Below, piece after piece: positions 1-64,000 of a DNA stretch of 64,000 bases. The DNA comes from Ktedonobacterales bacterium (GTDB lineage: Bacteria > Chloroflexota > Ktedonobacteria > Ktedonobacterales > DATBGS01): assembly GCA_036557285.1 (NCBI GenBank), contig DATBHW010000060.1, forward strand, positions 62,001 through 126,000. The letters run 5' to 3'. Position numbers and translations under genes: made by a program. The notes beneath the pieces were generated by a model. It ran no database searches, was not told the origin of the DNA, and saw only the letters and a list, made by a program, of their open reading frames with translations. Numbering within the stretch: position 1 is the stretch's first letter; each line of letters starts with the position of its first letter.

Positions 1-86
1 CGTATATCGTATACTAGGAATCAGCGTGGATTCCTGGGATGGGGACCACACGCTGGCAATGACTGAGATAACTGGTAGCCCACAGC

Positions 87-1025
87 ATGAGGGGGAACCT
101 GTTGAAGCAGGAAGAGAGGAAAGCTGACACCGCCTGGATCTGGCATCCGCTGTTGCGCCAGCAGTTGGTGAACGCTCCCCAGCGCATGCAGCGACGCGAG
201 GACGCCACAGCCTGCCCCTTTTGTGCCGACCTTGCGGCGGGCAAGGTTGCTCCTGATGCCCAGGTCTGGGTGCGCCCCAATGATTTCCCCCCGTTCTCAC
301 CCCCCCTTGGAGAAGCTTACATAGTCATGTACCATCGCGATCACGCGCGGCAGTTCACGCATCTGAGCGTAGAGGAGGTCAGCGCCGTCACGCATCTCTG
401 GCGCGATCTGTATACCTCCCTGGCGCAGCGTTACCCGGCAGTCATGATTTTCGAGAACAGCGGAGCAGCCATTGGGCAGACCCAGCCGCATCCTCATGGG
501 CAAGCCTACGGAGTTGCCATCATCCCCCCGATTGTAGCACGCGAACTGGAGACCGTGCTTCAGGAGGAGCAAGCGGGGCGCGGATGCCCGTTCTGCCGCG
601 TGCAGCGCGAGTTGACCAACACAGTGTTCGAACTGGTCGGCGCCCCCACCTGGCAGGCTTTTCTGCCGCCCTTCGCGCGCTATCCCTATGAAACCCATCT
701 CGCCCCCCGGCGGCATGTGGCGAATCTTGGCCTGCTGACGGAGGCAGAGTTACGCGATTTTGCGGAAGTCTTGCTGCGGGTAATGCGTGGATACAACGCT
801 CTCTGCGAGGGAGCTATGGCCCCGATGCCCTATCTGCTGGGCATCCATCAAATAGCCGATGAGCGTTTTCATCTGCATATGGAAATCCAGGCCATTGCGC
901 GGGCGCCGGGAAAGCTGAAATATGCCGCCGCTGCCGAGGCCCTCTGGGGACTGTGGACCAATGACTCCTCGCCAGCGCACAAGGCGCAGGAGTTGCGTGA
1001 GGCCATCGCAAAGGGAACATGCTAA
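87..1025 (+). CDS. galT: Galactose-1-phosphate uridylyltransferase-like protein
   Basis: Probable hexose-1-phosphate uridylyltransferase of the Leloir pathway, swapping UMP between UDP-glucose and galactose-1-phosphate in the cytoplasm. The 312-residue protein has a CPFC zinc-type pair near residue 44, a second CPFC near 168, and the family active-site stretch HPHGQ near residue 137, whose second His is the nucleotidylated residue in the family. The N-terminus is shorter than the roughly 350-residue E. coli enzyme because the usual leading WVI-A-R segment is reduced. The frame opens only 15 bases upstream, so ATG 87 is the only reasonable start, although no strong ribosome site precedes it. 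It stands alone, convergent with a lipoprotein gene. The exact sugar specificity is not certain; related enzymes act on other hexose phosphates. Confidence 0.85.
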   Translation: MRGNLLKQEERKADTAWIWHPLLRQQLVNAPQRMQRREDATACPFCADLAAGKVAPDAQVWVRPNDFPPFSPPLGEAYIVMYHRDHARQFTHLSVEEVSAVTHLWRDLYTSLAQRYPAVMIFENSGAAIGQTQPHPHGQAYGVAIIPPIVARELETVLQEEQAGRGCPFCRVQRELTNTVFELVGAPTWQAFLPPFARYPYETHLAPRRHVANLGLLTEAELRDFAEVLLRVMRGYNALCEGAMAPMPYLLGIHQIADERFHLHMEIQAIARAPGKLKYAAAAEALWGLWTNDSSPAHKAQELREAIAKGTC

Positions 1026-1038
1026 GATCGACACGAGA

Positions 1039-1079
1039 TGTAAACGCCTGGAGGAAGCTCAACACCCCAGGCGCTTACA
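1039..1079. terminator. Hairpin between convergent genes
   Basis: A 13-base arm starting TGTAAACGCC is matched by an arm ending GCGCTTACA with one mismatch, around a 15-base loop. It lies between the ends of galT and the convergent lipoprotein gene, so it probably terminates one or both. There is no long T tract, so this is a moderate call. Confidence 0.5.
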
Positions 1080-1111
1080 ACAGGTGAGAAATCTTCAGTC
1101 AGGGCGGCAAG

Positions 1112-2098
1112 CTAGGGCGCTGTAAGCTCAGGCTTCCCTGGCCTGGCAGGGCGCTGCTTTATACGCCGCCACAAGTAGACCACACCTGCCACCGGAAGCC
1201 AGATGACCGCAAAAACAGCCACCCAGATGAGAATATCTGCCAGCACCTGGAGAATGGAGAGCAGAGTGCTGGCCGCCGCAGCAAAAATATCGCCCGGACT
1301 CCAGGGCTTCGCTGGCGCAGACGGTGGCGGTGTAGGTGGCGGTGTTGTAGACGCCAGATTCACGGTCACAGTCGAATAGGCGGTCTGGCTGCTCAGTTGA
1401 TTAATCTGCCCCTCAATTTGCTCGATCTGCCCTTCGACATCGGTGAGCTTATCCTGAATGGTCAGCGTATCAGAAAGATTTTGCGCCCGGCTCAGCAATT
1501 GCAAGAGTCGCTGCTGCTCGGTGCGCAAGTTCTTGAGGCGCGATTGCAGGTCCACATACTGCGTGGTGACATTCTGCACTGTCTCTTCTTCAGCGGTCAG
1601 CTTCCCCTTGAACGCCGGATAGGTCGCGGCGAAACTACTCAGATAGGCTTTAACAGCGTCATATTTGGCCGCGCTCACCGCAAAGGTAAGCGCAACCGTA
1701 TAGGTACCATCCTTTAGCTGAGTAATCCGCTCGCCTGCCGCCTGCGCCAGCGGATCCATCGAGAACACATCCTGGTTCATCTGGCGCTCAGCGTCCAGCG
1801 GCTTATTGACTGTCAAATTGACCGAAAGCGAACGAATCAGATAAGCGGTAGCCGACGTACCGTTCGGCAAGGTAGGCTGCCCATTGCCGCCACCAGAAGA
1901 ACCAGTGTTGCCTGCTTTGCTGGTAGCTGCTGGCTGATTACTGTCCGAACGGGCAGCCTGCGAAGATGAATTAGATGAATTAAAAGTAGCTCCGCTTCCA
2001 CATGCAGCCATAACGAGCGCCAGCGCCAGCAAGGAAAAAGCTCCGATCTGACGCACACCGCCAGGCAGTTTGAGATGGGCAAAAAAAGACCTGGGCAT
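1112..2098 (-). CDS. DUF4349 lipoprotein
   Basis: Secreted lipoprotein of the DUF4349 family, function unknown. A signal peptide ends in the lipobox LVMAAC near residue 33, so Cys33 is probably lipidated and anchored in the membrane. A Ser/Gly/Asn-rich linker follows (about 38-80). The DUF4349 body then spans about residues 83-255, with a long coiled-coil segment (VDLQSRLKNLRTEQQRLLQL onward, about 175-235). A proline-rich hinge, a transmembrane helix (about 282-310) and a basic C-terminal tail close the protein. This layout, lipidated at one end and membrane-spanning at the other, matches DUF4349 proteins in other bacteria. The gene is convergent with galT and lies about 215 bases downstream of the GH15 gene on the same strand. 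Confidence 0.8.
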   Translation of the reverse strand: MPRSFFAHLKLPGGVRQIGAFSLLALALVMAACGSGATFNSSNSSSQAARSDSNQPAATSKAGNTGSSGGGNGQPTLPNGTSATAYLIRSLSVNLTVNKPLDAERQMNQDVFSMDPLAQAAGERITQLKDGTYTVALTFAVSAAKYDAVKAYLSSFAATYPAFKGKLTAEEETVQNVTTQYVDLQSRLKNLRTEQQRLLQLLSRAQNLSDTLTIQDKLTDVEGQIEQIEGQINQLSSQTAYSTVTVNLASTTPPPTPPPSAPAKPWSPGDIFAAAASTLLSILQVLADILIWVAVFAVIWLPVAGVVYLWRRIKQRPARPGKPELTAP

Positions 2099-2312
2099 CT
2101 TCGAGTGCTCCTTTCGGGAGTTCAGTCGAAAAGCGGCTTACCTGGCACAAACCGATTGACTGCGCGTTCGCGGCGTCAACCTTCTGTACTCTACCAGAAG
2201 AGACGCGCTTGCATATGCGAAAGTTCCATACAGATCGGTTGCGTCAGTGCTTGCCCTCACCACTCATAGCTGCGTTGGCTCCTGCTTGCTTCTCACAAAA
2301 GAGGGCGGTTGG

Positions 2313-4388
2313 TTACTTTCGCTTCTTTTTTGCCTGGGAGGTTTTCTGCCGCCGGACCTCATCAACGGCAGCCGTCACGACATCGGGCCGCGCCTGAGTG
2401 CGCGCGTGCATCTCATCAATCTCAAAGCGGCGGTGTTTCCCCGCATACCAGCGGACTGTGGCAATAAACTCAGCATGGCTCCAGGTGAGCGGCGAAACAC
2501 TCAGCGGCTCATCCGTATAGGGGTGAACCTGCTCAGCCAGCACGCCGCTGGGCAGCGCCCGGTCACACACCCAGAGCAGCAAAGGCAGCGCCTCGTGCAG
2601 TTCATCCACATTCCTGGCTTTGGCGATACGATACTGTGCCAGCCAGAGCGTGCAGATGAACCAGGGGTTGCCGGGAACCTGCCCAATATCTTTGGTGACT
2701 TGATGATAATAATCATCCTCATAGCGCGCCATCCCCCCCACATCTGTCTTCACCCACAGCGTACCCTCCAGCTTTTGCATGGCCCGCTGCATCTGCGGGT
2801 CATCACAGGGCAGCATCCCAAAGATGAAAAGCCCGGTAATGCTGCTATCAAGCGTGCGATCTTTCTGTACTGTGCCATCCGGCCCCACCGTCACCATACG
2901 CACAAAGCAGCCGAGGTCTTCATCCCAGAGATGCTCCAGCGCCGCTTTTTTCATCTCTTCGGCGGCTCCGCTGTAGCGTTCCACCAGATCCGCTTCGCCA
3001 AAAGCCTCGGCAAAATGCGCCGCCGCTTTTAACCCTGCGTAAACCGTGGCAACGGTATAGGTATGGATGCCGCGTCGCTCTTCCCAGAGGTCATGCGACG
3101 GCGCGGGCAGGCGGGTATGGGGTTCGCGGTAATTGACCATGAACTCTGCCGCTCCCTTCACCAACGGAGCATAGAGGGGCCGCACATATTCGACATCGCG
3201 GAAGAGGTTGTAATACTGCCAGAGGCTGTAGACGACCAATGCCGTTTCATCTTCCTGTATGGGAAGCAGGGGCCGGTTCTCTTGATCGACCCAGGGCTGC
3301 CAGCTACTCCCCAGCGCGCCGGTAGGCGTATATTTGTGCAGCAGATAGCCGTAGGGGCCGATCAAACGCCCGCAGAAGCGAAAGAACTCGCGGGTTACAT
3401 CCGAATAGCCAGCATGGCTGAGCGCGTTTGCCACCAGCGCGCCATCGCGCGGCCACAGATACGAATAGCTGTCGCGGGAGAACGAATACACATCGGCGTC
3501 ATTGGCGGCAATGATCGCCCCACCATCATCTATATTGGTGCGCAGCACCAGCAGGCTGCGATGATAGAGTTCGACAACCTGTGGCGGCACATCTCCCAGG
3601 TCTTGAGGCAGTTTGTTCACCCATAGATGCCAGTAAGCCCGCGTGCGATCAAGAAACTGCTGCGGCCCGCTCTTACGCACCTCGGCGTCCAAAGCCGACA
3701 CCTCGGAGTACGTCGAGCCAGCCGCCAGCCAGTGATACGCTCGTGTCGAGCCGTTCGCTGGAACTTGCGGCAGATGCAGCCCGATGGTGCAATCCACCGA
3801 CCCCTGCGCAATGGGATTGCGACCCAACGTGCCATCCTCCGCGTCGCGCCAGGTGCCTTCGGCGTTGTTGAACTCTTTATAGCCTGTCGCCCAATCATCA
3901 ATCCCCTGGTGATCGCCGACCCGTCCACTCATCAGGAAGTTCACCAGCCCCTTATACGCCACCAGGGCATTGAGTTCGGCGCGGTAATAAATCGTATTGC
4001 CGCCCTCGGTTTCCCACAGATGCCAATCATAATGCAGAAACAGCCGGACATCGCGCGGATGGCTGGCTTCGTTCTTCACCTCGAAGCGCCGCAGCAGCAC
4101 ATCACTATCGGCATCAACGGCATCATGGCAGATCAGCGTAAGCTCAAGTTCGTGATTGATGAGCGTAACCTGCGTCACCAGCGCATCTTCCTGGTAAAGC
4201 ATCTCACGATGCCAGGAGGCATCATCAACCCAAAAGAAACGACCTTCTACCCAGACCCCCATGCGGCAGGTATGGCCGAGCGTGTGATTCTCTTCGCCAA
4301 TATGCGGCCAGTAAATATCGCGGAGGTTATAGCTGTGGTCGAAGTTGACCAGCAGAGAGCCATTGCCCAGCGGCAAATCGCGCGGCAT
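2313..4388 (-). CDS. Glycoside hydrolase family 15 (glucoamylase/trehalase-like)
   Basis: Large GH15-type hydrolase (691 residues) expected to act on alpha-glucans or alpha,alpha-trehalose. The N-terminal beta-sandwich begins LPLGNGSLLVNFD, followed by the (alpha/alpha)6 barrel with YLWPRDGAL near residue 312. The DLWEERRGIHTYT stretch carries the likely general-acid Glu, and LTWSHAEFI near the C-terminus carries the likely general-base Glu. The tail is very basic (QAKKKRK). The start chosen is the ATG at 4388 because GAGGAGGG lies 5-6 bases before it; the longer reading from 4424 has no such site. No signal peptide is visible, so it is probably cytoplasmic. Whether the substrate is maltodextrin or trehalose cannot be read from the sequence. 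Confidence 0.85.
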   Translation of the reverse strand: MPRDLPLGNGSLLVNFDHSYNLRDIYWPHIGEENHTLGHTCRMGVWVEGRFFWVDDASWHREMLYQEDALVTQVTLINHELELTLICHDAVDADSDVLLRRFEVKNEASHPRDVRLFLHYDWHLWETEGGNTIYYRAELNALVAYKGLVNFLMSGRVGDHQGIDDWATGYKEFNNAEGTWRDAEDGTLGRNPIAQGSVDCTIGLHLPQVPANGSTRAYHWLAAGSTYSEVSALDAEVRKSGPQQFLDRTRAYWHLWVNKLPQDLGDVPPQVVELYHRSLLVLRTNIDDGGAIIAANDADVYSFSRDSYSYLWPRDGALVANALSHAGYSDVTREFFRFCGRLIGPYGYLLHKYTPTGALGSSWQPWVDQENRPLLPIQEDETALVVYSLWQYYNLFRDVEYVRPLYAPLVKGAAEFMVNYREPHTRLPAPSHDLWEERRGIHTYTVATVYAGLKAAAHFAEAFGEADLVERYSGAAEEMKKAALEHLWDEDLGCFVRMVTVGPDGTVQKDRTLDSSITGLFIFGMLPCDDPQMQRAMQKLEGTLWVKTDVGGMARYEDDYYHQVTKDIGQVPGNPWFICTLWLAQYRIAKARNVDELHEALPLLLWVCDRALPSGVLAEQVHPYTDEPLSVSPLTWSHAEFIATVRWYAGKHRRFEIDEMHARTQARPDVVTAAVDEVRRQKTSQAKKKRK

Positions 4389-4524
4389 TGCATCCCTCCT
4401 CATACGAGGCTTCATCAGCAACAATCTTATACGCGGTTATAACATTTGCGCGATTATACCATTCCTGGCCGATCTGCACATCTGCGGCGACGCCAGAGGC
4501 AGCAAGCGCCGACATGGCGCCACC

Positions 4525-5061
4525 TCAGCGACGCGGCAAAAAGACAAGCTGGGGAGCTTTGCCAGCGGCATCACGACGAATGGCGCCATGCCAGGGCAGC
4601 GCCTCAGTGGTGTGCGGCAGATCATACGCCAGAATCGCATCGAGCGCCGCGTGGGTATTTTCAATAATGTCATAGCGCGGATAATCGGCCAGCGCAACCC
4701 AATGCAGCGTCCCCTCGTTGCAGGGAGGTAACTGCTCGTCAGCAAAGACCGCCGTGCAATAGACCAGGCGCACCTCCGCGCCTGGGTCAAGAATATCGGC
4801 CACAAAGCGCCAGTCGCTCAGGTCCGCCAGCGTGAGTCCGGTCTCCTCACGCAGCTCACGAAGCGCGCCTGCCGTCGGCTCAGTCAACTCATCGCCCTCC
4901 AGCCGACCACCAATTCCCGTCCAGCGCAGCGGTGCAAAGCTTTTCCAGGCCGCGCGGCAGAGCAGCACAACCTCTGAATAATCGGGGCGAAAGAGAAAGA
5001 CCACCGAGCGAACATCATCAGAGATGGCCGCGACATGTTCAGGCAGATCAGATTCTGGCAT
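4525..5061 (-). CDS. Nudix hydrolase
   Basis: Nudix-family pyrophosphohydrolase of 178 residues, likely cleaving a nucleoside diphosphate derivative in the cytoplasm; the substrate is unknown. The Nudix box lies around residues 51-76: a GGRLEGDE start, then REL-EETGL with the metal-binding Glu pair. The spacing between the first Glu and the REL motif is nine residues instead of the usual seven, a small insertion in the loop. It sits between the GH15 gene and a response regulator, all on the minus strand but separated by 100 bases or more, so no operon is claimed. Confidence 0.85.
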   Translation of the reverse strand: MPESDLPEHVAAISDDVRSVVFLFRPDYSEVVLLCRAAWKSFAPLRWTGIGGRLEGDELTEPTAGALRELREETGLTLADLSDWRFVADILDPGAEVRLVYCTAVFADEQLPPCNEGTLHWVALADYPRYDIIENTHAALDAILAYDLPHTTEALPWHGAIRRDAAGKAPQLVFLPRR

Positions 5062-5187
5062 GTGTACCCCTCACCATGCTGAGGCAGCCGTTGTCAAGCG
5101 GACAAACCCAGGATAGCATAGATGTGGGAAACGCGCCAGGCTCCAGGGAAGCGGCCACAGGCTCATTATCCTGTGTTTTTTTGTATC

Positions 5188-5739
5188 CTACCAGGCCACA
5201 GAAGCGGTAAGTTGATGGCGTGTACGCGCGCGGTCCAGTGCTCCCCGCAGCCTGCGTATTAACTGAGCAGGCTCGATGGGCTTATTGACAAAATCGTCGG
5301 CGCTGGCTCGTACCGGGCCTTCCACCTCTGCAAAATCCATGCTGGTCATAACGACCACCGCCACCGGGCGCTCGCGTGTCAGCCGCCCCAAAAGATGCAA
5401 GACCCTGAACCCAGAGATCATGGCCTGCTCCTGGCCTACCTCATACATCCCATCCAGGTCCAGCACAATGACATCCAGGGGCATCTGCTCCGCCAGTTCC
5501 ACCGCCGCGTGGCCTGTGGAGGCGGCCCATACATCATACCCGGAAGCATCCAGGCACAGCGATAACTCTGTGCGCACCATTTCCGTTGGAATGACCACCA
5601 ATACGGCTATTCGCTGCTCGCAGGGAAAGATGATAGGGCGATGCGCTGCATTGGCATCTGGCTCGTCGCCCTTTGTTACGGCTAGCGGCTCTATCAACTC
5701 GTGTTCAACCACTCCCACACTTGTTCTCAGGCGCTGCAT
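5188..5739 (-). CDS. Receiver-domain response regulator without output domain
   Basis: Single-domain response regulator of 183 residues. About 45 residues with no recognised fold precede a CheY-like receiver. Phospho-acceptor Asp lies in VIVLDLDGM, the switch Thr in VVVMTSMD and the conserved Lys in VNKPIEP. There is no DNA-binding output domain. The start is ATG 5739 because AAAGGA precedes it at good spacing. The open frame extends 40 codons further upstream but would overlap the divergent region without a ribosome site. No histidine kinase is next to it, so the partner is unknown. Confidence 0.8.
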   Translation of the reverse strand: MQRLRTSVGVVEHELIEPLAVTKGDEPDANAAHRPIIFPCEQRIAVLVVIPTEMVRTELSLCLDASGYDVWAASTGHAAVELAEQMPLDVIVLDLDGMYEVGQEQAMISGFRVLHLLGRLTRERPVAVVVMTSMDFAEVEGPVRASADDFVNKPIEPAQLIRRLRGALDRARTRHQLTASVAW

Positions 5740-5963
5740 CGTCGCATCCTTTATAGCCCTAAAAAGAGAGCGAACATCAATCGCAAGTCTTGAGGTCAGG
5801 CAAGCGCCCAACCTGTTGCGAAGAGACAACAACGTCACCAAGGCGAACATGTGCGGCAAAATATATGCCAGGCAACGCGCGGAGCGCCTGCTGCGCTAGA
5901 GTTCTGGCGCATTGCTTGTCAAAGCGCGTTCGCGTGCGGCATACTGAAGACGGATTATTACCG

Positions 5964-5984
5964 CTGGCGGGGCGACCCCGCCAG
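5964..5984 (+). promoter_or_regulatory. Perfect hairpin just before the ribosome site of the 6006 gene
   Basis: CTGGCGGGG and CCCCGCCAG form a perfect 9-bp stem around a 3-base loop, ending two bases before AAGGAG, the likely ribosome binding site of the gene at 6006. It could modulate translation or protect the RNA end. Confidence 0.45.
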
Positions 5985-6005
5985 AGAAGGAGCGCCCTGA
6001 CCCTC

Positions 6006-6920
6006 ATGGAAACAGCGAGATTAAAGCTGCAAGGCATCTATAGCCTGCTGGCAGGCGTGCTGCTGCTGGTTGGTGTCACCCTCTATCAATCCCTGGTCCT
6101 GGGGCCAGCGGGCTATCACGCGCCTGCTGACGCCGCTTTCAGTCACGGAGACTACGGGCCACTGTTGAGTTGGATCGGTGATCACAGCAGCGCCTTTGTC
6201 ATCTTCCGAATCCTCGAACTGCTCATCTTTCTGCTGATCCTCCGGCTCCCGTTTGCCCTCCACCGCGCCTTTCGCAGCTATGGGCGTACCCTCGCCCGCT
6301 GGATGTTGGCGACTGGCCTGAGTGGTCTGGCCCTCTTTGCAGCCATGATCGCCCTCAGCACGATCAGCTTTATCAACGCCGCTGCCGACTACAGGCGCCA
6401 GGCGCCATCCTCTGCGGCAGCGAAAGATATTGTGAGCAGTTTCAGCGGCCTCTATGGCGCGGAGGCGCTGGCACAGAATACACTGGGCGGCATACTGCTC
6501 GCCATCTTCTTGATCTGCGCCAGCCTGCTCATCGCGCGAAGCGGAAAGCTGCAAAACCTGCTGGTCTATTTTGGGCTGCTGGCTGCCGCGCTGATGGCCG
6601 CGTTGGCCCTGCTCTTTGCCGTCTCGCCACCGGAGGCGCAGACGCAGCTAACCACGCCTACCCTGGCATCGTTTGCCGTCTGGCTGATCTGGCTGGGCAT
6701 CCTGCTCATCCGGCGAGCGCCGCGTCTCATTGCGACCGCAACCGCCGCGACCACTCCAGCAGAGCAAGCTGAAGAAACCCTATCTGCTAGCGCAGCCGCA
6801 GCCACACAGGAAAACCCTCCAGAGCAAGCTTCTGTCTCGCCCTCGTCCGAGGCAGCGCCATCAAAGAACGTCAAGACTCCCGACGCTAACACTGAAACCG
6901 CTCAACATACCGACTCCTGA
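6006..6920 (+). CDS. Multi-pass membrane protein, possibly DUF4386-like
   Basis: Integral membrane protein of 304 residues. It has about six hydrophobic helices (first around residues 8-30, last around 205-230). Its start, KLQGIYSLLAG, and the later RILELLIFLLILRLPF segment recall the DUF4386 group, but this is a resemblance and not a firm match. The last 75 residues are an Ala/Glu/Ser/Pro-rich hydrophilic tail that looks disordered. The start ATG 6006 follows AAGGAG at a long spacing of 13 bases. The open frame runs further upstream but would overlap the divergent response regulator. A very long terminator follows. Confidence 0.6.
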   Translation: METARLKLQGIYSLLAGVLLLVGVTLYQSLVLGPAGYHAPADAAFSHGDYGPLLSWIGDHSSAFVIFRILELLIFLLILRLPFALHRAFRSYGRTLARWMLATGLSGLALFAAMIALSTISFINAAADYRRQAPSSAAAKDIVSSFSGLYGAEALAQNTLGGILLAIFLICASLLIARSGKLQNLLVYFGLLAAALMAALALLFAVSPPEAQTQLTTPTLASFAVWLIWLGILLIRRAPRLIATATAATTPAEQAEETLSASAAAATQENPPEQASVSPSSEAAPSKNVKTPDANTETAQHTDS

Positions 6921-6932
6921 GCAGGCGCACAG

Positions 6933-6995
6933 GCAAGAGAAACAGGCAGCCCTGGCAAATGGACCTTCCATTGCCAGGGCTGCCTGTTTCTCTTG
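6933..6995. terminator. Long bidirectional terminator hairpin
   Basis: A 26-bp perfectly paired stem (arm beginning GCAAGAGAAACAGG, partner ending TGTTTCTCTTGC) with a short further pairing toward the loop lies between two convergent genes. It is followed by TTTA on the plus strand. It probably ends transcription from both sides. Confidence 0.8.
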
Positions 6996-7014
6996 CTTTA
7001 ATGAACGGAGAGCG

Positions 7015-7338
7015 TCATCCCTTCGCTCTGCTGCCGCCTATGAGCCGCCCGATGAGGGCCAGCACTAACGCGCCAAGAAACGCCAGAACAGCGGTCCCGG
7101 TGAAGCGGAACACCTGATCATTAATCAGCCCAGGCGCAAAAATTTGTAGAAGAAACGCTGCGACAAAAGCGCCAGCTACCCCAAGCAAAATATCTCCCAC
7201 ACATCCATAGCCGCGACCTCGCACAATAAGCCCTGCCAGCCAGCCTCCAATGAGTCCGGCAGCCACCCATTCCAGGCACCCAACATCAAAGACGACCCCA
7301 AAGGGCGCGCCCAGGACAACCATCAATGGTAGTTGCAT
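7015..7338 (-). CDS. GlsB/YeaQ/YmgE-family small membrane protein
   Basis: Small membrane protein of 107 residues of the family often labelled transglycosylase-associated (GlsB/YeaQ/YmgE), linked to general stress in other bacteria. It has three hydrophobic helices. The glycine-rich stretch AAGLIGGWLAGLIVRGRGYGCVGDILLGVAGAFVAAFLL is typical of the family. The start is ATG 7338, five bases after GAGGGG; five extra codons upstream are possible but have no site. It is convergent with the 6006 gene, with the long terminator between them. Confidence 0.8.
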   Translation of the reverse strand: MQLPLMVVLGAPFGVVFDVGCLEWVAAGLIGGWLAGLIVRGRGYGCVGDILLGVAGAFVAAFLLQIFAPGLINDQVFRFTGTAVLAFLGALVLALIGRLIGGSRAKG

Positions 7339-7461
7339 TGCATCCCCTCTCATAGAGAAAAATTAATCCATCAAGGCCAGGCGTCCTGCGCAGCGCAAGG
7401 GCGCTGGCTCATAGCCTTCTGAAGAAATCTACGCTGTGCCTGCCCAGAAGGTTGCAAGAGG

Positions 7462-8814
7462 TCAGGTGCTTTCGCTGGCCGAGATGCGCAGCAGCAAACC
7501 AATGATGATATAGTTGGCGATGAGCGAGCTACCGCCATAGGTGATAAAGGGAAGGGGAATACCAGTCAGAGGGAACACCTTCAGGTTTCCGGCAATAATA
7601 ATCATCGTCTGGATAGCAAAGATTGCCGTCAACCCTCCCGCCAGCAATTGATTAAACGGCGTCCTGGCGTTGGCAGCGATACGGAAGCCCCGATGCACCA
7701 GCATAATATACAGTCCCAGCAGCCCCATGATACCAAGTAAACCAAACTCTTCGCCGATAGCAGCAAACACAAGGTCGGTCTGCACCGCAGGCACATTAGT
7801 CGGGCTGCCCAGGCCCAGGCCGGTACCAAAAACACCACCAGAGCCAATAGCAATCAACCCCTGGCAGACTTGATAGGCTGGCCCCAGAATAATCTGGCGA
7901 GTTGCCTCGTCCGTCGCATTGCAATCAACACCCACCACCAACAAACGCGCCTGGGCATAGGTAAAGAGCTTGTAACAGATAAAACCGCCAAGGGCAAACA
8001 GCATCACGCCCCAGCCCACATAGAGGAACCGACCACTGCCCAGATACAACATCGAGAGAAAAATGCCAAAAGTCAGCAGCGCCAGGCCCAGTTCGCGCAG
8101 CCCCACAAACATCACCAGGGCTATGCCCAGCATCAGCAAAAGTGGGCCAAACTGCTTGAGCGGTGGCACAGAGATAAAGCCCAGCCTGGGGCCGCCTTCA
8201 CCAAGAATCTCGCGGTTCTCCGCCACATACGCCGCAAAAAAAACGACCAGACAGATCTTCAGCAGTTCAGAGGGCTGAAAAGGAATGCCGCCAGGCAGGC
8301 TCAACTCATCATGGGTGGGGCTATCAAAATTGATAGGAGAGGTGAGAACTCGCACCAGGCTGATACTCACCAGCAGGATGCCGAAGGCGGCAAAAGTATA
8401 CTTATAGCGCCTGATCCAGAGCAGCCCCCGTCGGGTAAACAAGACCGTTCCGAAACAGGCCAGCAACCCCAGAAGCAGCCAGAGTAATTGCTTCGTACCT
8501 AGATTCTCGATTGGCGGGGTAAGCTGCGGTCCCAGTCGCAAAGCCATCAACACCCCAAAAATACTCAACAAGCCAACAATAGGCAAAAGCACCTGATCGG
8601 CTTGAGGCAGTATAATCGTCAGGAGAATGTGCATCGTCAGCAGCGCGGCTATCACACCAATCGCCGGAACCAGACTATCGATGGTCGGCAGGTTTATCTG
8701 CTTAGCCTCGTTATCCACCAGGATCAGCATAAACATGCCTGTCAGCATAAACAGAGCAGGTAACAGCAGCAATTGCAATTCACGCCAGCGATAGCGATGC
8801 GCTCCCTGAATCAT
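7462..8814 (-). CDS. FtsW/RodA/SpoVE-family peptidoglycan polymerase
   Basis: SEDS-family integral membrane glycosyltransferase that polymerises lipid II during division or elongation. The 450-residue protein has about twelve helices. Family marks seen are PSELLK (about 191), the extracellular TDLVFAAIGEEFG stretch holding the catalytic Asp, and the C-terminal GIPLPFITYGGSSLIANY signature. It lies directly downstream of two FHA genes, as rodA does in the actinobacterial pkn cluster. No class B penicillin-binding protein, which normally partners a SEDS protein, is present in this window. Whether it acts in division or elongation cannot be decided from sequence alone. Confidence 0.88.
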   Translation of the reverse strand: MIQGAHRYRWRELQLLLLPALFMLTGMFMLILVDNEAKQINLPTIDSLVPAIGVIAALLTMHILLTIILPQADQVLLPIVGLLSIFGVLMALRLGPQLTPPIENLGTKQLLWLLLGLLACFGTVLFTRRGLLWIRRYKYTFAAFGILLVSISLVRVLTSPINFDSPTHDELSLPGGIPFQPSELLKICLVVFFAAYVAENREILGEGGPRLGFISVPPLKQFGPLLLMLGIALVMFVGLRELGLALLTFGIFLSMLYLGSGRFLYVGWGVMLFALGGFICYKLFTYAQARLLVVGVDCNATDEATRQIILGPAYQVCQGLIAIGSGGVFGTGLGLGSPTNVPAVQTDLVFAAIGEEFGLLGIMGLLGLYIMLVHRGFRIAANARTPFNQLLAGGLTAIFAIQTMIIIAGNLKVFPLTGIPLPFITYGGSSLIANYIIIGLLLRISASEST

Positions 8815-8900
8815 CGTACCCTCTTCGTACCCTCTTACAGAGCGTATTCCAACCTCCAGCAGAGAGGTAGGAACCTGCTCACGATCTTAGACAGACTATC

Positions 8901-9377
8901 TTAGACACCAAACTTAAACGTCACCACCCCATCTACCGGCCCCAGGACCAGCAGATCGCCAGGCCGCGCAGGAACCCCCTGGCCTACCGGCACCTGACTC
9001 CCATTGAGGAACGTCTTGTTGCGGCTCCCCAGGTCTTCCACCCACCACTGCCGATCATGATACGTGATACGCGTATGCTCGCTAGAGATGCGGCTATCTT
9101 CCAGCACAATCGTATTCGTCGGCCCGCGCCCAATCGTCGTCACCGGCTCCATATCAATACGATGTCCCGGTCGGAGTGGCATCGGCCCCGGTTTGACCAC
9201 CACCAGAAAGCCCAACCCTTTATAGGCTGTTGTGCCGATACGCGCCGCCCCCGAACCGCTTACCATCCGAATCAGATCACGACGAACAACGAAGATAAGC
9301 TGGATGAGGAAAAGATAAATGAGCGCCACCAGCACGATACGCAGGATGAATAAAAACTGATCAAGCTGTAAGTCCAT
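8901..9377 (-). CDS. Membrane-anchored FHA domain protein (FhaB-like)
   Basis: 158 residues: one N-terminal transmembrane helix (about 8-32), a short linker, then an FHA phosphothreonine-binding domain (about 75-158). Key residues visible are GRGPTNTIVL, SSEHTRI and the DLGSRNKTFLNG strand-loop. The layout resembles FhaB/FipA of the actinobacterial cell-wall cluster. It probably recruits a Thr-phosphorylated partner to the membrane beside the FtsW/RodA protein encoded next to it. The gene follows fhaA after 9 bases, so the two are surely co-transcribed. No Ser/Thr kinase gene lies nearby. Confidence 0.82.
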   Translation of the reverse strand: MDLQLDQFLFILRIVLVALIYLFLIQLIFVVRRDLIRMVSGSGAARIGTTAYKGLGFLVVVKPGPMPLRPGHRIDMEPVTTIGRGPTNTIVLEDSRISSEHTRITYHDRQWWVEDLGSRNKTFLNGSQVPVGQGVPARPGDLLVLGPVDGVVTFKFGV

Positions 9378-9386
9378 GCAGGTCGC

Positions 9387-10316
9387 TTACCTCCGTTGGT
9401 GAAAAATAAAATCATAGCTTCCAACCGAGACAAGATCCCCATCACGCAGCGTATGCTGGCGAACAGTAGTACGGTTGATGCCAATCCCGTTCAAGCTGCC
9501 AAGATCATAAATGACAAAGCGGCCATTCTCAAAGCGCACCTGGGCATGATGCCGCGAGACTCGCCGATCATTCACCACAATATCGTTGGAGACATGGCGG
9601 CCAATCTGTATGACCTCACGATCTAGCCGATAGACCTGCTCCGCGCCCGTCTGGCCCCCACGTCGGCGCAGACGAAGGACCGCCTGGGGCAGATGCCCCG
9701 CCGGAGCCGCCTGGGGCGGATAAGGTATCCCTCCCGCAGAAGGAGCGCCATACGGCTGCTGGAAGTTCGATGGGGGAGCCTGGGATGGATAGGGCTGCCC
9801 TGGGCGATGCGGAGCGCCTGCCCGCGCCTGCTGGGCCTCCAGCATCGCCTGCTTAAAGCCCTCAGACACATCAATCGTTACCGTGTGCATCGGCGCATCC
9901 GGGCCAGCCAGCGCCTGCGCTACATTGGGGTTCTGCGCGGGATGGTGTGAATCAACCAGGCTAGAGTCTATATGGATATTGCCCACAACCATATGCGCGT
10001 CCACATGAAGCTTCACCACCGGTTTGGTTGTCAGCGTGTAACCGCGCTCGCGGGCCACATCAATCAAATACTGTTGTAATTCAGGAATCAGCGCGCGCCA
10101 GCTACTCAGGCCATCATAATCTTTCTGATTGAGCGCAACATCATAGAAATTATGCGCCTGGCGACGGCCCTCGCCCAGGATGAGGAGGTGATCTTCCATG
10201 TGGCGCTCCAGCTTGCGCTTGAGTTCCACAGGCTGCAATTTCGAGCGGAACACGCGGCCAAAGCTCCCTTCTACCATCGATGTCATGAACGACTCAAACT
10301 TCGAGAGCACGTTCAC
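9387..10316 (-). CDS. FhaA-like protein: DUF3662 plus FHA domain
   Basis: 309 residues. The N-terminal DUF3662/FhaA_N domain (about 1-125) begins VNVLSKFESFMTSMVEGSFGRVF. A Pro/Gln/Gly-rich linker (about 165-225) and a C-terminal FHA domain (about 228-309) follow, the latter with GRHVSNDIVV, SRHHAQV and DLGSLNG. I chose GTG 10316, seven bases after GAGGGG, because the family needs the FESF segment. This overlaps the end of ribF by 23 bases, which suggests translational coupling. In actinobacteria FhaA binds phosphorylated MviN and regulates peptidoglycan synthesis, and a similar role next to an FtsW/RodA gene is inferred here. Confidence 0.82.
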   Translation of the reverse strand: MNVLSKFESFMTSMVEGSFGRVFRSKLQPVELKRKLERHMEDHLLILGEGRRQAHNFYDVALNQKDYDGLSSWRALIPELQQYLIDVARERGYTLTTKPVVKLHVDAHMVVGNIHIDSSLVDSHHPAQNPNVAQALAGPDAPMHTVTIDVSEGFKQAMLEAQQARAGAPHRPGQPYPSQAPPSNFQQPYGAPSAGGIPYPPQAAPAGHLPQAVLRLRRRGGQTGAEQVYRLDREVIQIGRHVSNDIVVNDRRVSRHHAQVRFENGRFVIYDLGSLNGIGINRTTVRQHTLRDGDLVSVGSYDFIFHQRR

Positions 10317-11271
10317 CGCTCTCACCCCTCTCTGCCTCGCGTTCAGCATACTGGCCCAGCGCCACGCGGGCCTGCTGGACATCTACCGCAATCTGCGCTT
10401 GCAACGCTTCTACACCAGCAAAGCGCTGCTCTCCGCGCAAGCGTGCAATAAATTGCACTTCAAGTTCTTTGCCGTACAGATCCCGCTGCACATCCAGCAC
10501 ATGGACTTCGGTGAGATGCCTGGTTCCGTCCAACGTCGGGCGCACGCCAATATTTGTAGCTCCATGATACAGCGCGCCTTCTACACGGACACGCACCGCA
10601 TATACCCCATCGGCGGGGAGAATCTTACGAGGATCGATCCTCAGATTGGCTGTCGGAAAGCCCAACAGACGCCCGCGCTGATCGCCCTGCACGACCACCC
10701 CTTGCGCGCTATAGGGACGCCCCAGCAGCGCCGCTGCCTCCCCTACCTGCCCATCGGCCAGCAAGGTGCGGATATGCGTGCTGCTGATCCGCCGTTGATC
10801 GGCAACCTGCAAATCAATGGTCTGCACAGCAAAGCCACGCGCTTGCCCATATGTTGTCAGAAAGGCCATATTTCCTTCACGGTTATGCCCAAAAACAAAA
10901 TCAGTGCCTTCCACCAGCGCGCGCAGCGCCAGATGATTCATCAGCAAGTCTATAAACTCGCTTGCCGACGTGCGCGCCAGAGATGGCGTAAACGGCAACA
11001 CAACCACCAGATCAAGCATACCCAACGTCGCCAGAAGTTCCAACTTCTCCTCCAGCATCGTCAGGTAGCGAATCTGCCTTTCCGGGTGCAGCACTTCCAG
11101 CGGATGCGGCCAGAAGGTAATCATTCCGGCTTTCCCGCCCAGCGCCTTCGCAGCCAACACCGTCTGCTTGATGAGGTGCTGATGTCCTCGGTGAATGCCA
11201 TCAAACACGCCAACAGTCAGGGCAAATGGTGTATCAGGTGTCAGTGTTGCCAGATCACGAATAACCTGCAT
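10294..11271 (-). CDS. ribF: Bifunctional riboflavin kinase/FAD synthetase
   Basis: Makes FMN from riboflavin and FAD from FMN using ATP. The N-terminal nucleotidyltransferase domain shows VGVFDGIHRGHQHLI (about 20-34) with the HxGH-type motif and a conserved SSTHIR near residue 155. The C-terminal flavokinase domain shows PTANLRIDPRKILPADGVYAVRV and GVRPTLDG, then EVHVLD. The 325-residue length is normal. The start is ATG 11271; an in-frame TTG at 11295 is possible. Its place after truB in the nusA-infB block is typical of many bacteria. Confidence 0.93.
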   Translation of the reverse strand: MQVIRDLATLTPDTPFALTVGVFDGIHRGHQHLIKQTVLAAKALGGKAGMITFWPHPLEVLHPERQIRYLTMLEEKLELLATLGMLDLVVVLPFTPSLARTSASEFIDLLMNHLALRALVEGTDFVFGHNREGNMAFLTTYGQARGFAVQTIDLQVADQRRISSTHIRTLLADGQVGEAAALLGRPYSAQGVVVQGDQRGRLLGFPTANLRIDPRKILPADGVYAVRVRVEGALYHGATNIGVRPTLDGTRHLTEVHVLDVQRDLYGKELEVQFIARLRGEQRFAGVEALQAQIAVDVQQARVALGQYAEREAERGESGERALEV

Positions 11272-11454
11272 ATCAATGCTTCTCTGTCTCCCCAACTCAT
11301 ACTACCACAGCAGGGCAGTGCCTGCAATCAGTATCTCTGCGTAGTGACAATCAGAGACGCTCTTTTCCTTATCTCCGCATTACCCGCCTCGTTATCGTAC
11401 CATAGACTTCCGAAGACACCAGCCCCAAAACGGAAGAATTCCACGAGAGTGTGA

Positions 11455-11520
11455 GGTAGTTCACACTCTTCTACACTTGCTTGCGCCGGTAGTTCACACT
11501 CTTCTACACTTGCCTGCGCC
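11455..11520. repeat. 33-bp tandem duplication in the ribF-truB gap
   Basis: The gap 11272-11639 between ribF and truB holds no gene. It carries two adjacent 33-bp units (GGTAGTTCACACTCTTCTAC at the start of each) that differ at one base. The first unit also pairs with the sequence just before it, GAGTGTGA against TCACACTC, to give an 8-bp hairpin around 11447-11468. Its role is unknown; it could be a regulatory hairpin or a replication slippage product. Confidence 0.75.
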
Positions 11521-11639
11521 AGAGAGATGAAGCAGCGACCTCCGCTATCATCATCCCCACATGCTAAACGGATACCACGCCATCACGGTTTCTACAGAGC
11601 GACTATGAGCCAGAACACCAGAAAGCACATGAGATCGCG

Positions 11640-12566
11640 CTAATCCACAGGCGTGCTATTAAGTACTTTCTGGGGACGCCAGGTGTGGGTAGAGGCTTGC
11701 CAGCAGAGAATACCCAGAAAACGCCCGTCGGTGGAATACGCCCGCAAGAGCGAGGCATCGAGTAGTAACGGCCCTTCTTCTAAAGCCTGTAGAGTGGAAG
11801 ACCCGGCAAATTGAAGCTCCTGACCCAGCAGCACCCGCTTCTCCGCAGCCGGTCCCACAATGACAGCCAGGCGATCAAGCAGCGCCTCATCAGCCGCATA
11901 GAGGTAGTTGACCCAGCTCCCATCTTCCAGCGCCTGGGCTAATTCTTCCAGAGTCAGGCTCTCATCCAGCGTAAATGGGCCGCTGCGCAAGCGCACCAGA
12001 CCGCCCAGGTGCGCTCCACACCCCAGGCGCTCCCCCAGATCATACGCCAGCGAACGAATGTACGTCCCTTTGCTGCATTCCACCTCCAGCGTCAGCGCCG
12101 GAAGCTGCCAATCCACTATATCCAGCCGATAGATGTCTATGGGTCGCGCCTGGCGCTCTGCCTCAATCCCTGCGCGAGCCAGCTTGTACAACGGCTGTCC
12201 GGCCAGTTTAATCGCTGAATACAGGGGAGGGAGTTGCATCTGATGTCCCAGGAACTCCGGCAGCGCCTTCGCAATCTGCTCGCGTGTCAGATGAACCGGC
12301 GCGCTGCGCAGCGCCTCGCCCTCAGCATCGTAAGTATCCGTCACCACCCCAAACACCACGACAGCCCGATAGCATTTACCGCTCGCGCTCAGATATTCCG
12401 CCACCCGTGTCGCCTTGCCCAGACAGACAGGCAAGACACCGCTGGCAGCCGGGTCCAGCGTACCAGCATGCCCCACACGCCGCTGCCGCGTGAGCCGCCG
12501 CACGCGCGCCACGACATCATGGGAAGTCATGCCGACAGCTTTATCTATGTTAAAAATCCCATCCAT
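11640..12566 (-). CDS. truB: tRNA pseudouridine(55) synthase
   Basis: Converts U55 in the T loop of tRNAs to pseudouridine. The 308-residue protein opens with MDGIFNIDKAVGMTSHDVV. It has the catalytic block RRVGHAGTLDPAASGVLPV, in which the Asp of TLDP is the nucleophile, and continues with the YRAVVVFGVVTDTYDAEG strand. A C-terminal PUA-like region follows. It sits 33 bases downstream of the nrnA-like gene in the translation block. Confidence 0.95.
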   Translation of the reverse strand: MDGIFNIDKAVGMTSHDVVARVRRLTRQRRVGHAGTLDPAASGVLPVCLGKATRVAEYLSASGKCYRAVVVFGVVTDTYDAEGEALRSAPVHLTREQIAKALPEFLGHQMQLPPLYSAIKLAGQPLYKLARAGIEAERQARPIDIYRLDIVDWQLPALTLEVECSKGTYIRSLAYDLGERLGCGAHLGGLVRLRSGPFTLDESLTLEELAQALEDGSWVNYLYAADEALLDRLAVIVGPAAEKRVLLGQELQFAGSSTLQALEEGPLLLDASLLRAYSTDGRFLGILCWQASTHTWRPQKVLNSTPVD

Positions 12567-12599
12567 ACCGGAGACCCATACCCATCAGGAAAAAACGTA

Positions 12600-13631
12600 C
12601 TACTTCTGTTTCTTATGCTCTGCATCACGCAACTGCTGTTCCAGATACGCCAGCGTCTCGCGCCTGGCCTCGTCAAACGTCCCCTGAAAGGCGAAACCAG
12701 CAGCGCGCACATGCCCCCCGCCGCCGAAGTGCGCCGCCATCGCCGCCGCGTCGTAGGGATGAACGGTACGCAAGCTCACTCGCGGGCAGCCATCTGGATG
12801 CTCCTTGAAGAGCGCCGCAATCTGAGCGCCTTGAATATCAATCAAATAGCTGGGCAGCCCATCCTCCAGATCAGCAGTCGCCCCGCTCTTCTGAAGCATC
12901 TTTTCCGTCAAAACCGACCAGACCAGCCGACCATCAAGGGCGCTTTCCACCGCGCTAAGCACCTGCCCCCAGAGGCGCACCTTCGGGAGCGAATTGATCC
13001 GATAGACCGGCTTGACAATATCTGCCGGAACGGCCCCGGCGCGCATCAAATGAGCAGCCGCCTCCAGCGTGCGCGGCGTGGTGGCGCTGAACTCGAAGGC
13101 GCGGGTATCAGTGATAATACCCGTCAGCAGGCATATAGCCGCATCACGGGAAATAGCAGCGCCCACCTGCATCAGCAGCAGCGTAATCACTTCTGCCGTC
13201 GCCGCCGACGCCACATCAATGATATTCACCTGCCCACAGCCCTCTGAGGTAACATGATGATCGATGTTCACCACCAGCGCGTGGTCCAGAAACGCGCGGT
13301 GTCGCTCGTAGAGCGCGCCATAGCGGCTCAGTTCCCCTGCATCCAGAGCAACCACCAGATCAAACGCCTCGTCCCCCAGATCGGTCTGCGCCTCGGTCAC
13401 GCCCGGCAAAAACGCATAGAGCGCGGGCGGTGGGTCGGCGCAGGCGACTACACAGGTCTTCCCGAATCCCCGCAGCACATGCGCCAGACCCAACGCCGCT
13501 CCCAGCGCGTCCCCATCGGGGTGTTCATGCGCCAGCAGAGCGATGCGCTCGGCCTCCATCATCAACGCCCAGGCCGCCTGAACCTGTTCGCTGTCAAGCC
13601 CTTCTGAAGCGTCGTTCGAGAATTGAACCAC
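12600..13631 (-). CDS. nrnA: DHH-family phosphoesterase, NrnA-type
   Basis: Predicted nanoRNase/pAp phosphatase that degrades 2-5 nt RNAs and dephosphorylates pAp. The DHH domain shows LLAHEHPDGDALGAALGL (metal-binding His-Asp cluster near residue 37), the Asp in VVALDAGE and the name motif as NIDHHVTSE. The DHHA1 domain ends with HFGGGGHVRAAGF, binding the substrate end. The start is GTG 13631, a few bases after AAAGGGGGG. The longer open frame upstream would overlap the rbfA-nrnA hairpin and has no ribosome site. This gene between rbfA and truB is a common arrangement. Confidence 0.88.
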   Translation of the reverse strand: MVQFSNDASEGLDSEQVQAAWALMMEAERIALLAHEHPDGDALGAALGLAHVLRGFGKTCVVACADPPPALYAFLPGVTEAQTDLGDEAFDLVVALDAGELSRYGALYERHRAFLDHALVVNIDHHVTSEGCGQVNIIDVASAATAEVITLLLMQVGAAISRDAAICLLTGIITDTRAFEFSATTPRTLEAAAHLMRAGAVPADIVKPVYRINSLPKVRLWGQVLSAVESALDGRLVWSVLTEKMLQKSGATADLEDGLPSYLIDIQGAQIAALFKEHPDGCPRVSLRTVHPYDAAAMAAHFGGGGHVRAAGFAFQGTFDEARRETLAYLEQQLRDAEHKKQK

Positions 13632-13664
13632 AGAATCCCCCCTTTCGCGCCAGCGCATACAGAG

Positions 13665-13703
13665 ACGGCAGGAGCAGGAAGCGTGTCTCCCTGCTCCCGC
13701 CGT
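13665..13703 (-). promoter_or_regulatory. Hairpin between rbfA and nrnA
   Basis: ACGGC-A-GGAGCAGG pairs with CCTGCTCC-C-GCCGT, a 13-bp stem with one mismatch and an 11-base loop. It lies in the 91-base gap between rbfA and nrnA. There is no T tract, so it may be a processing or attenuation hairpin and not a full terminator. Confidence 0.5.
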
Positions 13704-13722
13704 TCTAACAACCCTGCGCTCA

Positions 13723-14172
13723 TCAGGTCTGATCATTTCGCTGAGGCGCGCGCGCCTCGGAGGGGTGTTCCTGCCGTTCAATTGCTGGCGTCGGCCCTCG
13801 CGCTCCCTCGCTGGATGACGCCATCTGTCCCTGAGTCTCCATCTCGTGAATCAACTGGAGAATCCGTGTCCCGCGCTCGATAGATTCATCCAACCGGAAC
13901 AGAATATCTGGCGTATGGCGAATAGTGAGGCGCTGCGCCAGTTCATGGCGCAGGAATCCAGCAGCATGTTCCAGACCTTGCAGCGTTGCCCGCTGCTCTT
14001 CGGGGGCGCCAAGGACACTGACAAACACTTTTGCATGGCGCAAATCACCCGAAAGCTCCACATCGGTAATGCTGGCAAAACCAATACGCGGGTCTTTCAT
14101 GCGGGTGCGAATCAGATCACTCAACTCTTCGGCAATCACCTCGGCGAGTTGTTCTTGTCGCCACGTCGTCAT
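13723..14172 (-). CDS. rbfA: Ribosome-binding factor A
   Basis: Binds the 30S subunit and helps mature the 5' end of 16S rRNA. The 149-residue protein carries the type II KH-like fold. Visible are IAEELSDLIRTRMKDPRIGFASITDVELSGDLRHAKVFVSVLG and, at the end of the fold, LRHELAQRLTIRHTPDILFRLDESIERG, which are diagnostic. A 40-residue polar tail follows. The start is ATG 14172, with GGGAGGTGG just before it. Confidence 0.93.
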   Translation of the reverse strand: MTTWRQEQLAEVIAEELSDLIRTRMKDPRIGFASITDVELSGDLRHAKVFVSVLGAPEEQRATLQGLEHAAGFLRHELAQRLTIRHTPDILFRLDESIERGTRILQLIHEMETQGQMASSSEGARGPTPAIERQEHPSEARAPQRNDQT

Positions 14173-14224
14173 AAGGACCACCTCCCTGAAGATTAGAAGG
14201 CCAGCGCTCAAGCCCTGAAGGCTG

Positions 14225-14260
14225 GGAAAGAGACACTGGCGCTGGGTCAGCGCCTCTTTC
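14225..14260 (-). terminator. Hairpin in the infB-rbfA gap
   Basis: GGAAAGAG pairs with the CTCTTTC on the far side, and GGCGCTG with CAGCGCC inside it. The structure fills the 112-base gap between infB and rbfA. It lacks a clear U tract on the minus strand, so it may reduce and not stop transcription. Confidence 0.45.
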
Positions 14261-14284
14261 CTCATGGGCCAGTCCCTTGTGGCC

Positions 14285-16588
14285 CTAAGCCCTCACCTTA
14301 GAAAACGCCTCAATGACATCGCCAACTTCAAACTGATTGAAATCTTCAAGCGTCACCCCACACTCAAAGCCGCTGGCAACCTCGCGCACATCATCCTTGC
14401 CGCGCCGCAGCGAAGCAATCTGCCCACTCAAGACTACTTTCCCATTGCGCAGCACACGCGCCTGAGAAGAGCGCATCAGCTTGCCATCGGTGATACGGCA
14501 GCCAGCGATAACCGTCGTCTTGCCAACCTTGAAGAGTTGCAAGACCTCAGCATGCCCATCAACCTGCTCACGATACGTGGGTTCCAGCATGCCCTTCAGA
14601 GCCGCCTCAATATCATCGCCGAGCTTATAGATAACATCATACGAGCGAATATCAACGCCCTCGTTCTGCGCCAGACGCTGCGCCGCAGAATCAACTTTGA
14701 CACTAAAGCCAATAATGACCGCGTTGGAGGCGGAAGCCAGATGGACATCTGTCTCGGAAATATTGCCCACGCCATCGTGCAGAATACGCACCTTCACAGT
14801 ATCCTCGTCAAGCCGGTCCAGCGTTTGCTTGATCGCCTCTAATGAACCTTGCACGTCAGCTTTGATGAGCAGGTTTAATTCTTTGACCTTCCCTGCCTGA
14901 ATCTCGGATGAAAGACTATCCAGGCTGATAGCTCGCGTGCCGCCCGCGCTCTCCACTTTCTGTTGTTGCGCATGCTGGGTGGCAAGGGACCGCGCCGTTT
15001 TCTCGTCAGCTACCTCCACCAGCCGATCACCAGCCCTGGGTACTTCAGGCAGGCCAAGAATCTCGACTGGTGTGCTAGGGCCAGCCTTCTTGATCTGCTT
15101 GCCCTTGTCGTCGAACATCGCACGCACCCGACCAAAAATAGCGCCAACCACCACCACATCGCCCACTTTCAATGAGCCTTGCTCGATCAGCACCGTCGCC
15201 GCAACACCCCGGTTTTTATCCAGCCTGGACTCAATAATAGCCCCCAGCACTTTAGCCTGCGGGTTCGCTTTGAGGTCTTGCACATCGGCTACCAGCAAGA
15301 TCATCTCTAGCAATTCATCAATACCCGTATTCTGTCTTGCAGAGACAGGAACGCAGACCACATCGCCGCCATATTCTTCGATCACCACTCCGGCATCAGC
15401 AAGCTGACTCTTCACATGATCAGGGTTCGCGCCCGGCTTATCCATCTTGTTGAGCGCCACGATAATAGGCACCTTAGCCGCGCGTGCGTGGTCAATCGCC
15501 TCCAGTGTCTGGGGCATCACGCCATCATCCGCCGCGACGACAATCACCGCAATGTCTGTCACCTGCGCCCCACGCGCGCGCATGGCGGTAAATGCCTCAT
15601 GCCCGGGTGTGTCAAGGAACGTGATCTTCTTCCCATTCACCTCCACCTGATACGCGCCGATATGCTGGGTAATGCCACCAGCCTCACCCGCTGCCACGCG
15701 CGTCTTGCGAATAGTATCCAGGAGCGAGGTCTTCCCATGATCCACATGCCCCATCACCGTCACCACTGGTGAGCGATGGACCAGATGCGCCTCATGGTGC
15801 CCGCCAGCATGTCCGCTCGGCTCATGCTTCTGAGCACTCTGTGTCGGGGGAGGCGCGGCCTCCAGAGTTTCGTAGCCAAGCTCCTTTGCCACAAGCGCAG
15901 CAGACTCATAGGTAATGACCTGATTAATATTGGCAAGAATATTGTGCTTGAATAACTCACGAATGATCTCCATCGGCGCCACTTCCAGCAGCGCCGCCAG
16001 ATCGCGCACCGGAACCTGCGGGGGAATCGCCACTGGCTCGGTTGGCCGGGCCTTCACAGCCACTGCTGTGCGCCCCTGCCCATTCGTCGGCCCTCCAGCC
16101 GATTGGCGGCGATCAGTGCGCCGACCGGAAGAGCGTCCATTGTGGGATCGGCCACGACCAGATGGCGGCCCTGATGGGCGCCTACCAGCAGCACTGCCGC
16201 CTGAGCCATTACGGGCTGATCCGACAGGCCCCGATGAGCGCGGCCCAAAACCTCCTTGCGCCGGGCGAAATGACCCCGAAGACGCCGGACGATAAGGTAC
16301 GCTCCCAGAGGGAGAACGATTCCCCGCCTCAGAGGAGGCTCCTGGCCTTGGCGGGAAACCACCAGACGGCGGGCGATTGAAAGGCGCGCCCTGGCCTGCT
16401 GGCCGGGCAGGATAATTTGCGCTCGCGGGACCGCTCTGACTCGCAGGGCGGGCAGGCGCTTCGCTCGATGCAGGAGGGCTGGATGGTGTTCCAGCCGAGC
16501 GCCGCTGAGGTGATCGAGAGGTGGGGTTCGAGCGAGGCTCCTTCTCCGAACCTTCAGGGTGTTCAAAATCAGCAGGATGCTGCGTCAT
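14285..16588 (-). CDS. infB: Translation initiation factor IF-2
   Basis: GTPase that brings fMet-tRNA to the 30S subunit and promotes subunit joining. The 767 residues comprise a long disordered N-terminal region rich in Pro, Ser, Gly and Arg (about 1-185) and an IF2_N helical motif ([21 protein letters not shown], about 190). The G domain (about 268-440) shows [20 protein letters not shown] and NKMDK. Domains II, III and the C-terminal fMet-tRNA-binding domain end at [19 protein letters not shown]. The start ATG 16588 follows AAGGAGGT. Upstream lies a strong hairpin with a T tract, so infB may have separate transcription from nusA-ylxR. Confidence 0.96.
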
Positions 16589-16681
16589 GTCTTACCTCCT
16601 TCGATGCTGTGACGACCTCAGCTAAGGCTACAGGTACAGCTATCGATCTTGTAAAAAGAGTAGTGCAGAAATGGGAACGAC

Positions 16682-16727
16682 CAAAAATAACAGGGCTGGC
16701 GCTCTCCACAAAGAGAGGCCAGCCCTG
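16682..16727 (-). terminator. Intrinsic terminator or attenuator before infB
   Basis: The 398-base gap 16589-16986 has no gene. On the minus strand, CAGGGCTGGC pairs with GCCAGCCCTG with further pairing inside (CTCTC/GAGAG). The stem is followed directly by TTATTTTTGG, a classic intrinsic terminator shape. It lies inside the nusA-ylxR-infB cluster, so it would either end the first part or attenuate readthrough into infB. Confidence 0.75.
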
Positions 16728-16986
16728 AAGGGATGCAGTTATCCGGCCCTGGTCGATTCGCGCAGCTTTTTCGCTTATGCTATTCAGGTCGCAAACATCG
16801 GCTTGCCATAACTGCCTCCCCGCATTGGCTGCCAGCCTCTCTGCGGGACTGTTGAGATGGTCCATCGTGGACAAACATCAGAGATACGATGACGATAGAT
16901 TGGAAACACATACGAAAAGAATACACTGACTATAGCAGCGATTCCGGTGCAGCGCCTTGCATGCTTCATGCAGCGCCATCCCCGCG

Positions 16987-17421
16987 TTATGGCGAGCGTT
17001 CGGACGCTGCTGCCACGACACGAGGCGCCGCCTCTGGCTGGGGCAATGTTGCTGCGTAAGCTTCCAGCGCAGCGCGATCTTCCTCAGAGATCGTTGTTTC
17101 TAATTCCTGCTCCAGGCGCTTCTTTTTCAGGGCTATCGCCCAGCAAGAGCGCGTGGCGCACAGATAAGCGCCCCGGCCCGACTTCTTCCCCGTCGGGTCC
17201 ATTTCGACATGCCCCTCTGGTGTGCGCACAATACGCAGCAATTCCCGCTTTGGCTTGACCTGATGGCAGGCAACACACGTGCGCTGAGGCACATGCCTGG
17301 GGCGCTTGGGAGCATTGGCGCGCTTACCTTGCGCAGCTTGAGCAGAGGTTCCAGTCACCTCGCTGCCTCCCTTCTTTATCAGAGCATCAAGAGCAGAGCG
17401 ATTTCTCGCTTCTGTGTTCAT
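16987..17421 (-). CDS. ylxR: YlxR/DUF448 protein
   Basis: Small RNA-binding protein of the YlxR (DUF448) family, found between nusA and infB in many bacteria. The core is at about residues 45-115: RTCVACHQVKPKRELLRIVR, then TGKKSGRGAYLCATRSCWAIALKKK. Its 144 residues include longer tails at both ends than the roughly 90-residue B. subtilis protein. The stop of nusA is 20 bases upstream. In other species YlxR associates with RNase P or acts as a regulator; the role here is inferred. Confidence 0.88.
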   Translation of the reverse strand: MNTEARNRSALDALIKKGGSEVTGTSAQAAQGKRANAPKRPRHVPQRTCVACHQVKPKRELLRIVRTPEGHVEMDPTGKKSGRGAYLCATRSCWAIALKKKRLEQELETTISEEDRAALEAYAATLPQPEAAPRVVAAASERSP

Positions 17422-17441
17422 ATTCAGCGACGCCAGGCAGA

Positions 17442-18602
17442 TCAGTCGTTAAACGCATCCAGGTCAAGGCTGGAGAGATCAAGGCCACCCAGCGGCGCCT
17501 TGCGCGGCTCACGCTCCATCACCAGATCCTTCGCGGGAGCGGCTCGCTCGGCGTCTTCTTCGCGGGGCTGCTCACCTGGCTTGATCACATCAACACGCCA
17601 GCCTGTCAGCCGGGCAGCAAGTCGGGCGTTTTGCCCATCCTTGCCGATGGCAAGCGAGAGCTGCTTCTCGGCAACCGTCACCAGGGCTGTATGGTCAGAC
17701 TCCCTCAAGTCCACTTGCAGCGGCTTCACCGGGCTGAGCGCGTTCGCAACAAACGTCGCTTGATCAGGATCCCACAGGATAATGTCAATCTTTTCCCCGT
17801 TGAGTTCGTTGACAATATTATTGATGCGCGTACCCCGCACGCCAACACAAGAGCCAATCGGATCAAGCCCTTCCTGGCGCGCCCAGACAGCAACCTTCGA
17901 CCGGCTGCCTGGCTCGCGGGCAATGCCCTTGATCTCGACATACCCATCGAAAATCTCTGGCACTTCCAACTCAAACAGGCGCTTGACGACATTGCGATGA
18001 GTGCGCGACACCATCACTTGCAGGCCCTTCCCCTGGCTCCTGCGAATGTCATAGACATAGACCCGCAGGCGCTGGCCGACGCGATACTTTTCAGCCTGTA
18101 CCTGCTCGCGCGGCTCCAACAGCGCCTCAGCCCCATTCAGATCAAGCACAAAGGTATCTTTATCCCTATCGCTGCGCCGCACGATGATGCCCAGCACCAG
18201 ATCATCCAGTTTATCTTTCAGGCTTTCGTACAGATATTCTTGCTCCGCCTCGCGGATGCGCTGCAAAATCACCTGTTTGGCTGTCTGTGCCGGAATGCGG
18301 TTAAAGATGGCTGGGGATTCTACCTCGATCATCTCGCCGAGCGCGGCTTTCGGGTTCAACTGCTGAGCTTCGCCGAGCGAAATCTCCTCGTTGGCATCAC
18401 CCACCACCGCGACGACATGCTTTGCCGCCCAGATGCGAATGTCGCCCCGTTTGTCTACTTCAATACGGACGTTGTTTCCACGCCCCGTACTCTTCTGATA
18501 CGCTGCCAGCAGGGCTTTGGCGACGGTCTCCATCACCACATCCTGCGGTAGCTTCTTTTCGGAAGTAAGCTGCGAGATTGCAGCTTGAAACTCACTTCTC
18601 AT
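17442..18602 (-). CDS. nusA: Transcription termination/antitermination factor NusA
   Basis: Binds RNA polymerase and controls pausing, termination and antitermination. The 386-residue protein has the RNAP-binding N-domain (about 1-125, beginning [19 protein letters not shown]), an S1 domain (about 130-200) and two KH domains ([26 protein letters not shown], then [18 protein letters not shown]). A short tail without the acidic repeats of E. coli NusA follows. ATG 18602 was chosen for the GGGAGGG seven bases upstream; the extra 52 codons in the open frame are in the leader. It is the first gene of the translation block and has its own promoter. Confidence 0.95.
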
Positions 18603-18676
18603 GCTGCCACCCTCCCGCCGGCAGATCGCCGGAACAACTCCACGACCCTGCTCCACCCTAAAAGGTCTATCCAAGC

Positions 18677-18703
18677 AGAAAAGTGGGGGGCGCCCACTTT
18701 TCT
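18677..18703 (-). promoter_or_regulatory. nusA leader hairpin
   Basis: AGAAAAGTGGG and CCCACTTTTCT form an 11-bp stem with a 5-base loop in the untranslated leader between the nusA promoter and ATG. nusA operons are autoregulated in other bacteria, so an attenuation role is plausible but unproven. Confidence 0.55.
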
Positions 18704-18729
18704 TACGTACATCCCTCGTTTTCTGACGT

Positions 18730-18758
18730 ATTATATCACGTTCAGCCGCGCTCCGCAA
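18730..18758 (-). promoter_or_regulatory. Promoter for nusA operon
   Basis: On the minus strand, TTGCGG and a perfect TATAAT are separated by 17 bases, about 130 bases upstream of the nusA start. It is the only strong promoter seen before the block. Confidence 0.75.
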
Positions 18759-18806
18759 CTACTACTCAGCCTCCTTGCTTGAGGCGTTTCTTGCGCTTCC
18801 TTGCAG

Positions 18807-18836
18807 TTGACGCCGCAGCGCCTCAACCCGTATACT
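18807..18836 (+). promoter_or_regulatory. Promoter for the acyl-CoA dehydrogenase gene
   Basis: TTGACG, an 18-base spacer and TATACT lie 80 bases upstream of the start of the next gene, back to back with the nusA promoter. Confidence 0.7.
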
Positions 18837-18916
18837 CTTAGCAGGGGATACCTATCTCTAGAGAACGAATTGCCTGACGCCCGACGCCTGGCCCTGCCTC
18901 AAAGGAGAGCGAGAAG

Positions 18917-20059
18917 ATGGCTGTGCAGCTTGTTGACGAAGAAAAATTGATGATGGAGGTGGTGCGCGAACTCGCCCGCAAGAAAGTCGCGCCGCGCGCC
19001 GCCGACATAGACGCTACCGGCCAGTTCCCCTGGGACATCAAAGACCTGCTGGCCGAGCAAGGCATCCTGGGGATGCCCTTCCCGGAAGAGTATGGCGGCA
19101 TCGGCTCCAGCAAGCTCTCTATCGTCATGGTCATCGAGGAATTGGCGAAATATTGCGTCACCACCTCGCTCATCCTCGCTGTGCAGCAGCTTGGCACCCT
19201 GCCCATTGCGCTGGTCGGCTCCGACGACCAGAAGCGCCGCTACTTCCCGCGCTGCGCCAGCGGTGAATGGCTGGCGGCCTACGGCCTCACCGAGCCAGGC
19301 TCCGGCTCCGATGCTGGAGGTATGCGCACTCGCGCCGTCAAGAAGGCTGATACATATATCCTCAATGGCTCGAAACGCTTCATCACCAACGCCGGTCTGG
19401 CGCACGTCAACGTCGTCTTTGCCGTCACCGACCCCGCTAAAGGGACGCGCAGTGGCATCAGCGCCTTTATCGTTGAAAAAGACTCCCCTGGCTTCGGCAT
19501 CGGCAAAATCGAAGAGAAGATGGGCATTCGCGGCTCGCAGACTGGCGAACTGCTCTTTGAGGACTGCGAAGTCCCCGCCGAAAACCTGCTGGGACGCGAA
19601 GGTGATGGCTTCAAGATCGCTTTGATGACATTGGACCGCACGCGCCCCGGCATCGGCGCGCAGGCGGTGGGCGTGGCGCAGGGAGCGATTGATTTCGCTG
19701 TCCAGTACACCAAAGAGCGCGTGCAGTTCGGCAAGGCGCTCGCCGAAAACCAGGGTCTTCAGTTCATGCTGGCCGACATGGCAACCAAAGTCCAGGCGTC
19801 CCGCTTGCTGGTCTATGACGTGGCCGAGCGCATTGATCGCGGCGAAAGCGATGTGAGCCGCTATTCGGCAATGGCAAAACTCTTTGCCTCAGACACCGCT
19901 ATGGAAGTGACCACCGATGCCGTCCAGCTTCTCGGCGGCTACGGCTACATCAAGGATTACCCCGTCGAACGGATGATGCGCGACGCCAAGATCACTCAGA
20001 TATACGAAGGTACTAACCAGATTCAGCGCGTGGTCATTGCCCGCGATCTGCTCAAGTGA
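18917..20059 (+). CDS. Acyl-CoA dehydrogenase
   Basis: FAD enzyme that introduces the 2,3-double bond in acyl-CoA during fatty acid or amino acid breakdown. At 380 residues it has the usual length. Family signatures seen are YGLTEPGSGSDAGGM (about 120-134), FITNAG, RVQFGKALAENQGLQFMLADMA and, near the C-terminus, QLLGGYGYIKDYPVERMMRDAKITQIYEGTNQIQR, where the Glu of YEGT is the likely catalytic base (butyryl/short-chain type). AAAGGAG precedes ATG 18917. The chain-length preference is only inferred. It is followed by a gene for an SCP2-type lipid-binding protein on the same strand. Confidence 0.92.
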   Translation: MAVQLVDEEKLMMEVVRELARKKVAPRAADIDATGQFPWDIKDLLAEQGILGMPFPEEYGGIGSSKLSIVMVIEELAKYCVTTSLILAVQQLGTLPIALVGSDDQKRRYFPRCASGEWLAAYGLTEPGSGSDAGGMRTRAVKKADTYILNGSKRFITNAGLAHVNVVFAVTDPAKGTRSGISAFIVEKDSPGFGIGKIEEKMGIRGSQTGELLFEDCEVPAENLLGREGDGFKIALMTLDRTRPGIGAQAVGVAQGAIDFAVQYTKERVQFGKALAENQGLQFMLADMATKVQASRLLVYDVAERIDRGESDVSRYSAMAKLFASDTAMEVTTDAVQLLGGYGYIKDYPVERMMRDAKITQIYEGTNQIQRVVIARDLLK

Positions 20060-20201
20060 ACGTATCCCATGACGAAAGCCAGGGGCTTCTACAGCCCCCT
20101 GAAGCGGCCTTCGATAACGACAGAGGATATACCGTTGTGGCCCCAGGCATCGGCGATATAGCCTGAGCCTTGAATGAATAGGAAAGAAGGAGCAAACACC
20201 G

Positions 20202-20534
20202 ATGGACCAAATATCAGCAGGCGATACCTTCAAGTACATGCAGGAACACTTCAACGCTTCCGCAGCCAAGGGCGTGGATGCAACCCTTCAGTGGGATCTC
20301 TCCGGTGACGGCGGCGGCTCCTGGGCGTTAAAAATTGCTAATGACGCCTGCGAGCTGATTGAGGGCGGCGTTGATGCCCCCACCACCCGTTTTAAGCTTG
20401 CCACTGAAGATTGGCTGGCAATCACGGCTGGCAAGCTGAACGCGATCAACGCCTTTATGACCGGCAAGCTGAAGGTGGAAGGCGATCAGGGCCTTGCCAT
20501 GCGTGTAAACTCCCTCTTCCCCTCACCCCAATAA
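20202..20534 (+). CDS. SCP2 sterol-binding domain protein
   Basis: 110-residue protein with the SCP-2 lipid-carrier fold alone, which binds acyl-CoA or other lipids in a tunnel. Family features visible are VDATLQWDLSG, the central SWALKIANDACELIEG and the end AGKLNAINAFMTGKLKVEGDQGLAMRVNSLF, in which the MTGKLKV-GD motif is typical. It lies downstream of the acyl-CoA dehydrogenase and probably shares its transcript, which suggests it carries substrate or product for that pathway. GAAAGGAAAGAAGGAG precedes ATG 20202 at slightly long spacing. Confidence 0.85.
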   Translation: MDQISAGDTFKYMQEHFNASAAKGVDATLQWDLSGDGGGSWALKIANDACELIEGGVDAPTTRFKLATEDWLAITAGKLNAINAFMTGKLKVEGDQGLAMRVNSLFPSPQ

Positions 20535-20539
20535 CGCTT

Positions 20540-20583
20540 CAGAGCGAGCAAGAACGCTTGGTCTACCGTTCTTGCTCGCTCTG
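20540..20583. terminator. Bidirectional terminator
   Basis: CAGAGCGAGCAAGAACG and CGTTCTTGCTCGCTCTG form a perfect 17-bp stem with a 10-base loop between convergent genes. Confidence 0.78.
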
Positions 20584-20602
20584 GCAATGGGTCGGCAGAT
20601 GC

Positions 20603-21196
20603 TCAGTAGCGCAGGCGTATTTGTTCAGCGATTGCCTCAGCCAACTCATCTGGAGGTTGCAGGCCATCCAGTACCAAATCTGCATGCTCGCTCACTTGCT
20701 GTTGCCGCCGATAAACTTCCCCGATGCGCTCCGTCAGGTAGTCCTGGGCAAAGGCAAGCGGGTCAAAGCGCAAAGCAGGGTTGGCGGCATCTCGAAGGAG
20801 CTTGCGGCAGAGCGAAATGTCCAGGGGAATTGCTATGTGGGCCACGAAATCAATCAAAGGCTTCAGTTCGTCTCGATCTCTGCCCCAGGGTTCTTCCAAT
20901 ACGATATAGGGAGCCGACTCGACTACCTGCCCGCTTTTTGGAGAAACAACCGCTCGGCCTTCACGCAACGCGCGTACATCCTCTACCAGTTGCGGAATGT
21001 TGGCCCATTGGTTTGGGTCACATCCCTGCTCTACCCATTGACGAATATCCGGGTGCCAGTGCGCCACAGCCCTATAGTGATCATAAAAGAGCGTGGTCGC
21101 ATTCCCCAATAGGGTCGCCACCTTTTCAACCAGAGTGGTTTTTCCTGCGCCACTGGGTCCGCTAATAGCAATCACAACGACTTCCCGAGTGGGCAT
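20603..21196 (-). CDS. P-loop kinase, uridine-kinase-like
   Basis: 197-residue P-loop NTPase with Walker A GPSGAGKTTLVEK (about 12-24) and the layout of the uridine kinase/phosphoribulokinase family. YDHYRA follows the first helix, where uridine kinases have the substrate-binding YDxYY-like stretch, and LRFDPLAFAQDYL sits near the end. The ending EAIAEQIRLRY is family-like. The phosphorylated substrate is not known; a nucleoside or sugar is likely. ATG 21196 was chosen because GGAAGGG lies before it; five further codons upstream start with an ATG that has weaker support. The gene is convergent with the SCP2 gene. Confidence 0.7.
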   Translation of the reverse strand: MPTREVVVIAISGPSGAGKTTLVEKVATLLGNATTLFYDHYRAVAHWHPDIRQWVEQGCDPNQWANIPQLVEDVRALREGRAVVSPKSGQVVESAPYIVLEEPWGRDRDELKPLIDFVAHIAIPLDISLCRKLLRDAANPALRFDPLAFAQDYLTERIGEVYRRQQQVSEHADLVLDGLQPPDELAEAIAEQIRLRY

Positions 21197-21248
21197 GCGC
21201 TTCCCTTCCATCTTTTAGAAGAGGATTCCCAGGGGTATTGCTACGCTA

Positions 21249-22187
21249 TCAATACCCCGTCAGCCGATCAATCATGCCGCGCTCCTTCGCCTGGTGTTCG
21301 ATCCAGCGATAGAAGAAAAACGAACACACCGCGCTGAGCGCGGCGCTCAGCAGGATGATGAGCAGCAGCCGCCAGTTATCGAACTGCGCCAGCAGCGGAC
21401 TGATGGGGCCAGTGATTGTGCCGCCGCGTCCATTGGAGGCTGTTCCCACGATAATCCCCCCGTTCAGGGCGCGGCGCATCCCCTCCAGCCAGTAGGTGAT
21501 CGGCATTGCCAGCGTCACCTGCTTCAGTACTGGCGGCAGAATATCGGGCGGGAAGTAAGCGCCGCTGAAGAGCAGCAGCATCCCAGCCGTCACTTCGCCA
21601 ATAGCCTCTCCATGCCTGGCGACCAGCAGCGCGATGCCAGCCAGGACAACCCCCAGGCTGGCGAGAATGACCAGCCCCAAGAGGAAATAGACGACAGCCC
21701 AGCCCCATTCGATCTGCGCCAGATTGAGATGCAGCCCCAGGAACAAGACACCAACCGCCAGCAAGATAGTCGCGGTCAGCAGCGCCACCAACGTTTTCGC
21801 CGTCGCCCTGCCGAGCAGATAGGGAAACCGGCGCGCGGGAGAGGTAAAGATGTATTTCAGCATCTTATACGCTTCCCGGTCATCGAAGATCGTCCAGGCC
21901 AGCCCCGCCATCGTCTGAATGACCAGGACAAAGAAGGCGTTGCTGATATAGAGATACGAGAAGTACCCGCCGCTCTGGCCGCGCGCCACGACTTCATACA
22001 TCACCAGCAGCATCAAGGCCGTCGCCAGCGGGCGCAAGATGGTGAAGCTGAAGAAGACAAAGGGATCAGCCCAGTTACTCTCGATCTGCCAGCCCAGCCA
22101 GGCGGCAATGCGAAAAGTACGCGCGCCCTCGCGGATGCTCTCACGCAGAGCGGCATAGCGCGCGGGTCGGCGTATGGCGTCAATCAT
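21249..22187 (-). CDS. ABC-2 type transporter permease (third permease of the operon)
   Basis: Membrane subunit of an ABC exporter, 312 residues. A short cytoplasmic N-terminus is followed by six predicted helices (first about 52-72, last about 276-298), the standard ABC2_membrane layout. The PDILPPVLKQVTLAMPITYWLEGMRRAL stretch before the last helix is the usual amphipathic element of ABC-2 permeases. It starts 12 bases after the preceding permease stop, with AGAGGG just before ATG. With the 22200 permease it probably forms a heterodimer driven by the ATPase at 23122. The substrate is unknown (drug, lipid or polysaccharide class). Confidence 0.82.
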   Translation of the reverse strand: MIDAIRRPARYAALRESIREGARTFRIAAWLGWQIESNWADPFVFFSFTILRPLATALMLLVMYEVVARGQSGGYFSYLYISNAFFVLVIQTMAGLAWTIFDDREAYKMLKYIFTSPARRFPYLLGRATAKTLVALLTATILLAVGVLFLGLHLNLAQIEWGWAVVYFLLGLVILASLGVVLAGIALLVARHGEAIGEVTAGMLLLFSGAYFPPDILPPVLKQVTLAMPITYWLEGMRRALNGGIIVGTASNGRGGTITGPISPLLAQFDNWRLLLIILLSAALSAVCSFFFYRWIEHQAKERGMIDRLTGY

Positions 22188-22199
22188 AGTTCACACCCT

Positions 22200-23033
22200 C
22201 TACTGCCAGCGCAGGCTCAGCCGAGCCTCAACTTTTGCCAGCCATTCCATGCGCTTGAGCAAGAAATAGGCGCTGGCAATAAAAACAATCCCCATCCCGC
22301 CCAGGATCAGCACCTCGGTGGCGGGTGGCAAGACCCCGATGATCTGCCCAGGAAAGAGCAACTGCCGCAGCGCATCCAGCGCAAAGCTCACCGGGATAAC
22401 GGCGGAAAAGAGGCTCAGGACGCCAGGGACGCTGCTAAATAACTTACTGAGGGGAAAGTTCATCCCCGACAGAAAGTACACCGGCTCGGTCAGCGCCAGC
22501 GAAACTTGCCAGGCTTCGCGCCCCCACATCAAGAAGACGGAACTGAGGACCATCCCCAAGCCATAGAGGGCGACCATTGCCACCACAAAGACGAGCAAGG
22601 CAAACGCCCACTGGCTGCCATCGAGGCTCACGCCAAAGATCAACGTGCCAATCACCGCAATCGTGGCCGCCCGCAGCGTACTCATATACAGCCCGCCAAC
22701 ACCCATGCCCAGCAGAATCGCCATCAGCGAGGTGGGCGAGAGGACGTAGAGTTCCAGGTTCCCTTCCTGCTTATCCCAATAGAGTTGGGAGGCCATCATC
22801 CAGAGGATATTCAGCCAGTAGGTCGCCATCGCGCCGCCCAGAATCACGAAGCCAACATAGGCTTCTGGCGCGTGCAGCGCCCGGTAGAGGAAGACAAACG
22901 CCGACGTATTGACCAGCGGCACAAATATCTCGAAGAATACCCAGCTTAGCTCGCGGTTGGCCCCAAAGACACGCGGATAGGCGCGCGCGTACATCGTGCG
23001 CAGAACCAATCTCATTCCTGTGCTTTTCTCCAC
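22200..23033 (-). CDS. ABC-2 type transporter permease (second permease)
   Basis: 277-residue ABC-2 permease with six helices (about 25-50, 57-80, 100-125, 132-158, 170-188 and 230-258). The SLALTEPVYFLSGMNFPLSKLFSSVPGVLSLFSAVIPVSFALDALRQLLFPG region is typical of this family. GTG 23033 is chosen because AAGGGAG lies six bases before it; ATG 23015 is also possible. It lies 89 bases downstream of its ATPase, with a 55-bp tandem repeat in between, and is followed closely by a second permease. Two different permeases with one ATPase suggest a heterodimeric exporter. Confidence 0.82.
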   Translation of the reverse strand: MEKSTGMRLVLRTMYARAYPRVFGANRELSWVFFEIFVPLVNTSAFVFLYRALHAPEAYVGFVILGGAMATYWLNILWMMASQLYWDKQEGNLELYVLSPTSLMAILLGMGVGGLYMSTLRAATIAVIGTLIFGVSLDGSQWAFALLVFVVAMVALYGLGMVLSSVFLMWGREAWQVSLALTEPVYFLSGMNFPLSKLFSSVPGVLSLFSAVIPVSFALDALRQLLFPGQIIGVLPPATEVLILGGMGIVFIASAYFLLKRMEWLAKVEARLSLRWQ

Positions 23034-23063
23034 AGTTTGCTCCCTTAATCGCTGCTGCGCAGG

Positions 23064-23173
23064 GTGCTAACCCTCATTATGATTTTCAGCGGTTAGGCTG
23101 CGGCCAGCCAGCGCAACAGTGCTAACCCCCATTCGCGTCTTCAGCGGTTAGGCTGCGGCCAACCAGCGCAACA
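23064..23173. repeat. 55-bp tandem duplication of an ATPase gene end
   Basis: Two adjacent units (23064-23118 and 23119-23173) share about 48 of 55 bases. The unit at 23119 encodes the last 16 codons and stop of the ATPase at 23122. The other, just past the stop, would encode a nearly identical tail ending NHNEG and its own stop. It looks like a leftover 3' end of a second copy of the gene, or a local duplication. Confidence 0.75.
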
Positions 23174-24240
23174 AAAACATCCTCCAGGGTCGGCTCATTC
23201 TTCTGGAGGCTGAGAATGCGCCCCTGCTGCTCCGTCAAGGCGTTGATCACCGAGCCAATCGCCGCCTCGGCCTCAAGAATGAACTTGAGTCTATACGCGC
23301 TGCCGCTCTCGTCGGCTTCGCCAATCACGCGCACCACGCCAGGCGCGTGTTCCAGAGCCTCGATAGTGCGCTCGGTGATGCCCGAAGCGGTCACCTCGAA
23401 GACCGGCTGCTTCTGGAGCAGATGTTTCAGGTTGGCGGGTGTATCGCAGGCCAGCACAGCCCCGTGATCAATGATAGCGATGCGGTCACAGAGTTCGTCG
23501 GCCTCGGCCATATAATGCGTGGTGAGCAGCACGGTGCGGCCAGGGTTCTGCTGCATCCACTCGCGGGTGAAGCGGCGGACGATGCGCGCCGCGTTGATGT
23601 CCAGGCCAAGCGTTGGCTCGTCCAGAAAGACCACCTTGGGATCGGTGATAAAGCCCCGGCAGAAGTTCATGCGCTGGCGCTGGCCGGTGCTGAGGCCGCT
23701 GATGCGCGCGTTCGCGTGGCTCTCCAGTTCCACGACCTTGAGCATGTCAGCAATGCGCTGATTGGCATCTTTCCAACTGATGCCATAGAACTGACTGAAC
23801 ATCCAGAGGTTCTCGCGCACCGTCAGAATGCCATAACCGCTGGTTTCGCCGCCGCTGACCATGCTGATACGCCGCCGCACCTCCTGAGCTTGCCTGACGA
23901 CATCCAGGCCATCAACGTAACAGAAGCCACCGCTTGGAGCCAGCAGCGTCGTCAGAATCTTAATCAGCGTCGTCTTGCCTGCCCCATTCGGCCCCAGCAG
24001 GCCGAACAACTCGCCCTGGGAGACCTCCAGGTTGACATCATTGAGGGCAACGAGCGTTTTTTGCTTTTCTCCCTTGCTATCTTTCTGCCGACGCAGCTTA
24101 TAGATTCGGCTGACATGCTCGGTCTTGATCGCCAGCGGGCGGGCGCCATGGTGATGAGCCGATTGCTCATCGAATGCAAGACCTGAGCGCATGTCAGCCT
24201 CTCCGGTACCATCTATAAGAGCCTCTTTTGTATTCGGCAT
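23122..24240 (-). CDS. ABC transporter ATP-binding protein
   Basis: 373-residue cytoplasmic ATPase of an ABC-2 exporter, of the drug/lipid-export (DrrA/CcmA-like) type. Walker A is GLLGPNGAGKTTLIKIL, the signature is LSTGQRQRMNF, Walker B is VVFLDEPTLGLD, and the switch His lies in TTHYMAEADELCDR. A C-terminal regulatory extension with SLQKNEPTLEDVFVALVGRSL ends the protein, as usual in this class. About 50 residues precede the core, longer than typical. ATG 24240, after GAGAAG, was chosen; the open frame reaches 24303. It is expected to power the two permeases at 22200 and 21249. Confidence 0.86.
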   Translation of the reverse strand: MPNTKEALIDGTGEADMRSGLAFDEQSAHHHGARPLAIKTEHVSRIYKLRRQKDSKGEKQKTLVALNDVNLEVSQGELFGLLGPNGAGKTTLIKILTTLLAPSGGFCYVDGLDVVRQAQEVRRRISMVSGGETSGYGILTVRENLWMFSQFYGISWKDANQRIADMLKVVELESHANARISGLSTGQRQRMNFCRGFITDPKVVFLDEPTLGLDINAARIVRRFTREWMQQNPGRTVLLTTHYMAEADELCDRIAIIDHGAVLACDTPANLKHLLQKQPVFEVTASGITERTIEALEHAPGVVRVIGEADESGSAYRLKFILEAEAAIGSVINALTEQQGRILSLQKNEPTLEDVFVALVGRSLTAEDANGG

Positions 24241-24367
24241 TCGCTTCTCAAGCTCCAATCTGAAGTGTCCTATCGGCTTTGATAGGATGGGCCAATTGAT
24301 CAAGTGGACTGGAAGCGGACAGAGCGGCGCGCCGCTCTGTCCGTACCCCTCTCTCTGCGCCAGATCG

Positions 24368-25201
24368 TTAGCCGTTACGCTTGAGCCTTCCGGTGCGCTT
24401 GGCGTAGCGTTCTGCCCTGCGGAAAATCCAGAGTCCCGCGGGAATGCTGATTATCCCGGCCAGCAGCAAAGGCCAGATGTCTCCCCAGAGCGCCGTCAGG
24501 GGTTGATCGTTGAGCAAGCCTGCCCGCATCCCATCCAGCACATACGTGGCCGGCGAGATGCGCGCAATGACCTGCATCCAGCCAGGCAGCACGCTGATGG
24601 GATAATAGACGCCCGACACCAGCAGGATCAGCGCCCGCACGATATAGGCCATCTGCGCGCCGCGCTCGGTATAGAGCAGCGGCAGAATTGCCGCCATGAT
24701 CCCGAAGCCAATAAAGGAGACGCTGCCAATCAACAGCATGCCCACGCTGGTCAGGACATTAGCGTGGCTCAAATCGAGGTGGAAGAAGAGGCTGATGACC
24801 ACAAGCTGCACAGCCACGAAGAACAAGCCATGCACCACAGCAAAGAGGCAGCTTCCCAGCAGTTGTGTCAGCCGGGCAATGGGCGCCATGAAGGTATATT
24901 CAATCGTCCCTTCCCAACGCTCAATGGTGATCGTCTCTGTCACCTGATCGAAGGCCACGCTCAGGTAGCTCCACACCACCGTTCCGATCATGAGATAGAG
25001 AATGAAGTAATTGGTATCAATCGGCGTCCCGGTGATTAAGGGAGCACTCACCCCGATGTAGGTTACGCTGATGGCGTTGACGATGTTATAGACCAGCCAG
25101 ACCACTTCCCAGGCCCAGTAACGCTTGGTCAGGTTCATATTCCGCTCAAAGAAGGCATAGGAGGCGCGGGCATTGCGCACGACTCCAGCAGGTAAGACCA
25201 T
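24368..25201 (-). CDS. ABC-2 type transporter permease (first permease)
   Basis: 277-residue ABC-2 permease with six predicted helices. It has the family stretch QMAYIVRALILLVSGVYYPISVLPGWMQVIARISPATYVLDGMRAGLL before the last helix. ATG 25201 follows GGAGGA at 7-8 bases. It lies between an unrecognised protein (25320-25955) and the second ATPase, so it is most likely paired with the ATPase encoded first in the operon (26051). It would then form the homodimeric membrane part of the first exporter. Confidence 0.82.
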   Translation of the reverse strand: MVLPAGVVRNARASYAFFERNMNLTKRYWAWEVVWLVYNIVNAISVTYIGVSAPLITGTPIDTNYFILYLMIGTVVWSYLSVAFDQVTETITIERWEGTIEYTFMAPIARLTQLLGSCLFAVVHGLFFVAVQLVVISLFFHLDLSHANVLTSVGMLLIGSVSFIGFGIMAAILPLLYTERGAQMAYIVRALILLVSGVYYPISVLPGWMQVIARISPATYVLDGMRAGLLNDQPLTALWGDIWPLLLAGIISIPAGLWIFRRAERYAKRTGRLKRNG

Positions 25202-25319
25202 TCGTCCGTTCCTCCGATTCTTGTGCCTGGACACTCCGTACTACGTGTGGATACTCTTGCTATTGCCGTTCTGCCACCGAGGGGGATGCCACAGCTATGG
25301 CATCCCCCGATGACAGCCT

Positions 25320-25955
25320 TTAGATCAACGCCAGCGGCCTACACAGCCCTGCCAGCAACTCTTCGAGCAACAGGCAGCGCTCCAGCGGCACGCTGCGCAG
25401 GCCATGTGGCGCCAGCCGAAGCTGTGCCAGGTTCCAGAGCCGATCCAGGTCGCTCCACTCGCCAAACGGCTCTGGCTCAGCCAGAATCTGGCGCCACGTC
25501 TCCTGAATACTTTCCGTAACCAGCTCGCAGACCAGCGCCGTATCCTCGACCCAGAAGGCCAGGAACGCCGCAATGACCGCCTGCTCAACCGGCTGCACTT
25601 CAGGCTCGGCCAGGAGGCTCACCAACACCTCTTCAATTGCCTGGCGCTCGACGCTGGTGAAGCCCTGGCGGTAGGTGTAGAGCCGGACAAAGAGTGGCTC
25701 CCACCAGTCGCCAAGCACTGGCTCGCGGACCAGATGCGCCAGAATCGCGGGCCAGTAGTAGCGGATCGCCTCGTTATCAAAGTGGCCGGTCTGGGCGACG
25801 ATCCACTCGACCTGAGCGCCACTGAGCGCGTAGATGGGAGTTGCCCAGATGGCGCGCACCTCAGCCTCGTGAATCAGGCACCCTTCGCATAACAGGTATG
25901 ACTTCGGGTGGCGGGCAAAGACCCGATCCACCGTTCGCAGTCTTATATCGAGCAT
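25320..25955 (-). CDS. Unrecognised 211-residue protein in the ABC exporter operon
   Basis: No family recognised. The protein is soluble, acidic and mostly helical by composition, rich in Leu, Glu, Trp and Val, without a signal peptide or membrane helix. A Cys pair sits early (LLCEGCL, residues 22-28) and single Cys residues appear later. The start ATG 25955 has AGAGGAG before it, and the gene is packed between the first ATPase and its permease, 95 bases from one and 118 from the other. The conserved-looking operon position suggests an accessory or regulatory part of the exporter, but this is inference. Confidence 0.6.
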   Translation of the reverse strand: MLDIRLRTVDRVFARHPKSYLLCEGCLIHEAEVRAIWATPIYALSGAQVEWIVAQTGHFDNEAIRYYWPAILAHLVREPVLGDWWEPLFVRLYTYRQGFTSVERQAIEEVLVSLLAEPEVQPVEQAVIAAFLAFWVEDTALVCELVTESIQETWRQILAEPEPFGEWSDLDRLWNLAQLRLAPHGLRSVPLERCLLLEELLAGLCRPLALI

Positions 25956-26050
25956 TGCTCGCTCCTCTTTGCTTTCACCAGAGAACGGGAGGAGCGAGGC
26001 CAGCAGCGCGACTGGCTCACCGAGAGCGCCTGTTGCGCTGTCCGATGGGG

Positions 26051-27049
26051 CTAGTCGTCGCTCTCCTCGTCCTCCTCCTCACCCTCAAACTCTTCCCAAT
26101 TGCGTCCGGTATAGTGCATGAAGACATCATGCAAACTGGCCGGACCATCCCTGCCCTGCAACACGCCTACCTGCCGCTTGAGCGCATTTGGCGTATCCAT
26201 TGCCACAATGCGCCCGCCATCAATGATGGCAATCCGGTCACAGAGGGCGTCCGCCTCGTCCATGTCATGTGTCGTCAGCAGGATCGTTGCATCGTGTGTA
26301 TCGCGCAGTTCGCGCACAAAATCCTGTACATCCGCTTTAGAGCGCGGGTCCAGGCCGGTAGTTGGCTCATCCAACAGGAGCAGCACTGGCGCGGTTAGAA
26401 AGGCTCGCGCAATCGCTACCTTCTGCTGCATGCCCCGCGACATATTCTCCAACCCTTGTGAGATGCGATCAGGCTTGATGCCCAACCGAATCAGAATCTC
26501 GTAAATCTCTTTACGCGCCTGTGGGCCAGGCATGCCATACAAGCGAGCCGCGTAGATCAGGTTCTCATAGGGGCTAAGCTTCTTAAAAAACGCCGCATCA
26601 ACGCTCACCCGATTGATCAGCCGCTGCACCCTGCGCTCATCCTTCTCGACATCGTAGCCAAAGATGCGCGTGGTCCCCTCGTCAGGAACGAGCAGCGTTG
26701 AAATCAGACGGATCAAGGTTGATTTCCCCGATCCATTCGAGCCAAGAATGCCGAAAATCTCGCGGCGCTTCACCGTCAGCGTCACATTGTCCACCGCTCG
26801 CACTACTCGTCCAGCGCTTTTGCCATTTTTACCGTGCTGCTGTCCCGGTCTCAGCGCCCACAGCCGGGAAGCCAGCGACCGCTGCTTGTAGAAGCGTTTG
26901 GAAACATGCGAGACCACCAACGCATCTTCCTGCAACAGTTCGGGGGTAATCTCGATCATGCCTCGCCACTGCGCTGGCTCCTGCTCGGAGCCATATCTGG
27001 CCGGGTCTATCTCTAATGCGTCAAGCTGCGCTGAACTTTGGCTAACCAT
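26051..27049 (-). CDS. ABC transporter ATP-binding protein (first gene of operon)
   Basis: 332-residue ATPase of an ABC-2 exporter. Walker A is GILGSNGSGKSTLIRLI, the signature is a variant, MSRGMQQKVAIARAF, Walker B is LLLLDEPTTGLD, and the switch is TTHDMDEADALCDR. About 85 residues precede the core domain, and the tail is very acidic (EGEEEDEESDD). GGGAGGT lies before ATG 27049. It opens a six-gene minus-strand operon with two ATPases and three permeases. A perfect palindrome at 27201 is placed like an operator upstream. Its substrate cannot be told. Confidence 0.85.
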   Translation of the reverse strand: MVSQSSAQLDALEIDPARYGSEQEPAQWRGMIEITPELLQEDALVVSHVSKRFYKQRSLASRLWALRPGQQHGKNGKSAGRVVRAVDNVTLTVKRREIFGILGSNGSGKSTLIRLISTLLVPDEGTTRIFGYDVEKDERRVQRLINRVSVDAAFFKKLSPYENLIYAARLYGMPGPQARKEIYEILIRLGIKPDRISQGLENMSRGMQQKVAIARAFLTAPVLLLLDEPTTGLDPRSKADVQDFVRELRDTHDATILLTTHDMDEADALCDRIAIIDGGRIVAMDTPNALKRQVGVLQGRDGPASLHDVFMHYTGRNWEEFEGEEEDEESDD

Positions 27050-27200
27050 CGAACTCTACCTCCCGCCTTCCGCACCTTCGCGGTCAGGCAGACGCTCAAG
27101 AAAGAGCGGTACTAGAAACTACGTTCTTTTTGCCCCTTGCTATTCCGGTTGCAGGAGGCCCACACCCCACTCGCTCCCTTGTACCAACTATACTCAATGA

Positions 27201-27223
27201 TTCCTGACAGCCACTGTCAGGAA
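27201..27223. promoter_or_regulatory. Perfect 10-bp palindrome, candidate operator
   Basis: TTCCTGACAG and CTGTCAGGAA surround a 3-base centre, 150 bases before the first gene of the exporter operon. A TATAGT lies just downstream on the minus strand (27189-27194) with a weak -35 near the palindrome, so a repressor bound here would block it. The 27050-27619 gap otherwise shows no gene; 27400-27480 is strikingly AT-rich. Confidence 0.5.
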
Positions 27224-27619
27224 AGCGACGCCGTTGCCCAGTTCACGCTCATGACCATCCTCCTGCTGTACCTGTACCATCCAATGTCTCTGCTGTGAAT
27301 GTCCTTTGGGACAGGCTTACCACTGGCTTTTCGCCGTACACGCGCTACGATTCACCACTATTGTACCAGAGATACGTTACAAAAGCAAGGGCAGCATTAT
27401 TTTTAATTTATTTATGATGCTGTAGACAATCTATTAAATATAGATATTTTTGGCGCAATCAAGAGCATAAATCGCCACATTGTGGCATCTTTTGGCGCGA
27501 ACTCCAGATAGGGCAGAGAGATGCAGAGCACCAGAAGTATCTTGCAGAGGCAAAAAAAACCGTCGGCACTGCATCTTTCGCGTGCCCACGGTCGGGAGCT
27601 TACTGTTTAGCTCAACAAG

Positions 27620-27766
27620 TCAGGGCTTATATGAGCAAGCTGCCAGAGAGATGGGCGCGCGACGGCCAGCAAGGCCCCCGCCGCTGTGGACGTTCAACGC
27701 CCCAGCGCAGGGCACAAAGGCGCGCGGTCGCAGCGTGATGCTGCGGGGTTGATCATCTCGTTGCAT
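27620..27766 (-). CDS. Possible small protein of 48 residues
   Basis: Short frame starting MQRDDQPRSI, with no recognised family, ending ISLAACSYKP. Support comes from its front end. A near-consensus promoter lies 31-60 bases upstream (TTGACT, 18 bases, TATACT), and AAAGGAG lies 7-8 bases before the ATG. The composition (Ala, Arg, Pro, Gly) is not strongly protein-like, so it may be a leader peptide for the exporter operon about 570 bases further on. It could also be simply a small RNA that looks translated. No neighbour overlaps it. Confidence 0.4.
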   Translation of the reverse strand: MQRDDQPRSITLRPRAFVPCAGALNVHSGGGLAGRRAPISLAACSYKP

Positions 27767-27796
27767 GTGCCCATCTCCTTTCGTAAAGTCATTGCA

Positions 27797-27826
27797 AGTA
27801 TAAGGCATACAACCAGGAAAAGTCAA
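27797..27826 (-). promoter_or_regulatory. Consensus promoter
   Basis: On the minus strand TTGACT and TATACT are separated by 18 bases. The start of a 48-codon frame with a good ribosome site lies 31 bases beyond the -10. Confidence 0.7.
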
Positions 27827-27844
27827 GAGGGGTAGGAAGCAATT

Positions 27845-27883
27845 TTTGCCAGGAAAGCGCGGATTGCGCGCTTTCCTGGCAAA
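27845..27883 (-). terminator. Terminator hairpin after the transglutaminase gene
   Basis: TTTGCCAGGAAAGCGC and GCGCTTTCCTGGCAAA give a perfect 16-bp stem with a 7-base loop, starting four bases after the stop of the gene at 27887. The U tract is lacking on the minus strand. Confidence 0.65.
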
Positions 27884-27886
27884 CGC

Positions 27887-30247
27887 TTATTTCACTCTTC
27901 TGTGGCGACGTTCCTGGAGCAGGCGCGCCCAGACCAGGGGGTTCAATGAGGGCCGACGCATCACCGCGCGCACCAGACTTCCCCGCAGACGGCGCCAGAG
28001 TTGGCGCAGTTCCGCCAGCACACCCGATTCCGCATCAGCCGCTCCCCAGCGATCCTGCACGTACAATTCGCTCAGACGCTGGAGCGATTCGGATTGGACC
28101 GGCAAGTGCTGCTGCAACCCGTCCATGTATTCAAAGGGGGTTTGTGTGGGTTTCGGTTTGAGTCCGGCCCAGCCTGCCAGCAGCGTCACCCGCCCAAATG
28201 TTTGCGCCACCGGACTCATTCCCCGGAACAGCCGACGCCACCAGATTGCCGTTGCGCCGAACAGCAGGATAAGTACCGCCAGCATTCCACTGGCCCCCAG
28301 GAGCAAACGCATGCGCAGATCAGCCGCCTGCGCCTGCGCCGAGCCTGAGTCTAATCCGCTGTTGGGGTCGATCCCCACCCTGGGTGTTGGCTTTGATACA
28401 GGGGTCTGGTCCTGCCCAGGCGTTTCGGTACCGGTGGGTGTCACGCTGGGAAGCGGGCGAATCACGGACGAGAAGCCTGTCGAGGGTTCGAAGTTAACCC
28501 AGCCATACTTGGGAAAATAGATTTGCGCCCAGGTATGGGCGTCAGTACCCCTGACGACCCAGCGCCCGCTGTCCTGATCAAATGTACCGTTGGTATACCC
28601 TGAGGCCACCCGCGCAGGTATATTCAGCATGCGCGCCAACATCACCATCGCGCTGGCAAAATAGGTACAGAATCCTTTCTTTGACTGAGTGAGGAACCAG
28701 GCGACCACATCTTGATTGCCGGGAGGATCGGGATTATGCTGGCTATATTGATAGCCAGAGCGCAGATGGTTCTCTATCGCCTGGACCATATCGTACATAT
28801 TCGTTTTCCCGCTTGTCCAATCCAGCGCCAACTGACGTATTTGCTGGTCAGATTGCAGGTCGAGGGGAACCTGAGTATAGCGCGTCAGCAGGTCCGGCGG
28901 ATAAAAGAAATCGCCCCCTCCCTGAGCATCGGCAGGCAGCGGAACCTGACGCAGCGTATTCTCATCAGCCAAAGAGACAAAGGATGTGGCCGTATAGTTC
29001 TGTCCTCCAACCAACGGCCCGCGAGCGAAATAGGAGGTGAAGCCGCTCACATCCCTCGTCGTTCCCACCGGCACACTGAAGGAGGACGGGTCTGCCGCCG
29101 CGAAGATGAACTGGTTGGGGTTTCCTGACGGGGGGTTGACCAGATGGATATTCTGGTCAACGGGCACGTAGAGGGTTTTATCCACCCCTAAACTCTGCTT
29201 TGCGTCGAAGTTTCTGGTGGTGGTCCCCGTCACATGCCAGACCTGCCCATCGAAAAAATCTTGCGTCACGGCAATCAAGTATTGTCCTGAACTCTGGGTG
29301 GTATAGGTCAATATCACCGTATTGGGGAGATCAACGTTTCCGGTCAGCCGCAGTTGGTTGCTAAAATAGGCGCTGGAGCCAGGACCGCCGCGCACTTGAA
29401 ACAGCCGTTCCCAGAGCTGCTGAGCCGAAACCCAGGGGTTGCTCGCACTGCTCCAGAAATTGGCTACCGATGTATTTTGCCCCGCTGTGGGCAAGATCCA
29501 GCCAAAGACCAGAATACCAACCGAGAAGAGCATGCCGGCCACCATAAAATCCCAGCCCAGATCGGCGGTGTAGCGCAGCGAGCGACGCCGCCATTGGCGA
29601 TAGGCTTCGCTTAAATTAAAGCGCACCAGCAGCAGCAGCCCGGCGAGCAAGAAAATCGTCAGATAGATCAGGTCGCCGTTCGCATAGGACAGATTGATCA
29701 GCAAGACGATAGCAGTCGCCAGCGTCACCAGCCAGGGGCGGCGGGTGCGGGCCACCAGCCAGACACTGACATAGGCCAGAATGAAGCTCAGCACCGCCAG
29801 GAAGAGCAGGAACATCACATCATCATTGGTATCAGTATTGGGGGTAACAGCCTTCCTCAGCCAGATGATAAAATGCTCCCAGAGGCTGCCAATAGTGCCA
29901 TGATAAGCCACTGCCGTCGCCCAAAAGGCGAGTAAGAAGCCCGCCGCCATCATGATCGCGTGCATCAGCAAGCGCGATAGTTTGTGCTGTTTGGCGGCAA
30001 TGAATCCCAGCGCCAGACCGGCTCCGGTGGTCCAGGTCAGAATCTGCAACCCGTTCACCCAATTCACCGTCTGAATACTCCAGACGGCGCTGTAGATCAC
30101 GAACCCCAGGAAAATGAACGTGGCCCAGCCTTCCTCTGGCCGAAGCGGTATTTTGCGCCATCCTGGAAAGAGTGAAGGGCGGTCTGGCTGAGGCGGCAAC
30201 GCCTCTTGTTTATCTTCTTGCTTGCTTTCTTGCATGGTGGCCTGCAT
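27887..30247 (-). CDS. TgpA-like transglutaminase-domain membrane protein
   Basis: 786-residue membrane protein. Residues about 40-260 form several helices (the DUF3488/TgpA_N part), followed by an extracellular region with the transglutaminase-like fold. Catalytic Cys is in GFCTYFASAMVMLARMLNIPARVASGY and His in TDAHTWAQIYFPKYGW; the third acid appears as NFEPST. Another helix (about 655-680) and a cytoplasmic C-terminal DUF4129-like tail follow. Such proteins follow moxR and DUF58 genes in many bacteria and are thought to act on cell-surface proteins. GAGGAG lies before ATG 30247. The substrate is unknown. Confidence 0.85.
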   Translation of the reverse strand: MQATMQESKQEDKQEALPPQPDRPSLFPGWRKIPLRPEEGWATFIFLGFVIYSAVWSIQTVNWVNGLQILTWTTGAGLALGFIAAKQHKLSRLLMHAIMMAAGFLLAFWATAVAYHGTIGSLWEHFIIWLRKAVTPNTDTNDDVMFLLFLAVLSFILAYVSVWLVARTRRPWLVTLATAIVLLINLSYANGDLIYLTIFLLAGLLLLVRFNLSEAYRQWRRRSLRYTADLGWDFMVAGMLFSVGILVFGWILPTAGQNTSVANFWSSASNPWVSAQQLWERLFQVRGGPGSSAYFSNQLRLTGNVDLPNTVILTYTTQSSGQYLIAVTQDFFDGQVWHVTGTTTRNFDAKQSLGVDKTLYVPVDQNIHLVNPPSGNPNQFIFAAADPSSFSVPVGTTRDVSGFTSYFARGPLVGGQNYTATSFVSLADENTLRQVPLPADAQGGGDFFYPPDLLTRYTQVPLDLQSDQQIRQLALDWTSGKTNMYDMVQAIENHLRSGYQYSQHNPDPPGNQDVVAWFLTQSKKGFCTYFASAMVMLARMLNIPARVASGYTNGTFDQDSGRWVVRGTDAHTWAQIYFPKYGWVNFEPSTGFSSVIRPLPSVTPTGTETPGQDQTPVSKPTPRVGIDPNSGLDSGSAQAQAADLRMRLLLGASGMLAVLILLFGATAIWWRRLFRGMSPVAQTFGRVTLLAGWAGLKPKPTQTPFEYMDGLQQHLPVQSESLQRLSELYVQDRWGAADAESGVLAELRQLWRRLRGSLVRAVMRRPSLNPLVWARLLQERRHRRVK

Positions 30248-30511
30248 GGCACACTCCTCGCGGGCAGAAAACAGATACTCTGCCAGCCTGGCTTTCTAAA
30301 CCACTGCGCTCAACGATGGCTTTTTTGCTTATTTTCTGTCCAGGAAGCCAACCTGGCTACCTTAAATACGTAAGAGCGAGCGATACCCTGCTCTCTTCTA
30401 TAAAGACGCCTGGCCTGGCTGAATTGTTCATCTCTTTTCAAGCAAAGACCTTGCTCTATGCATATCCTATGGCTGTACGCATGATGGCAGCAAGGCGCCA
30501 TCATGTTCTGG

Positions 30512-31705
30512 TTAGCCAATTGGCCCCCGTTCCAGTACACGCAGCAACGGGTCGCCCCGATTCACCACCAGCGTCGGCACCCCCAGGTCAATCAAGCTAT
30601 TGAGGGCGCGCGTGCTGCTGGGCAAATGATCGAAGGTACTGGGGTCAATAGACACCACCGCTGTTTTCACGCCGCGGCGCTGCAAGTGACGCAAGCCGAC
30701 CTGCCAGTCCTCTTGCCAGGAAGGGGTGATGACAATCGCCATCGTGTTGCGAGCAAAATGAAGGCCATCCAGCGCCAGAGCTTCTGCAAGCGATGGGCCA
30801 CTCCCGGCATGCACCAGCGCCAGCACTTCCAGGAGACGATCAATCTGTCGATCCCCGCGATCCAGCGCGACAAACTCGCGGCGGCCTGAGTTCACCACCA
30901 GGCCAACCGAAATGTCCTGGCGCAGCAGATAAGCGGCAAGCGTCGCGGCAATCGTGACCCCATATTCTTCCGTCGAGCTATCGCCCTGGCCTGCCTGCAC
31001 ACCCTCGTTCAGATCGAGAAAAATCCAGGCGTCAAGCGTGGGGTCTAATTCGTACTCCCGCACCATCAGCGTACCTATGCGGGCAGTGGAGGGCCAGTGA
31101 ATATGATTGACGCTATCGCCAGGAACATACTCACGAATAGAGGCGGCGTTCGTCGTTGTTTGCAGGGAACGCTGCGAGCCGCGCCCACGACCAGGGATGC
31201 CGCCAGGGAACAGGGTAAACTGTGAAAGCGGCAAGACCACCGGCAGGACGACGAGCGAACGCTCCGCCCAGAGGGGCAGATTCCGGCGAAACAGGCCCAG
31301 CGGATCACCAGTTGTAGCGATGGCCGGACCAAGCGTGTATTTGCCCCGGCGGCGGCAGAGCGTGCGCGACTTCCAGGCAACCCGCCGCCTTCCCCCCAGG
31401 CTGGCGACATACCCCGCGTGATGGCCGGGCAGCGTCGAGTTATCCGCCACCTGCACCCAGAGTTTGGGGAACCAATGGTGGTTTTCCAACACCAGGCGCT
31501 CTTCAAGAATCTCGCCTGCCTGCACCCGCCCGCTGGGCGAGCCGCGCGAAAAGCGCAGCCCTTTCACGCTCAGGACTGTCCAGAAATAGGAGACAACCAC
31601 CATCAACACCAGCACATACATCACCACATAAAGGGGATGCCAGCCGGTGGCAAGGGCCAAAAAGGCCATGAACAGCGCAAGGAGAATCGCCTGCCAGGGG
31701 CGCAT
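30512..31705 (-). CDS. DUF58 domain protein
   Basis: 397 residues: two N-terminal membrane helices (about 5-45), an immunoglobulin-like region (about 60-150) and the DUF58 core near RREYVPGDSVNHIHWPSTARIGTLMVREYE (about 185). A VWA-like fold follows, with IFLDLNEG as its metal-binding-like strand. DUF58 proteins accompany MoxR ATPases and probably act as their membrane-bound client or partner. Its ATG is two bases after the stop of the moxR gene, so they are translationally coupled. A 264-base gap with no recognised feature separates it from the transglutaminase gene. Confidence 0.85.
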   Translation of the reverse strand: MRPWQAILLALFMAFLALATGWHPLYVVMYVLVLMVVVSYFWTVLSVKGLRFSRGSPSGRVQAGEILEERLVLENHHWFPKLWVQVADNSTLPGHHAGYVASLGGRRRVAWKSRTLCRRRGKYTLGPAIATTGDPLGLFRRNLPLWAERSLVVLPVVLPLSQFTLFPGGIPGRGRGSQRSLQTTTNAASIREYVPGDSVNHIHWPSTARIGTLMVREYELDPTLDAWIFLDLNEGVQAGQGDSSTEEYGVTIAATLAAYLLRQDISVGLVVNSGRREFVALDRGDRQIDRLLEVLALVHAGSGPSLAEALALDGLHFARNTMAIVITPSWQEDWQVGLRHLQRRGVKTAVVSIDPSTFDHLPSSTRALNSLIDLGVPTLVVNRGDPLLRVLERGPIG

Positions 31706-31707
31706 AG

Positions 31708-32694
31708 TTAGCGCCTCCCTACCCAGGCTTTGGGCACCGGCACACTCTCAAGGATCTCGTCAAGGACCGCGCTGGCTGTCACGCTGCGCACCCGGGCCGC
31801 AGGAGCAACAATAATACGATGCGTCAGCGTCGCCTTGACCAGCGCCTTCACGTCGTCGGGAATCACATACTCCCGGCCCCGCAGCGCCGCCAGCGCCTGA
31901 GAGGTGCGGAAAAGCGCCAGCGAGCCTCGCGGGCTGACACCGAGATAGACATCCTGATGATGGCGCGTTGCCTGGGCAATAGCGACGACATACTCTCGAA
32001 TAGAAGAATCCGCGTGAATCTCGCGGATCTGCGCCTGAATATCCTGAAGCTCTTCAGCCCCAATCACCTGCCCAATATTTTCCAGCGGGTGCTGGCGCTG
32101 TTGGCGATCAAGAATGCTGACCTCATCCGTCAGGCCAGGATACCCCAGGCTGATATTCATCATGAACCGATCAAGCTGGGCCTCTGGCAGCGGAAAGGTA
32201 CCTTCATACTCAATCGGGTTCTGCGTCGCCATTACAATAAAGGGCTGAGGTAAGAGATAGGTATCACCATCAACGGTGATCTGGCTTTCTTCCATGGCCT
32301 CCAGCAAGGCCGATTGGGTCTTGGGGGTGGCGCGGTTCACCTCATCGGCCAGCACGAACTGGCTCATGATTGGACCAGCCCGAAACTCAAAGTTGCTCGT
32401 CTTCTGGTTGTAAATGGACACGCCGGTCACGTCGCGCGGCATCAGGTCGGGAGTAAACTGAATCCGCTTAAAAGTACAGCCGATGGATTTTGCGATAGCC
32501 TTGGTCAAGACGGTTTTCCCCACCCCTGGGACATCCTCAATTAACACGTGACCCCGGCACAAAACAGAAATCAAGGTCAGCCGCACGGCATCGCCCTTCC
32601 CGATGATGACCTGCTCAACGTTTGCCGTAATCCGTTGAGCAACCTCGGCGATTTGTTGCACCGTTTGCTGCACTGTGCGATCCTCAACTCTCAC
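31708..32694 (-). CDS. MoxR-family AAA+ ATPase
   Basis: 328-residue AAA+ ATPase that acts as a chaperone assembling or activating a membrane-bound complex. Walker A GVGKT (about 57-62), the FKRIQFTPDLMPRDVTG stretch, Walker B with FVLADEVNRATPKTQSALLEAMEE and sensor 1 MATQNPIEYEGTFPLPEAQLDRF are all typical MoxR. It is the first of a three-gene operon with DUF58 and a transglutaminase-like protein, the widespread moxR-DUF58-tgpA set. The 600-base gap upstream (32695-33293) carries no gene apart from the MITE-like element. Confidence 0.92.
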   Translation of the reverse strand: MRVEDRTVQQTVQQIAEVAQRITANVEQVIIGKGDAVRLTLISVLCRGHVLIEDVPGVGKTVLTKAIAKSIGCTFKRIQFTPDLMPRDVTGVSIYNQKTSNFEFRAGPIMSQFVLADEVNRATPKTQSALLEAMEESQITVDGDTYLLPQPFIVMATQNPIEYEGTFPLPEAQLDRFMMNISLGYPGLTDEVSILDRQQRQHPLENIGQVIGAEELQDIQAQIREIHADSSIREYVVAIAQATRHHQDVYLGVSPRGSLALFRTSQALAALRGREYVIPDDVKALVKATLTHRIIVAPAARVRSVTASAVLDEILESVPVPKAWVGRR

Positions 32695-33027
32695 AAGCTT
32701 TCCTCAATTGTTGAAAGGCCATAACGAGACAGACAAGAGAGGAAAAGAGACGAAATTGCTCTGCTCATCATAGCGACGACCAATTCAGCAAGCTCCCCTG
32801 CAAAGTCTACTCATATGGGCAAAAAGTATTCCAAGGGGGTCTGGTTAAAATTACTACGCTACGAGGATGCGCAATTTCACACTATCAGGCGGGCGGAGTC
32901 ACATTGCCCCTCATCAACCTCCCTGTTGATAGAAAGGAAGCCTCACGGCTGAGATTGTAACATCCTTCCTTATAGCTGGTCAAGAGGATACAAGGCGAGG
33001 GGTTCCACCAATGATCGGGGGTCACTT

Positions 33028-33131
33028 GTAGCGCCGCCTTCCAGGCGGCCACCGCTGCGCCAGGGCGAGCGTTTGCCCTCCAGGCCAGCGGACCAGCAGG
33101 CCAACGCTGGCCGCCAAGATGGCGGCGCTAC
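33028..33131. mobile_element. 104-bp MITE/REP-like palindromic element
   Basis: A GC-rich stretch between genes ends in GTAGCGCCGCC and GGCGGCGCTAC. The outer 23 bases pair with only a few mismatches (GGCGGCC against GGCCGCC), and further inverted matches lie inside. It carries no open frame. The shape fits a non-autonomous miniature transposon or a REP-like element. No target-site duplication is evident at its edges. Confidence 0.6.
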
Positions 33132-33293
33132 CAGTAACACGCCTCGCTTGCCAACACCTCAGATTTGGGAGAACCAAGGCGAGGCAGCGGAGAAAGTGCT
33201 TTGTCCCCTGCGCTTGCCCCTTCTATCATACCTATACGCAGAGGGCAACAGAGGAAAAGAACTTTTGGCTTGCCGCCTGTCTCTTCAGCGACA

Positions 33294-35030
33294 TCAGAGC
33301 GCCAGCCGCGAACGGTGGTGGAGGAGATAGAGCATCATCGCCTGCTTGTAATCTTCCATCGTCGCTTGCTTTGTCGAGGTCACACGATAGCACAACGTCA
33401 CGAGAGATTCGATCACCTGAAGCTCGGCTTCTTCCAGCGCAGCCGTTCGGCGCAGTTCGGCCACCAGTTCAGGGGCGTCACGCCCGGCAAGATCAATCTG
33501 ATGGCTCACGGCAGCCATCTTGACCCAGGTAGAGATTTGATGCTGAAGCTGCGCAAAGATCATCACGTCTCCATCCGTCATCCCCCTTGCTGCCTCTACT
33601 GGCGCTCCCTGTTCCTGGGCATCCAGGGGGGCAGAGCCGCCGCGCTGACCAGAAAGAGGCTCGCTTGCCCAGGAGACCTCCGATGCCTCCTGAGCAGCGC
33701 CCAGTGCGCCGCTTTGCTTTTGCGCTGTGGCCCCGGAACGGCTTCTATCTGCTGACTCTTCCGGGCCAGCGGTTGGCTGTGGGTTGGCTGTCCATTCCAA
33801 TTTTTCCCGCGCAGCAATCCGATTGGTCAGCGCAGTAAACAGGGCATCAACCTCTTCATCCGTCTCGCCAGGAGGCAGGGAAGCTGGAGCTTCAGCCTGC
33901 TGAGAGGCCGACGTGAGATCAAGACTGGCCGAGCGCGAATCGCGCAAGTAATCGCCATATAACTCTGCCAGATCGGGCGGCAGGTCAGGCAAGTGCGGAA
34001 CCGCAAAGGATTCGGGCAAATCAGAAAGATCAAGCAGAGGTTGGTCAGAGCTGGCTGCATCAGCAGAGGCGGCTGGCTGAGAACTCATTGCTGGCTGAGG
34101 GGCTGGGGTTGGCTGGACTGGCGGAGGTGGAGGTGCTTCCCGCTCGATTGGCGCGCTTTCAGGTGGCATTGCCGAAGGGATCTCAAATGACCTATCAACC
34201 GGGCGACTGATCGTGGGCAAGCGACTCGGCCCCGGAAACAGATTTCGAGCGCCTGGCTCGCGCTCCATCACTGGCGATGGACGCAGAGTCTGTTCTTCTA
34301 GCCCATTGCGCGAGCCATTGTCGGCATCGTGGCCCAATGTGGCACGAGAGGTAGCTGCTGAAGTCCCGTTGGTTGATCCAGCCGGAGCCAGGCGGCGTTC
34401 AGGGTCCACAGGGGTTAGCACTCTGGTAGGATAGGCGCTAATGTCTATCAGCGCCGCCTCATGAGGGCGTGTCCCGCCAGCGACAGCGTTCGCGGCTCTC
34501 TGGCCGCCAGTACTGCGAAGATAGACCAGCGTTGTCTGAAGCACCTGGGTTGATTTTTCAATCTGTTCCCAGGTGATTTCCCGGAACCCCTCGCTGATCG
34601 CTCGCCACGATTCTACCAGACGCGCGCGCCCAAAGGCGCTGGCATCATCCACAGCCAGATAATCCATCAAGCCCCGCGCCACACTTACAGCAAGCAGAGG
34701 CACGCGCGCCCGCGCCGCAGCCACCTGGCGCGTAGAAGCTGTTGCCATCAGCGCACGATTCATATCAATATAGCGCAGAAAGACCCGCTCGACAAAACGC
34801 CGGAACTCCATTGACGACGCATCCACAGCAGCAAGCGGGCCAAAGTTCACACTGTTGATATACGCCCAGACCTCCTGGCGCTTGCGCCGGTCTACTGGCC
34901 GTGTGCGCAGCATATTCAGCCGGTAATCGAGAAAGGCCGGGTAGCAGAAATTGGTAATAATGACCTCAGCCAGTTCGCTCTTCAAACGCTCAACCTGACG
35001 GGAAGTCAGGTGTCCCAAAGAGCCTCCCAT
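33294..35030 (-). CDS. Unknown 578-residue protein with disordered middle
   Basis: No family recognised. The N-terminal part (about 1-195) is helical and basic, with YINSVNFGPLAAVDASSMEFRRFVERVFLRYIDMNRAL. A long Pro/Ser/Ala-rich segment follows (about 200-480), with PPPPVQPTPAPQPAMSSQPA and acidic patches. The last 85 residues are again folded-looking and end LYLLHHRSRLAL. There is no signal peptide or membrane helix. ATG 35030 follows GAGAGGAGC; an upstream TTG exists. The gene stands alone between the moxR operon and a divergent glycosyltransferase. The layout of two conserved ends joined by a disordered linker suggests a scaffold or regulatory protein, which is inference only. Confidence 0.7.
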   Translation of the reverse strand: MGGSLGHLTSRQVERLKSELAEVIITNFCYPAFLDYRLNMLRTRPVDRRKRQEVWAYINSVNFGPLAAVDASSMEFRRFVERVFLRYIDMNRALMATASTRQVAAARARVPLLAVSVARGLMDYLAVDDASAFGRARLVESWRAISEGFREITWEQIEKSTQVLQTTLVYLRSTGGQRAANAVAGGTRPHEAALIDISAYPTRVLTPVDPERRLAPAGSTNGTSAATSRATLGHDADNGSRNGLEEQTLRPSPVMEREPGARNLFPGPSRLPTISRPVDRSFEIPSAMPPESAPIEREAPPPPPVQPTPAPQPAMSSQPAASADAASSDQPLLDLSDLPESFAVPHLPDLPPDLAELYGDYLRDSRSASLDLTSASQQAEAPASLPPGETDEEVDALFTALTNRIAAREKLEWTANPQPTAGPEESADRSRSGATAQKQSGALGAAQEASEVSWASEPLSGQRGGSAPLDAQEQGAPVEAARGMTDGDVMIFAQLQHQISTWVKMAAVSHQIDLAGRDAPELVAELRRTAALEEAELQVIESLVTLCYRVTSTKQATMEDYKQAMMLYLLHHRSRLAL

Positions 35031-35205
35031 CGTACTCGCTCCTCTCAACCGGCACAGACAGATATGATGTGCAAGTCAGCATCACACCTCTCTGCGTACA
35101 CAAGACCAGAGCCAGATATTCCTTACCTGCGGACCTGTGGCCCCCAAGAGTCTACCATGACATGCTTTGCCAGGCAATGGTCGAGCAGCAACCTGGCAGG
35201 GACTA

Positions 35206-35214
35206 TGCTATACT
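35206..35214 (+). promoter_or_regulatory. Extended -10 promoter for the glycosyltransferase gene
   Basis: TGCTATACT matches an extended -10, about 120 bases upstream of the gene at 35337. No good -35 is seen at 17 bases. It lies in the 306-base divergent gap 35031-35336, which shows nothing else. Confidence 0.4.
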
Positions 35215-35336
35215 ATTCAAATCACACCCATTATGCGCCACTTGAAAACCTCCAGGCGCCGTCCTAGCAGAAAAGTCCTATCCCTTTACCTATCAAGATT
35301 CTAGAGCCAGATTTTATAAGGGGAAGAAGGTCACCT

Positions 35337-36512
35337 ATGCCAGACCGCCGGATAACCCTGGATTACACAGCGGGCAGCGCCGAGCGTTCCGGTAGTGGAC
35401 GCTATGCCCGCCAGCTTGTCTCGGCGCTGGACGCGCTGCATAGTCCTCATCGCTATACCCTCTTCAGTCGCGCGCGCCCCAACGCCAACCCGCGCCTTTC
35501 CACCGAAGACGCTTTTCGCCTGCGCGCGCTCCCACTGGGAGATCGCTTCCTCACCATGATCTGGCAGCAGGCGCGCCTTCCGCTGCCCGCCGATCTTTTC
35601 ACGGGCCGCGCCGATCTCTGGCACGGGCTTGATTTCACACTCCCGCCGCTGCTTCACGGCAGCGCCATCGTCACTATCCCCGATCTGACGTTCCTTGCCC
35701 AACCTGATGGTATCGAACCTTCGCGCGCCGCATCTCGGAGCCGGGCTGTGTCACAAGCGGTTCAGCGCGCCGACGCTATTATCACTTTCTCTCAACAGGT
35801 GCGCCACGAACTAGTTGAACGCCTGAGTGCGCCCGCCGAGCGAGTCCAGGTCATCTATCCTGGCGTGAGCGCAGCTTTTCAGCGCATCACCGATAGTATG
35901 CTCCTGGCGGCCACGCGGCATAAGTTCGAGCTTCAGACGCCATTTATCCTGACGGTAGGCACGCTGGAGCCACGCAAAAATCTGGTTCGTCTGATTCAGG
36001 CGTTTGACAAGATTCGTCGGGATCGTTCTGGCCCCAGGATGCTTGCCATTGCCGGACAAAACGGCTGGCGCTACGAAGAGGTGTATGAGATCGTCAACCG
36101 GCTGAGCCTCAAGAATGAGGTACGCTTCCTGGGCCACGTCACCGACCTGGAGCTTGTGCTTTTATATAGTCTGGCGGATGTCGTGGCGCTGCCGTCGCTT
36201 TATGCGGGCTTCGGGTTTACCGTACTGGAGGCAATGGCCTGTGGAGCGCCAGTCGTCTGTAGTAACGCTGGCGCGCTGCCAGAGGTCGCGGGCGATGCCG
36301 CTTTGCTGGTCAACCCCACCGATACCGATGCTCTGGGTACCATGCTTTCGCGCTTGCTGCGCAATCCCAGGCTGCGGGCGCTGCTCAGCAAAAAAGGGCA
36401 GGCGCGGGCCGCAAAGTTTACCTGGGACGCCTGCGCCCAGAATCATCTCAAACTCTATGAGGAGGTAATACAGAAGCGTGAGGAACAGCAAGAAAGGAAA
36501 ACGAACGAATAA
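35337..36512 (+). CDS. Glycosyltransferase family 4 protein
   Basis: GT-B retaining sugar transferase of 391 residues, probably building a cell-surface glycan or glycolipid. The acceptor half has SGSGRYARQL near the N-terminus. The donor half starts FILTVGTLEPRKNLVRLIQAF (about 202) and reaches VALPSLYAGFGFTVLEAMACGAPVVCSNAGALPEVAGDAALLVNP (about 283-326). In the usual E-x7-E motif the first Glu is replaced by Ala (AGFGFTVLE), which is unusual. GGGGAAGAAGG lies before ATG 35337. It is convergent with the membrane protein gene and close to a GT2 gene. Confidence 0.85.
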   Translation: MPDRRITLDYTAGSAERSGSGRYARQLVSALDALHSPHRYTLFSRARPNANPRLSTEDAFRLRALPLGDRFLTMIWQQARLPLPADLFTGRADLWHGLDFTLPPLLHGSAIVTIPDLTFLAQPDGIEPSRAASRSRAVSQAVQRADAIITFSQQVRHELVERLSAPAERVQVIYPGVSAAFQRITDSMLLAATRHKFELQTPFILTVGTLEPRKNLVRLIQAFDKIRRDRSGPRMLAIAGQNGWRYEEVYEIVNRLSLKNEVRFLGHVTDLELVLLYSLADVVALPSLYAGFGFTVLEAMACGAPVVCSNAGALPEVAGDAALLVNPTDTDALGTMLSRLLRNPRLRALLSKKGQARAAKFTWDACAQNHLKLYEEVIQKREEQQERKTNE

Positions 36513-36532
36513 GAGGTGAAAAGGTAAAGGGA

Positions 36533-37681
36533 TTACTCAGTAAAGGCGCTCACGGCGGGCTGCTCTTCGGCTGCCTGGGCATTCTTCGCTGTTCGCTCTA
36601 GTCGGCTGACGATGAAATGCGCGCCGCTGACGCAGAGCAGTTCGGCCAGGGTCGCCAGAATGCGCGAAAGAAACGCGATCACCGTTGCCAGCGCGATGGT
36701 TGGCGTTACTGCCGCCAGCCCCAGCAGCAAAATGATGGCTGCCTCGCGGAACCCCAGCCCACTTGGCGTAATAAAGCTCAGGAAACCAATATCCCAGCCC
36801 AGCGCGTAAATCCCAATGCACAGCGCCAGCGTCAGCAAAACCGGGCTAACAGCCCCGGTCGCGCCGGTTCCGGCGATACCCAGCAGCAGCAGATAAAAAG
36901 CGACGCCGCCAATCACCCAGCTTGCGCACCACCAGAAGGTGACGACCAGCACATCACGATAGCGCATCGGTAAGGTGATCGCAGGTTTGCGCATGAGCTT
37001 GAGCGCCCGGTTTAAGCACCAGCCTAGCAGGCGCGGCTGCAACAGCGCCAGCAGGACCGGAATGGCTGCCAGCCCCACTATCAGCGCCGTCCCGCCGCTG
37101 AAGACCTGCCCCAGGGCATCAATATGCGGCCAGAAGAGCAATGTCACCGCAAAGACCAGCGCGCCTCCGGCCAGTTTCGTCACCAACTCCACGGTGATGC
37201 TGATAAAGCCAATTGACTTGGGAATCCCTTCGCGCTCGGCCCAGAAGATGCGCGTCAGCACATGCCAGACATTACCAGGGATATAGCGCACAAACTCCGA
37301 AGCCAGATAAATACGCACGCTCTTGGGCAGGGACAATGGCTGCCCCAGCCGACGCAGGACCGAGCGCCAGATGAGCGGATAGGAAAGCGTTTGCGCCACA
37401 AAGCCCACAAAAGCCAGCGCCAGCAAAGGGGCGCTTACCTGCCAATGGTATTTCGCCAGCGTATCCCAACTTCGGGCGAGGTCGGCGCCCAGCAAAATCA
37501 GGATCGCCGCCACCACTACCAGGCCAATCACCCGTTTGAGCGCCCGCCGCCCGCGCTGAACTGGCGGCTGGGATTGAGACTCAGCCCCAGGCACAGTATT
37601 GCTCGCATCGCTTCGTGGGGCTGAGGTTGCGCTGTTATCTGCCCGATGAAGCGCGTCCGGCATCTCTTCTGGCTCGCTCAT
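36533..37681 (-). CDS. YbhN/LPTM-type membrane protein (UPF0104-like)
   Basis: 382-residue membrane protein related to the lysylphosphatidylglycerol synthase transmembrane region (YbhN/AglD/UPF0104). A disordered Ser/Ala-rich N-terminus (about 1-45) precedes about eight helices. SEFVRYIPGNVWHVLTRIFWAEREG (about 128) and FISFITPSGLGFREAAIILLLG (about 295-317) are the family-like segments. Such proteins are often encoded beside GT2 enzymes and are thought to flip lipid-linked sugars or act in their transfer. Its ATG overlaps the stop of the GT2 gene as TGATG, so the two are coupled. Confidence 0.82.
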   Translation of the reverse strand: MSEPEEMPDALHRADNSATSAPRSDASNTVPGAESQSQPPVQRGRRALKRVIGLVVVAAILILLGADLARSWDTLAKYHWQVSAPLLALAFVGFVAQTLSYPLIWRSVLRRLGQPLSLPKSVRIYLASEFVRYIPGNVWHVLTRIFWAEREGIPKSIGFISITVELVTKLAGGALVFAVTLLFWPHIDALGQVFSGGTALIVGLAAIPVLLALLQPRLLGWCLNRALKLMRKPAITLPMRYRDVLVVTFWWCASWVIGGVAFYLLLLGIAGTGATGAVSPVLLTLALCIGIYALGWDIGFLSFITPSGLGFREAAIILLLGLAAVTPTIALATVIAFLSRILATLAELLCVSGAHFIVSRLERTAKNAQAAEEQPAVSAFTE

Positions 37682-38676
37682 CAGTCCAGCACCTGCCGCA
37701 CACTATATTCCTGTTGAGGGTGATAATTAAAGTTACGAATCATCTCGCTCTGGAAGCCGGTTAAGATCATGCTCACCCCAAAGATCATCAGTATAATGCC
37801 CAGGAAGAGCAGCGGATGACGGCTAATCTGGTCATTAGCCGCAAACTTCAGAATTACCAGATAGAGATCGATCAGGAAGCCGGTGATCAGGCACAAGAAA
37901 CCGAGCGTTCCGAACAAACGCAGGGGCGTGCGCATATAGGTCGTCAGAAACAGGACCGTCAGCAGGTCGAGGAAACCACGCGCAAAGCGGCGCGCTCCAA
38001 ACTTCGAGACGCCGTACTGGCGCGGGTGGTGATGCACCTTGATCTCCGTCACTTTGAAGCCGCGTCCGGCGGCCAGGACCGGAATAAAACGGTGCAGCTC
38101 GCCATAGAGCCGCAAGTCATCGATCACCTCGCGTCGGTAGGCTTTGAAGCCGCAGTTCATATCGTGCAGATAGACACCCGTGGTCCAGGCCACTGTCTTG
38201 TTGAAAATACGCGAGGGGAATGTCTTGCTGATGGGGTCATGGCGTGGAAACTTCCAGCCCGACACCAGATCGTACCCCTCATCCAGCTTTGCCAGAAAAG
38301 CGGGAATCTCCGCAGGGTCATCTTGCAAATCAGCATCCAGTGTGAAGATGATTTCGCCCCGGCACTGCTGGAACCCGGCCATCAGCGCGGGCGTCTTCCC
38401 AAAGTTACGACGGAAGCGAATGGCCTTCACGGTCGAGTCTTTGCGATGTAACTCCTGCACTACTTTCCAGGAGCCATCGCGGCTGCCATCGTCCACAAAG
38501 ATGATCTCATACGTCTGCCCCAACTGCTGGAGCTGCCTGGTAAGCTGCTCGTAGAGGCTAGGTAAGCTCTGCTCTTCGTCATACACAGGGACAACTATAG
38601 AATACGCCAGGCGTTCTTCGCGCTGGTTCGGCTGTGAAGGTTCAACCAGCGCCGAAAGTGAGCCGGATTGCTGCAT
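37681..38676 (-). CDS. GT2 glycosyltransferase, dolichyl-phosphate-mannose synthase-like
   Basis: 331 residues. The N-terminal GT-A domain starts YSIVVPVYDEEQSLPSLYEQL (about 25), with nucleotide-binding IIFVDDGSRDGSW and metal-binding LDADLQDDPAEIP. Two C-terminal helices follow (about 240-300), as in ArnC/DPM1-like enzymes that move a sugar onto undecaprenyl phosphate. ATG 38676 was chosen for GGAGA before it; the open frame extends 27 codons further without a good site. It is coupled to the YbhN-type gene. Together they probably make and handle a lipid-linked sugar; the sugar is unknown. Confidence 0.87.
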   Translation of the reverse strand: MQQSGSLSALVEPSQPNQREERLAYSIVVPVYDEEQSLPSLYEQLTRQLQQLGQTYEIIFVDDGSRDGSWKVVQELHRKDSTVKAIRFRRNFGKTPALMAGFQQCRGEIIFTLDADLQDDPAEIPAFLAKLDEGYDLVSGWKFPRHDPISKTFPSRIFNKTVAWTTGVYLHDMNCGFKAYRREVIDDLRLYGELHRFIPVLAAGRGFKVTEIKVHHHPRQYGVSKFGARRFARGFLDLLTVLFLTTYMRTPLRLFGTLGFLCLITGFLIDLYLVILKFAANDQISRHPLLFLGIILMIFGVSMILTGFQSEMIRNFNYHPQQEYSVRQVLD

Positions 38677-38902
38677 AGGTTGATTCTCCGGCAGTATCTG
38701 CCACATAAAATACCAGGGGGCATGGCCGCTTGCTCCTGCGCGCCCCCAAATCAACATCCAATCATACCACGCTTAAAAAGCATCATTAGATACAACGCAT
38801 TACCATAGAAAGAGGCCACGCAAACCATCGGACTATTTCCCGCAGGGGAAGGTTGACGCCTGCTATGTGGGGCGTTTACAATGGCCCAGGAGGAGGCGCG
38901 TT

Positions 38903-40246
38903 ATGGCAGAAGAGCAGCAGAACCAACCAGAAGAACAACCGATCCCCCCTCAGAACGATGGAGCGCCAAATGAAGCGCCATCGGCGCTGATTAAAGCTGA
39001 TCTAGTCATTCGCAATATCGGCCAGCTTGTGACCCTGGCCCAGGAGCCTATCCTGGGCGCACAGGGTCGCCTGCAAGTGATTGAGCAGGGGGCGCTGGCG
39101 GCCCGACTGGGGCGCATCGTCTGGGTAGGATCAGAGCGCGCGCTGGATCAAGCCGTAGACTATCGCCACGCCGATGTTCTCGACGCCGAAGGGCAGCCCG
39201 CCACCCCTGGCTTTGTTGATTCTCATACCCATCTGCTCTTTGCGGGCAATCGCGCCGAAGAGTTTCATCTGCGCCATCAAGGCGTGAGCTATGCCGAACT
39301 CAGCTCCCAGGGGCGAGGTATTCTCAGCACCGTTCGCGCCACTCGCACCGCCTCTGATGAAGAACTTATGCTGCTGGCTGAGCAGCGGCTTGAGCGCTTC
39401 CGCGCCTATGGCACTACCACTATCGAAGCCAAAACTGGCTATGGGCTGAATCACGAAACCGAAAGCCGATGTCTGCAAATCCTCAATACCTTCAATACCA
39501 TGCCGCTCAGCCAGCCCCTTATCCCAACATTTCTCGGCGCGCACACTCTGGCTCCAGAATACCAGGGGCGGCGCGACGACTACGTTGATCTCATCGTCGA
39601 AGAGATGCTGCCAGCCTTCGCTGGCTTTGCCCGCTTCTGCGATGTCTTTTGCGAACAAACCGCCTTCACCGCGCAGGAGAGCAAGCGTATTCTCACCAGC
39701 GCCCAGGAACTCGGCTATCTGCTCAAAATCCATGCCGAGCAACTCAGTGCGTCGGGTGGGGCCAGGCTGGCGGCGGAGCTTGGCGCAACCTCGGCAGATC
39801 ATCTCGATTTTGCCGACGACGACGATCTGGATGCTCTGCGCGAGGCAGGCGTCGTGGCAACTCTTCTGCCCGGCTGTTCATTCACCCTCAGTACCCCGTA
39901 TCCTTCCGCGCGAAGGCTGCTGGATCGGGGGCTGACGGTGGCGCTGGCAACCGACTTCAACCCTGGCACGTCGTACTGCGAGAACATGCAGATGATGCTG
40001 GCCCTTGGCATCTCGGCAATGGGCATGACACTGGAAGAAGCACTGGAAGCCACCACGATCAATGGCGCGCGCGCGCTGGCCTTTCACGACGAGGCAGGCT
40101 CGTTGGAGGTTGGCAAGCGCTGCGATGTCGTTCTCTGGCGCACACACGATTATCATGAATTGGGCTATCACTTCGGGGTAAATCTGGTGGATCAGGTTCT
40201 TATTGCTGGCATCCGTTCCGAGCTGCGGCCAGGAACCCGTGCATAG
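38903..40246 (+). CDS. hutI: Imidazolonepropionase
   Basis: Third enzyme of histidine breakdown, hydrolysing imidazolone-5-propionate to formiminoglutamate. The 447-residue amidohydrolase shows VDSHTHLLFAGNRAEEFHLRHQGVSYAEL with the first metal-binding His pair, then TIEAKTGYGLNHETESRCLQILN and LKIHAEQLSASGGARLAAELGATSADHLD. The late DFNPGTSYCENMQMMLALG is also diagnostic. ATG 38903 follows AGGAGG; 12 further codons upstream are possible. The first about 40 residues are a charged extension. No hutH or hutU is nearby, so the rest of the pathway must be elsewhere if it exists. Confidence 0.93.
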   Translation: MAEEQQNQPEEQPIPPQNDGAPNEAPSALIKADLVIRNIGQLVTLAQEPILGAQGRLQVIEQGALAARLGRIVWVGSERALDQAVDYRHADVLDAEGQPATPGFVDSHTHLLFAGNRAEEFHLRHQGVSYAELSSQGRGILSTVRATRTASDEELMLLAEQRLERFRAYGTTTIEAKTGYGLNHETESRCLQILNTFNTMPLSQPLIPTFLGAHTLAPEYQGRRDDYVDLIVEEMLPAFAGFARFCDVFCEQTAFTAQESKRILTSAQELGYLLKIHAEQLSASGGARLAAELGATSADHLDFADDDDLDALREAGVVATLLPGCSFTLSTPYPSARRLLDRGLTVALATDFNPGTSYCENMQMMLALGISAMGMTLEEALEATTINGARALAFHDEAGSLEVGKRCDVVLWRTHDYHELGYHFGVNLVDQVLIAGIRSELRPGTRA

Positions 40247-40351
40247 AGAACGCCAGCAAGGGACATCAGCAGAAAATCCGCCAGAACGATAACCAGAACA
40301 ACGGCAGAAAAACAACCTCACCATAGATATATTGGCAGAACAGGAAACGGA

Positions 40352-41884
40352 ATGAAACTGCACCAACTGCTTCAAGGGTTGCCGGAGCCGCCGATCGCGG
40401 TAACTGGCAACCAGTATGACTTAGATATTGCAGGCATTGCCTATGACTCGCGCAAGATCGCGCTGGGCTGGCTCTTTGTGGCTGTACACGGCACGCACAC
40501 CGACGGCCACCACTACATCAGCGAAGCCCTCCAAAGAGGCGCGCCAACCGCAGTAGGTGAGGAGCCAGCGCCCGCCGATCTCCCACCGGGCGCGCTTTAT
40601 GTGCAGGTGCGCGATTCGCGGCGCGATCTGGCCTGGCTTGCCGATACCTTCTATGATCACCCCTCGCGCAAGCTTGGCCTCATCGGGATTACCGGCACCA
40701 AAGGCAAAAGTACCACCACCAACCTGATCGCCGAAGTCTTTCAGCGCGCCGGGCTGAAGTCGGGCCTGATGAGTACGCTCAACTTTCGCATCGGCGACCA
40801 CGACTGGGAAAACGAGACGCGCCAGACCACCCAGGAATCGCTGGAAAACCACGCCATGCTGGCCGAAATGGTGCGCCAGCAGGTGCGCTACGCGGTTGTC
40901 GAAACCAGTTCGCATGGTCTGGCGCTGCATCGGGTGACGGGTATCGTCTATGACGTGGGCATCGCCACCAATATCACCAGCGAACACCTGGAGTTTCACG
41001 GCACCGTTGAGCAATATCGGCGGGATAAGGCGCGCCTGTTCGAGGGGCTGGACCCCATGACTGATAAAGGGCTGGGTGCGAAAAAAGCCGCCATCCTCAA
41101 CCGCGATGACGCCAGTTACGATTACCTGCTCCCTTTCTGCCGCGTCCCCATCCTCACCTATGGCATTGACCACCAGGCAGATGTACACGCCGTCGATCTT
41201 GAACTGAGCGGCGCGGCCTCGCGTTTTCGGGTCGTGACCCCCACAGGCGAGATAGCTATCGAGACGCCGCTGATCGGGCGCTTCAATGTCTATAACTGCC
41301 TGGCAACGATCTGCGCTGGCTATACGCAAGGCATCAGCCTGGAAAAGATGCGTGAGGCCCTGGCGCACACCAGCGGCATACCTGGGCGTATGGAGCGCAT
41401 TGACTGCGGCCAGCCATTCAGCGTGATCGTGGACTACGCCCACACCCCAGACAGCCTGGAACAAGTCTTTCGCTTGCTGCGCCCATTAACGCCGGGCCGG
41501 TTGATCGCCGTCTTTGGCTCCGCTGGCGAACGCAATACCCAGAAGCGCCCCAAACAAGGCGCGATTTCAGCGCAGCTTGCCGACCTCACCTTCCTGACCG
41601 ACGAAGATTGCCGCGAGGAAGACCCCGAAAAGATTCTGCACGAGATCGCGGCGGGCGCATTGGAAGCTGGCGCGACGATTGGCAAAGATCTCTGGCTCAT
41701 CGTAGATCGGCGGCAGGCTATCGGAGCCGCCTTCGACGCGGCGCGCCCAGGCGACACGGTGCTGCTGGCAGGCAAGGGCCATGAACACAGCATTATTGTA
41801 GGGCACGAGAGCCTTCCCTGGGACGAGCGCGAAGTGGCCCGCGAACTGCTGCGCGAGCGCCAGGCATCCGCAGGGCACCCCTGA
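40352..41884 (+). CDS. murE: MurE-like Mur ligase
   Basis: ATP-dependent ligase adding the third amino acid to UDP-MurNAc-dipeptide in peptidoglycan synthesis. The 510-residue protein has GITGTKGKSTTTNLIAEVF (P-loop, about 112-130), TTQESLENHAMLAEMV, VVETSSHGLALHR and YAHTPDSLEQVF, as in MurE. The specificity loop, DNPR in diaminopimelate enzymes, reads DEDCREEDP here, so the amino acid (DAP, lysine or ornithine) cannot be assigned. It is followed, with a TGATG overlap, by a lipoate-ligase-like gene. It could also be a paralogue outside the main mur pathway; no other mur gene is in the window. Confidence 0.8.
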   Translation: MKLHQLLQGLPEPPIAVTGNQYDLDIAGIAYDSRKIALGWLFVAVHGTHTDGHHYISEALQRGAPTAVGEEPAPADLPPGALYVQVRDSRRDLAWLADTFYDHPSRKLGLIGITGTKGKSTTTNLIAEVFQRAGLKSGLMSTLNFRIGDHDWENETRQTTQESLENHAMLAEMVRQQVRYAVVETSSHGLALHRVTGIVYDVGIATNITSEHLEFHGTVEQYRRDKARLFEGLDPMTDKGLGAKKAAILNRDDASYDYLLPFCRVPILTYGIDHQADVHAVDLELSGAASRFRVVTPTGEIAIETPLIGRFNVYNCLATICAGYTQGISLEKMREALAHTSGIPGRMERIDCGQPFSVIVDYAHTPDSLEQVFRLLRPLTPGRLIAVFGSAGERNTQKRPKQGAISAQLADLTFLTDEDCREEDPEKILHEIAAGALEAGATIGKDLWLIVDRRQAIGAAFDAARPGDTVLLAGKGHEHSIIVGHESLPWDEREVARELLRERQASAGHP

Positions 41885-42756
41885 TGGAAACCTGGCTGCG
41901 CTTGCCCTTGTTCCACGCTCCGCAGAGCTATCACCTGGCGCTGACCGACGCCCTTTTACAGAGCGCCGCTGATCGCCCGCCGCTGCTTTACTGGCAGGTT
42001 GCCGAGCCAGCCGCTGTGGTGATCGGCATCAGCCAGAAGCTCAGTGACCTGGATATGGCTGCCTGCCAGAAGGCAGGGTTAGCTATCTATCGGCGGGCTG
42101 CGGGAGGCACAGCCGTACTCGTCGGCCCCGACCTGCTCTCGCTGGATGTGATCTTGCCGCCTGGGTACCCCCTGGCCGGGCGCGATATTGTCGAGGCGTA
42201 CCGCTGGTTTGGCGATCTCTGGGCCGAGACCTTACAGGGGTTAGGGCTGGCGGCGCGCGCGATCCCCCCAGCAGAGGCGCACGCGCCGCGCACTCGTCAG
42301 GCGCTGGAGCAGGCCGGGCGTCTGGAACACCTGCTGCGCCAATCGTGCTATGGCGCGTTCTCGCCCTATGAGATTGGCGTCAACGGGCGCAAAGTGCTTG
42401 GCCTCGATCAAGTGCGGCGGCGCGTGGGTTTTCTCTTTCAGGCCGGTTTGCTCCTGCGCTGGGATGCAGGACAGGTTGCCTCGCTGTTGGCGGCGGAGCC
42501 AGAGGAGCGCCCGGCCCTTGCAGCCGGGCTGCGCGAACGGGCAGCGGGTCTGGATGAACTGATAGAGCGTCCTATGCCACCTTATGAGATCATCAGCCAG
42601 TTCGAGACGCGCTTGCAGCGGCGCTATACAGTGGGATGGCAAGAGATGAACGTGTCAACACAGCTTGATACAGTGGCACGCGCCTATGAACGGGAACGAT
42701 ATGAATCCCTGGCGCCTGAAACAGCAGCCGATGAGCGATCCCAACAGGGGGAGTAA
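41884..42756 (+). CDS. Lipoate-protein ligase A-family protein
   Basis: 290-residue protein of the BPL/LplA/LipB catalytic fold, which attaches or moves lipoyl or related acyl groups on proteins. Family marks are YRRAAGGTAVLVGPDLLSLDVILP (about 70) and NGRKVLGLDQVRRRVGFLFQAGLLL, whose Lys aligns with the catalytic Lys of lipoate ligases. The C-terminal about 80 residues resemble the accessory domain. It lacks the usual RxxGGG form (RRAAGGTA), so it may be an octanoyl or lipoyl transferase. The start overlaps the stop of the murE-like gene, so the two are co-translated. Confidence 0.75.
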   Translation: METWLRLPLFHAPQSYHLALTDALLQSAADRPPLLYWQVAEPAAVVIGISQKLSDLDMAACQKAGLAIYRRAAGGTAVLVGPDLLSLDVILPPGYPLAGRDIVEAYRWFGDLWAETLQGLGLAARAIPPAEAHAPRTRQALEQAGRLEHLLRQSCYGAFSPYEIGVNGRKVLGLDQVRRRVGFLFQAGLLLRWDAGQVASLLAAEPEERPALAAGLRERAAGLDELIERPMPPYEIISQFETRLQRRYTVGWQEMNVSTQLDTVARAYERERYESLAPETAADERSQQGE

Positions 42757-42840
42757 TGACAGGGATTTGGAGCTATTTTCAAGGACGCTTCACAGTGCTT
42801 ATGATGAGTGATTGCTGTACTCATCCGCAGCGGGCAGGGT

Positions 42841-42869
42841 TTGCGTCCACGAATAGGGCATGCTACACT
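42841..42869 (+). promoter_or_regulatory. Promoter for the DUF3090 gene
   Basis: TTGCGT and TACACT are 17 bases apart, with TGC before the -10 (extended -10). They sit about 120 bases before the start of the next gene in the 231-base gap after the lipoate-ligase-like gene. Confidence 0.6.
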
Positions 42870-42987
42870 GATGCCTGAACGTTCTGGCAAGATAGAGTTC
42901 TTGACGGCGAGAACGGAAGAGAGACGACGACCACAATCCTCAGTCTGATCTCCTCTCCGGCGCAGAGGACGCGGAAAGGAAGCATTG

Positions 42988-43560
42988 GTGGGTATGAGTA
43001 GAGAAGCATATGATTTCGGGCGGGCTGACCTCCTGGATGCCGAGGCAATTGGCAGGCCAGGGCGACGCCGTTTCCGCCTGTTTGTACGCGCGGGGGGCCG
43101 CACTGCCGGACTCTGGATCGAACGCGAACAGCTTCAGGCGCTTGCTGATGCCATTGATCAGGTGCTGGCCCAGCTAGCAGGTGGCGATGTGCTGCGAAAC
43201 CTGATCCTCTCGCAAACTTCGGAGGTTCCTGGCGCGCCGCCAGACTTCCCCGCTCATCCCGACATCGAGTTCCAGATCGGAGAACTCTCGCTAGGCTATG
43301 ATGAGCGCGATAATTTATTGGCAGTTCTTGCCACCCCACTGGAGCTTCTGGAAGAAGAAGGCGAAACGCGCGCGCAGCGCAGCAGTGAGCCAGGCTTCGC
43401 CGCGCGTTTCAGCCGCGATCAAGCCTCGACGCTCAGCCAGCATATTCAGAGCATCCTTACCTCTGGGCGGCCCCGCTGCGCTCTTTGCGGCGCACCCCTT
43501 GAGGCGGAGCCTCACGCCTGCCCCAAACAAAACGGTCATCACCCCATAGAGATAGGGTAA
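42988..43560 (+). CDS. DUF3090 family protein
   Basis: 190-residue protein of the DUF3090 family, common in Chloroflexota and Actinobacteria, function unknown. A beta-rich N-terminus (GRPGRRRFRLFVRAGGRTAGLWIEREQLQALADAIDQVL) is followed by a middle strand-rich part. The C-terminus carries a zinc-ribbon-like PRCALCGAPLEAEPHACPKQNGH with two Cys pairs. The start is uncertain: GTG 42988 has AGGAAG five bases before it; TTG 42985 and ATG 42994 are alternatives. It ends just before a terminator. Confidence 0.85.
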   Translation: MGMSREAYDFGRADLLDAEAIGRPGRRRFRLFVRAGGRTAGLWIEREQLQALADAIDQVLAQLAGGDVLRNLILSQTSEVPGAPPDFPAHPDIEFQIGELSLGYDERDNLLAVLATPLELLEEEGETRAQRSSEPGFAARFSRDQASTLSQHIQSILTSGRPRCALCGAPLEAEPHACPKQNGHHPIEIG

Positions 43561-43575
43561 AGCACGCACAGACGA

Positions 43576-43608
43576 AAGGCAGCGTGCCCGGATCAGGCAC
43601 GCTGCCTT
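43576..43608. terminator. Bidirectional terminator
   Basis: AAGGCAGCGTGCC and GGCACGCTGCCTT form a perfect 13-bp stem around a 7-base loop, between convergent genes. Additional outer pairing (ACGCACA/TGTGCGT) extends it. Confidence 0.75.
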
Positions 43609-43619
43609 AGTTTGTGCGT

Positions 43620-43865
43620 TCAGCCGCCGACAACACGCGGAATCATCACAATCTGCTCCGCTTGTGGGTCGAACGTCTCAAGACGCTGGGGCGCCTGGCC
43701 GGGTTCTACTCTGAAGGCTGTGGCTCCCCTGGCCCGCTCCTGCGCGAATATGCGCTCAGCCTCGCGGATGGCAGCAAGCGCCTCAGGATCACCAACGGCA
43801 ACTCGCTCTTGATCCCAGGCTACGCGGTCGTCGCCTCGACGGGACATCACTCGTAGCACTCCCAC
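43620..43865 (-). CDS. Small uncharacterised protein (81 residues)
   Basis: No function recognised. Polar protein beginning MGVLRVMSRRGDDRVAWDQERVAVGDPEALAAIREAERIFAQE, with a helix, a short beta-like region and a GPQA-type tail ending IVMIPRVVGG. The start codon is GTG 43865, following AAAGGAGGA, so it looks like a real gene. It is convergent with the DUF3090 gene. The composition and tail recall small conserved proteins in related genomes, but I cannot name the family. Confidence 0.6.
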   Translation of the reverse strand: MGVLRVMSRRGDDRVAWDQERVAVGDPEALAAIREAERIFAQERARGATAFRVEPGQAPQRLETFDPQAEQIVMIPRVVGG

Positions 43866-44205
43866 GGCTGATTCCTCCTTTTGCTTTGCATGACAAGCAC
43901 TGCTTGCTGGAGATCACCGCTTACGCGGCGTTCATCCGGTTACATTCAACGCTCTGCTTTCGCCTACAAGTCTCGGACCTCTGTTGTATTGTATAGCGGT
44001 CCTGCAACTCCGTCAAGCAGGATTTGGGCCAAGACCATAAGCCCTGCTTCACTGCACTCTGATCGTCAGCCCTGGTCATTGAGCGGTTGCTCCCTGGTGC
44101 GCCCTGGTATGCAAGGGAAGCATAGCAAACGCCGCAACTTCAGGCGCCAAAGCACAGAAGAGAGCGGAACGACATTTTCTCGCTGATGCCTTGCTGCAAG
44201 CGCCC
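43866..44205. other. Intergenic, no gene seen
   Basis: The sequence between the small minus-strand gene and the tRNA promoter shows no credible frame or repeat. It probably carries the promoter of the GTG-started gene at its left edge. Confidence 0.4.
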
Positions 44206-44234
44206 TTGACAATTGAGCATGAGTATGGTAATCT
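44206..44234 (+). promoter_or_regulatory. tRNA operon promoter
   Basis: TTGACA and TAATCT are separated by 17 bases, 53 bases upstream of tRNA-Gly. It should drive both tRNAs, and read into the integrase gene because no terminator is seen after tRNA-Cys. Confidence 0.8.
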
Positions 44235-44286
44235 TCAGGCGTTGATTGCAGCAGCTTCGCTCCAACACCATGAATGGAGTGTTTCT

Positions 44287-44361
<75 letters not shown>

Positions 44362-44372
44362 TATCTCTGCCC

Positions 44373-44447
44373 GGCGACGTGGCCAAGTGGTTAAGGCGGG
44401 GGTCTGCAAAACCCCTATCGGCGGTTCGAATCCGCCCGTCGCCTCCA
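44373..44447 (+). tRNA. tRNA-Cys (GCA), site of island insertion
   Basis: GGCGACG pairs with CGTCGCC, the anticodon loop CTGCAAA reads GCA, and the T arm CGGCGGTTCGAATCCGCCC is complete, with encoded CCA (44445-44447). The part from the anticodon stem to just past the CCA is repeated exactly at 62660, marking the attachment site. This copy stays functional after insertion. Confidence 0.95.
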
Positions 44448-44451
44448 GGCT
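44398..44451. repeat. attL, 54-bp direct repeat
   Basis: Starts GGGGGTCTGCAAAACCCC and covers the anticodon arm, T arm and CCA of tRNA-Cys plus four more bases. It is identical to 62660-62713. Confidence 0.95.
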
Positions 44452-44508
44452 CGTCTCAAAGCTTACAAACGGCGTGCAAGCGTATGGTTAGGCAAAGGAT
44501 AATCTGCC

Positions 44509-45447
44509 ATGCGTTTGGACGCCGCTCTTGTTGAATTGGGATTCTCCAAAGACTGGACACCAGCCTCGCGCAAATGGTTCACGGGCCGCATACGCACCTT
44601 CATCACGTGGGCCGAAGGGCAGGGGATACACGACATTGAGGATGTGACGGCTCCGTTAGTCCGCCGCTACGTCGAGTACCGCCGCACCACCCCCTCCAAA
44701 TACGGAAAACCCCTCAGTTCTTGGACACTTTATGGTCATGTACTGGCGATCAAAGACCTGCTGAATTGGGCTGTTCGTGAAGACCTGCTGGACGAGAAGA
44801 TCGTCAAGCGGATAGAACGCCCCAAGCGTGACCAGAAGGTGATCGCCGTCTTCAACCCACGCCAGATTGATCTGCTCTTTGCCGCCTGTGAGCAAGGAGA
44901 AAATCAGGAACAGATCGCACGTGATAAGGCTATCCTGGCAGTCCTGATCGACACAGGCATCCGTGCCAACGAACTATGTACCCTCACGCGCGATAGAGTC
45001 TATTTTGCCGATGGCGAAGCCTGGATACTTGTCAATGGCAAAGGCAGGAAGCAACGAGAAGTGGGCCTGGGGAACCACACGCGCAATCTCCTTCATCGTT
45101 ACCTCCACCGCTATCGCCGTGCCTCGCGCGAGATGCCGTATGTGTTCGTTGCCAAGGGGGATAAGCCGCTGACACCGGAAGGGTTGGACAGACTACTCTA
45201 TCGCCTGCGCGACCGGGCGGGCAGAGAACATTTTCAAGGAGTGCGCGTATCGGCCCATACTTTTCGCCATCATTACGCTGTCAGCTACCTGCAAAACGGT
45301 GGGGACGTATACAAGCTCAGCCGATTGCTGGGGCATAGCACCGTCGCTGTAACCGATGGCTATCTCAAAGCCTTCACCTCGAAAGATGCCAGAAGCGGGA
45401 ATAACTCCGTGTTGGATGCAACTAAGCAGAATAGGAGTCGGACATGA
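44509..45447 (+). CDS. int: Tyrosine recombinase/integrase
   Basis: 312-residue tyrosine recombinase of the Xer type, expected to join att sites of the island. An N-terminal SAM-like DNA-binding domain (about 10-100) precedes the catalytic domain. All catalytic residues are present: Arg in DTGIRANELCTL, Lys in VNGKGRKQREV, His-x-x-Arg in SAHTFRHHYAVSYL, His in LLGHSTVAV, Tyr in DGYLKAF. AAAGGAT lies before ATG 44509, only 57 bases beyond attL. It follows tRNA-Cys without a terminator, so in the integrated state it may be transcribed from the tRNA promoter. Confidence 0.92.
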   Translation: MRLDAALVELGFSKDWTPASRKWFTGRIRTFITWAEGQGIHDIEDVTAPLVRRYVEYRRTTPSKYGKPLSSWTLYGHVLAIKDLLNWAVREDLLDEKIVKRIERPKRDQKVIAVFNPRQIDLLFAACEQGENQEQIARDKAILAVLIDTGIRANELCTLTRDRVYFADGEAWILVNGKGRKQREVGLGNHTRNLLHRYLHRYRRASREMPYVFVAKGDKPLTPEGLDRLLYRLRDRAGREHFQGVRVSAHTFRHHYAVSYLQNGGDVYKLSRLLGHSTVAVTDGYLKAFTSKDARSGNNSVLDATKQNRSRT

Positions 45448-45509
45448 ACACGATCTTTCGCGGATTGTACACTCGACATTGTGAGTTCGCTTGAAAGGAA
45501 GGTTCACGC

Positions 45510-46391
45510 ATGTTAGTTTCTCAGGCCATCGAGCAGTACAAAGGAACACTTTCGCCCGAAACATCGGCATCTCATCTCAACTTGCTCACTGCCTTTGCAA
45601 AACGGTTCGAAGAACGAGAATTGGAGGAGCTTGAGGCTGATGACATCCCTCACTTCGCCGCAACACGTACTCCTCGCCGACCGTTTGCGCCGCGCCCCTA
45701 CCGCATGATTTATGACCACACTCGGTTTCTCAAGGAGTTTCTCGCCTGGTGCGCCAAAGAAGGGTTCGTCTCAGAAACACTGCCCAATAACGTTGAGTTA
45801 CCAGAGATCGATGATGTCGAGGTGGTCGAGGTGCTGACTCATGAACAGATTCGCCGCCTGCTCGCAGCCTGTAAGAAGGAGGCCACTTTCACACAAGAGA
45901 CACGCGATACGGCCATTCTCTACATACTTCTGGAAACGGGCATGAGTGCTGATGAACTATGCAACTTAAAGGTGGACGACATCTTCTCCTCCGCTGACAA
46001 AATGGTCATCAGGGTCCAAGGAAGAGGAGGGCACAACGAGCGCGAGATTCCGCTTGGAGAGCGAGCCAGTGTAGCACTCCGGCATTACATCGTTGCCTAT
46101 CGCCGCAAAGCTCCTAGGGAAGAACAGCATGTGTTTATTTCATTAGAGCAGCGGGCGCTTACAGTTGATGAGCTTACACACATTCTACTTTATCTAAGAG
46201 ATAAGAGTCAGGTAGAGGGTGTTCAATGCACCATTGATACGCTGCGCCAGACGTTCGCAATGAACTACTTAAAAGAGACGAGAGATTATTTTTCCCTTGC
46301 GGTTCGAATGGGGTTGCCGGATGTGGAGAGAGTGGGGAACTTCCTTCAGGCATACCCGGAATGGACGCGCGGCAAGAATGTCTATTCATAG
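45510..46391 (+). CDS. Degenerate tyrosine-recombinase-fold protein
   Basis: 293 residues with the same two-domain build as the integrase 63 bases upstream. Most catalytic residues are gone. The Arg of GxR is Ser in ETGMSADELCNL, and the second-domain Lys region reads QGRGGHNEREI. His-x-x-Arg is Asp-x-x-Arg in TIDTLRQTFAMNYL, and the last His is absent in VRMGLPDVERVGNFL. A Tyr remains in LQAYPEW. It should bind DNA but probably not cut it. It may act as an accessory or directionality factor for the intact integrase. AAGGAAGG lies before ATG 45510. Confidence 0.8.
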   Translation: MLVSQAIEQYKGTLSPETSASHLNLLTAFAKRFEERELEELEADDIPHFAATRTPRRPFAPRPYRMIYDHTRFLKEFLAWCAKEGFVSETLPNNVELPEIDDVEVVEVLTHEQIRRLLAACKKEATFTQETRDTAILYILLETGMSADELCNLKVDDIFSSADKMVIRVQGRGGHNEREIPLGERASVALRHYIVAYRRKAPREEQHVFISLEQRALTVDELTHILLYLRDKSQVEGVQCTIDTLRQTFAMNYLKETRDYFSLAVRMGLPDVERVGNFLQAYPEWTRGKNVYS

Positions 46392-46467
46392 TGGACCATT
46401 TGAGACGAGGTGAGTCTTGTCACCCTCAAGAGAGGAAGAATCTTTGTCCAAGCTCACATATAAAACC

Positions 46468-46496
46468 TTGACTTTACCTTGATCTTGTGCTATAAT
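46468..46496 (+). promoter_or_regulatory. Consensus promoter for xis-primase genes
   Basis: TTGACT and TATAAT are 17 bases apart, the best promoter in the island, 160 bases before the small HTH gene. TTATCCAGA, one base off a DnaA box, lies about 26 bases after it (46522-46530) inside a 6-bp hairpin. So the leader may also hold a replication site. Confidence 0.75.
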
Positions 46497-46656
46497 AGTA
46501 TGTGGAAAACTTAAAAAGCAGTTATCCAGACTGCTCATCCATTGGGAAGAGGACTTTACCCCACTTGAGGAGGCGAAGCCCTTTTCTGTGTGGCGTCGGC
46601 ATCCCTGTTCGGCGCTTTTTCTCGCGTGAGCGACCAAGATAGAAAGGAGACAAGGC

Positions 46657-46839
46657 ATGGCAAAGTCGGTAGTGCAGGCGATTGGGGAGTACGTGACCAT
46701 CCAGGGCGCGGCTGAGAAGTTGGGCAGTACCTTTTGGACTGTCTATGGGTGGGTTAAACGCAATAACATCCCGACGATTCGTGTTGGCCGGACCATCATG
46801 GTTCGACTGTCTGACCTGAGCGGCTTGGCAGCACGATAA
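46657..46839 (+). CDS. Excisionase-like helix-turn-helix protein
   Basis: 60-residue winged-helix protein of the MerR-like/HTH_17 excisionase type: MAKSVVQAIGEYVTIQGAAEKLGSTFWTVYGWVKRNNIPTIRVGRTIMVRLSDL. Such proteins bend att DNA to favour excision, or regulate the element. GAAAGGAGACAAGG precedes ATG at perfect spacing. It is the first gene after the island's strongest promoter and precedes the leader ORF and primase. A hairpin just after its stop could lower readthrough. Confidence 0.82.
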   Translation: MAKSVVQAIGEYVTIQGAAEKLGSTFWTVYGWVKRNNIPTIRVGRTIMVRLSDLSGLAAR

Positions 46840-46847
46840 AAAAAGCA

Positions 46848-46875
46848 CCCCCAGCGTGCGCAAACACGTTGGGGG
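46848..46875 (+). terminator. Hairpin after the HTH gene
   Basis: CCCCCAGCGTG pairs with CACGTTGGGGG, 11 bp with one wobble and a 6-base loop. It starts 9 bases after the HTH stop codon. There is no T tract, so it may attenuate transcription into the leader ORF and primase. Confidence 0.5.
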
Positions 46876-46927
46876 CCATCTCTTGACTTCTTGGGTGGTG
46901 CCAATGGAGTCAGGAAGGAGACATCTC

Positions 46928-46993
46928 ATGAACGGCGAATCTAACGCGAAGACGAAACGCACATTGCGAAAGGAGACATCTCACTTTGAATAG
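46928..46993 (+). CDS. 21-codon leader ORF coupled to the primase
   Basis: Tiny frame MNGESNAKTKRTLRKETSHFE. Its ATG is preceded by AAGGAGACATCTC. Its 3' end repeats the same ribosome site (AAGGAGACATCTCA, 14 bases, at about 46915 and 46970), and its TAG overlaps the TTG start of the primase by eight bases. The layout implies translational coupling, so ribosomes that finish the leader can begin the primase. The peptide is basic and has no known family. Confidence 0.6.
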   Translation: MNGESNAKTKRTLRKETSHFE

Positions 46994-49226
46994 TATAACA
47001 CACACCGAAACGGAAGCACCAAATTATCCCGAACGTGCGCTCTCCTACAGCGCACGAGGCTGGCATGTCTTCCCACTTCACAGCATGCGGCGGGATGGGG
47101 TCTGCACCTGCGGCAAGCCTGACTGCCAGAACCCAGCAAAGCACCCACGCACCCAAAACGGGCTGAATGATGCAACGAGCGACCCAGAACAGATACGCCA
47201 ATGGTGGGCACAATGGCCGGATGCCAATATTGGGATACGAACAGGCGAGATCAGTGGCTTGGTGGTGGTAGACATCGATACAAGACACGGAGCTACCCTC
47301 GATACGGTTAGACCTATTCCACCAACCGCACAAGTACGGACTGGTAGTGGAGGTTGGCATTTGTACTTCCGCTACCCAGTCGGGCTGGACATCAGGAATA
47401 GCAATTCAAAGATTGCCAAGGGCGTAGATATTCGTGCCAACGGAGGATATGTGGTTGCTCCACTCAGCTTGCATCAATCTGGCAGCCGCTATGAATGGGC
47501 AGGTGATGGGCTGGTGTCTCTGGCAGATCTACCCCCACATCTCCTTCAGAAGATCACCGCCAAGAAACAACGCGATACCACAGCCGCAGAAGGCGACGAA
47601 ATACCAGAAGGGCAGCGGAATAGCACCCTTGCAAGGATGGCCGGGAACATGCGGCATGCTGGTTTTGATGAGGAAGCCATCCTAGCTGCCTTGAAGGCAA
47701 CGAATGAAAACAGGTGCGACCCGCCGCTAGATGATGCTGAAGTGGAGCGTATCGCTGCCAGCATCTCCCGCTACGAGCCAAACCAGCAGTGGCAATTCAG
47801 CGCCCAAGATGACAGCGTGAAAGCCATCATCGAAGAAGATAGACTTTACACCGATACAGGCAACGCGCTCAGGCTTGCACAGATGTTCGGTGGTAAGCTG
47901 CGCCATACGAAGGAGTGGGGTTGGCTGGTATACGAGAATGGCAGATGGGTACAAGATGCCGAGAAACAGGCACGTGGCTTTGCCATAGACTCCATCAACG
48001 ACCTGATGAAAGAGGCACTCACTACCCAGGACAGAAACCGAAGCAACTTGCTCCGCGCCCATGCGCAGCGTTCTTATTCCAGCGGCAGGTTGAAAGCGAT
48101 GCTTGAGATAGCAGCAGGTCTACCAGGGATTGCAGCGCATGTACAAGATTTTGACAGCGACCCATATCTGCTGAACATCCGTAACGGCACGATCAACCTG
48201 AGAACTGGCAAGCTGCAACCACACAATCCGGCAGATTTGCTCATCAAGCAGGCGAATGTTGACTTTGACACAGCAGCCATAGCCCCTCGTTTCGAGCAGT
48301 TCATTAAGGAGGTATTTGGGGACAGCCAAAACCTCATCAACTACATCCAGCGTGTGATCGGCTATGCGCTTGTGGGGCAGAACAAGGAAGAAGTGTTCTT
48401 TATGGCGTATGGGACGGGGGCGAATGGGAAATCAACCTTGTTTAGCGTGGTGTCCAGCATCTTGGGAGACTACGCCCAGCCTTTGAAGGCAGATTCGCTG
48501 ATGAAACAACCACATGGAAGGAATAGCCAAGCAGCAGACCCAGAGCTAGCCGCATTGGTGGGGGCCAGGTTGGTAACAGCCTCTGAACCTTCAGAGAACC
48601 GGCTGGATATGGGCCGAATCAAGGAGCTAACTGGCGGTGAGACAATGCAGGTACGTGAGCTACACAAAGCCCCGTTCAAGTTCCGTCCTGGGTTCGCACT
48701 TATCCTATCCACCAACGAGCCTCCCAATCTGGGTGAGTATAACGAGGCAACACGCCGACGCATGCGACTCCTGCCTTTTAATCGCACATTCACCGAGAAG
48801 GAGCGCGACCTTTACCTGAAAGAGCGACTACTGTCTGAGGCATCCGGTATTCTCAACTGGATGATTGCGGGAGCACTGGCCTGGCTGCAATCCGGTCTCA
48901 CAGAACCAGCAGAGGCACACCGGGCTACAGAGGAGTATATCGCCAGCGATGACGAATACTACGGATTCTTTAACGACGTGCTGGTTGCTGACTCCGATGC
49001 GCGTATGCTTGGTAAGCCTGCATTTGAGGCGTTCAAAGAATGGGCCAGAGACGAGGAGGTGGACACGTTCAAACTCGACATCAGGGCTTTCTACAAGCTG
49101 GTGCAGAAACGCGGCATTATGACCAGGGTCACAGGCGGCAAGACGTGCCTGCTAGGCGTGCGGATGACTAAGGGCAAGGAGGCCAACACGCCACCGGATG
49201 GAGAGCCGGAAGAGATTCCTTTCTAA
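46986..49226 (+). CDS. Primase-polymerase/SF3 helicase (P4-type replication protein)
   Basis: 746-residue replication protein. The N-terminal bifunctional primase-polymerase domain (about 10-185) includes LVVVDIDTRHG and RTGSGGWHLYFRYP, which hold the metal-binding Asp pair and a catalytic His. A PriCT-like segment follows (about 200-265). A D5-like region and the helicase then come, with Walker A YGTGANGKSTLFSV (about 478) and Walker B/C in ARLVTASEPSENRLDMGRIKELTGGE and LILSTNEPP. Start is TTG 46986 behind AAGGAGACATCTCAC. This layout is the P4-family alpha-type initiator, so the island can probably replicate itself when excised. Confidence 0.92.
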   Translation: MNSITHTETEAPNYPERALSYSARGWHVFPLHSMRRDGVCTCGKPDCQNPAKHPRTQNGLNDATSDPEQIRQWWAQWPDANIGIRTGEISGLVVVDIDTRHGATLDTVRPIPPTAQVRTGSGGWHLYFRYPVGLDIRNSNSKIAKGVDIRANGGYVVAPLSLHQSGSRYEWAGDGLVSLADLPPHLLQKITAKKQRDTTAAEGDEIPEGQRNSTLARMAGNMRHAGFDEEAILAALKATNENRCDPPLDDAEVERIAASISRYEPNQQWQFSAQDDSVKAIIEEDRLYTDTGNALRLAQMFGGKLRHTKEWGWLVYENGRWVQDAEKQARGFAIDSINDLMKEALTTQDRNRSNLLRAHAQRSYSSGRLKAMLEIAAGLPGIAAHVQDFDSDPYLLNIRNGTINLRTGKLQPHNPADLLIKQANVDFDTAAIAPRFEQFIKEVFGDSQNLINYIQRVIGYALVGQNKEEVFFMAYGTGANGKSTLFSVVSSILGDYAQPLKADSLMKQPHGRNSQAADPELAALVGARLVTASEPSENRLDMGRIKELTGGETMQVRELHKAPFKFRPGFALILSTNEPPNLGEYNEATRRRMRLLPFNRTFTEKERDLYLKERLLSEASGILNWMIAGALAWLQSGLTEPAEAHRATEEYIASDDEYYGFFNDVLVADSDARMLGKPAFEAFKEWARDEEVDTFKLDIRAFYKLVQKRGIMTRVTGGKTCLLGVRMTKGKEANTPPDGEPEEIPF

Positions 49227-49232
49227 CTCGAT

Positions 49233-49266
49233 GGGGGCTGGCCTAACGGCTGGCCCTCTCTTTTTA
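49233..49266 (+). terminator. Intrinsic terminator after the primase
   Basis: GGGGGCTGGCC pairs with GGCTGGCCCTC (11 bp with wobbles) around TAAC and is followed by TCTTTTTAT. The remaining gap to 49571 shows no gene. Confidence 0.78.
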
Positions 49267-49571
49267 TCTGGTGGGGCATTTTGGCAGGTGAGGTAGGTGG
49301 GCAACATAGGTATCTCCCTATATTTTTTACCAAAGAGAGAGTTTTAGAAAATAATAGGGAAATACCACCCTCATCCCACCTATCCCACCTATTGGTTTCC
49401 GCAGCCGGAGTGGGCGAGGGTGTGTGGTGCCTTGCTCGGCTTTTGGTTTCGCATCCACGATACGATCAGCAGGAACTCTCTTCAGTAAGCAGGCGCGTTT
49501 TTTTCCACGTTTGATGACGACATACCCCAGGCTTGACACCGGCTGTATGCTGATGGTGAGAGGAGGCGCAC

Positions 49572-50570
49572 ATGGCAAACGAGGAGCATTTGGCTATTAT
49601 CAAACAAGGAGTAGAGGTCTGGAATAAATGGCGAGAAATTCCCAAAAGATACCCAAACCTGAGCGGGGCTGACCTGAGCGGGGCTGACTTGAGAGGAGCC
49701 TGGCTGGCTCAGACAAACCTGAGTGGGGCGAACCTGAGCGGGGCTAACTTGGGCGTAGCTGATCTGTGGAGAACAGACTTAACCGACGCTGATTTGAGCC
49801 ATGTTAATCTGACCGAGACCGCTGTCACAGGAACAGGTCTGAAAGCGGCAAACTTAAGCAGAGCCATATTGACTGGAACTCGCTTTACCCGATCTGACCT
49901 GAGCCAAACCAAATGGCAGGAAGCCATTATGAGTTACGTGATCTTTGGAGATGTAGACCTCACCCAAGCTCAGGATTTAGAAACCGTAATTCATGATGGA
50001 CCATCGACGATTGGGATTGACACTATCTATCGTTCGCAGGGCCAAATTCCAGAGGTGTTCCTGCGTGGCACTGGCGTCCCCGACAGCTTCATCGACTACA
50101 TGTGCTCGCTGACGGGCAAGCCGATTGATTATTACTCCGCGTTCATCAGCTACTCCAGCAAAGATGATGAGTTCGCCAAGCGGCTCTATAACGACCTGCA
50201 AGGAGCGGGGGTGCGTTGTTGGTTCGCGCCGGAAGACCTCAAGATAGGGGACGAGACACGGACACGGATTGACGAATCGATTCGCCTGCACGACAAATTG
50301 CTGCTCATCCTCTCCGAACATTCCATTGCCAGCGCCTGGGTCCAGAAAGAGGTCGAAACAGCCTTTGAAAAGGAGCGACAGCAGAAACGGCTGATGCTCT
50401 TTCCAATTCGGCTGGATTACACAGTGATGAACACTCCCACAGCATGGGCGGCGGATATTCGTCGGATGCGCAACATTGGGGACTTCACCCGCTGGAAAGA
50501 TCACGACGCCTACCAGAAAGCCTTTGAGCGCCTGTTGCGTGACCTGAAAGCCGCCTCTACCACAACCTGA
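49572..50570 (+). CDS. Pentapeptide-repeat/TIR fusion protein
   Basis: 332 residues. About 30-140 is a pentapeptide-repeat helix (LSGADLSGADLRGAWL, NLSGANLSGANLGVADL, repeating A-[DN]-L-x-x). The C-terminal TIR domain (about 195-325) reads DYYSAFISYSSKDDEFAKRLYNDLQGAGVRCWFAPEDL, then LLLILSEHSIASAWVQKEVETAF with the Trp and the likely catalytic Glu of bacterial NADase TIRs, then FTRWKDHDAYQKAF. In bacteria TIR enzymes cleave NAD to stop infected cells. The pentapeptide part may sense or scaffold. It lies between the replication gene and the AlbA_2 gene; GAGAGGAGG lies before its ATG. Confidence 0.85.
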   Translation: MANEEHLAIIKQGVEVWNKWREIPKRYPNLSGADLSGADLRGAWLAQTNLSGANLSGANLGVADLWRTDLTDADLSHVNLTETAVTGTGLKAANLSRAILTGTRFTRSDLSQTKWQEAIMSYVIFGDVDLTQAQDLETVIHDGPSTIGIDTIYRSQGQIPEVFLRGTGVPDSFIDYMCSLTGKPIDYYSAFISYSSKDDEFAKRLYNDLQGAGVRCWFAPEDLKIGDETRTRIDESIRLHDKLLLILSEHSIASAWVQKEVETAFEKERQQKRLMLFPIRLDYTVMNTPTAWAADIRRMRNIGDFTRWKDHDAYQKAFERLLRDLKAASTTT

Positions 50571-50630
50571 TGCACCGCCGTCGGACGCTATAATCGAGGA
50601 TACCAGCAAGAGAGAGGAGGTGAGAAACCT

Positions 50631-51506
50631 GTGGAAATACCTGAAAGAGTTGATGAGTGGACACTTGATACGGTCAAGGAGGTTGTCAGGAAGCACGAGT
50701 TTGAACCAGGGCGATTCGACTACAAAGCCTACTTACAACCTGCAACCCGTACCTCTGACCCAGACCACATCCCATCAATCCGTCGGACAGTTTGCTCAAT
50801 GGCAAATGCAGGTGGTGGGTACATCCTCTTTGGGATACTTGACAGGAGCATAAAAGTCCGCTCCCCTGATGAGCGGATTGTTGGGTTTCCTCTTGGGAAA
50901 GACCTCCTCAAACAGTTTGGAGAGAAGATTCAAGCAATTCAGCCAGATGTCTACTTTGAGGCTAGCCCTGCCCCAATAAAACTTTCCGACCCAGCTAAGG
51001 GCATCTTTGTCGTTCATATCCCTACAAGCCTGCGGCGGCCACATATGGTAGAGTCAACCGGCGCATTTTATAGGCGCGGGCAAGGCGGGCATGCGGTACA
51101 AATGGGATTCTACGAGGTGCGAGATCAAATGCTGTATACCGAAGAACTCCGTCGTAAGGTGACGCTCCTTCGCCTGGTGATTGCGCAGTACCTTGCCCAA
51201 ATGGAGAAGATGAGGTATGTAGCCCATAATCAGGGCAAAGTTCGTTTCGACACGCGGCCCTTTGCGACTATCCTGGTCGATGCCTCTATTTTCTTTCCAC
51301 CATCGGATGATCTACTCAAGGATTTGCTGGACATCCCTATTGTGGCCGACAACCTTCAGGAAATCGTGGAGAGCAAAGGAGCATATCAGGCTTCCGCATC
51401 AATAGAATACGCTGAACTTTCCAATCTCTGTAACAAATGCGAACATCGTTTTAATGAGCTTTTCGGTCTATTAGGGTTTGAAGGCTGGCCACCTACATCC
51501 AGCTAA
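50631..51506 (+). CDS. AlbA_2/Schlafen-type protein
   Basis: 291 residues. The N-terminal AlbA_2 domain (about 10-125) is recognised by VKEVVRKHEFEPGRFDYKAYL and CSMANAGGGYILFGILD, then HIPTSLRRPHMVESTGAFYRRGQGG. The C-terminal half has no known fold. AlbA_2 proteins bind nucleic acid and occur in regulators and defence proteins. GTG 50631 is used, after AGAGGAGGTG. It follows the TIR gene by 60 bases on the same strand and overlaps the convergent EVE-nuclease gene by four bases. It may be the partner of the TIR protein; this is inferred from location. Confidence 0.7.
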   Translation: MEIPERVDEWTLDTVKEVVRKHEFEPGRFDYKAYLQPATRTSDPDHIPSIRRTVCSMANAGGGYILFGILDRSIKVRSPDERIVGFPLGKDLLKQFGEKIQAIQPDVYFEASPAPIKLSDPAKGIFVVHIPTSLRRPHMVESTGAFYRRGQGGHAVQMGFYEVRDQMLYTEELRRKVTLLRLVIAQYLAQMEKMRYVAHNQGKVRFDTRPFATILVDASIFFPPSDDLLKDLLDIPIVADNLQEIVESKGAYQASASIEYAELSNLCNKCEHRFNELFGLLGFEGWPPTSS

Positions 51507-52669
51507 TTCTTGGTGTTCTCTTGCTGTCCTGTTAATTGGGCAAAATCACGTTCGCTAAGCTTGCGTGCTGCCTGAACAAACCATGCCCAAGGGCTGCTGG
51601 GGTCTCTTCCTTGAAAGACATCCAGGCTGCTTCTGAGGGCCGCATCAATGACAACAGGTTGCTTCAGGTACAGCTTGACATTCTCCACGCGAAACGCCCA
51701 AGGATATTTCTCTGGCGAACGAACCTTCGGATGAGGTTTGTATTCCGGCGCTGAGGCAACTCGTGCGTGTCCAACGACCCCAGTGCCAGTCGCGTAGAAG
51801 CAAATCCAATCTCCTGGCTTGATATGTTTTCTTCCAGGCGTCCGGTCCCCAAAGGCATACACATGCTCCTGACCCACCAGGGACTGAATTACTTCCTCAG
51901 CCGTCTGTTTCTCATCATCCGTCACAGGGGTAAGCCAGTACACAACATTCTTCTGGGCTGGTGCTACGGGCGGCGCAGGTGCCTCCTCTGGTTCGGTGAT
52001 CTCTTCTGGCTTTGGTCCCGTCAGCAGGCGAGACATTAACTGGACAATGGGGTCAATCCTCGGAACTGAAGGGCGAACAACTTCAAGGAAGTCTTTGTGC
52101 GTTCCATATTGGGACATCATCTCGGCGAGTGAGAGCAGGGCATCAGTAGAAATCACCCGCAACTGGTGGGTGCGCTTCTCGCCGACAATGGCATTCTCCA
52201 GTTGAGAGACTTTCGGGTCGGGCCGTCCTACGACGTAGAGACCCAAGGCATGCTCCCAATCGGGAATCCGCTTGGCCGAAATGAGTTCGTCAATATACCC
52301 TAACAACGTTGCTGTCTTGACTGAGTACACTTCGGTTGTCTTCACCTCAACCACCATATGGAAACCAGTCGGGGAGACCCAAAGGCCATCGAAGCCAATC
52401 TGCCCCTGGACCCCCTGATAGCGCCCAAAGGTGACGGTAAACCCAAACAACTGCCCCAGGTGATTCACCAGGTCTTGAAGAGCGCGGCTGTATTGATCCC
52501 CTGATGTTCGCAAGCACTCTTCGATATAATCTCGAACCTGGCCGATCTGCTTGATATTCTCTCCAAGGTATTTGCGAAAGCGTTCTCGTGAGGTCTGCTC
52601 TCCTGCGGAATCGTCAAGCGTGCCAACGAGGGATAAAATCGTTTTGAGGTTGATGTCTGTGTTGCTCAT
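51503..52669 (-). CDS. PD-(D/E)XK nuclease-like protein with EVE domain
   Basis: 388 residues. The N-terminal part (about 60-180) has a restriction-endonuclease-like core: FDGLWVSP, then HMVVEVKTTEVYSVKT, with the Asp and Glu-x-Lys of the PD-(D/E)XK fold. A linker with acidic and Pro residues follows. The C-terminal EVE domain (about 245-365) shows GDWICFYATGTGVVGHARVAS and FRVENVKLYLKQPVV. EVE domains bind modified bases, so the protein probably restricts DNA with modified nucleotides. GAGGTGAG lies before ATG. It follows hsdM on the minus strand after 211 bases. Confidence 0.8.
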   Translation of the reverse strand: MSNTDINLKTILSLVGTLDDSAGEQTSRERFRKYLGENIKQIGQVRDYIEECLRTSGDQYSRALQDLVNHLGQLFGFTVTFGRYQGVQGQIGFDGLWVSPTGFHMVVEVKTTEVYSVKTATLLGYIDELISAKRIPDWEHALGLYVVGRPDPKVSQLENAIVGEKRTHQLRVISTDALLSLAEMMSQYGTHKDFLEVVRPSVPRIDPIVQLMSRLLTGPKPEEITEPEEAPAPPVAPAQKNVVYWLTPVTDDEKQTAEEVIQSLVGQEHVYAFGDRTPGRKHIKPGDWICFYATGTGVVGHARVASAPEYKPHPKVRSPEKYPWAFRVENVKLYLKQPVVIDAALRSSLDVFQGRDPSSPWAWFVQAARKLSERDFAQLTGQQENTKN

Positions 52670-52880
52670 TACTCACCTCGCCAATTCTTCGTGTCCCCCA
52701 CACCAAACCCGTTCCTGTCCAAAAGCGCACCCCCTGAAAATGCCCCTCATTTCCACAATCCTGGGTGCCTCAGAGTGCTTGAAAAGTGGCGCGAGCCGCA
52801 GTAACAGATTCGTTAATTTCTTTATCAGAATGCCAGGCAATCCCTCGTTAATGACCCAGAGATAGGGCTGAATTGCATCG

Positions 52881-54371
52881 TTATTCGCCGGTAATTAGGC
52901 TCCCATTGCCCAACTCCTCGGCTATCGCAGCGAATTGCTCCAGCGCCGCTTGCAAATCCTCCACAATACTGGCAGCAAGCACACTAGGCAAGGGCAGACT
53001 ATCAGCCCCCTCCAGGCTTTCATCGCGCAACCAGAACAGATCAAGACTCACCTTATCCCGTTTGAGCAATTCTTCGTAACTGAAGACGTGGAATCGCTTC
53101 GTCTCCTGGCGCTGATGGCGATTTTCTGGATGGTAGCAGGTCACGAAATCATCGAGATGAGCACGAGTGAGCGGATTGGTCTTGAGGGTGAAATTCTGGT
53201 TGGTGCGCAGATCATACACCCACAGTTCCTTCGTCCAGGGAGTCGCGCTGGCAGGCTTCTTGTCGAAGAACAGCACGTTCGCCTTGACGCCCTGCGCGTA
53301 GAAGATGCCGGTGGGGAGACGCAGCAGGGTATGCACCTCACACTCTTGCAGCAGCTTGCGCCGGACGGTCTCCCCAGCCCCACCTTCAAAGAGCACATTA
53401 TCTGGCACCACCACCGCCGCACGCCCGTTGATCTTGAGCAGGGTTTTGACGTGCTGGAGGAAGTTGAGTTGCTTGTTGCTGGTGCTGGCGGTGAAATCAT
53501 CCCGCACGATCACGCTAGCCTCGCGTTCCTCCTTGCCTTCCTCGTTGACATAAGTAACGCTGCTCTTGCGCCCGAACGGGGGATTGGTCAGCACCATATC
53601 AAAACGGTCGCCTGGGTCGCCACGTAAGCTATCAGCCACGCGAATGGGCACCTCGCTGCCGTCCTCATCGCCACCGATGCCGTGCAAGAAGAGATTCATC
53701 AGGCAGAGCCGCGCCGTGTTATCGACAATCTCCCAGCCATGCAACGCCTGGTAGCGAAGGAAGTGCTTCTGGTCCCGGTCTAGCTCATAGTGATGGGTGA
53801 TGTAGTCGTGAGCCGCCAGGAGAAAGCCACCTGTTCCGCAGGCCGGGTCGCAGATACGCTGATCGGGTTCAGGGCGCATCGCATCGACGGTGGCCCGAAT
53901 GAGCGCACGCGGCGTGAAGTATTGCCCGGCCCCACTCTTGAGGTCTTCCGCATTCTTCTGGAGCAGCCCTTCGTAGGCATCGCCCTTCACATCGGTATCC
54001 AGCGTGATCCAGGTTTCTCGATCAATCAGGTCCACGATGAGGCGACGGAGCTTGGCCGGGTCTTGAATCTTGTTCTGGGCTTTGCGGAAGATCAGGCCGA
54101 GCATGCCTGGTTGTTTCCCCAACTCTTCCAGGGTATGCCGGTAATGCGTCTCCAGGTCGTCCCCATCCCGCGCGAGTAGACTGGGCCAATCGTGCCCGGC
54201 TGGAATGCGCGAAGGCTGGTGATAGGGCGGCTGGGTGCGCTCGTGGGCCATCTTGAGGAACAGCAGGTAAGTCAGTTGCTCTACGTAGTCGCCGTAGGAC
54301 ATGCCATCGTCCCGCAGCAGATTGCAGTAATTCCAGAGGCGTTGCACTATCGCCTGGGAAGCGTTGCTCAT
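52881..54371 (-). CDS. hsdM: Type I restriction-modification methyltransferase subunit
   Basis: 496 residues, N6-adenine DNA methyltransferase of a type I system. The N-terminal HsdM_N region (about 1-140) is followed by the SAM-binding DPACGTGGFLL (about 195) and catalytic NPPFGRKS. The FTPRALIRATVDAMRPEP region before it is typical. It lies 25 bases downstream of hsdS. With HsdS it methylates the two half-sites; with HsdR it forms the restriction complex. The composition is like the flanking hsd genes. AAGGAG lies before ATG 54371. Confidence 0.94.
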   Translation of the reverse strand: MSNASQAIVQRLWNYCNLLRDDGMSYGDYVEQLTYLLFLKMAHERTQPPYHQPSRIPAGHDWPSLLARDGDDLETHYRHTLEELGKQPGMLGLIFRKAQNKIQDPAKLRRLIVDLIDRETWITLDTDVKGDAYEGLLQKNAEDLKSGAGQYFTPRALIRATVDAMRPEPDQRICDPACGTGGFLLAAHDYITHHYELDRDQKHFLRYQALHGWEIVDNTARLCLMNLFLHGIGGDEDGSEVPIRVADSLRGDPGDRFDMVLTNPPFGRKSSVTYVNEEGKEEREASVIVRDDFTASTSNKQLNFLQHVKTLLKINGRAAVVVPDNVLFEGGAGETVRRKLLQECEVHTLLRLPTGIFYAQGVKANVLFFDKKPASATPWTKELWVYDLRTNQNFTLKTNPLTRAHLDDFVTCYHPENRHQRQETKRFHVFSYEELLKRDKVSLDLFWLRDESLEGADSLPLPSVLAASIVEDLQAALEQFAAIAEELGNGSLITGE

Positions 54372-54396
54372 CTCAAGGGTACTCCTTCTCGCTGAT

Positions 54397-55968
54397 TCAT
54401 TCCTCGTCCCACAGGCTCACCTGCTCTGCCGCCACCCGCTCCACCTGTCTGGCCTCTATGAACACTGGCACCCGTTCCTTGTTCTGCTTCGTCGCTCGCT
54501 CTCGGCGTATCCGTTCCAGCAGCACACTCGCAGGCTCATCATTCGGGTCTTGGTGTACCAGCCGCCCAGCAAATGCCTCGCGTAAAATGCTCTGCCGCAG
54601 CCGTTCAGCGCGTTTGAGGTTGGCTTCGACTGTTGCCTCCAGTTCGCTTACCACCGAGAGGCGGCGTTCGACCTCAGCTATGATCCGTTCCTGCTCGACA
54701 AGAGATGGCAGTGGAACTGGACAATTGCGCAGTTGAGTCAGGTTAATAGAGGCCAAATTGGTTGTTTGTTTGCTAGCTTCGAGAAAATAGGCTTGCCCTT
54801 GCTCTGAATTCGCATAGGTGACTAACCATTGGGGTGGCATCCGCTGATCAATGAGCCGTGCTCGAAAGATATGGTTCTGGTGGATACAGGGTTGGATTTG
54901 ACCTTGCCAAAGTGCAGCGCGGCCTAGCTTATCAGCATCCCCACCTTCAGTCAGAACTACATCACCCTCATGAAGCAAATACCGATCAATTTCATCTGTG
55001 GGGACTTCAATGGTCTTCATTATCTCTAGATCAAGGAACCCCCTCTGAACATTAGCAACACGCAGATAGGGCAATTCCACCGTAGAACGGCCAGCCAGAT
55101 TGCGACCCTTGGTGACGCCGCCTACAACATTAGTCAATTGCTCTACACTTGCCCAGCACCATCCCTCCGGCAACGCTGGCAGGTCTGTCGTATCCGGCCC
55201 AGCAGACTCCTCGTAGCGTACCTTCGCCGGGTCTTTGCCCTTCATTCGCATATCAACTCCCCACCGGGCACGCCGCTCAGCCAGGATGCGCTGCAACAAG
55301 ACGGAGGCAGGTTCGGTATCAGGATGCTCGGCCCGCCAGGCTTCCGTCAGCTTCCCCTCTACCGCTGCTTTGAGGACTGCCGCCCGATAACGTTTGAGCC
55401 TGGTCTGTGCTGATTTGAGCGCCGCTACACCTGCATCCAGTCGGGTGAACTGCTGCTCAATGGCGGCCACGATGCGCTGATGCTCGGCAAGAGGGGCGAG
55501 AGAAATCTCAAGTTGGCGAATATATTCTAAGCCTAAATCGGGCTGGCTACTTGCACGAATATGACGCCGCATTTGCTCTTGTAGACCTGCTGAACGAAGA
55601 GCATAGAGCAAATAATCAACCAGTTCAGGCAAGTGAAGCGTTTTTATAATGGCTATGCTGTATGATGCCTGGAATGGAGCATCTGTGGAGACTTTCCTGA
55701 CCTCACCGATAGTTCCATATCGAGAAAGAAGAATATCACCTTGTTCCGGTATGATCTTTCTGGTTAGAGCTGTGTAGTCTTCAGGTGAGATGCGTTTAGC
55801 GCCTTCGAAATCAATCTGGTTGTCTCCATAGAAATCCTTGGTACTGATGTAAGGTATTCCAGACTCTACTGCACGAGGCATTTTATGGTCTACATCACCA
55901 ATGCGCACAGTTATATCTGCTAAGGCGGTCCAACACCATCCTGGTGGTAGTTTGTTCTCCTCACTCAT
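54397..55968 (-). CDS. hsdS: Type I restriction-modification specificity subunit
   Basis: 523 residues with two target-recognition domains (about 15-165 and 255-415), each followed by a long helix that spaces them. One helix region reads IVAAIEQQFTRLDAGVAALKSAQTRLKRYRAAVLKAAVEGKLTEAW, the other IIAEVERRLSVVSELEATVEANLKRAERLRQSILREAFAGRLV. This is the normal full-length design and recognises a bipartite sequence, not predictable here. The stop of hsdR overlaps its start (ATGA type), so the genes are translationally coupled. It is transcribed before hsdM. Confidence 0.94.
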   Translation of the reverse strand: MSEENKLPPGWCWTALADITVRIGDVDHKMPRAVESGIPYISTKDFYGDNQIDFEGAKRISPEDYTALTRKIIPEQGDILLSRYGTIGEVRKVSTDAPFQASYSIAIIKTLHLPELVDYLLYALRSAGLQEQMRRHIRASSQPDLGLEYIRQLEISLAPLAEHQRIVAAIEQQFTRLDAGVAALKSAQTRLKRYRAAVLKAAVEGKLTEAWRAEHPDTEPASVLLQRILAERRARWGVDMRMKGKDPAKVRYEESAGPDTTDLPALPEGWCWASVEQLTNVVGGVTKGRNLAGRSTVELPYLRVANVQRGFLDLEIMKTIEVPTDEIDRYLLHEGDVVLTEGGDADKLGRAALWQGQIQPCIHQNHIFRARLIDQRMPPQWLVTYANSEQGQAYFLEASKQTTNLASINLTQLRNCPVPLPSLVEQERIIAEVERRLSVVSELEATVEANLKRAERLRQSILREAFAGRLVHQDPNDEPASVLLERIRRERATKQNKERVPVFIEARQVERVAAEQVSLWDEE

Positions 55969-58754
55969 GCCACGAGCCTCTCATTGATGTCTTGGAGCAT
56001 TGCTGGAAACTCCTGCCCAAAGACTTGATATGCCTTGCCCAGCCCACCCCGCTGGCTGAAGGGCACGTTATCGAAATCACTCGGATCGATGGTCAGTGAG
56101 GTCGCCACATGCTCCCGCATCAACTCCAACCATTGCCGCTGCTCCGGGGTGAAGGGTTGCCCTCGTCGCTGCTCCTGCTCCTCCAGCCAAATGGCAAAGC
56201 GTCGGCGGATGACCTCCGCATATGGCTCCAACCTGGCCTCCTGATCGTGCTCCCGCTCCAGCGCATACCGCACCAACGCCACCAGGTCGGTGAGCAGATG
56301 CCTCGTCCCCACGCCCTGCACCCGTGCCCCATCCAGCCGTTGATACGCCTGCCAGAGCTTGTCGGTCGTCAATCCGAGCGGAGGCGCTTGAATGGCTGCG
56401 GCCAGTTGCTTGATGTCCTTCAGGCGGAGCGTTGCATGGCGTGGGCCGTTGTAGAGTACCTGGAGGGCCGTAATCTCATCTCGATGCTCCTCAATGAACT
56501 GCCGAAAGCTCCCCACCGCCTGCCGAGCCTGCTCCTCCGCTCTGGCATCCCACTCTGCTGCTAACAGCGTATCCTGGCTCACCACATCAATCGTCTGTTC
56601 GTCGCGCTTCTGAATGTCAATCAAGAGCTTGCGTAAGGCTGGGTTGTCAAACGGGGCTACTACCCCGGCCATAAGGAGCTTCGCTGCCTTCTGAATTGCC
56701 TGTTCATCCGGCTCCTTTTGCCCGGTGGCTTGTCGCGCAATCTCCAGATGTTGGTCAGGGTCACAGGCAGCAATCAGCGCCTCGGCCAGGTCACGAATCT
56801 CCATCCCATCGGCCTGCTGTATAATCTCCTTCTGATCCGCCAGTGTCGCTTTGCGCCCCAACCGTCCCAGCCGCCCGGCCAGCGAGAGCAGCGTATCCTC
56901 ATCACGATTGCCCAAGGCCACCGAGGTCAGCAGCTTGTCAAACGGCACCGAGCGTTTGCGTTCCAATGATGGTTCATCCGTCTTCAGTCGCTCACACACC
57001 CCAACCGCATCCACCAGCACGAAACGGTCTTTGCTGCGCGCATCGGGCGTGACCGCTTGAAAGTCATCGTCCGAGATCGTGCGGGTGCCGCGCCCTTTCA
57101 TCTGTTCGAAGAAGCCCTTGCCCCTGACTGAGCGCATAAAGAGCAGCACTTCCAGTGGCTTAACATCGGTGCCAGTGGCGATCATATCCACCGTGACGGC
57201 GATGCGCGGATAGAAGCTGTTGCGGAAGCTGGCGATGAGGTCTTCAGGCTTGCTGCCGGTGGTCTTGTAGGTGATCTTCTGGGCAAAGTCGTTGCCCCGG
57301 CCAAACTCCTCGCGTACAATCTGTACAATGTCATCAGCGTGGCTATCATCCTTGGCGAAGATCAGCGTCTTGGGCACTTCCTTGCGGCCAGGGAAGAGGT
57401 CGGTAAAGAGGGCATCGCGGTAGGCGCGGATGACGGTGCGAATCTGATCTGGGGTGACGACATCCCGATCAAGTTGACTAGCCCCGTAGTTGATCTCCTC
57501 ATCGACCTGTTCCCAGCGTTTCGCTCGCGTCAGCCTATCCCGCTTATCAACGTAGTAGCCCTGCTCGATGGTGCTACCCCGCTCGGTAATCGCCGTGCGA
57601 ATCCGATAGACCTGATAATCGACATTGACGCCATCAGCCACCGCCCGCTCGTGCCCATACTCCATGACCAGATTGCTATTGAAGAAGCCAAACGTCTGCT
57701 TGTTAGGCGTGGCTGTCAGGCCAACGGTGAAGGCATCAAAATACTCCAGCACGCCCCGCCAGAGGTTGTAGATGCTCCTATGGCACTCATCGGTAATAAT
57801 CACATCAAACGTCTCGATGGGCACCTGGGGGTTGTAAAGCACTTCCTTGGGGGGCTGGGAGGCAAGGGTAGCATCCAGATCAAAGAGGGAGCCTTCTTCC
57901 AAGGACGCATCAAACTCTGGCTCGCCGGAGAGGATGGAGTAGAGGCGCTGAATGGTGCTGATGCAGACCCGTGCGACCCGATCAATTGAGTTACTTTGCA
58001 GGTGTTGGACATTATACAGTTCGGTAAACTTGCGCCCATCATCCGGCGTAATAAACTGTTCAAACTCCTTGAGCGTTTGTCGTCCCAGATTGGAACGATC
58101 TACCAGGAAGAGCACCCGCCGCGCCCCGCCGAATTTGATGAGCCGGTAGACACTGCTGACTGCCATGTAGGTCTTGCCGCTGCCCGTCGCCATCTGCACT
58201 AACGCGCGTGGCCGGTTCTGCCAAAATGATCGCTCTAGATTGGTGATCGCTTCCACCTGGCATTCACGCAGCCCGGTGCGAGGAAGTGGGGGCAGGCGAA
58301 GGAGACGCGCTCGCATAATCTGGTTCTCACTGGCTTCGGGAGCCTGGGCCAGCCATTCAGCCAACGTCTCAGGCCGATGGAAAGCAAAGACGGAGCGGCT
58401 GCGTGGATCGGGGTCCAAGCCATTGGTGAAGCGGGTTTCTACTCCAGTCGTCTCATAAGCAAAGGGCAGCGGAAAGCAGGCGACAGGGAGCGCACCTGGA
58501 CGGCCTTCACGATACTTTGTACTCTGCACCTCGACCCCGGTGAGCGTCTCGCCTTCTTTCTTGGCCTCCACCACCCCTACCGCCTGGCGATCTACCACGA
58601 GCAGATAATCGGTTGGGCCGGTTGAAAGCGGAAACTCACGAATGGCAACCCCTCTTCCAGCACCCAGATTCAGCGCCCCAAAATCCTGCACTACCCACCC
58701 AGCCTGAGCGAGCATACCATCAATCTTCTGACGGGCTTTCGCTTCCGGTGTCAT
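55965..58754 (-). CDS. hsdR: Type I restriction-modification restriction/translocase subunit
   Basis: 929 residues. An N-terminal HSDR_N nuclease (about 30-110) holds Asp in TDYLLVVDRQ and EAKK, the PD-(D/E)XK site. The SF2 translocase shows MATGSGKTYMAV (Walker A), ITDECHRS (DEAH-like) and the later VLLFMRSVRGKGFFEQMKGRGTRT. An EcoEI-type C-terminal domain follows. ATG 58754 follows GGAAGGAGG; an extra eight codons begin at GTG 58778. hsdR comes first in the operon, ahead of hsdS and hsdM, so all three subunits are present and look intact. Confidence 0.95.
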   Translation of the reverse strand: MTPEAKARQKIDGMLAQAGWVVQDFGALNLGAGRGVAIREFPLSTGPTDYLLVVDRQAVGVVEAKKEGETLTGVEVQSTKYREGRPGALPVACFPLPFAYETTGVETRFTNGLDPDPRSRSVFAFHRPETLAEWLAQAPEASENQIMRARLLRLPPLPRTGLRECQVEAITNLERSFWQNRPRALVQMATGSGKTYMAVSSVYRLIKFGGARRVLFLVDRSNLGRQTLKEFEQFITPDDGRKFTELYNVQHLQSNSIDRVARVCISTIQRLYSILSGEPEFDASLEEGSLFDLDATLASQPPKEVLYNPQVPIETFDVIITDECHRSIYNLWRGVLEYFDAFTVGLTATPNKQTFGFFNSNLVMEYGHERAVADGVNVDYQVYRIRTAITERGSTIEQGYYVDKRDRLTRAKRWEQVDEEINYGASQLDRDVVTPDQIRTVIRAYRDALFTDLFPGRKEVPKTLIFAKDDSHADDIVQIVREEFGRGNDFAQKITYKTTGSKPEDLIASFRNSFYPRIAVTVDMIATGTDVKPLEVLLFMRSVRGKGFFEQMKGRGTRTISDDDFQAVTPDARSKDRFVLVDAVGVCERLKTDEPSLERKRSVPFDKLLTSVALGNRDEDTLLSLAGRLGRLGRKATLADQKEIIQQADGMEIRDLAEALIAACDPDQHLEIARQATGQKEPDEQAIQKAAKLLMAGVVAPFDNPALRKLLIDIQKRDEQTIDVVSQDTLLAAEWDARAEEQARQAVGSFRQFIEEHRDEITALQVLYNGPRHATLRLKDIKQLAAAIQAPPLGLTTDKLWQAYQRLDGARVQGVGTRHLLTDLVALVRYALEREHDQEARLEPYAEVIRRRFAIWLEEQEQRRGQPFTPEQRQWLELMREHVATSLTIDPSDFDNVPFSQRGGLGKAYQVFGQEFPAMLQDINERLVA

Positions 58755-58810
58755 GGATTCGGCCTCCTTCCCTACCACCTGACATCATGAGGAAAAGTTC
58801 AAGCAAGGAC

Positions 58811-58819
58811 AGTATAGCA
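58811..58819 (-). promoter_or_regulatory. Extended -10 promoter for the hsd operon
   Basis: On the minus strand TGCTATACT lies about 57 bases before the hsdR ATG. The -35 region at 17-18 bases is poor, so activity would depend on the extended -10. Confidence 0.5.
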
Positions 58820-58889
58820 GAACACAGCCGCAGAAGGAAAGGAGCAATCAACTTCCCCATCTGAGATAAAAGATGATGGCTCGAAGACT

Positions 58890-59111
58890 TTGCTAAATCC
58901 TGCGCCCCCCCACGACGTAGCGATCAAGGCAATCTTTCTCCTGTGGAGGAGGGGGAGATGGGAGCAGTTGCGCCAGGTCTTCCCCGACCTCTCAAGGGCG
59001 GAGATCAACGCGAAGTTTGTTGCCTTTGATGAGGATTTCATCGAGGGCAATGCAGGGATCAAGACTGACGATCAGGTGTTCGGCCTGGTCAGGTGGCTGA
59101 TGCAGCACTGA
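58890..59111 (+). pseudogene. Protein-like fragment without a clear start
   Basis: A frame reading AIKAIFLLWRRGRWEQLRQVFPDLSRAEINAKFVAFDEDFIEGNAGI and ending RWLMQH has protein-like composition. It has no ribosome site or good start; it opens at a TTG just before a run of seven Cs. It lies in the 1.04-kb gap between hsdR and the cargo genes, and may be the tail of a decayed gene. No family is recognised. Confidence 0.35.
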
Positions 59112-59301
59112 GTGTGTCAACTTTATCTGCGCTTTGAGGAGCCGAAGGGCTACAAAGTCAAATACGAACAGCCAGCGTTACTCGCCAATTATTCAAGCGT
59201 CCAATCAGAAGGGTGCTCGAAAGATTGGATAAGGCCGAACACGGGGAGAGCGGATGGGGGATAGATATAACGCCTGTCCAGTTAGGCTGGATAGCCACTG
59301 T

Positions 59302-59356
59302 CCCATTTTTTGGGATAGTCCCAATTATTGGGCGAGTAACTGCCCCAAATTTTGGG
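59302..59356. repeat. Array of three 13-bp palindromes
   Basis: CCCATTTTTTGGG (59302), CCCAATTATTGGG (59320) and CCCAAATTTTGGG (59344) follow each other with starts 18 and 24 bases apart. The two right units continue similarly, as GGCGAGTA and GGTGAGTA. The conserved CCCA/TGGG ends around a variable AT core, in non-coding DNA of the island, fit operator or iteron sites for a regulator or replication initiator. Confidence 0.75.
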
Positions 59357-59481
59357 TGAGTAGGCGCGACTCCCTGCGCAGAATCTAGCTGCTCCCAGGA
59401 GGGACTGCCCCTTCAGAGGGGCGTGTATCTTAAAACGAACCTGGTCCTGTATCGAAATTCGGTACTGTTCCCTTCCCTGGT

Positions 59482-59550
59482 ACAGTGTCCTCTGAGGAAC
59501 CAGTAACAGGGTCCGTTGCGGATACGGTGCCCTCTGCGGAACCAGTTGCT
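59482..59550. repeat. Degenerate 42-bp repeat in non-coding DNA
   Basis: A unit beginning ACAGTGTCCTCTGAGGAACC is followed 42 bases later by a similar one beginning ACGGTGCCCTCTGCGGAACC. In one frame it would read EEPVTGSVADTVPSAEPV, but no start or ribosome site supports a gene. Confidence 0.5.
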
Positions 59551-59792
59551 GCGCTTACTTTGCCCTTTTCGGGATATAGCCCCAGATATAGAAGGTACTG
59601 GAAGGGCTGGAGGCTGGCCCCACAGCCCCACCCTCTGCCGTGTACACGATGGAGATGGGGGCAGGTTTCCGGTTTTTGTCCCCTCAAAAAGAATAACTGA
59701 GGGCCAGGGCGGGGCATGCCTAGCCCTGAATAGCGTACTTGAAAGGCGCGTGCGCGGCATGCGCTTTTCTGTTGCCTTTTTGGAAGGAGGCA

Positions 59793-60017
59793 ATGCGGTT
59801 GGAAAAGATGCTTGATTTCTACGACAGATGGGCGGCTGCTTATGCGCTGGCGACAGGCGTAAAATTGGTAAAGGTGCTGCCCGGTGGATGGACAGCATAC
59901 ACGTTTGATGATTCAGACGGGCAAGCCAGTAGAGCATTAGGCGAATGGCGAGCAGGGCAGGCATTGGTACAGGCCAAAGCATATGCGGAGGCGTTCAGAC
60001 AATTGAGACGTTATTAA
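59793..60017 (+). CDS. Small island cargo protein (74 residues)
   Basis: MRLEKMLDFYDRWAAAYALATGVKLVKVLPGGWTAYTFDDSDGQASRALGEWRAGQALVQAKAYAEAFRQLRRY. No family is recognised; the composition is protein-like with a likely helical end. ATG 59793 is right behind GGAAGGAGGCA, an excellent ribosome site. It is 35 bases before the next gene on the same strand and probably co-transcribed with it, downstream of the palindrome array. Confidence 0.6.
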   Translation: MRLEKMLDFYDRWAAAYALATGVKLVKVLPGGWTAYTFDDSDGQASRALGEWRAGQALVQAKAYAEAFRQLRRY

Positions 60018-60052
60018 GGCCGCAAACGGCACAGAAAGGGACAGGTGTAAGG

Positions 60053-60952
60053 TTGAAAGAGTTATCTGAGGATGCACGGCGGCTCATCCATGCGTATGTA
60101 GAACACGGCGTTACAGTGCAGGATGCTGCAACAATGGCGGGGCTAGGCGCAATAGAAAGGGTGAAGGCGCTATCAGAGCTACGGCAGACTGGCTTGCTTA
60201 CGGGGGATACGGCAGACACCCTGGTTATCAAAGATTGGGCAGGGGTGCTGCCCTGCCCAGATGAAGGAAAGAAAGAAGAAGAGCAGGCATTTCTGCCTGC
60301 TCAGACTGATACCTCCCCATCTGCCTCCAGGTGTTCGGCAACTGGGGAGGGGGAAGGGGTGCACCCCTTCCCTGAAGGAAGGAAAGAAGAACCCAGTCGG
60401 GATGAAAGACGTACCATCCCTTCCCTTCTCTTTCCCTCCCCTCCCATATCTTATCGTTATACTGGTGCGAAAGCTGCCGAGCTTGAATACCCAGAACCGG
60501 ACCCAGGCTGGTTTAATCAAGGAACTGCTATAGCGAAGGATAGGGAAAGCTATTGGGCATTGGTAGAATACTATCAAGGCTATGCAGACGGCGTAGCGGA
60601 TGTATTTAGGGAAGTAGATGAGCAGGTAGCAAGGCTTGGGTACGGCACGCCTAGGACAGAAGGGCAGAAATGGCGCAATAAGCAGAAGGGCTTGGTACAA
60701 CAGGCTTGGGGTGTCTTTTTCAGGTACAACCATCCGCTCACCAACCTGTACGCAAAGAAGCTGCTGCATGCCTGCGATAACAGGATGGAGAAGCTACTAG
60801 ACTTTATGGCACATGTCGCCCCACGTCTCCACCTCCCAGAGAACTTCTCAGAAAAAGGGAAGCCGCTGAAGTTTCCATTTGCTTACATCATGAAACTGAT
60901 TGAGAAGGATAAGCAGGGGAAGCCAATAGACGATGGTATGCCCATCTTCTGA
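60053..60952 (+). CDS. Island cargo protein with HTH-like N-terminus and low-complexity linker
   Basis: 299 residues from TTG 60053, with AAGGGACAGG before it at a loose spacing; an ATG frame reaches back to 59945 but overlaps the previous gene. The N-terminus (LKELSEDARRLIHAYVEHGVTVQDAATMAGLGAIERVKALSELRQTGLL) resembles a winged-helix DNA-binding unit. A low-complexity region (about 70-120, Ser/Glu/Pro/Lys-rich) follows. The C-terminal 160 residues look folded, with DNRMEKLLDFMAHVAPRLHLPENF, and match nothing I recognise. It may be a regulator or a replication accessory of the island. Confidence 0.55.
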   Translation: MKELSEDARRLIHAYVEHGVTVQDAATMAGLGAIERVKALSELRQTGLLTGDTADTLVIKDWAGVLPCPDEGKKEEEQAFLPAQTDTSPSASRCSATGEGEGVHPFPEGRKEEPSRDERRTIPSLLFPSPPISYRYTGAKAAELEYPEPDPGWFNQGTAIAKDRESYWALVEYYQGYADGVADVFREVDEQVARLGYGTPRTEGQKWRNKQKGLVQQAWGVFFRYNHPLTNLYAKKLLHACDNRMEKLLDFMAHVAPRLHLPENFSEKGKPLKFPFAYIMKLIEKDKQGKPIDDGMPIF

Positions 60953-61077
60953 GGATGGCCGGACAGGATAGGTACGGATGCCTACTCTGCTTTTCTTTTG
61001 CCTTGTTACCAGTCATACAGAAAAGCGTTTTAATGCTTGAAAGCCACAATCAAACTGATGTGCAGATGGAGGGAAAG

Positions 61078-61650
61078 ATGAAGCAGAAGCCTTGGAACGA
61101 GCAGCCAAAGGGAAAGAAAATCGTGGCGGTGCTTGCCGCGCTTATTTCCCTCGTGTTTCTTCTGGCATGCAGCGATACATTGGATGCCGAGATAAATGCA
61201 ACGGAGACAGCCCAAGCCCTTACACCCACACCTACGCCTACCCTTGTTCACCAAATTACTGACCTCGTGACGCACTACAAGCCGGACGGTACTTCTGATA
61301 ATCTGCAAGGGGTTATCACTGGCGCTGCCCAAAATGGAACCATCTACCGGGTTGACATTACAGAAAAAAAGACAAAGCTTGGGGCGCTGACTGCTCGCGG
61401 AGTCATTCAACGGGATACCTACGACATCATGGACGCCCTATATGCAAGCAGTCTCCATCCAACTTCTGTGACGGTGCGCGTCTTTGGTCCCTTCACGGAT
61501 AAATACGGCAATACCAGTAATGAGGAGTGGGCGTTAGCGATCTTGACCAAAGAGACAGAAGAAAAGTTCAACTGGAAGGGGCTGACCTATCGAAGCGCAT
61601 GGGCCGTCTACGATCAGGCCAAATATCTGATGGATTGGTTGCAGGAGTGA
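61078..61650 (+). CDS. Island-encoded lipoprotein of unknown function
   Basis: 190 residues. After a basic start, the hydrophobic helix IVAVLAALISLVFLLAC (lipobox LLAC, Cys near residue 31) gives a lipid-anchored secreted protein. A TPTPTPT linker follows, then a folded domain: TDLVTHYKPDGTSDNLQGVITGAAQNGTIYRVDITEKK and TSVTVRVFGPFTDKYGNTSNEEWALAIL. No family is recognised. ATG 61078 follows GGAGGG. It is the last gene of the island before about 1 kb of non-coding DNA, and may act at the host surface, for example against superinfection; that is speculation. Confidence 0.65.
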   Translation: MKQKPWNEQPKGKKIVAVLAALISLVFLLACSDTLDAEINATETAQALTPTPTPTLVHQITDLVTHYKPDGTSDNLQGVITGAAQNGTIYRVDITEKKTKLGALTARGVIQRDTYDIMDALYASSLHPTSVTVRVFGPFTDKYGNTSNEEWALAILTKETEEKFNWKGLTYRSAWAVYDQAKYLMDWLQE

Positions 61651-62469
61651 TATTGGGGCTATTACGAACTTCAGCGAACAGTGTTGAACTTGGTAGAAGC
61701 TCCGATTAAACGGGCAGGGAGTTGATTGGAAGATACCGCCAACCTCCCCTTGAGACAAACAGGGATGGCATACACATTGTTCAACTTCCTGTTGGCTACG
61801 GCGCAACTTTCGGCCATGTTGCCAAGACTGGGTAGACTGGTGTGCACGGCTTTCTTTGCTGGTTGCCTGAACTTCAAGAAACATCGCTCAAGTCACGGGA
61901 ACAAGCTTACGAGTAGACCATCTTCAACGCGGACTATGCCGAAGGCTCCAGATGTGTCTCTTGTCCTAGCGACAGCATGCCCAAAGGGAAGAGTGGAAGG
62001 CCGGTCAGACAAGGGCGTCTGTCTGGTCCTTTTTTGTCCGCAAACTTCTACTCCCCCGGTAGATTTTTTGGGATCGCGCAAAGTTCAAAAGGGGAGCGAA
62101 TTTGTCCGGCTGGTACTCTCTGACACTCACCTCTTCGTTTGATACGAAGCAAAGGACCTCCTTTTATAGAAAGTGAAGCACTCTATGCCTCTCCCCGCCT
62201 TGCCGGACACATGAGATGCTATGCTGACCTCACCCGCCATCTCCACCCATCATCTCCCTGGTACACGGCCATGATCTTCGTGCTTGTTCCCACAGAGCGA
62301 TGTTCTTCTCTAACCCCACACTCTGAAGGGAATGTGCAACCCTTCATCATCTTGAGAGCAGCACACCATGCCTGGTTGAGCAAGATCGCAAACTCCCTCA
62401 ACACCATGCCTGATCATCGGCCACACGAACCAGATTAGGAATGGCGGGGTCTGGGGCTGCTTTATCCGA
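61651..62469. other. About 0.8 kb without a credible gene
   Basis: Between the lipoprotein and the right-end promoter no frame has a convincing start or composition. A stretch at 61726-62142 is open but has no ribosome site and a poor protein-like makeup. A terminator hairpin lies inside. Confidence 0.5.
62003..62036 (+). terminator. Intrinsic terminator at the right end of the island
   Basis: GGTCAGACA pairs with TGTCTGGTCC with a one-base bulge, followed by six T. It would end any transcript coming from the cargo genes. Confidence 0.65.
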
Positions 62470-62499
62470 TTGACACGAGCGAGCAATGTGTGGTAAAAT
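62470..62499 (+). promoter_or_regulatory. Consensus promoter facing the attachment site
   Basis: TTGACA and TAAAAT are separated by 18 bases, a near-perfect promoter. It points right, across attR. In the integrated island it faces the chromosome; in the excised circle it would face attP and then int. Confidence 0.75.
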
Positions 62500-62506
62500 C
62501 TATCTG

Positions 62507-62659
62507 TAGGCTCTGTTTGGGCAAGGGAATATCGGGTGTTCGGCAGGGGTCTACGGCGAAAAATGTTGATGCGCTTGCATGCTGTGTCAGGTGGTTAAGG
62601 CGATGCTGGGACTGCTCTGAGCAGGTCCGGCATGACGTGCCGACAGGCAGGAGGCACTA
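62507..62659 (+). ncRNA. Candidate structured RNA upstream of attR
   Basis: The stretch after the right-end promoter has no open frame. It carries several local pairings: a 9-bp hairpin in GGACTGCTCTGAGCAGGTCC (62611-62630, one bulged base), and GTGGTTAAGGCG at 62591, the same 12 bases as in the D loop of tRNA-Cys. GGCGATG at 62599 could pair with CGTCGCC at the repeated tRNA 3' end. Whether a stable RNA is made is unproven. Confidence 0.35.
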
Positions 62660-62713
62660 GGGGGTCTGCAAAACCCCTATCGGCGGTTCGAATCCGCCCG
62701 TCGCCTCCAGGCT
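62660..62713. repeat. attR, 54-bp direct repeat
   Basis: Exact copy of 44398-44451, here without the 5' part of tRNA-Cys, so it is a partial tRNA marking the right end of the island. Confidence 0.95.
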
Positions 62714-62766
62714 ATCCACCCTTCCGAATCCAGGAAGTAATGGAGACACGAGCAGCTATACAAGCA

Positions 62767-62800
62767 AGAGAGCCTCGTCAGGTGCGAGGCTCTCTTTATT
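62767..62800 (+). terminator. Terminator after attR
   Basis: AGAGAGCCTCG and CGAGGCTCTCT form a perfect 11-bp stem followed by TTTATT. It is probably the original terminator of the tRNA operon, now downstream of attR. The rest of 62714-63031 shows no gene. Confidence 0.8.
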
Positions 62801-63031
62801 GCTAACCAGACGTATTCATCTTGTGACTGATCATTGCTTTGTTCCCTCAGGTCTTGCTGGCACGCGACGTAGCGCATTCGCCTGTCGGCAGAGCAGATGT
62901 ACCCACAGCAAGTGATACGGGCGAGCATCCCTAAAATGTGATAAGATCAACGTTGGTAAAAGTACAGGGTTGGCGGAGAGGGGAAACGCCCATGAACCGC
63001 CCGTGAGACCTTGTGCGCGGAGGAAGTTTCT

Positions 63032-64000
63032 TTGAGCGATCCCCTATTTGATAGACTGGCAAACCTGGAAACCCGCTACGAAGAATTAAATAGCCTGATG
63101 GGCCAGCCCGAGGTCATCGCCGACCCGAATCTGCTCGAACGCTATGGGCGCGAATACGCCAACCTGGAGCCTCTCGTTGCAAAGTATCGGGATCTGAAAG
63201 AAACGGTACGCCAGCGCAATGACACGGAAGAGATGCTTGGGAATGGGCTGGATGACGACTTGCGCGTCCTGGCCCGCGAAGAGTTGGACCGATTGCGCCG
63301 ACAGGAAGAGCGGCTCCTGGAAGAACTCAAGGTGGCGCTGCGCCCCAAGGATGTGATGGACGAGCGCAATGTCATCGTGACTATCCAGGCAGGCGCTGGC
63401 GGAGACGAGGCGGGACTTTTTGCCGCCGATCTCTTCCGCATGTACAGCCGCTACGCCGAGGATAAGCGTTGGAACCTTGAAGTGCTGGACTCCAACGAAA
63501 GCGGTATCGGCGGCTTCAAAGAAATGGTCTTTGAGGTGCGGGGCAAAGGCGTTTACTCGCGTCTGAAATATGAAGGCGGCACGCATCGCGTTCAGCGCGT
63601 CCCCGTCACGGAATCCAGCGGGCGCATCCACACCTCAACCGCGAAAATAATCGTTCTGCCCGAAGCCGAAGACGTTGAGGTCGAGATCAAGCCCGAAGAT
63701 ATTCGCGTTGATGTCTATCGCTCCACCGGACACGGCGGCCAGAGCGTGAACACCACCGACTCTGCGGTGCGCATCACTCATTTTCCCAGCGGCCTCGTCG
63801 TCACCTGTCAGGACGAAAAATCGCAATTGAAGAATAAGAACAAAGCGATGGCCGTCCTGCGCGCGCGGCTCTGGGATCTGGAGCAGCAAAAACGGGCCGC
63901 CGAACTTGGCGCGGCGCGGCGCTCGCAGGTGCAGACTGGAGACCGAAGCGAGAAAATTCGCACTTACAATTTTCCCCAGGATCGAGTCACCGACCATCGT
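63032..64000 (+). CDS. prfA: Peptide chain release factor 1 (partial, runs off window)
   Basis: Release factor 1, which reads UAA and UAG and triggers peptide release. The start is TTG 63032 behind GGAGGAAG. The 323 codons present show the N-terminal coiled coil, [21 protein letters not shown], then [31 protein letters not shown]. The anticodon-like PVT in [20 protein letters not shown] and the GGQ loop in [22 protein letters not shown] follow. The stop lies beyond the window. Chromosomal, directly after the tRNA terminator; TTG start is unusual but the ribosome site is strong. Confidence 0.93.

Follow-up and report, generated by a model that had tools for sequence, protein, structure and literature searches.

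The locus raised the question of how an integrase gene apparently lacking a promoter of its own could be transcribed while its mobile element sits in a tRNA gene, and after the element has left it. The window, which is the whole stretch of DNA analyzed, was 64,000 nucleotides long and came from a Ktedonobacterales bacterium. Two perfect 54-bp direct repeats, at 44398–44451 and 62660–62713, spanned the 3' part of tRNA-Cys plus GGCT and enclosed a mobile element of 18.26 kb seated in the tRNA-Cys gene. Apart from the tRNA-Cys at the left end, no complete copy of this tRNA was found in the 5.1-Mb genome; therefore, the element must restore tRNA-Cys. The features that bear on transcription were as follows.

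44208–44236, + strand: TTGACA-17-TAATCT promoter serving the tRNA-Gly/tRNA-Cys operon, its −10 preceded by TGG
44287–44361, + strand: tRNA-Gly(GCC)
44373–44447, + strand: tRNA-Cys(GCA), intact, its 3' part contributed by the element
44398–44451, + strand: attL core, 54-bp direct repeat
44509–45447, + strand: int1 (int below), tyrosine recombinase of 312 aa that has the residues R, K, HxxR, H and Y
62470–62499, + strand: right-end outward promoter, TTGACA-18-TAAAAT, extended −10, by motif match
62660–62713, + strand: attR core, 54-bp direct repeat, equal to a tRNA-Cys 3' fragment
62766–62796, + strand: intrinsic terminator belonging originally to the tRNA-Gly/Cys operon, −21.9 kcal/mol

The upstream side of int was investigated by rejoining the flanks of the element in silico. 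The rejoined order was tRNA-Gly, tRNA-Cys, and then the terminator 57 nt further. The related genomes contributed 19 tRNA-Cys loci, the nearest relatives compared being of the same order. A terminator-like hairpin lay no more than 130 nt away in 16 of these loci. A TTGACA-17/18-TA promoter lay upstream of the tRNAs, likewise in 16 of 19, and a promoter of this type occupied the equivalent place upstream of tRNA-Gly. Since the flank joining and the related loci both place a terminator near tRNA-Cys, the terminator beyond attR was assigned to the tRNA operon. Judged by this arrangement, the operon's own terminator is displaced by 18.3 kb through the insertion of the element. The int ATG was 57 nt past the left repeat, and the gene was co-directional with the tRNA. 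No terminator-like hairpin was found on the + strand between 44448 and 46500, the scanner's first + strand match in the element being at 49233, and the interval from tRNA-Cys to int contained no promoter scoring above 8/12. With neither a terminator nor such a promoter in this interval, int should depend on upstream transcription. In the integrated state, it would be transcribed through read-through from the tRNA-Gly/Cys promoter, as had been proposed.

The right-end promoter, originally predicted to point across attR, was present, with TTGACA at 62470–62475, a spacer of 18 nt, TAAAAT at 62494–62499 and TGG immediately 5' of TAAAAT. Its predicted start was at about 62506–62507. In the integrated element, the RNA from this promoter would cross attR and end about 260–290 nt on, at the displaced terminator; the expected run into a chromosomal terminator thus agreed with the terminator found there. 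On excision, attR and attL would fuse to attP, and the promoter would then read through attP into int, its transcript starting about 264 nt before the int ATG. In this way, the circle would keep a supply of integrase for reintegration, int itself being apparently promoterless. The results suggested that 62470–62499 is probably a promoter of the sigma-70 type, providing the mRNA for integrase once the element is an excised circle.

The original prediction further held that integrase would be raised only after excision. This stood for the right-end promoter, which by its geometry would meet int only in the circle. It did not stand for int transcription overall, because the tRNA promoter has a perfect −35 and may already yield plentiful int mRNA in the integrated state. 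From the layout, transcription of int should be expected in both the integrated and the excised states. That the promoter is active, that the element excises and that the circle gains integrase on balance are inferences.

The int start codon lies in a predicted hairpin that the earlier reading of the locus missed and that could make the difference between the two states translational too. Three related 14-mers at the element ends (A1, A2 and A3) were involved in its predicted folding.

44470–44525, + strand: predicted hairpin (about −31.6 kcal/mol) enclosing the int start codon, with the SD AAAGGA in the loop and the AUG in the stem
44472–44485, − strand: repeat A2 (ATACGCTTGCACGC), putative arm site for the integrase or middle strand of an RNA switch
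44509–44522, + strand: repeat A3 (ATGCGTTTGGACGC), overlapping the int start codon
62569–62582, + strand: repeat A1 (ATGCGCTTGCATGC), complementary, in the transcript of the circle, to A2

The local fold at the int start (−31.6 kcal/mol) was the most stable of 265 ATG starts sampled across the genome (mean −12.7, sd 4.9), and no T-run followed the hairpin. The predicted energy of the A2:A3 duplex, which forms the hairpin, was −33.9 kcal/mol, and that of the competing A1:A2 duplex was −31.5 kcal/mol. By folding, opening the stretch from the SD to the AUG cost 14.3 kcal/mol in the read-through leader (19th of the 265 starts) versus 8.1 kcal/mol in the circle leader. The int AUG was mostly unpaired in the predicted circle leader, and this effect was lost when A1 was removed. 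The opening in the circle leader was matched by none of 100 shuffled right ends and by none of 440 random genomic segments. The direction of the effect did not change at temperatures between 25 and 65 °C or when more coding sequence was included. In the read-through mRNA, A2 would pair with A3 and the int start codon would be hidden. In the circle mRNA, A1 from the right end would be transcribed first and capture A2, and the start codon would be freed. Co-transcriptional folding would favor this opening, since A1 is transcribed ahead of A2 and A3. It is conceivable, though rather doubtful, that the excision junction builds an RNA switch in this way, restraining integrase translation in the integrated element and releasing it on recombination, beyond the change of promoter.

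The same repeats can be read in another way that rivals the RNA layer and is compatible with the promoter switch. A1, A2 and A3 may be integrase arm-type DNA sites, the hairpin and anti-hairpin being by-products in RNA, and Int would autoregulate at its own start. This reading has nearly an even chance of being correct. Three exact ATRCGYTTGSAYGC copies were found, confined within the window to the element ends, but this count is not independent because the pattern was derived from the same three copies. A3 covers the int start, and negative autoregulation has been reported for tRNA-linked integrases such as KplE1 intS (PMC2951348). However, arm sites leave the outward promoter at the right end unexplained.

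Whether the element could still excise was considered from its genes. The gene order from left to right was int1, int2, the candidate excisionase, the primase-polymerase/D5 gene, the pentapeptide-TIR gene and the Schlafen-type gene, followed by a weak match to an EVE domain and, on the minus strand, a type I restriction system.

45510–46391, + strand: int2, tyrosine-recombinase paralogue of int1 with most catalytic residues lost
46468–46496, + strand: further strong promoter (TTGACT-17-TATAAT), serving the xis/primase genes
46657–46839, + strand: candidate excisionase of 60 aa, excisionase-family HTH (TIGR01764)
46986–49226, + strand: primase-polymerase/D5 helicase-type replication protein
49572–50570: pentapeptide-repeat and TIR domain protein
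50631–51506: Schlafen AlbA_2 protein, adjoining the pentapeptide-TIR protein

The candidate excisionase matched TIGR01764 with an E of 2.1e-6 and 28.0 bits, slightly below the cut-off of 28.8. With this candidate and the intact catalytic residues of int1, the element may still be mobile. In int2, the catalytic Arg, Lys, His, second His and Tyr were replaced (GMS, GGHN, IDTLRQ, MGLP and FLQA), and the reading frame remained open across 293 aa. Since the frame is open despite the lost residues, int2 may be a DNA-binding accessory or directionality factor. A search for int2 orthologues returned only the same integrase family. The pentapeptide-TIR protein, the Schlafen AlbA_2 protein and the type I restriction system are possible defense cargo. 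The adjacent + strand ORFs at 59945–60952 (335 aa) and 60955–61650 (231 aa) matched nothing significantly in Pfam, NCBIfam or PADLOC. No relaxase, type IV secretion or any other conjugation gene was recognised with Pfam, NCBIfam and PADLOC among the larger ORFs, and on this basis the element does not appear to be an ICE.

The promoter-like site could also be a chance match in the non-coding right end, or the element a fossil beyond excision, so that the promoter never meets int. How often such sites occur in this genome was investigated over 430 kb, or 861 kb of strand. Both strands together contained 21 sites with a score of 11/12 or better, about 16 times the number given by an order-3 Markov simulation of the chance level (about 0.15 per 100 kb per strand, or about 1.3 expected). 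Fourteen of the 21 fell outside large ORFs, several of them a short way upstream of one. Within 44001–64000 of the window, two sites reached 11/12 or better, the right-end promoter being one of them. From the genome's own density, the probability of such a site in a given single-strand strip of 240 nt was about 0.6%. The excess of 21 over about 1.3 sites indicates that the genome uses such promoters and makes it unlikely that the one in the right-end strip arose by chance. A fossil would fit the decayed int2, and neither a circle nor a close relative was found. Against it, int1 is intact, the att repeat is perfect over 54 bp and a candidate xis is present. Chance or fossil origin was thus considered unlikely. 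It is more improbable still that the promoter is real but serves a short RNA of about 290 nt in the integrated state, its reaching int in the circle being incidental: this RNA would run from the promoter to a strong terminator, its fold is better than that of shuffled sequences (z −3.4), and it includes a segment complementary to the int leader, so that its action in trans on the read-through mRNA is even conceivable, but the terminator is the host tRNA operon's and not the element's, the fold is largely tRNA-derived or the terminator itself, and no Rfam family matched.

The promoter switch, as the preferred reading, was compared with known systems. In ICEKp1 of Klebsiella pneumoniae, it was demonstrated that the element displaces the tRNA-Asn terminator, and that transcription of int begins at the tRNA promoter in the integrated state and at a 3'-end promoter in the excised state (PMC13023037). 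Stem-loops in the 5'-UTR lower the read-through, and a 15-bp segment of the 3' end was proposed in silico to unpair one stem-loop (PMC13023037). The same 2026 paper extended the int promoter switch to ICEclc and ICEEc1 by reporter assays (PMC13023037). The element studied here resembled ICEKp1 in its site at the 3' end of a tRNA, its co-directional int just inside, and the tRNA terminator displaced to the far end. It also had a tRNA promoter upstream of int and a sigma-70-type promoter at the far end, here identified by sequence features alone, as well as a predicted stem-loop in the int leader and a far-end segment predicted to open it. ICEKp1 is conjugative and occupies tRNA-Asn in a gammaproteobacterium, whereas the present element lies in tRNA-Cys of a member of Chloroflexota, with no conjugation genes recognised. 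Transcription in ICEKp1 starts 15 bp from the end, in contrast to the long leader here of about 264 nt.

In ICEclc of Pseudomonas, the outward promoter Pcirc drives intB13 across attP after circularisation (PMC2892462, PMC9286271, PMC13023037). The likeness to Pcirc and intB13 is one of layout, an outward far-end promoter reaching the integrase gene across attP. ICEclc is an ICE of about 103 kb that targets tRNA-Gly, unlike this 18.26-kb element in tRNA-Cys. The order of tRNA and then int on the same strand (STI) was the commonest tRNA-integrase layout in a survey (736 of 1273), and many integrases in the STI layout were predicted to be autoregulated (PMC2951348). KplE1 intS shares the STI layout and an att region overlapping the int control sequences. 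Its int promoter overlaps attL and is repressed by Int, whereas nothing above 8/12 was found here between tRNA and int.

The element matched the switch in its sequence-level features: a repeat restoring the tRNA, a co-directional int with no promoter above 8/12 before it, a displaced terminator and an outward far-end promoter motif. The switch itself is already known from unrelated proteobacterial ICEs; what this locus suggests as new is its occurrence in a distant phylum and in a non-conjugative element. The int promoter switch may be a general way for tRNA-integrated elements to avoid loss after excision. The element also gives a clear sequence pair for the unproven idea from ICEKp1 that the joined ends alter the folding of the integrase leader. 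If the RNA layer is true, the recombination event itself would release integrase translation.

Relatives of the element were searched for. No close relative of the whole element, of int1 or of either element end was found. Most related integrases in the order lay in other orientations to their tRNA. The only other element found with int co-directional to its tRNA was that of G053, with an int 31% identical. Near its right end, only promoter sites of 9/12 were found, in AT-rich DNA, with one of 10/12 about 340 nt from the core. No comparative support was found for the RNA layer, as G053, the single other co-directional element found, had no start-codon switch.

A 'tRNA-Cys' called by ARAGORN at 62636–62709, across attR, had no support from Rfam and was rejected as the attR fragment. 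Since ARAGORN calls it and Rfam does not, automatic annotation may list a false tRNA there. Just outside the attR core, GTGGTTAAGGCG at 62591–62602 was identical to the tRNA-Cys D-arm (44387–44398) and was followed by a long hairpin; it may be left over from the 5' half of the tRNA. A second tRNA-Cys place in G013, on two contigs, was an ordinary chromosomal flank and not an element end. In G005, locus L152 (G005:C204, 5768–5811) held a tRNA-Cys 3' fragment (attR), an int facing the opposite way and then a terminator. With such a fragment beside an integrase, tRNA-Cys appears to be a repeated target in the order.
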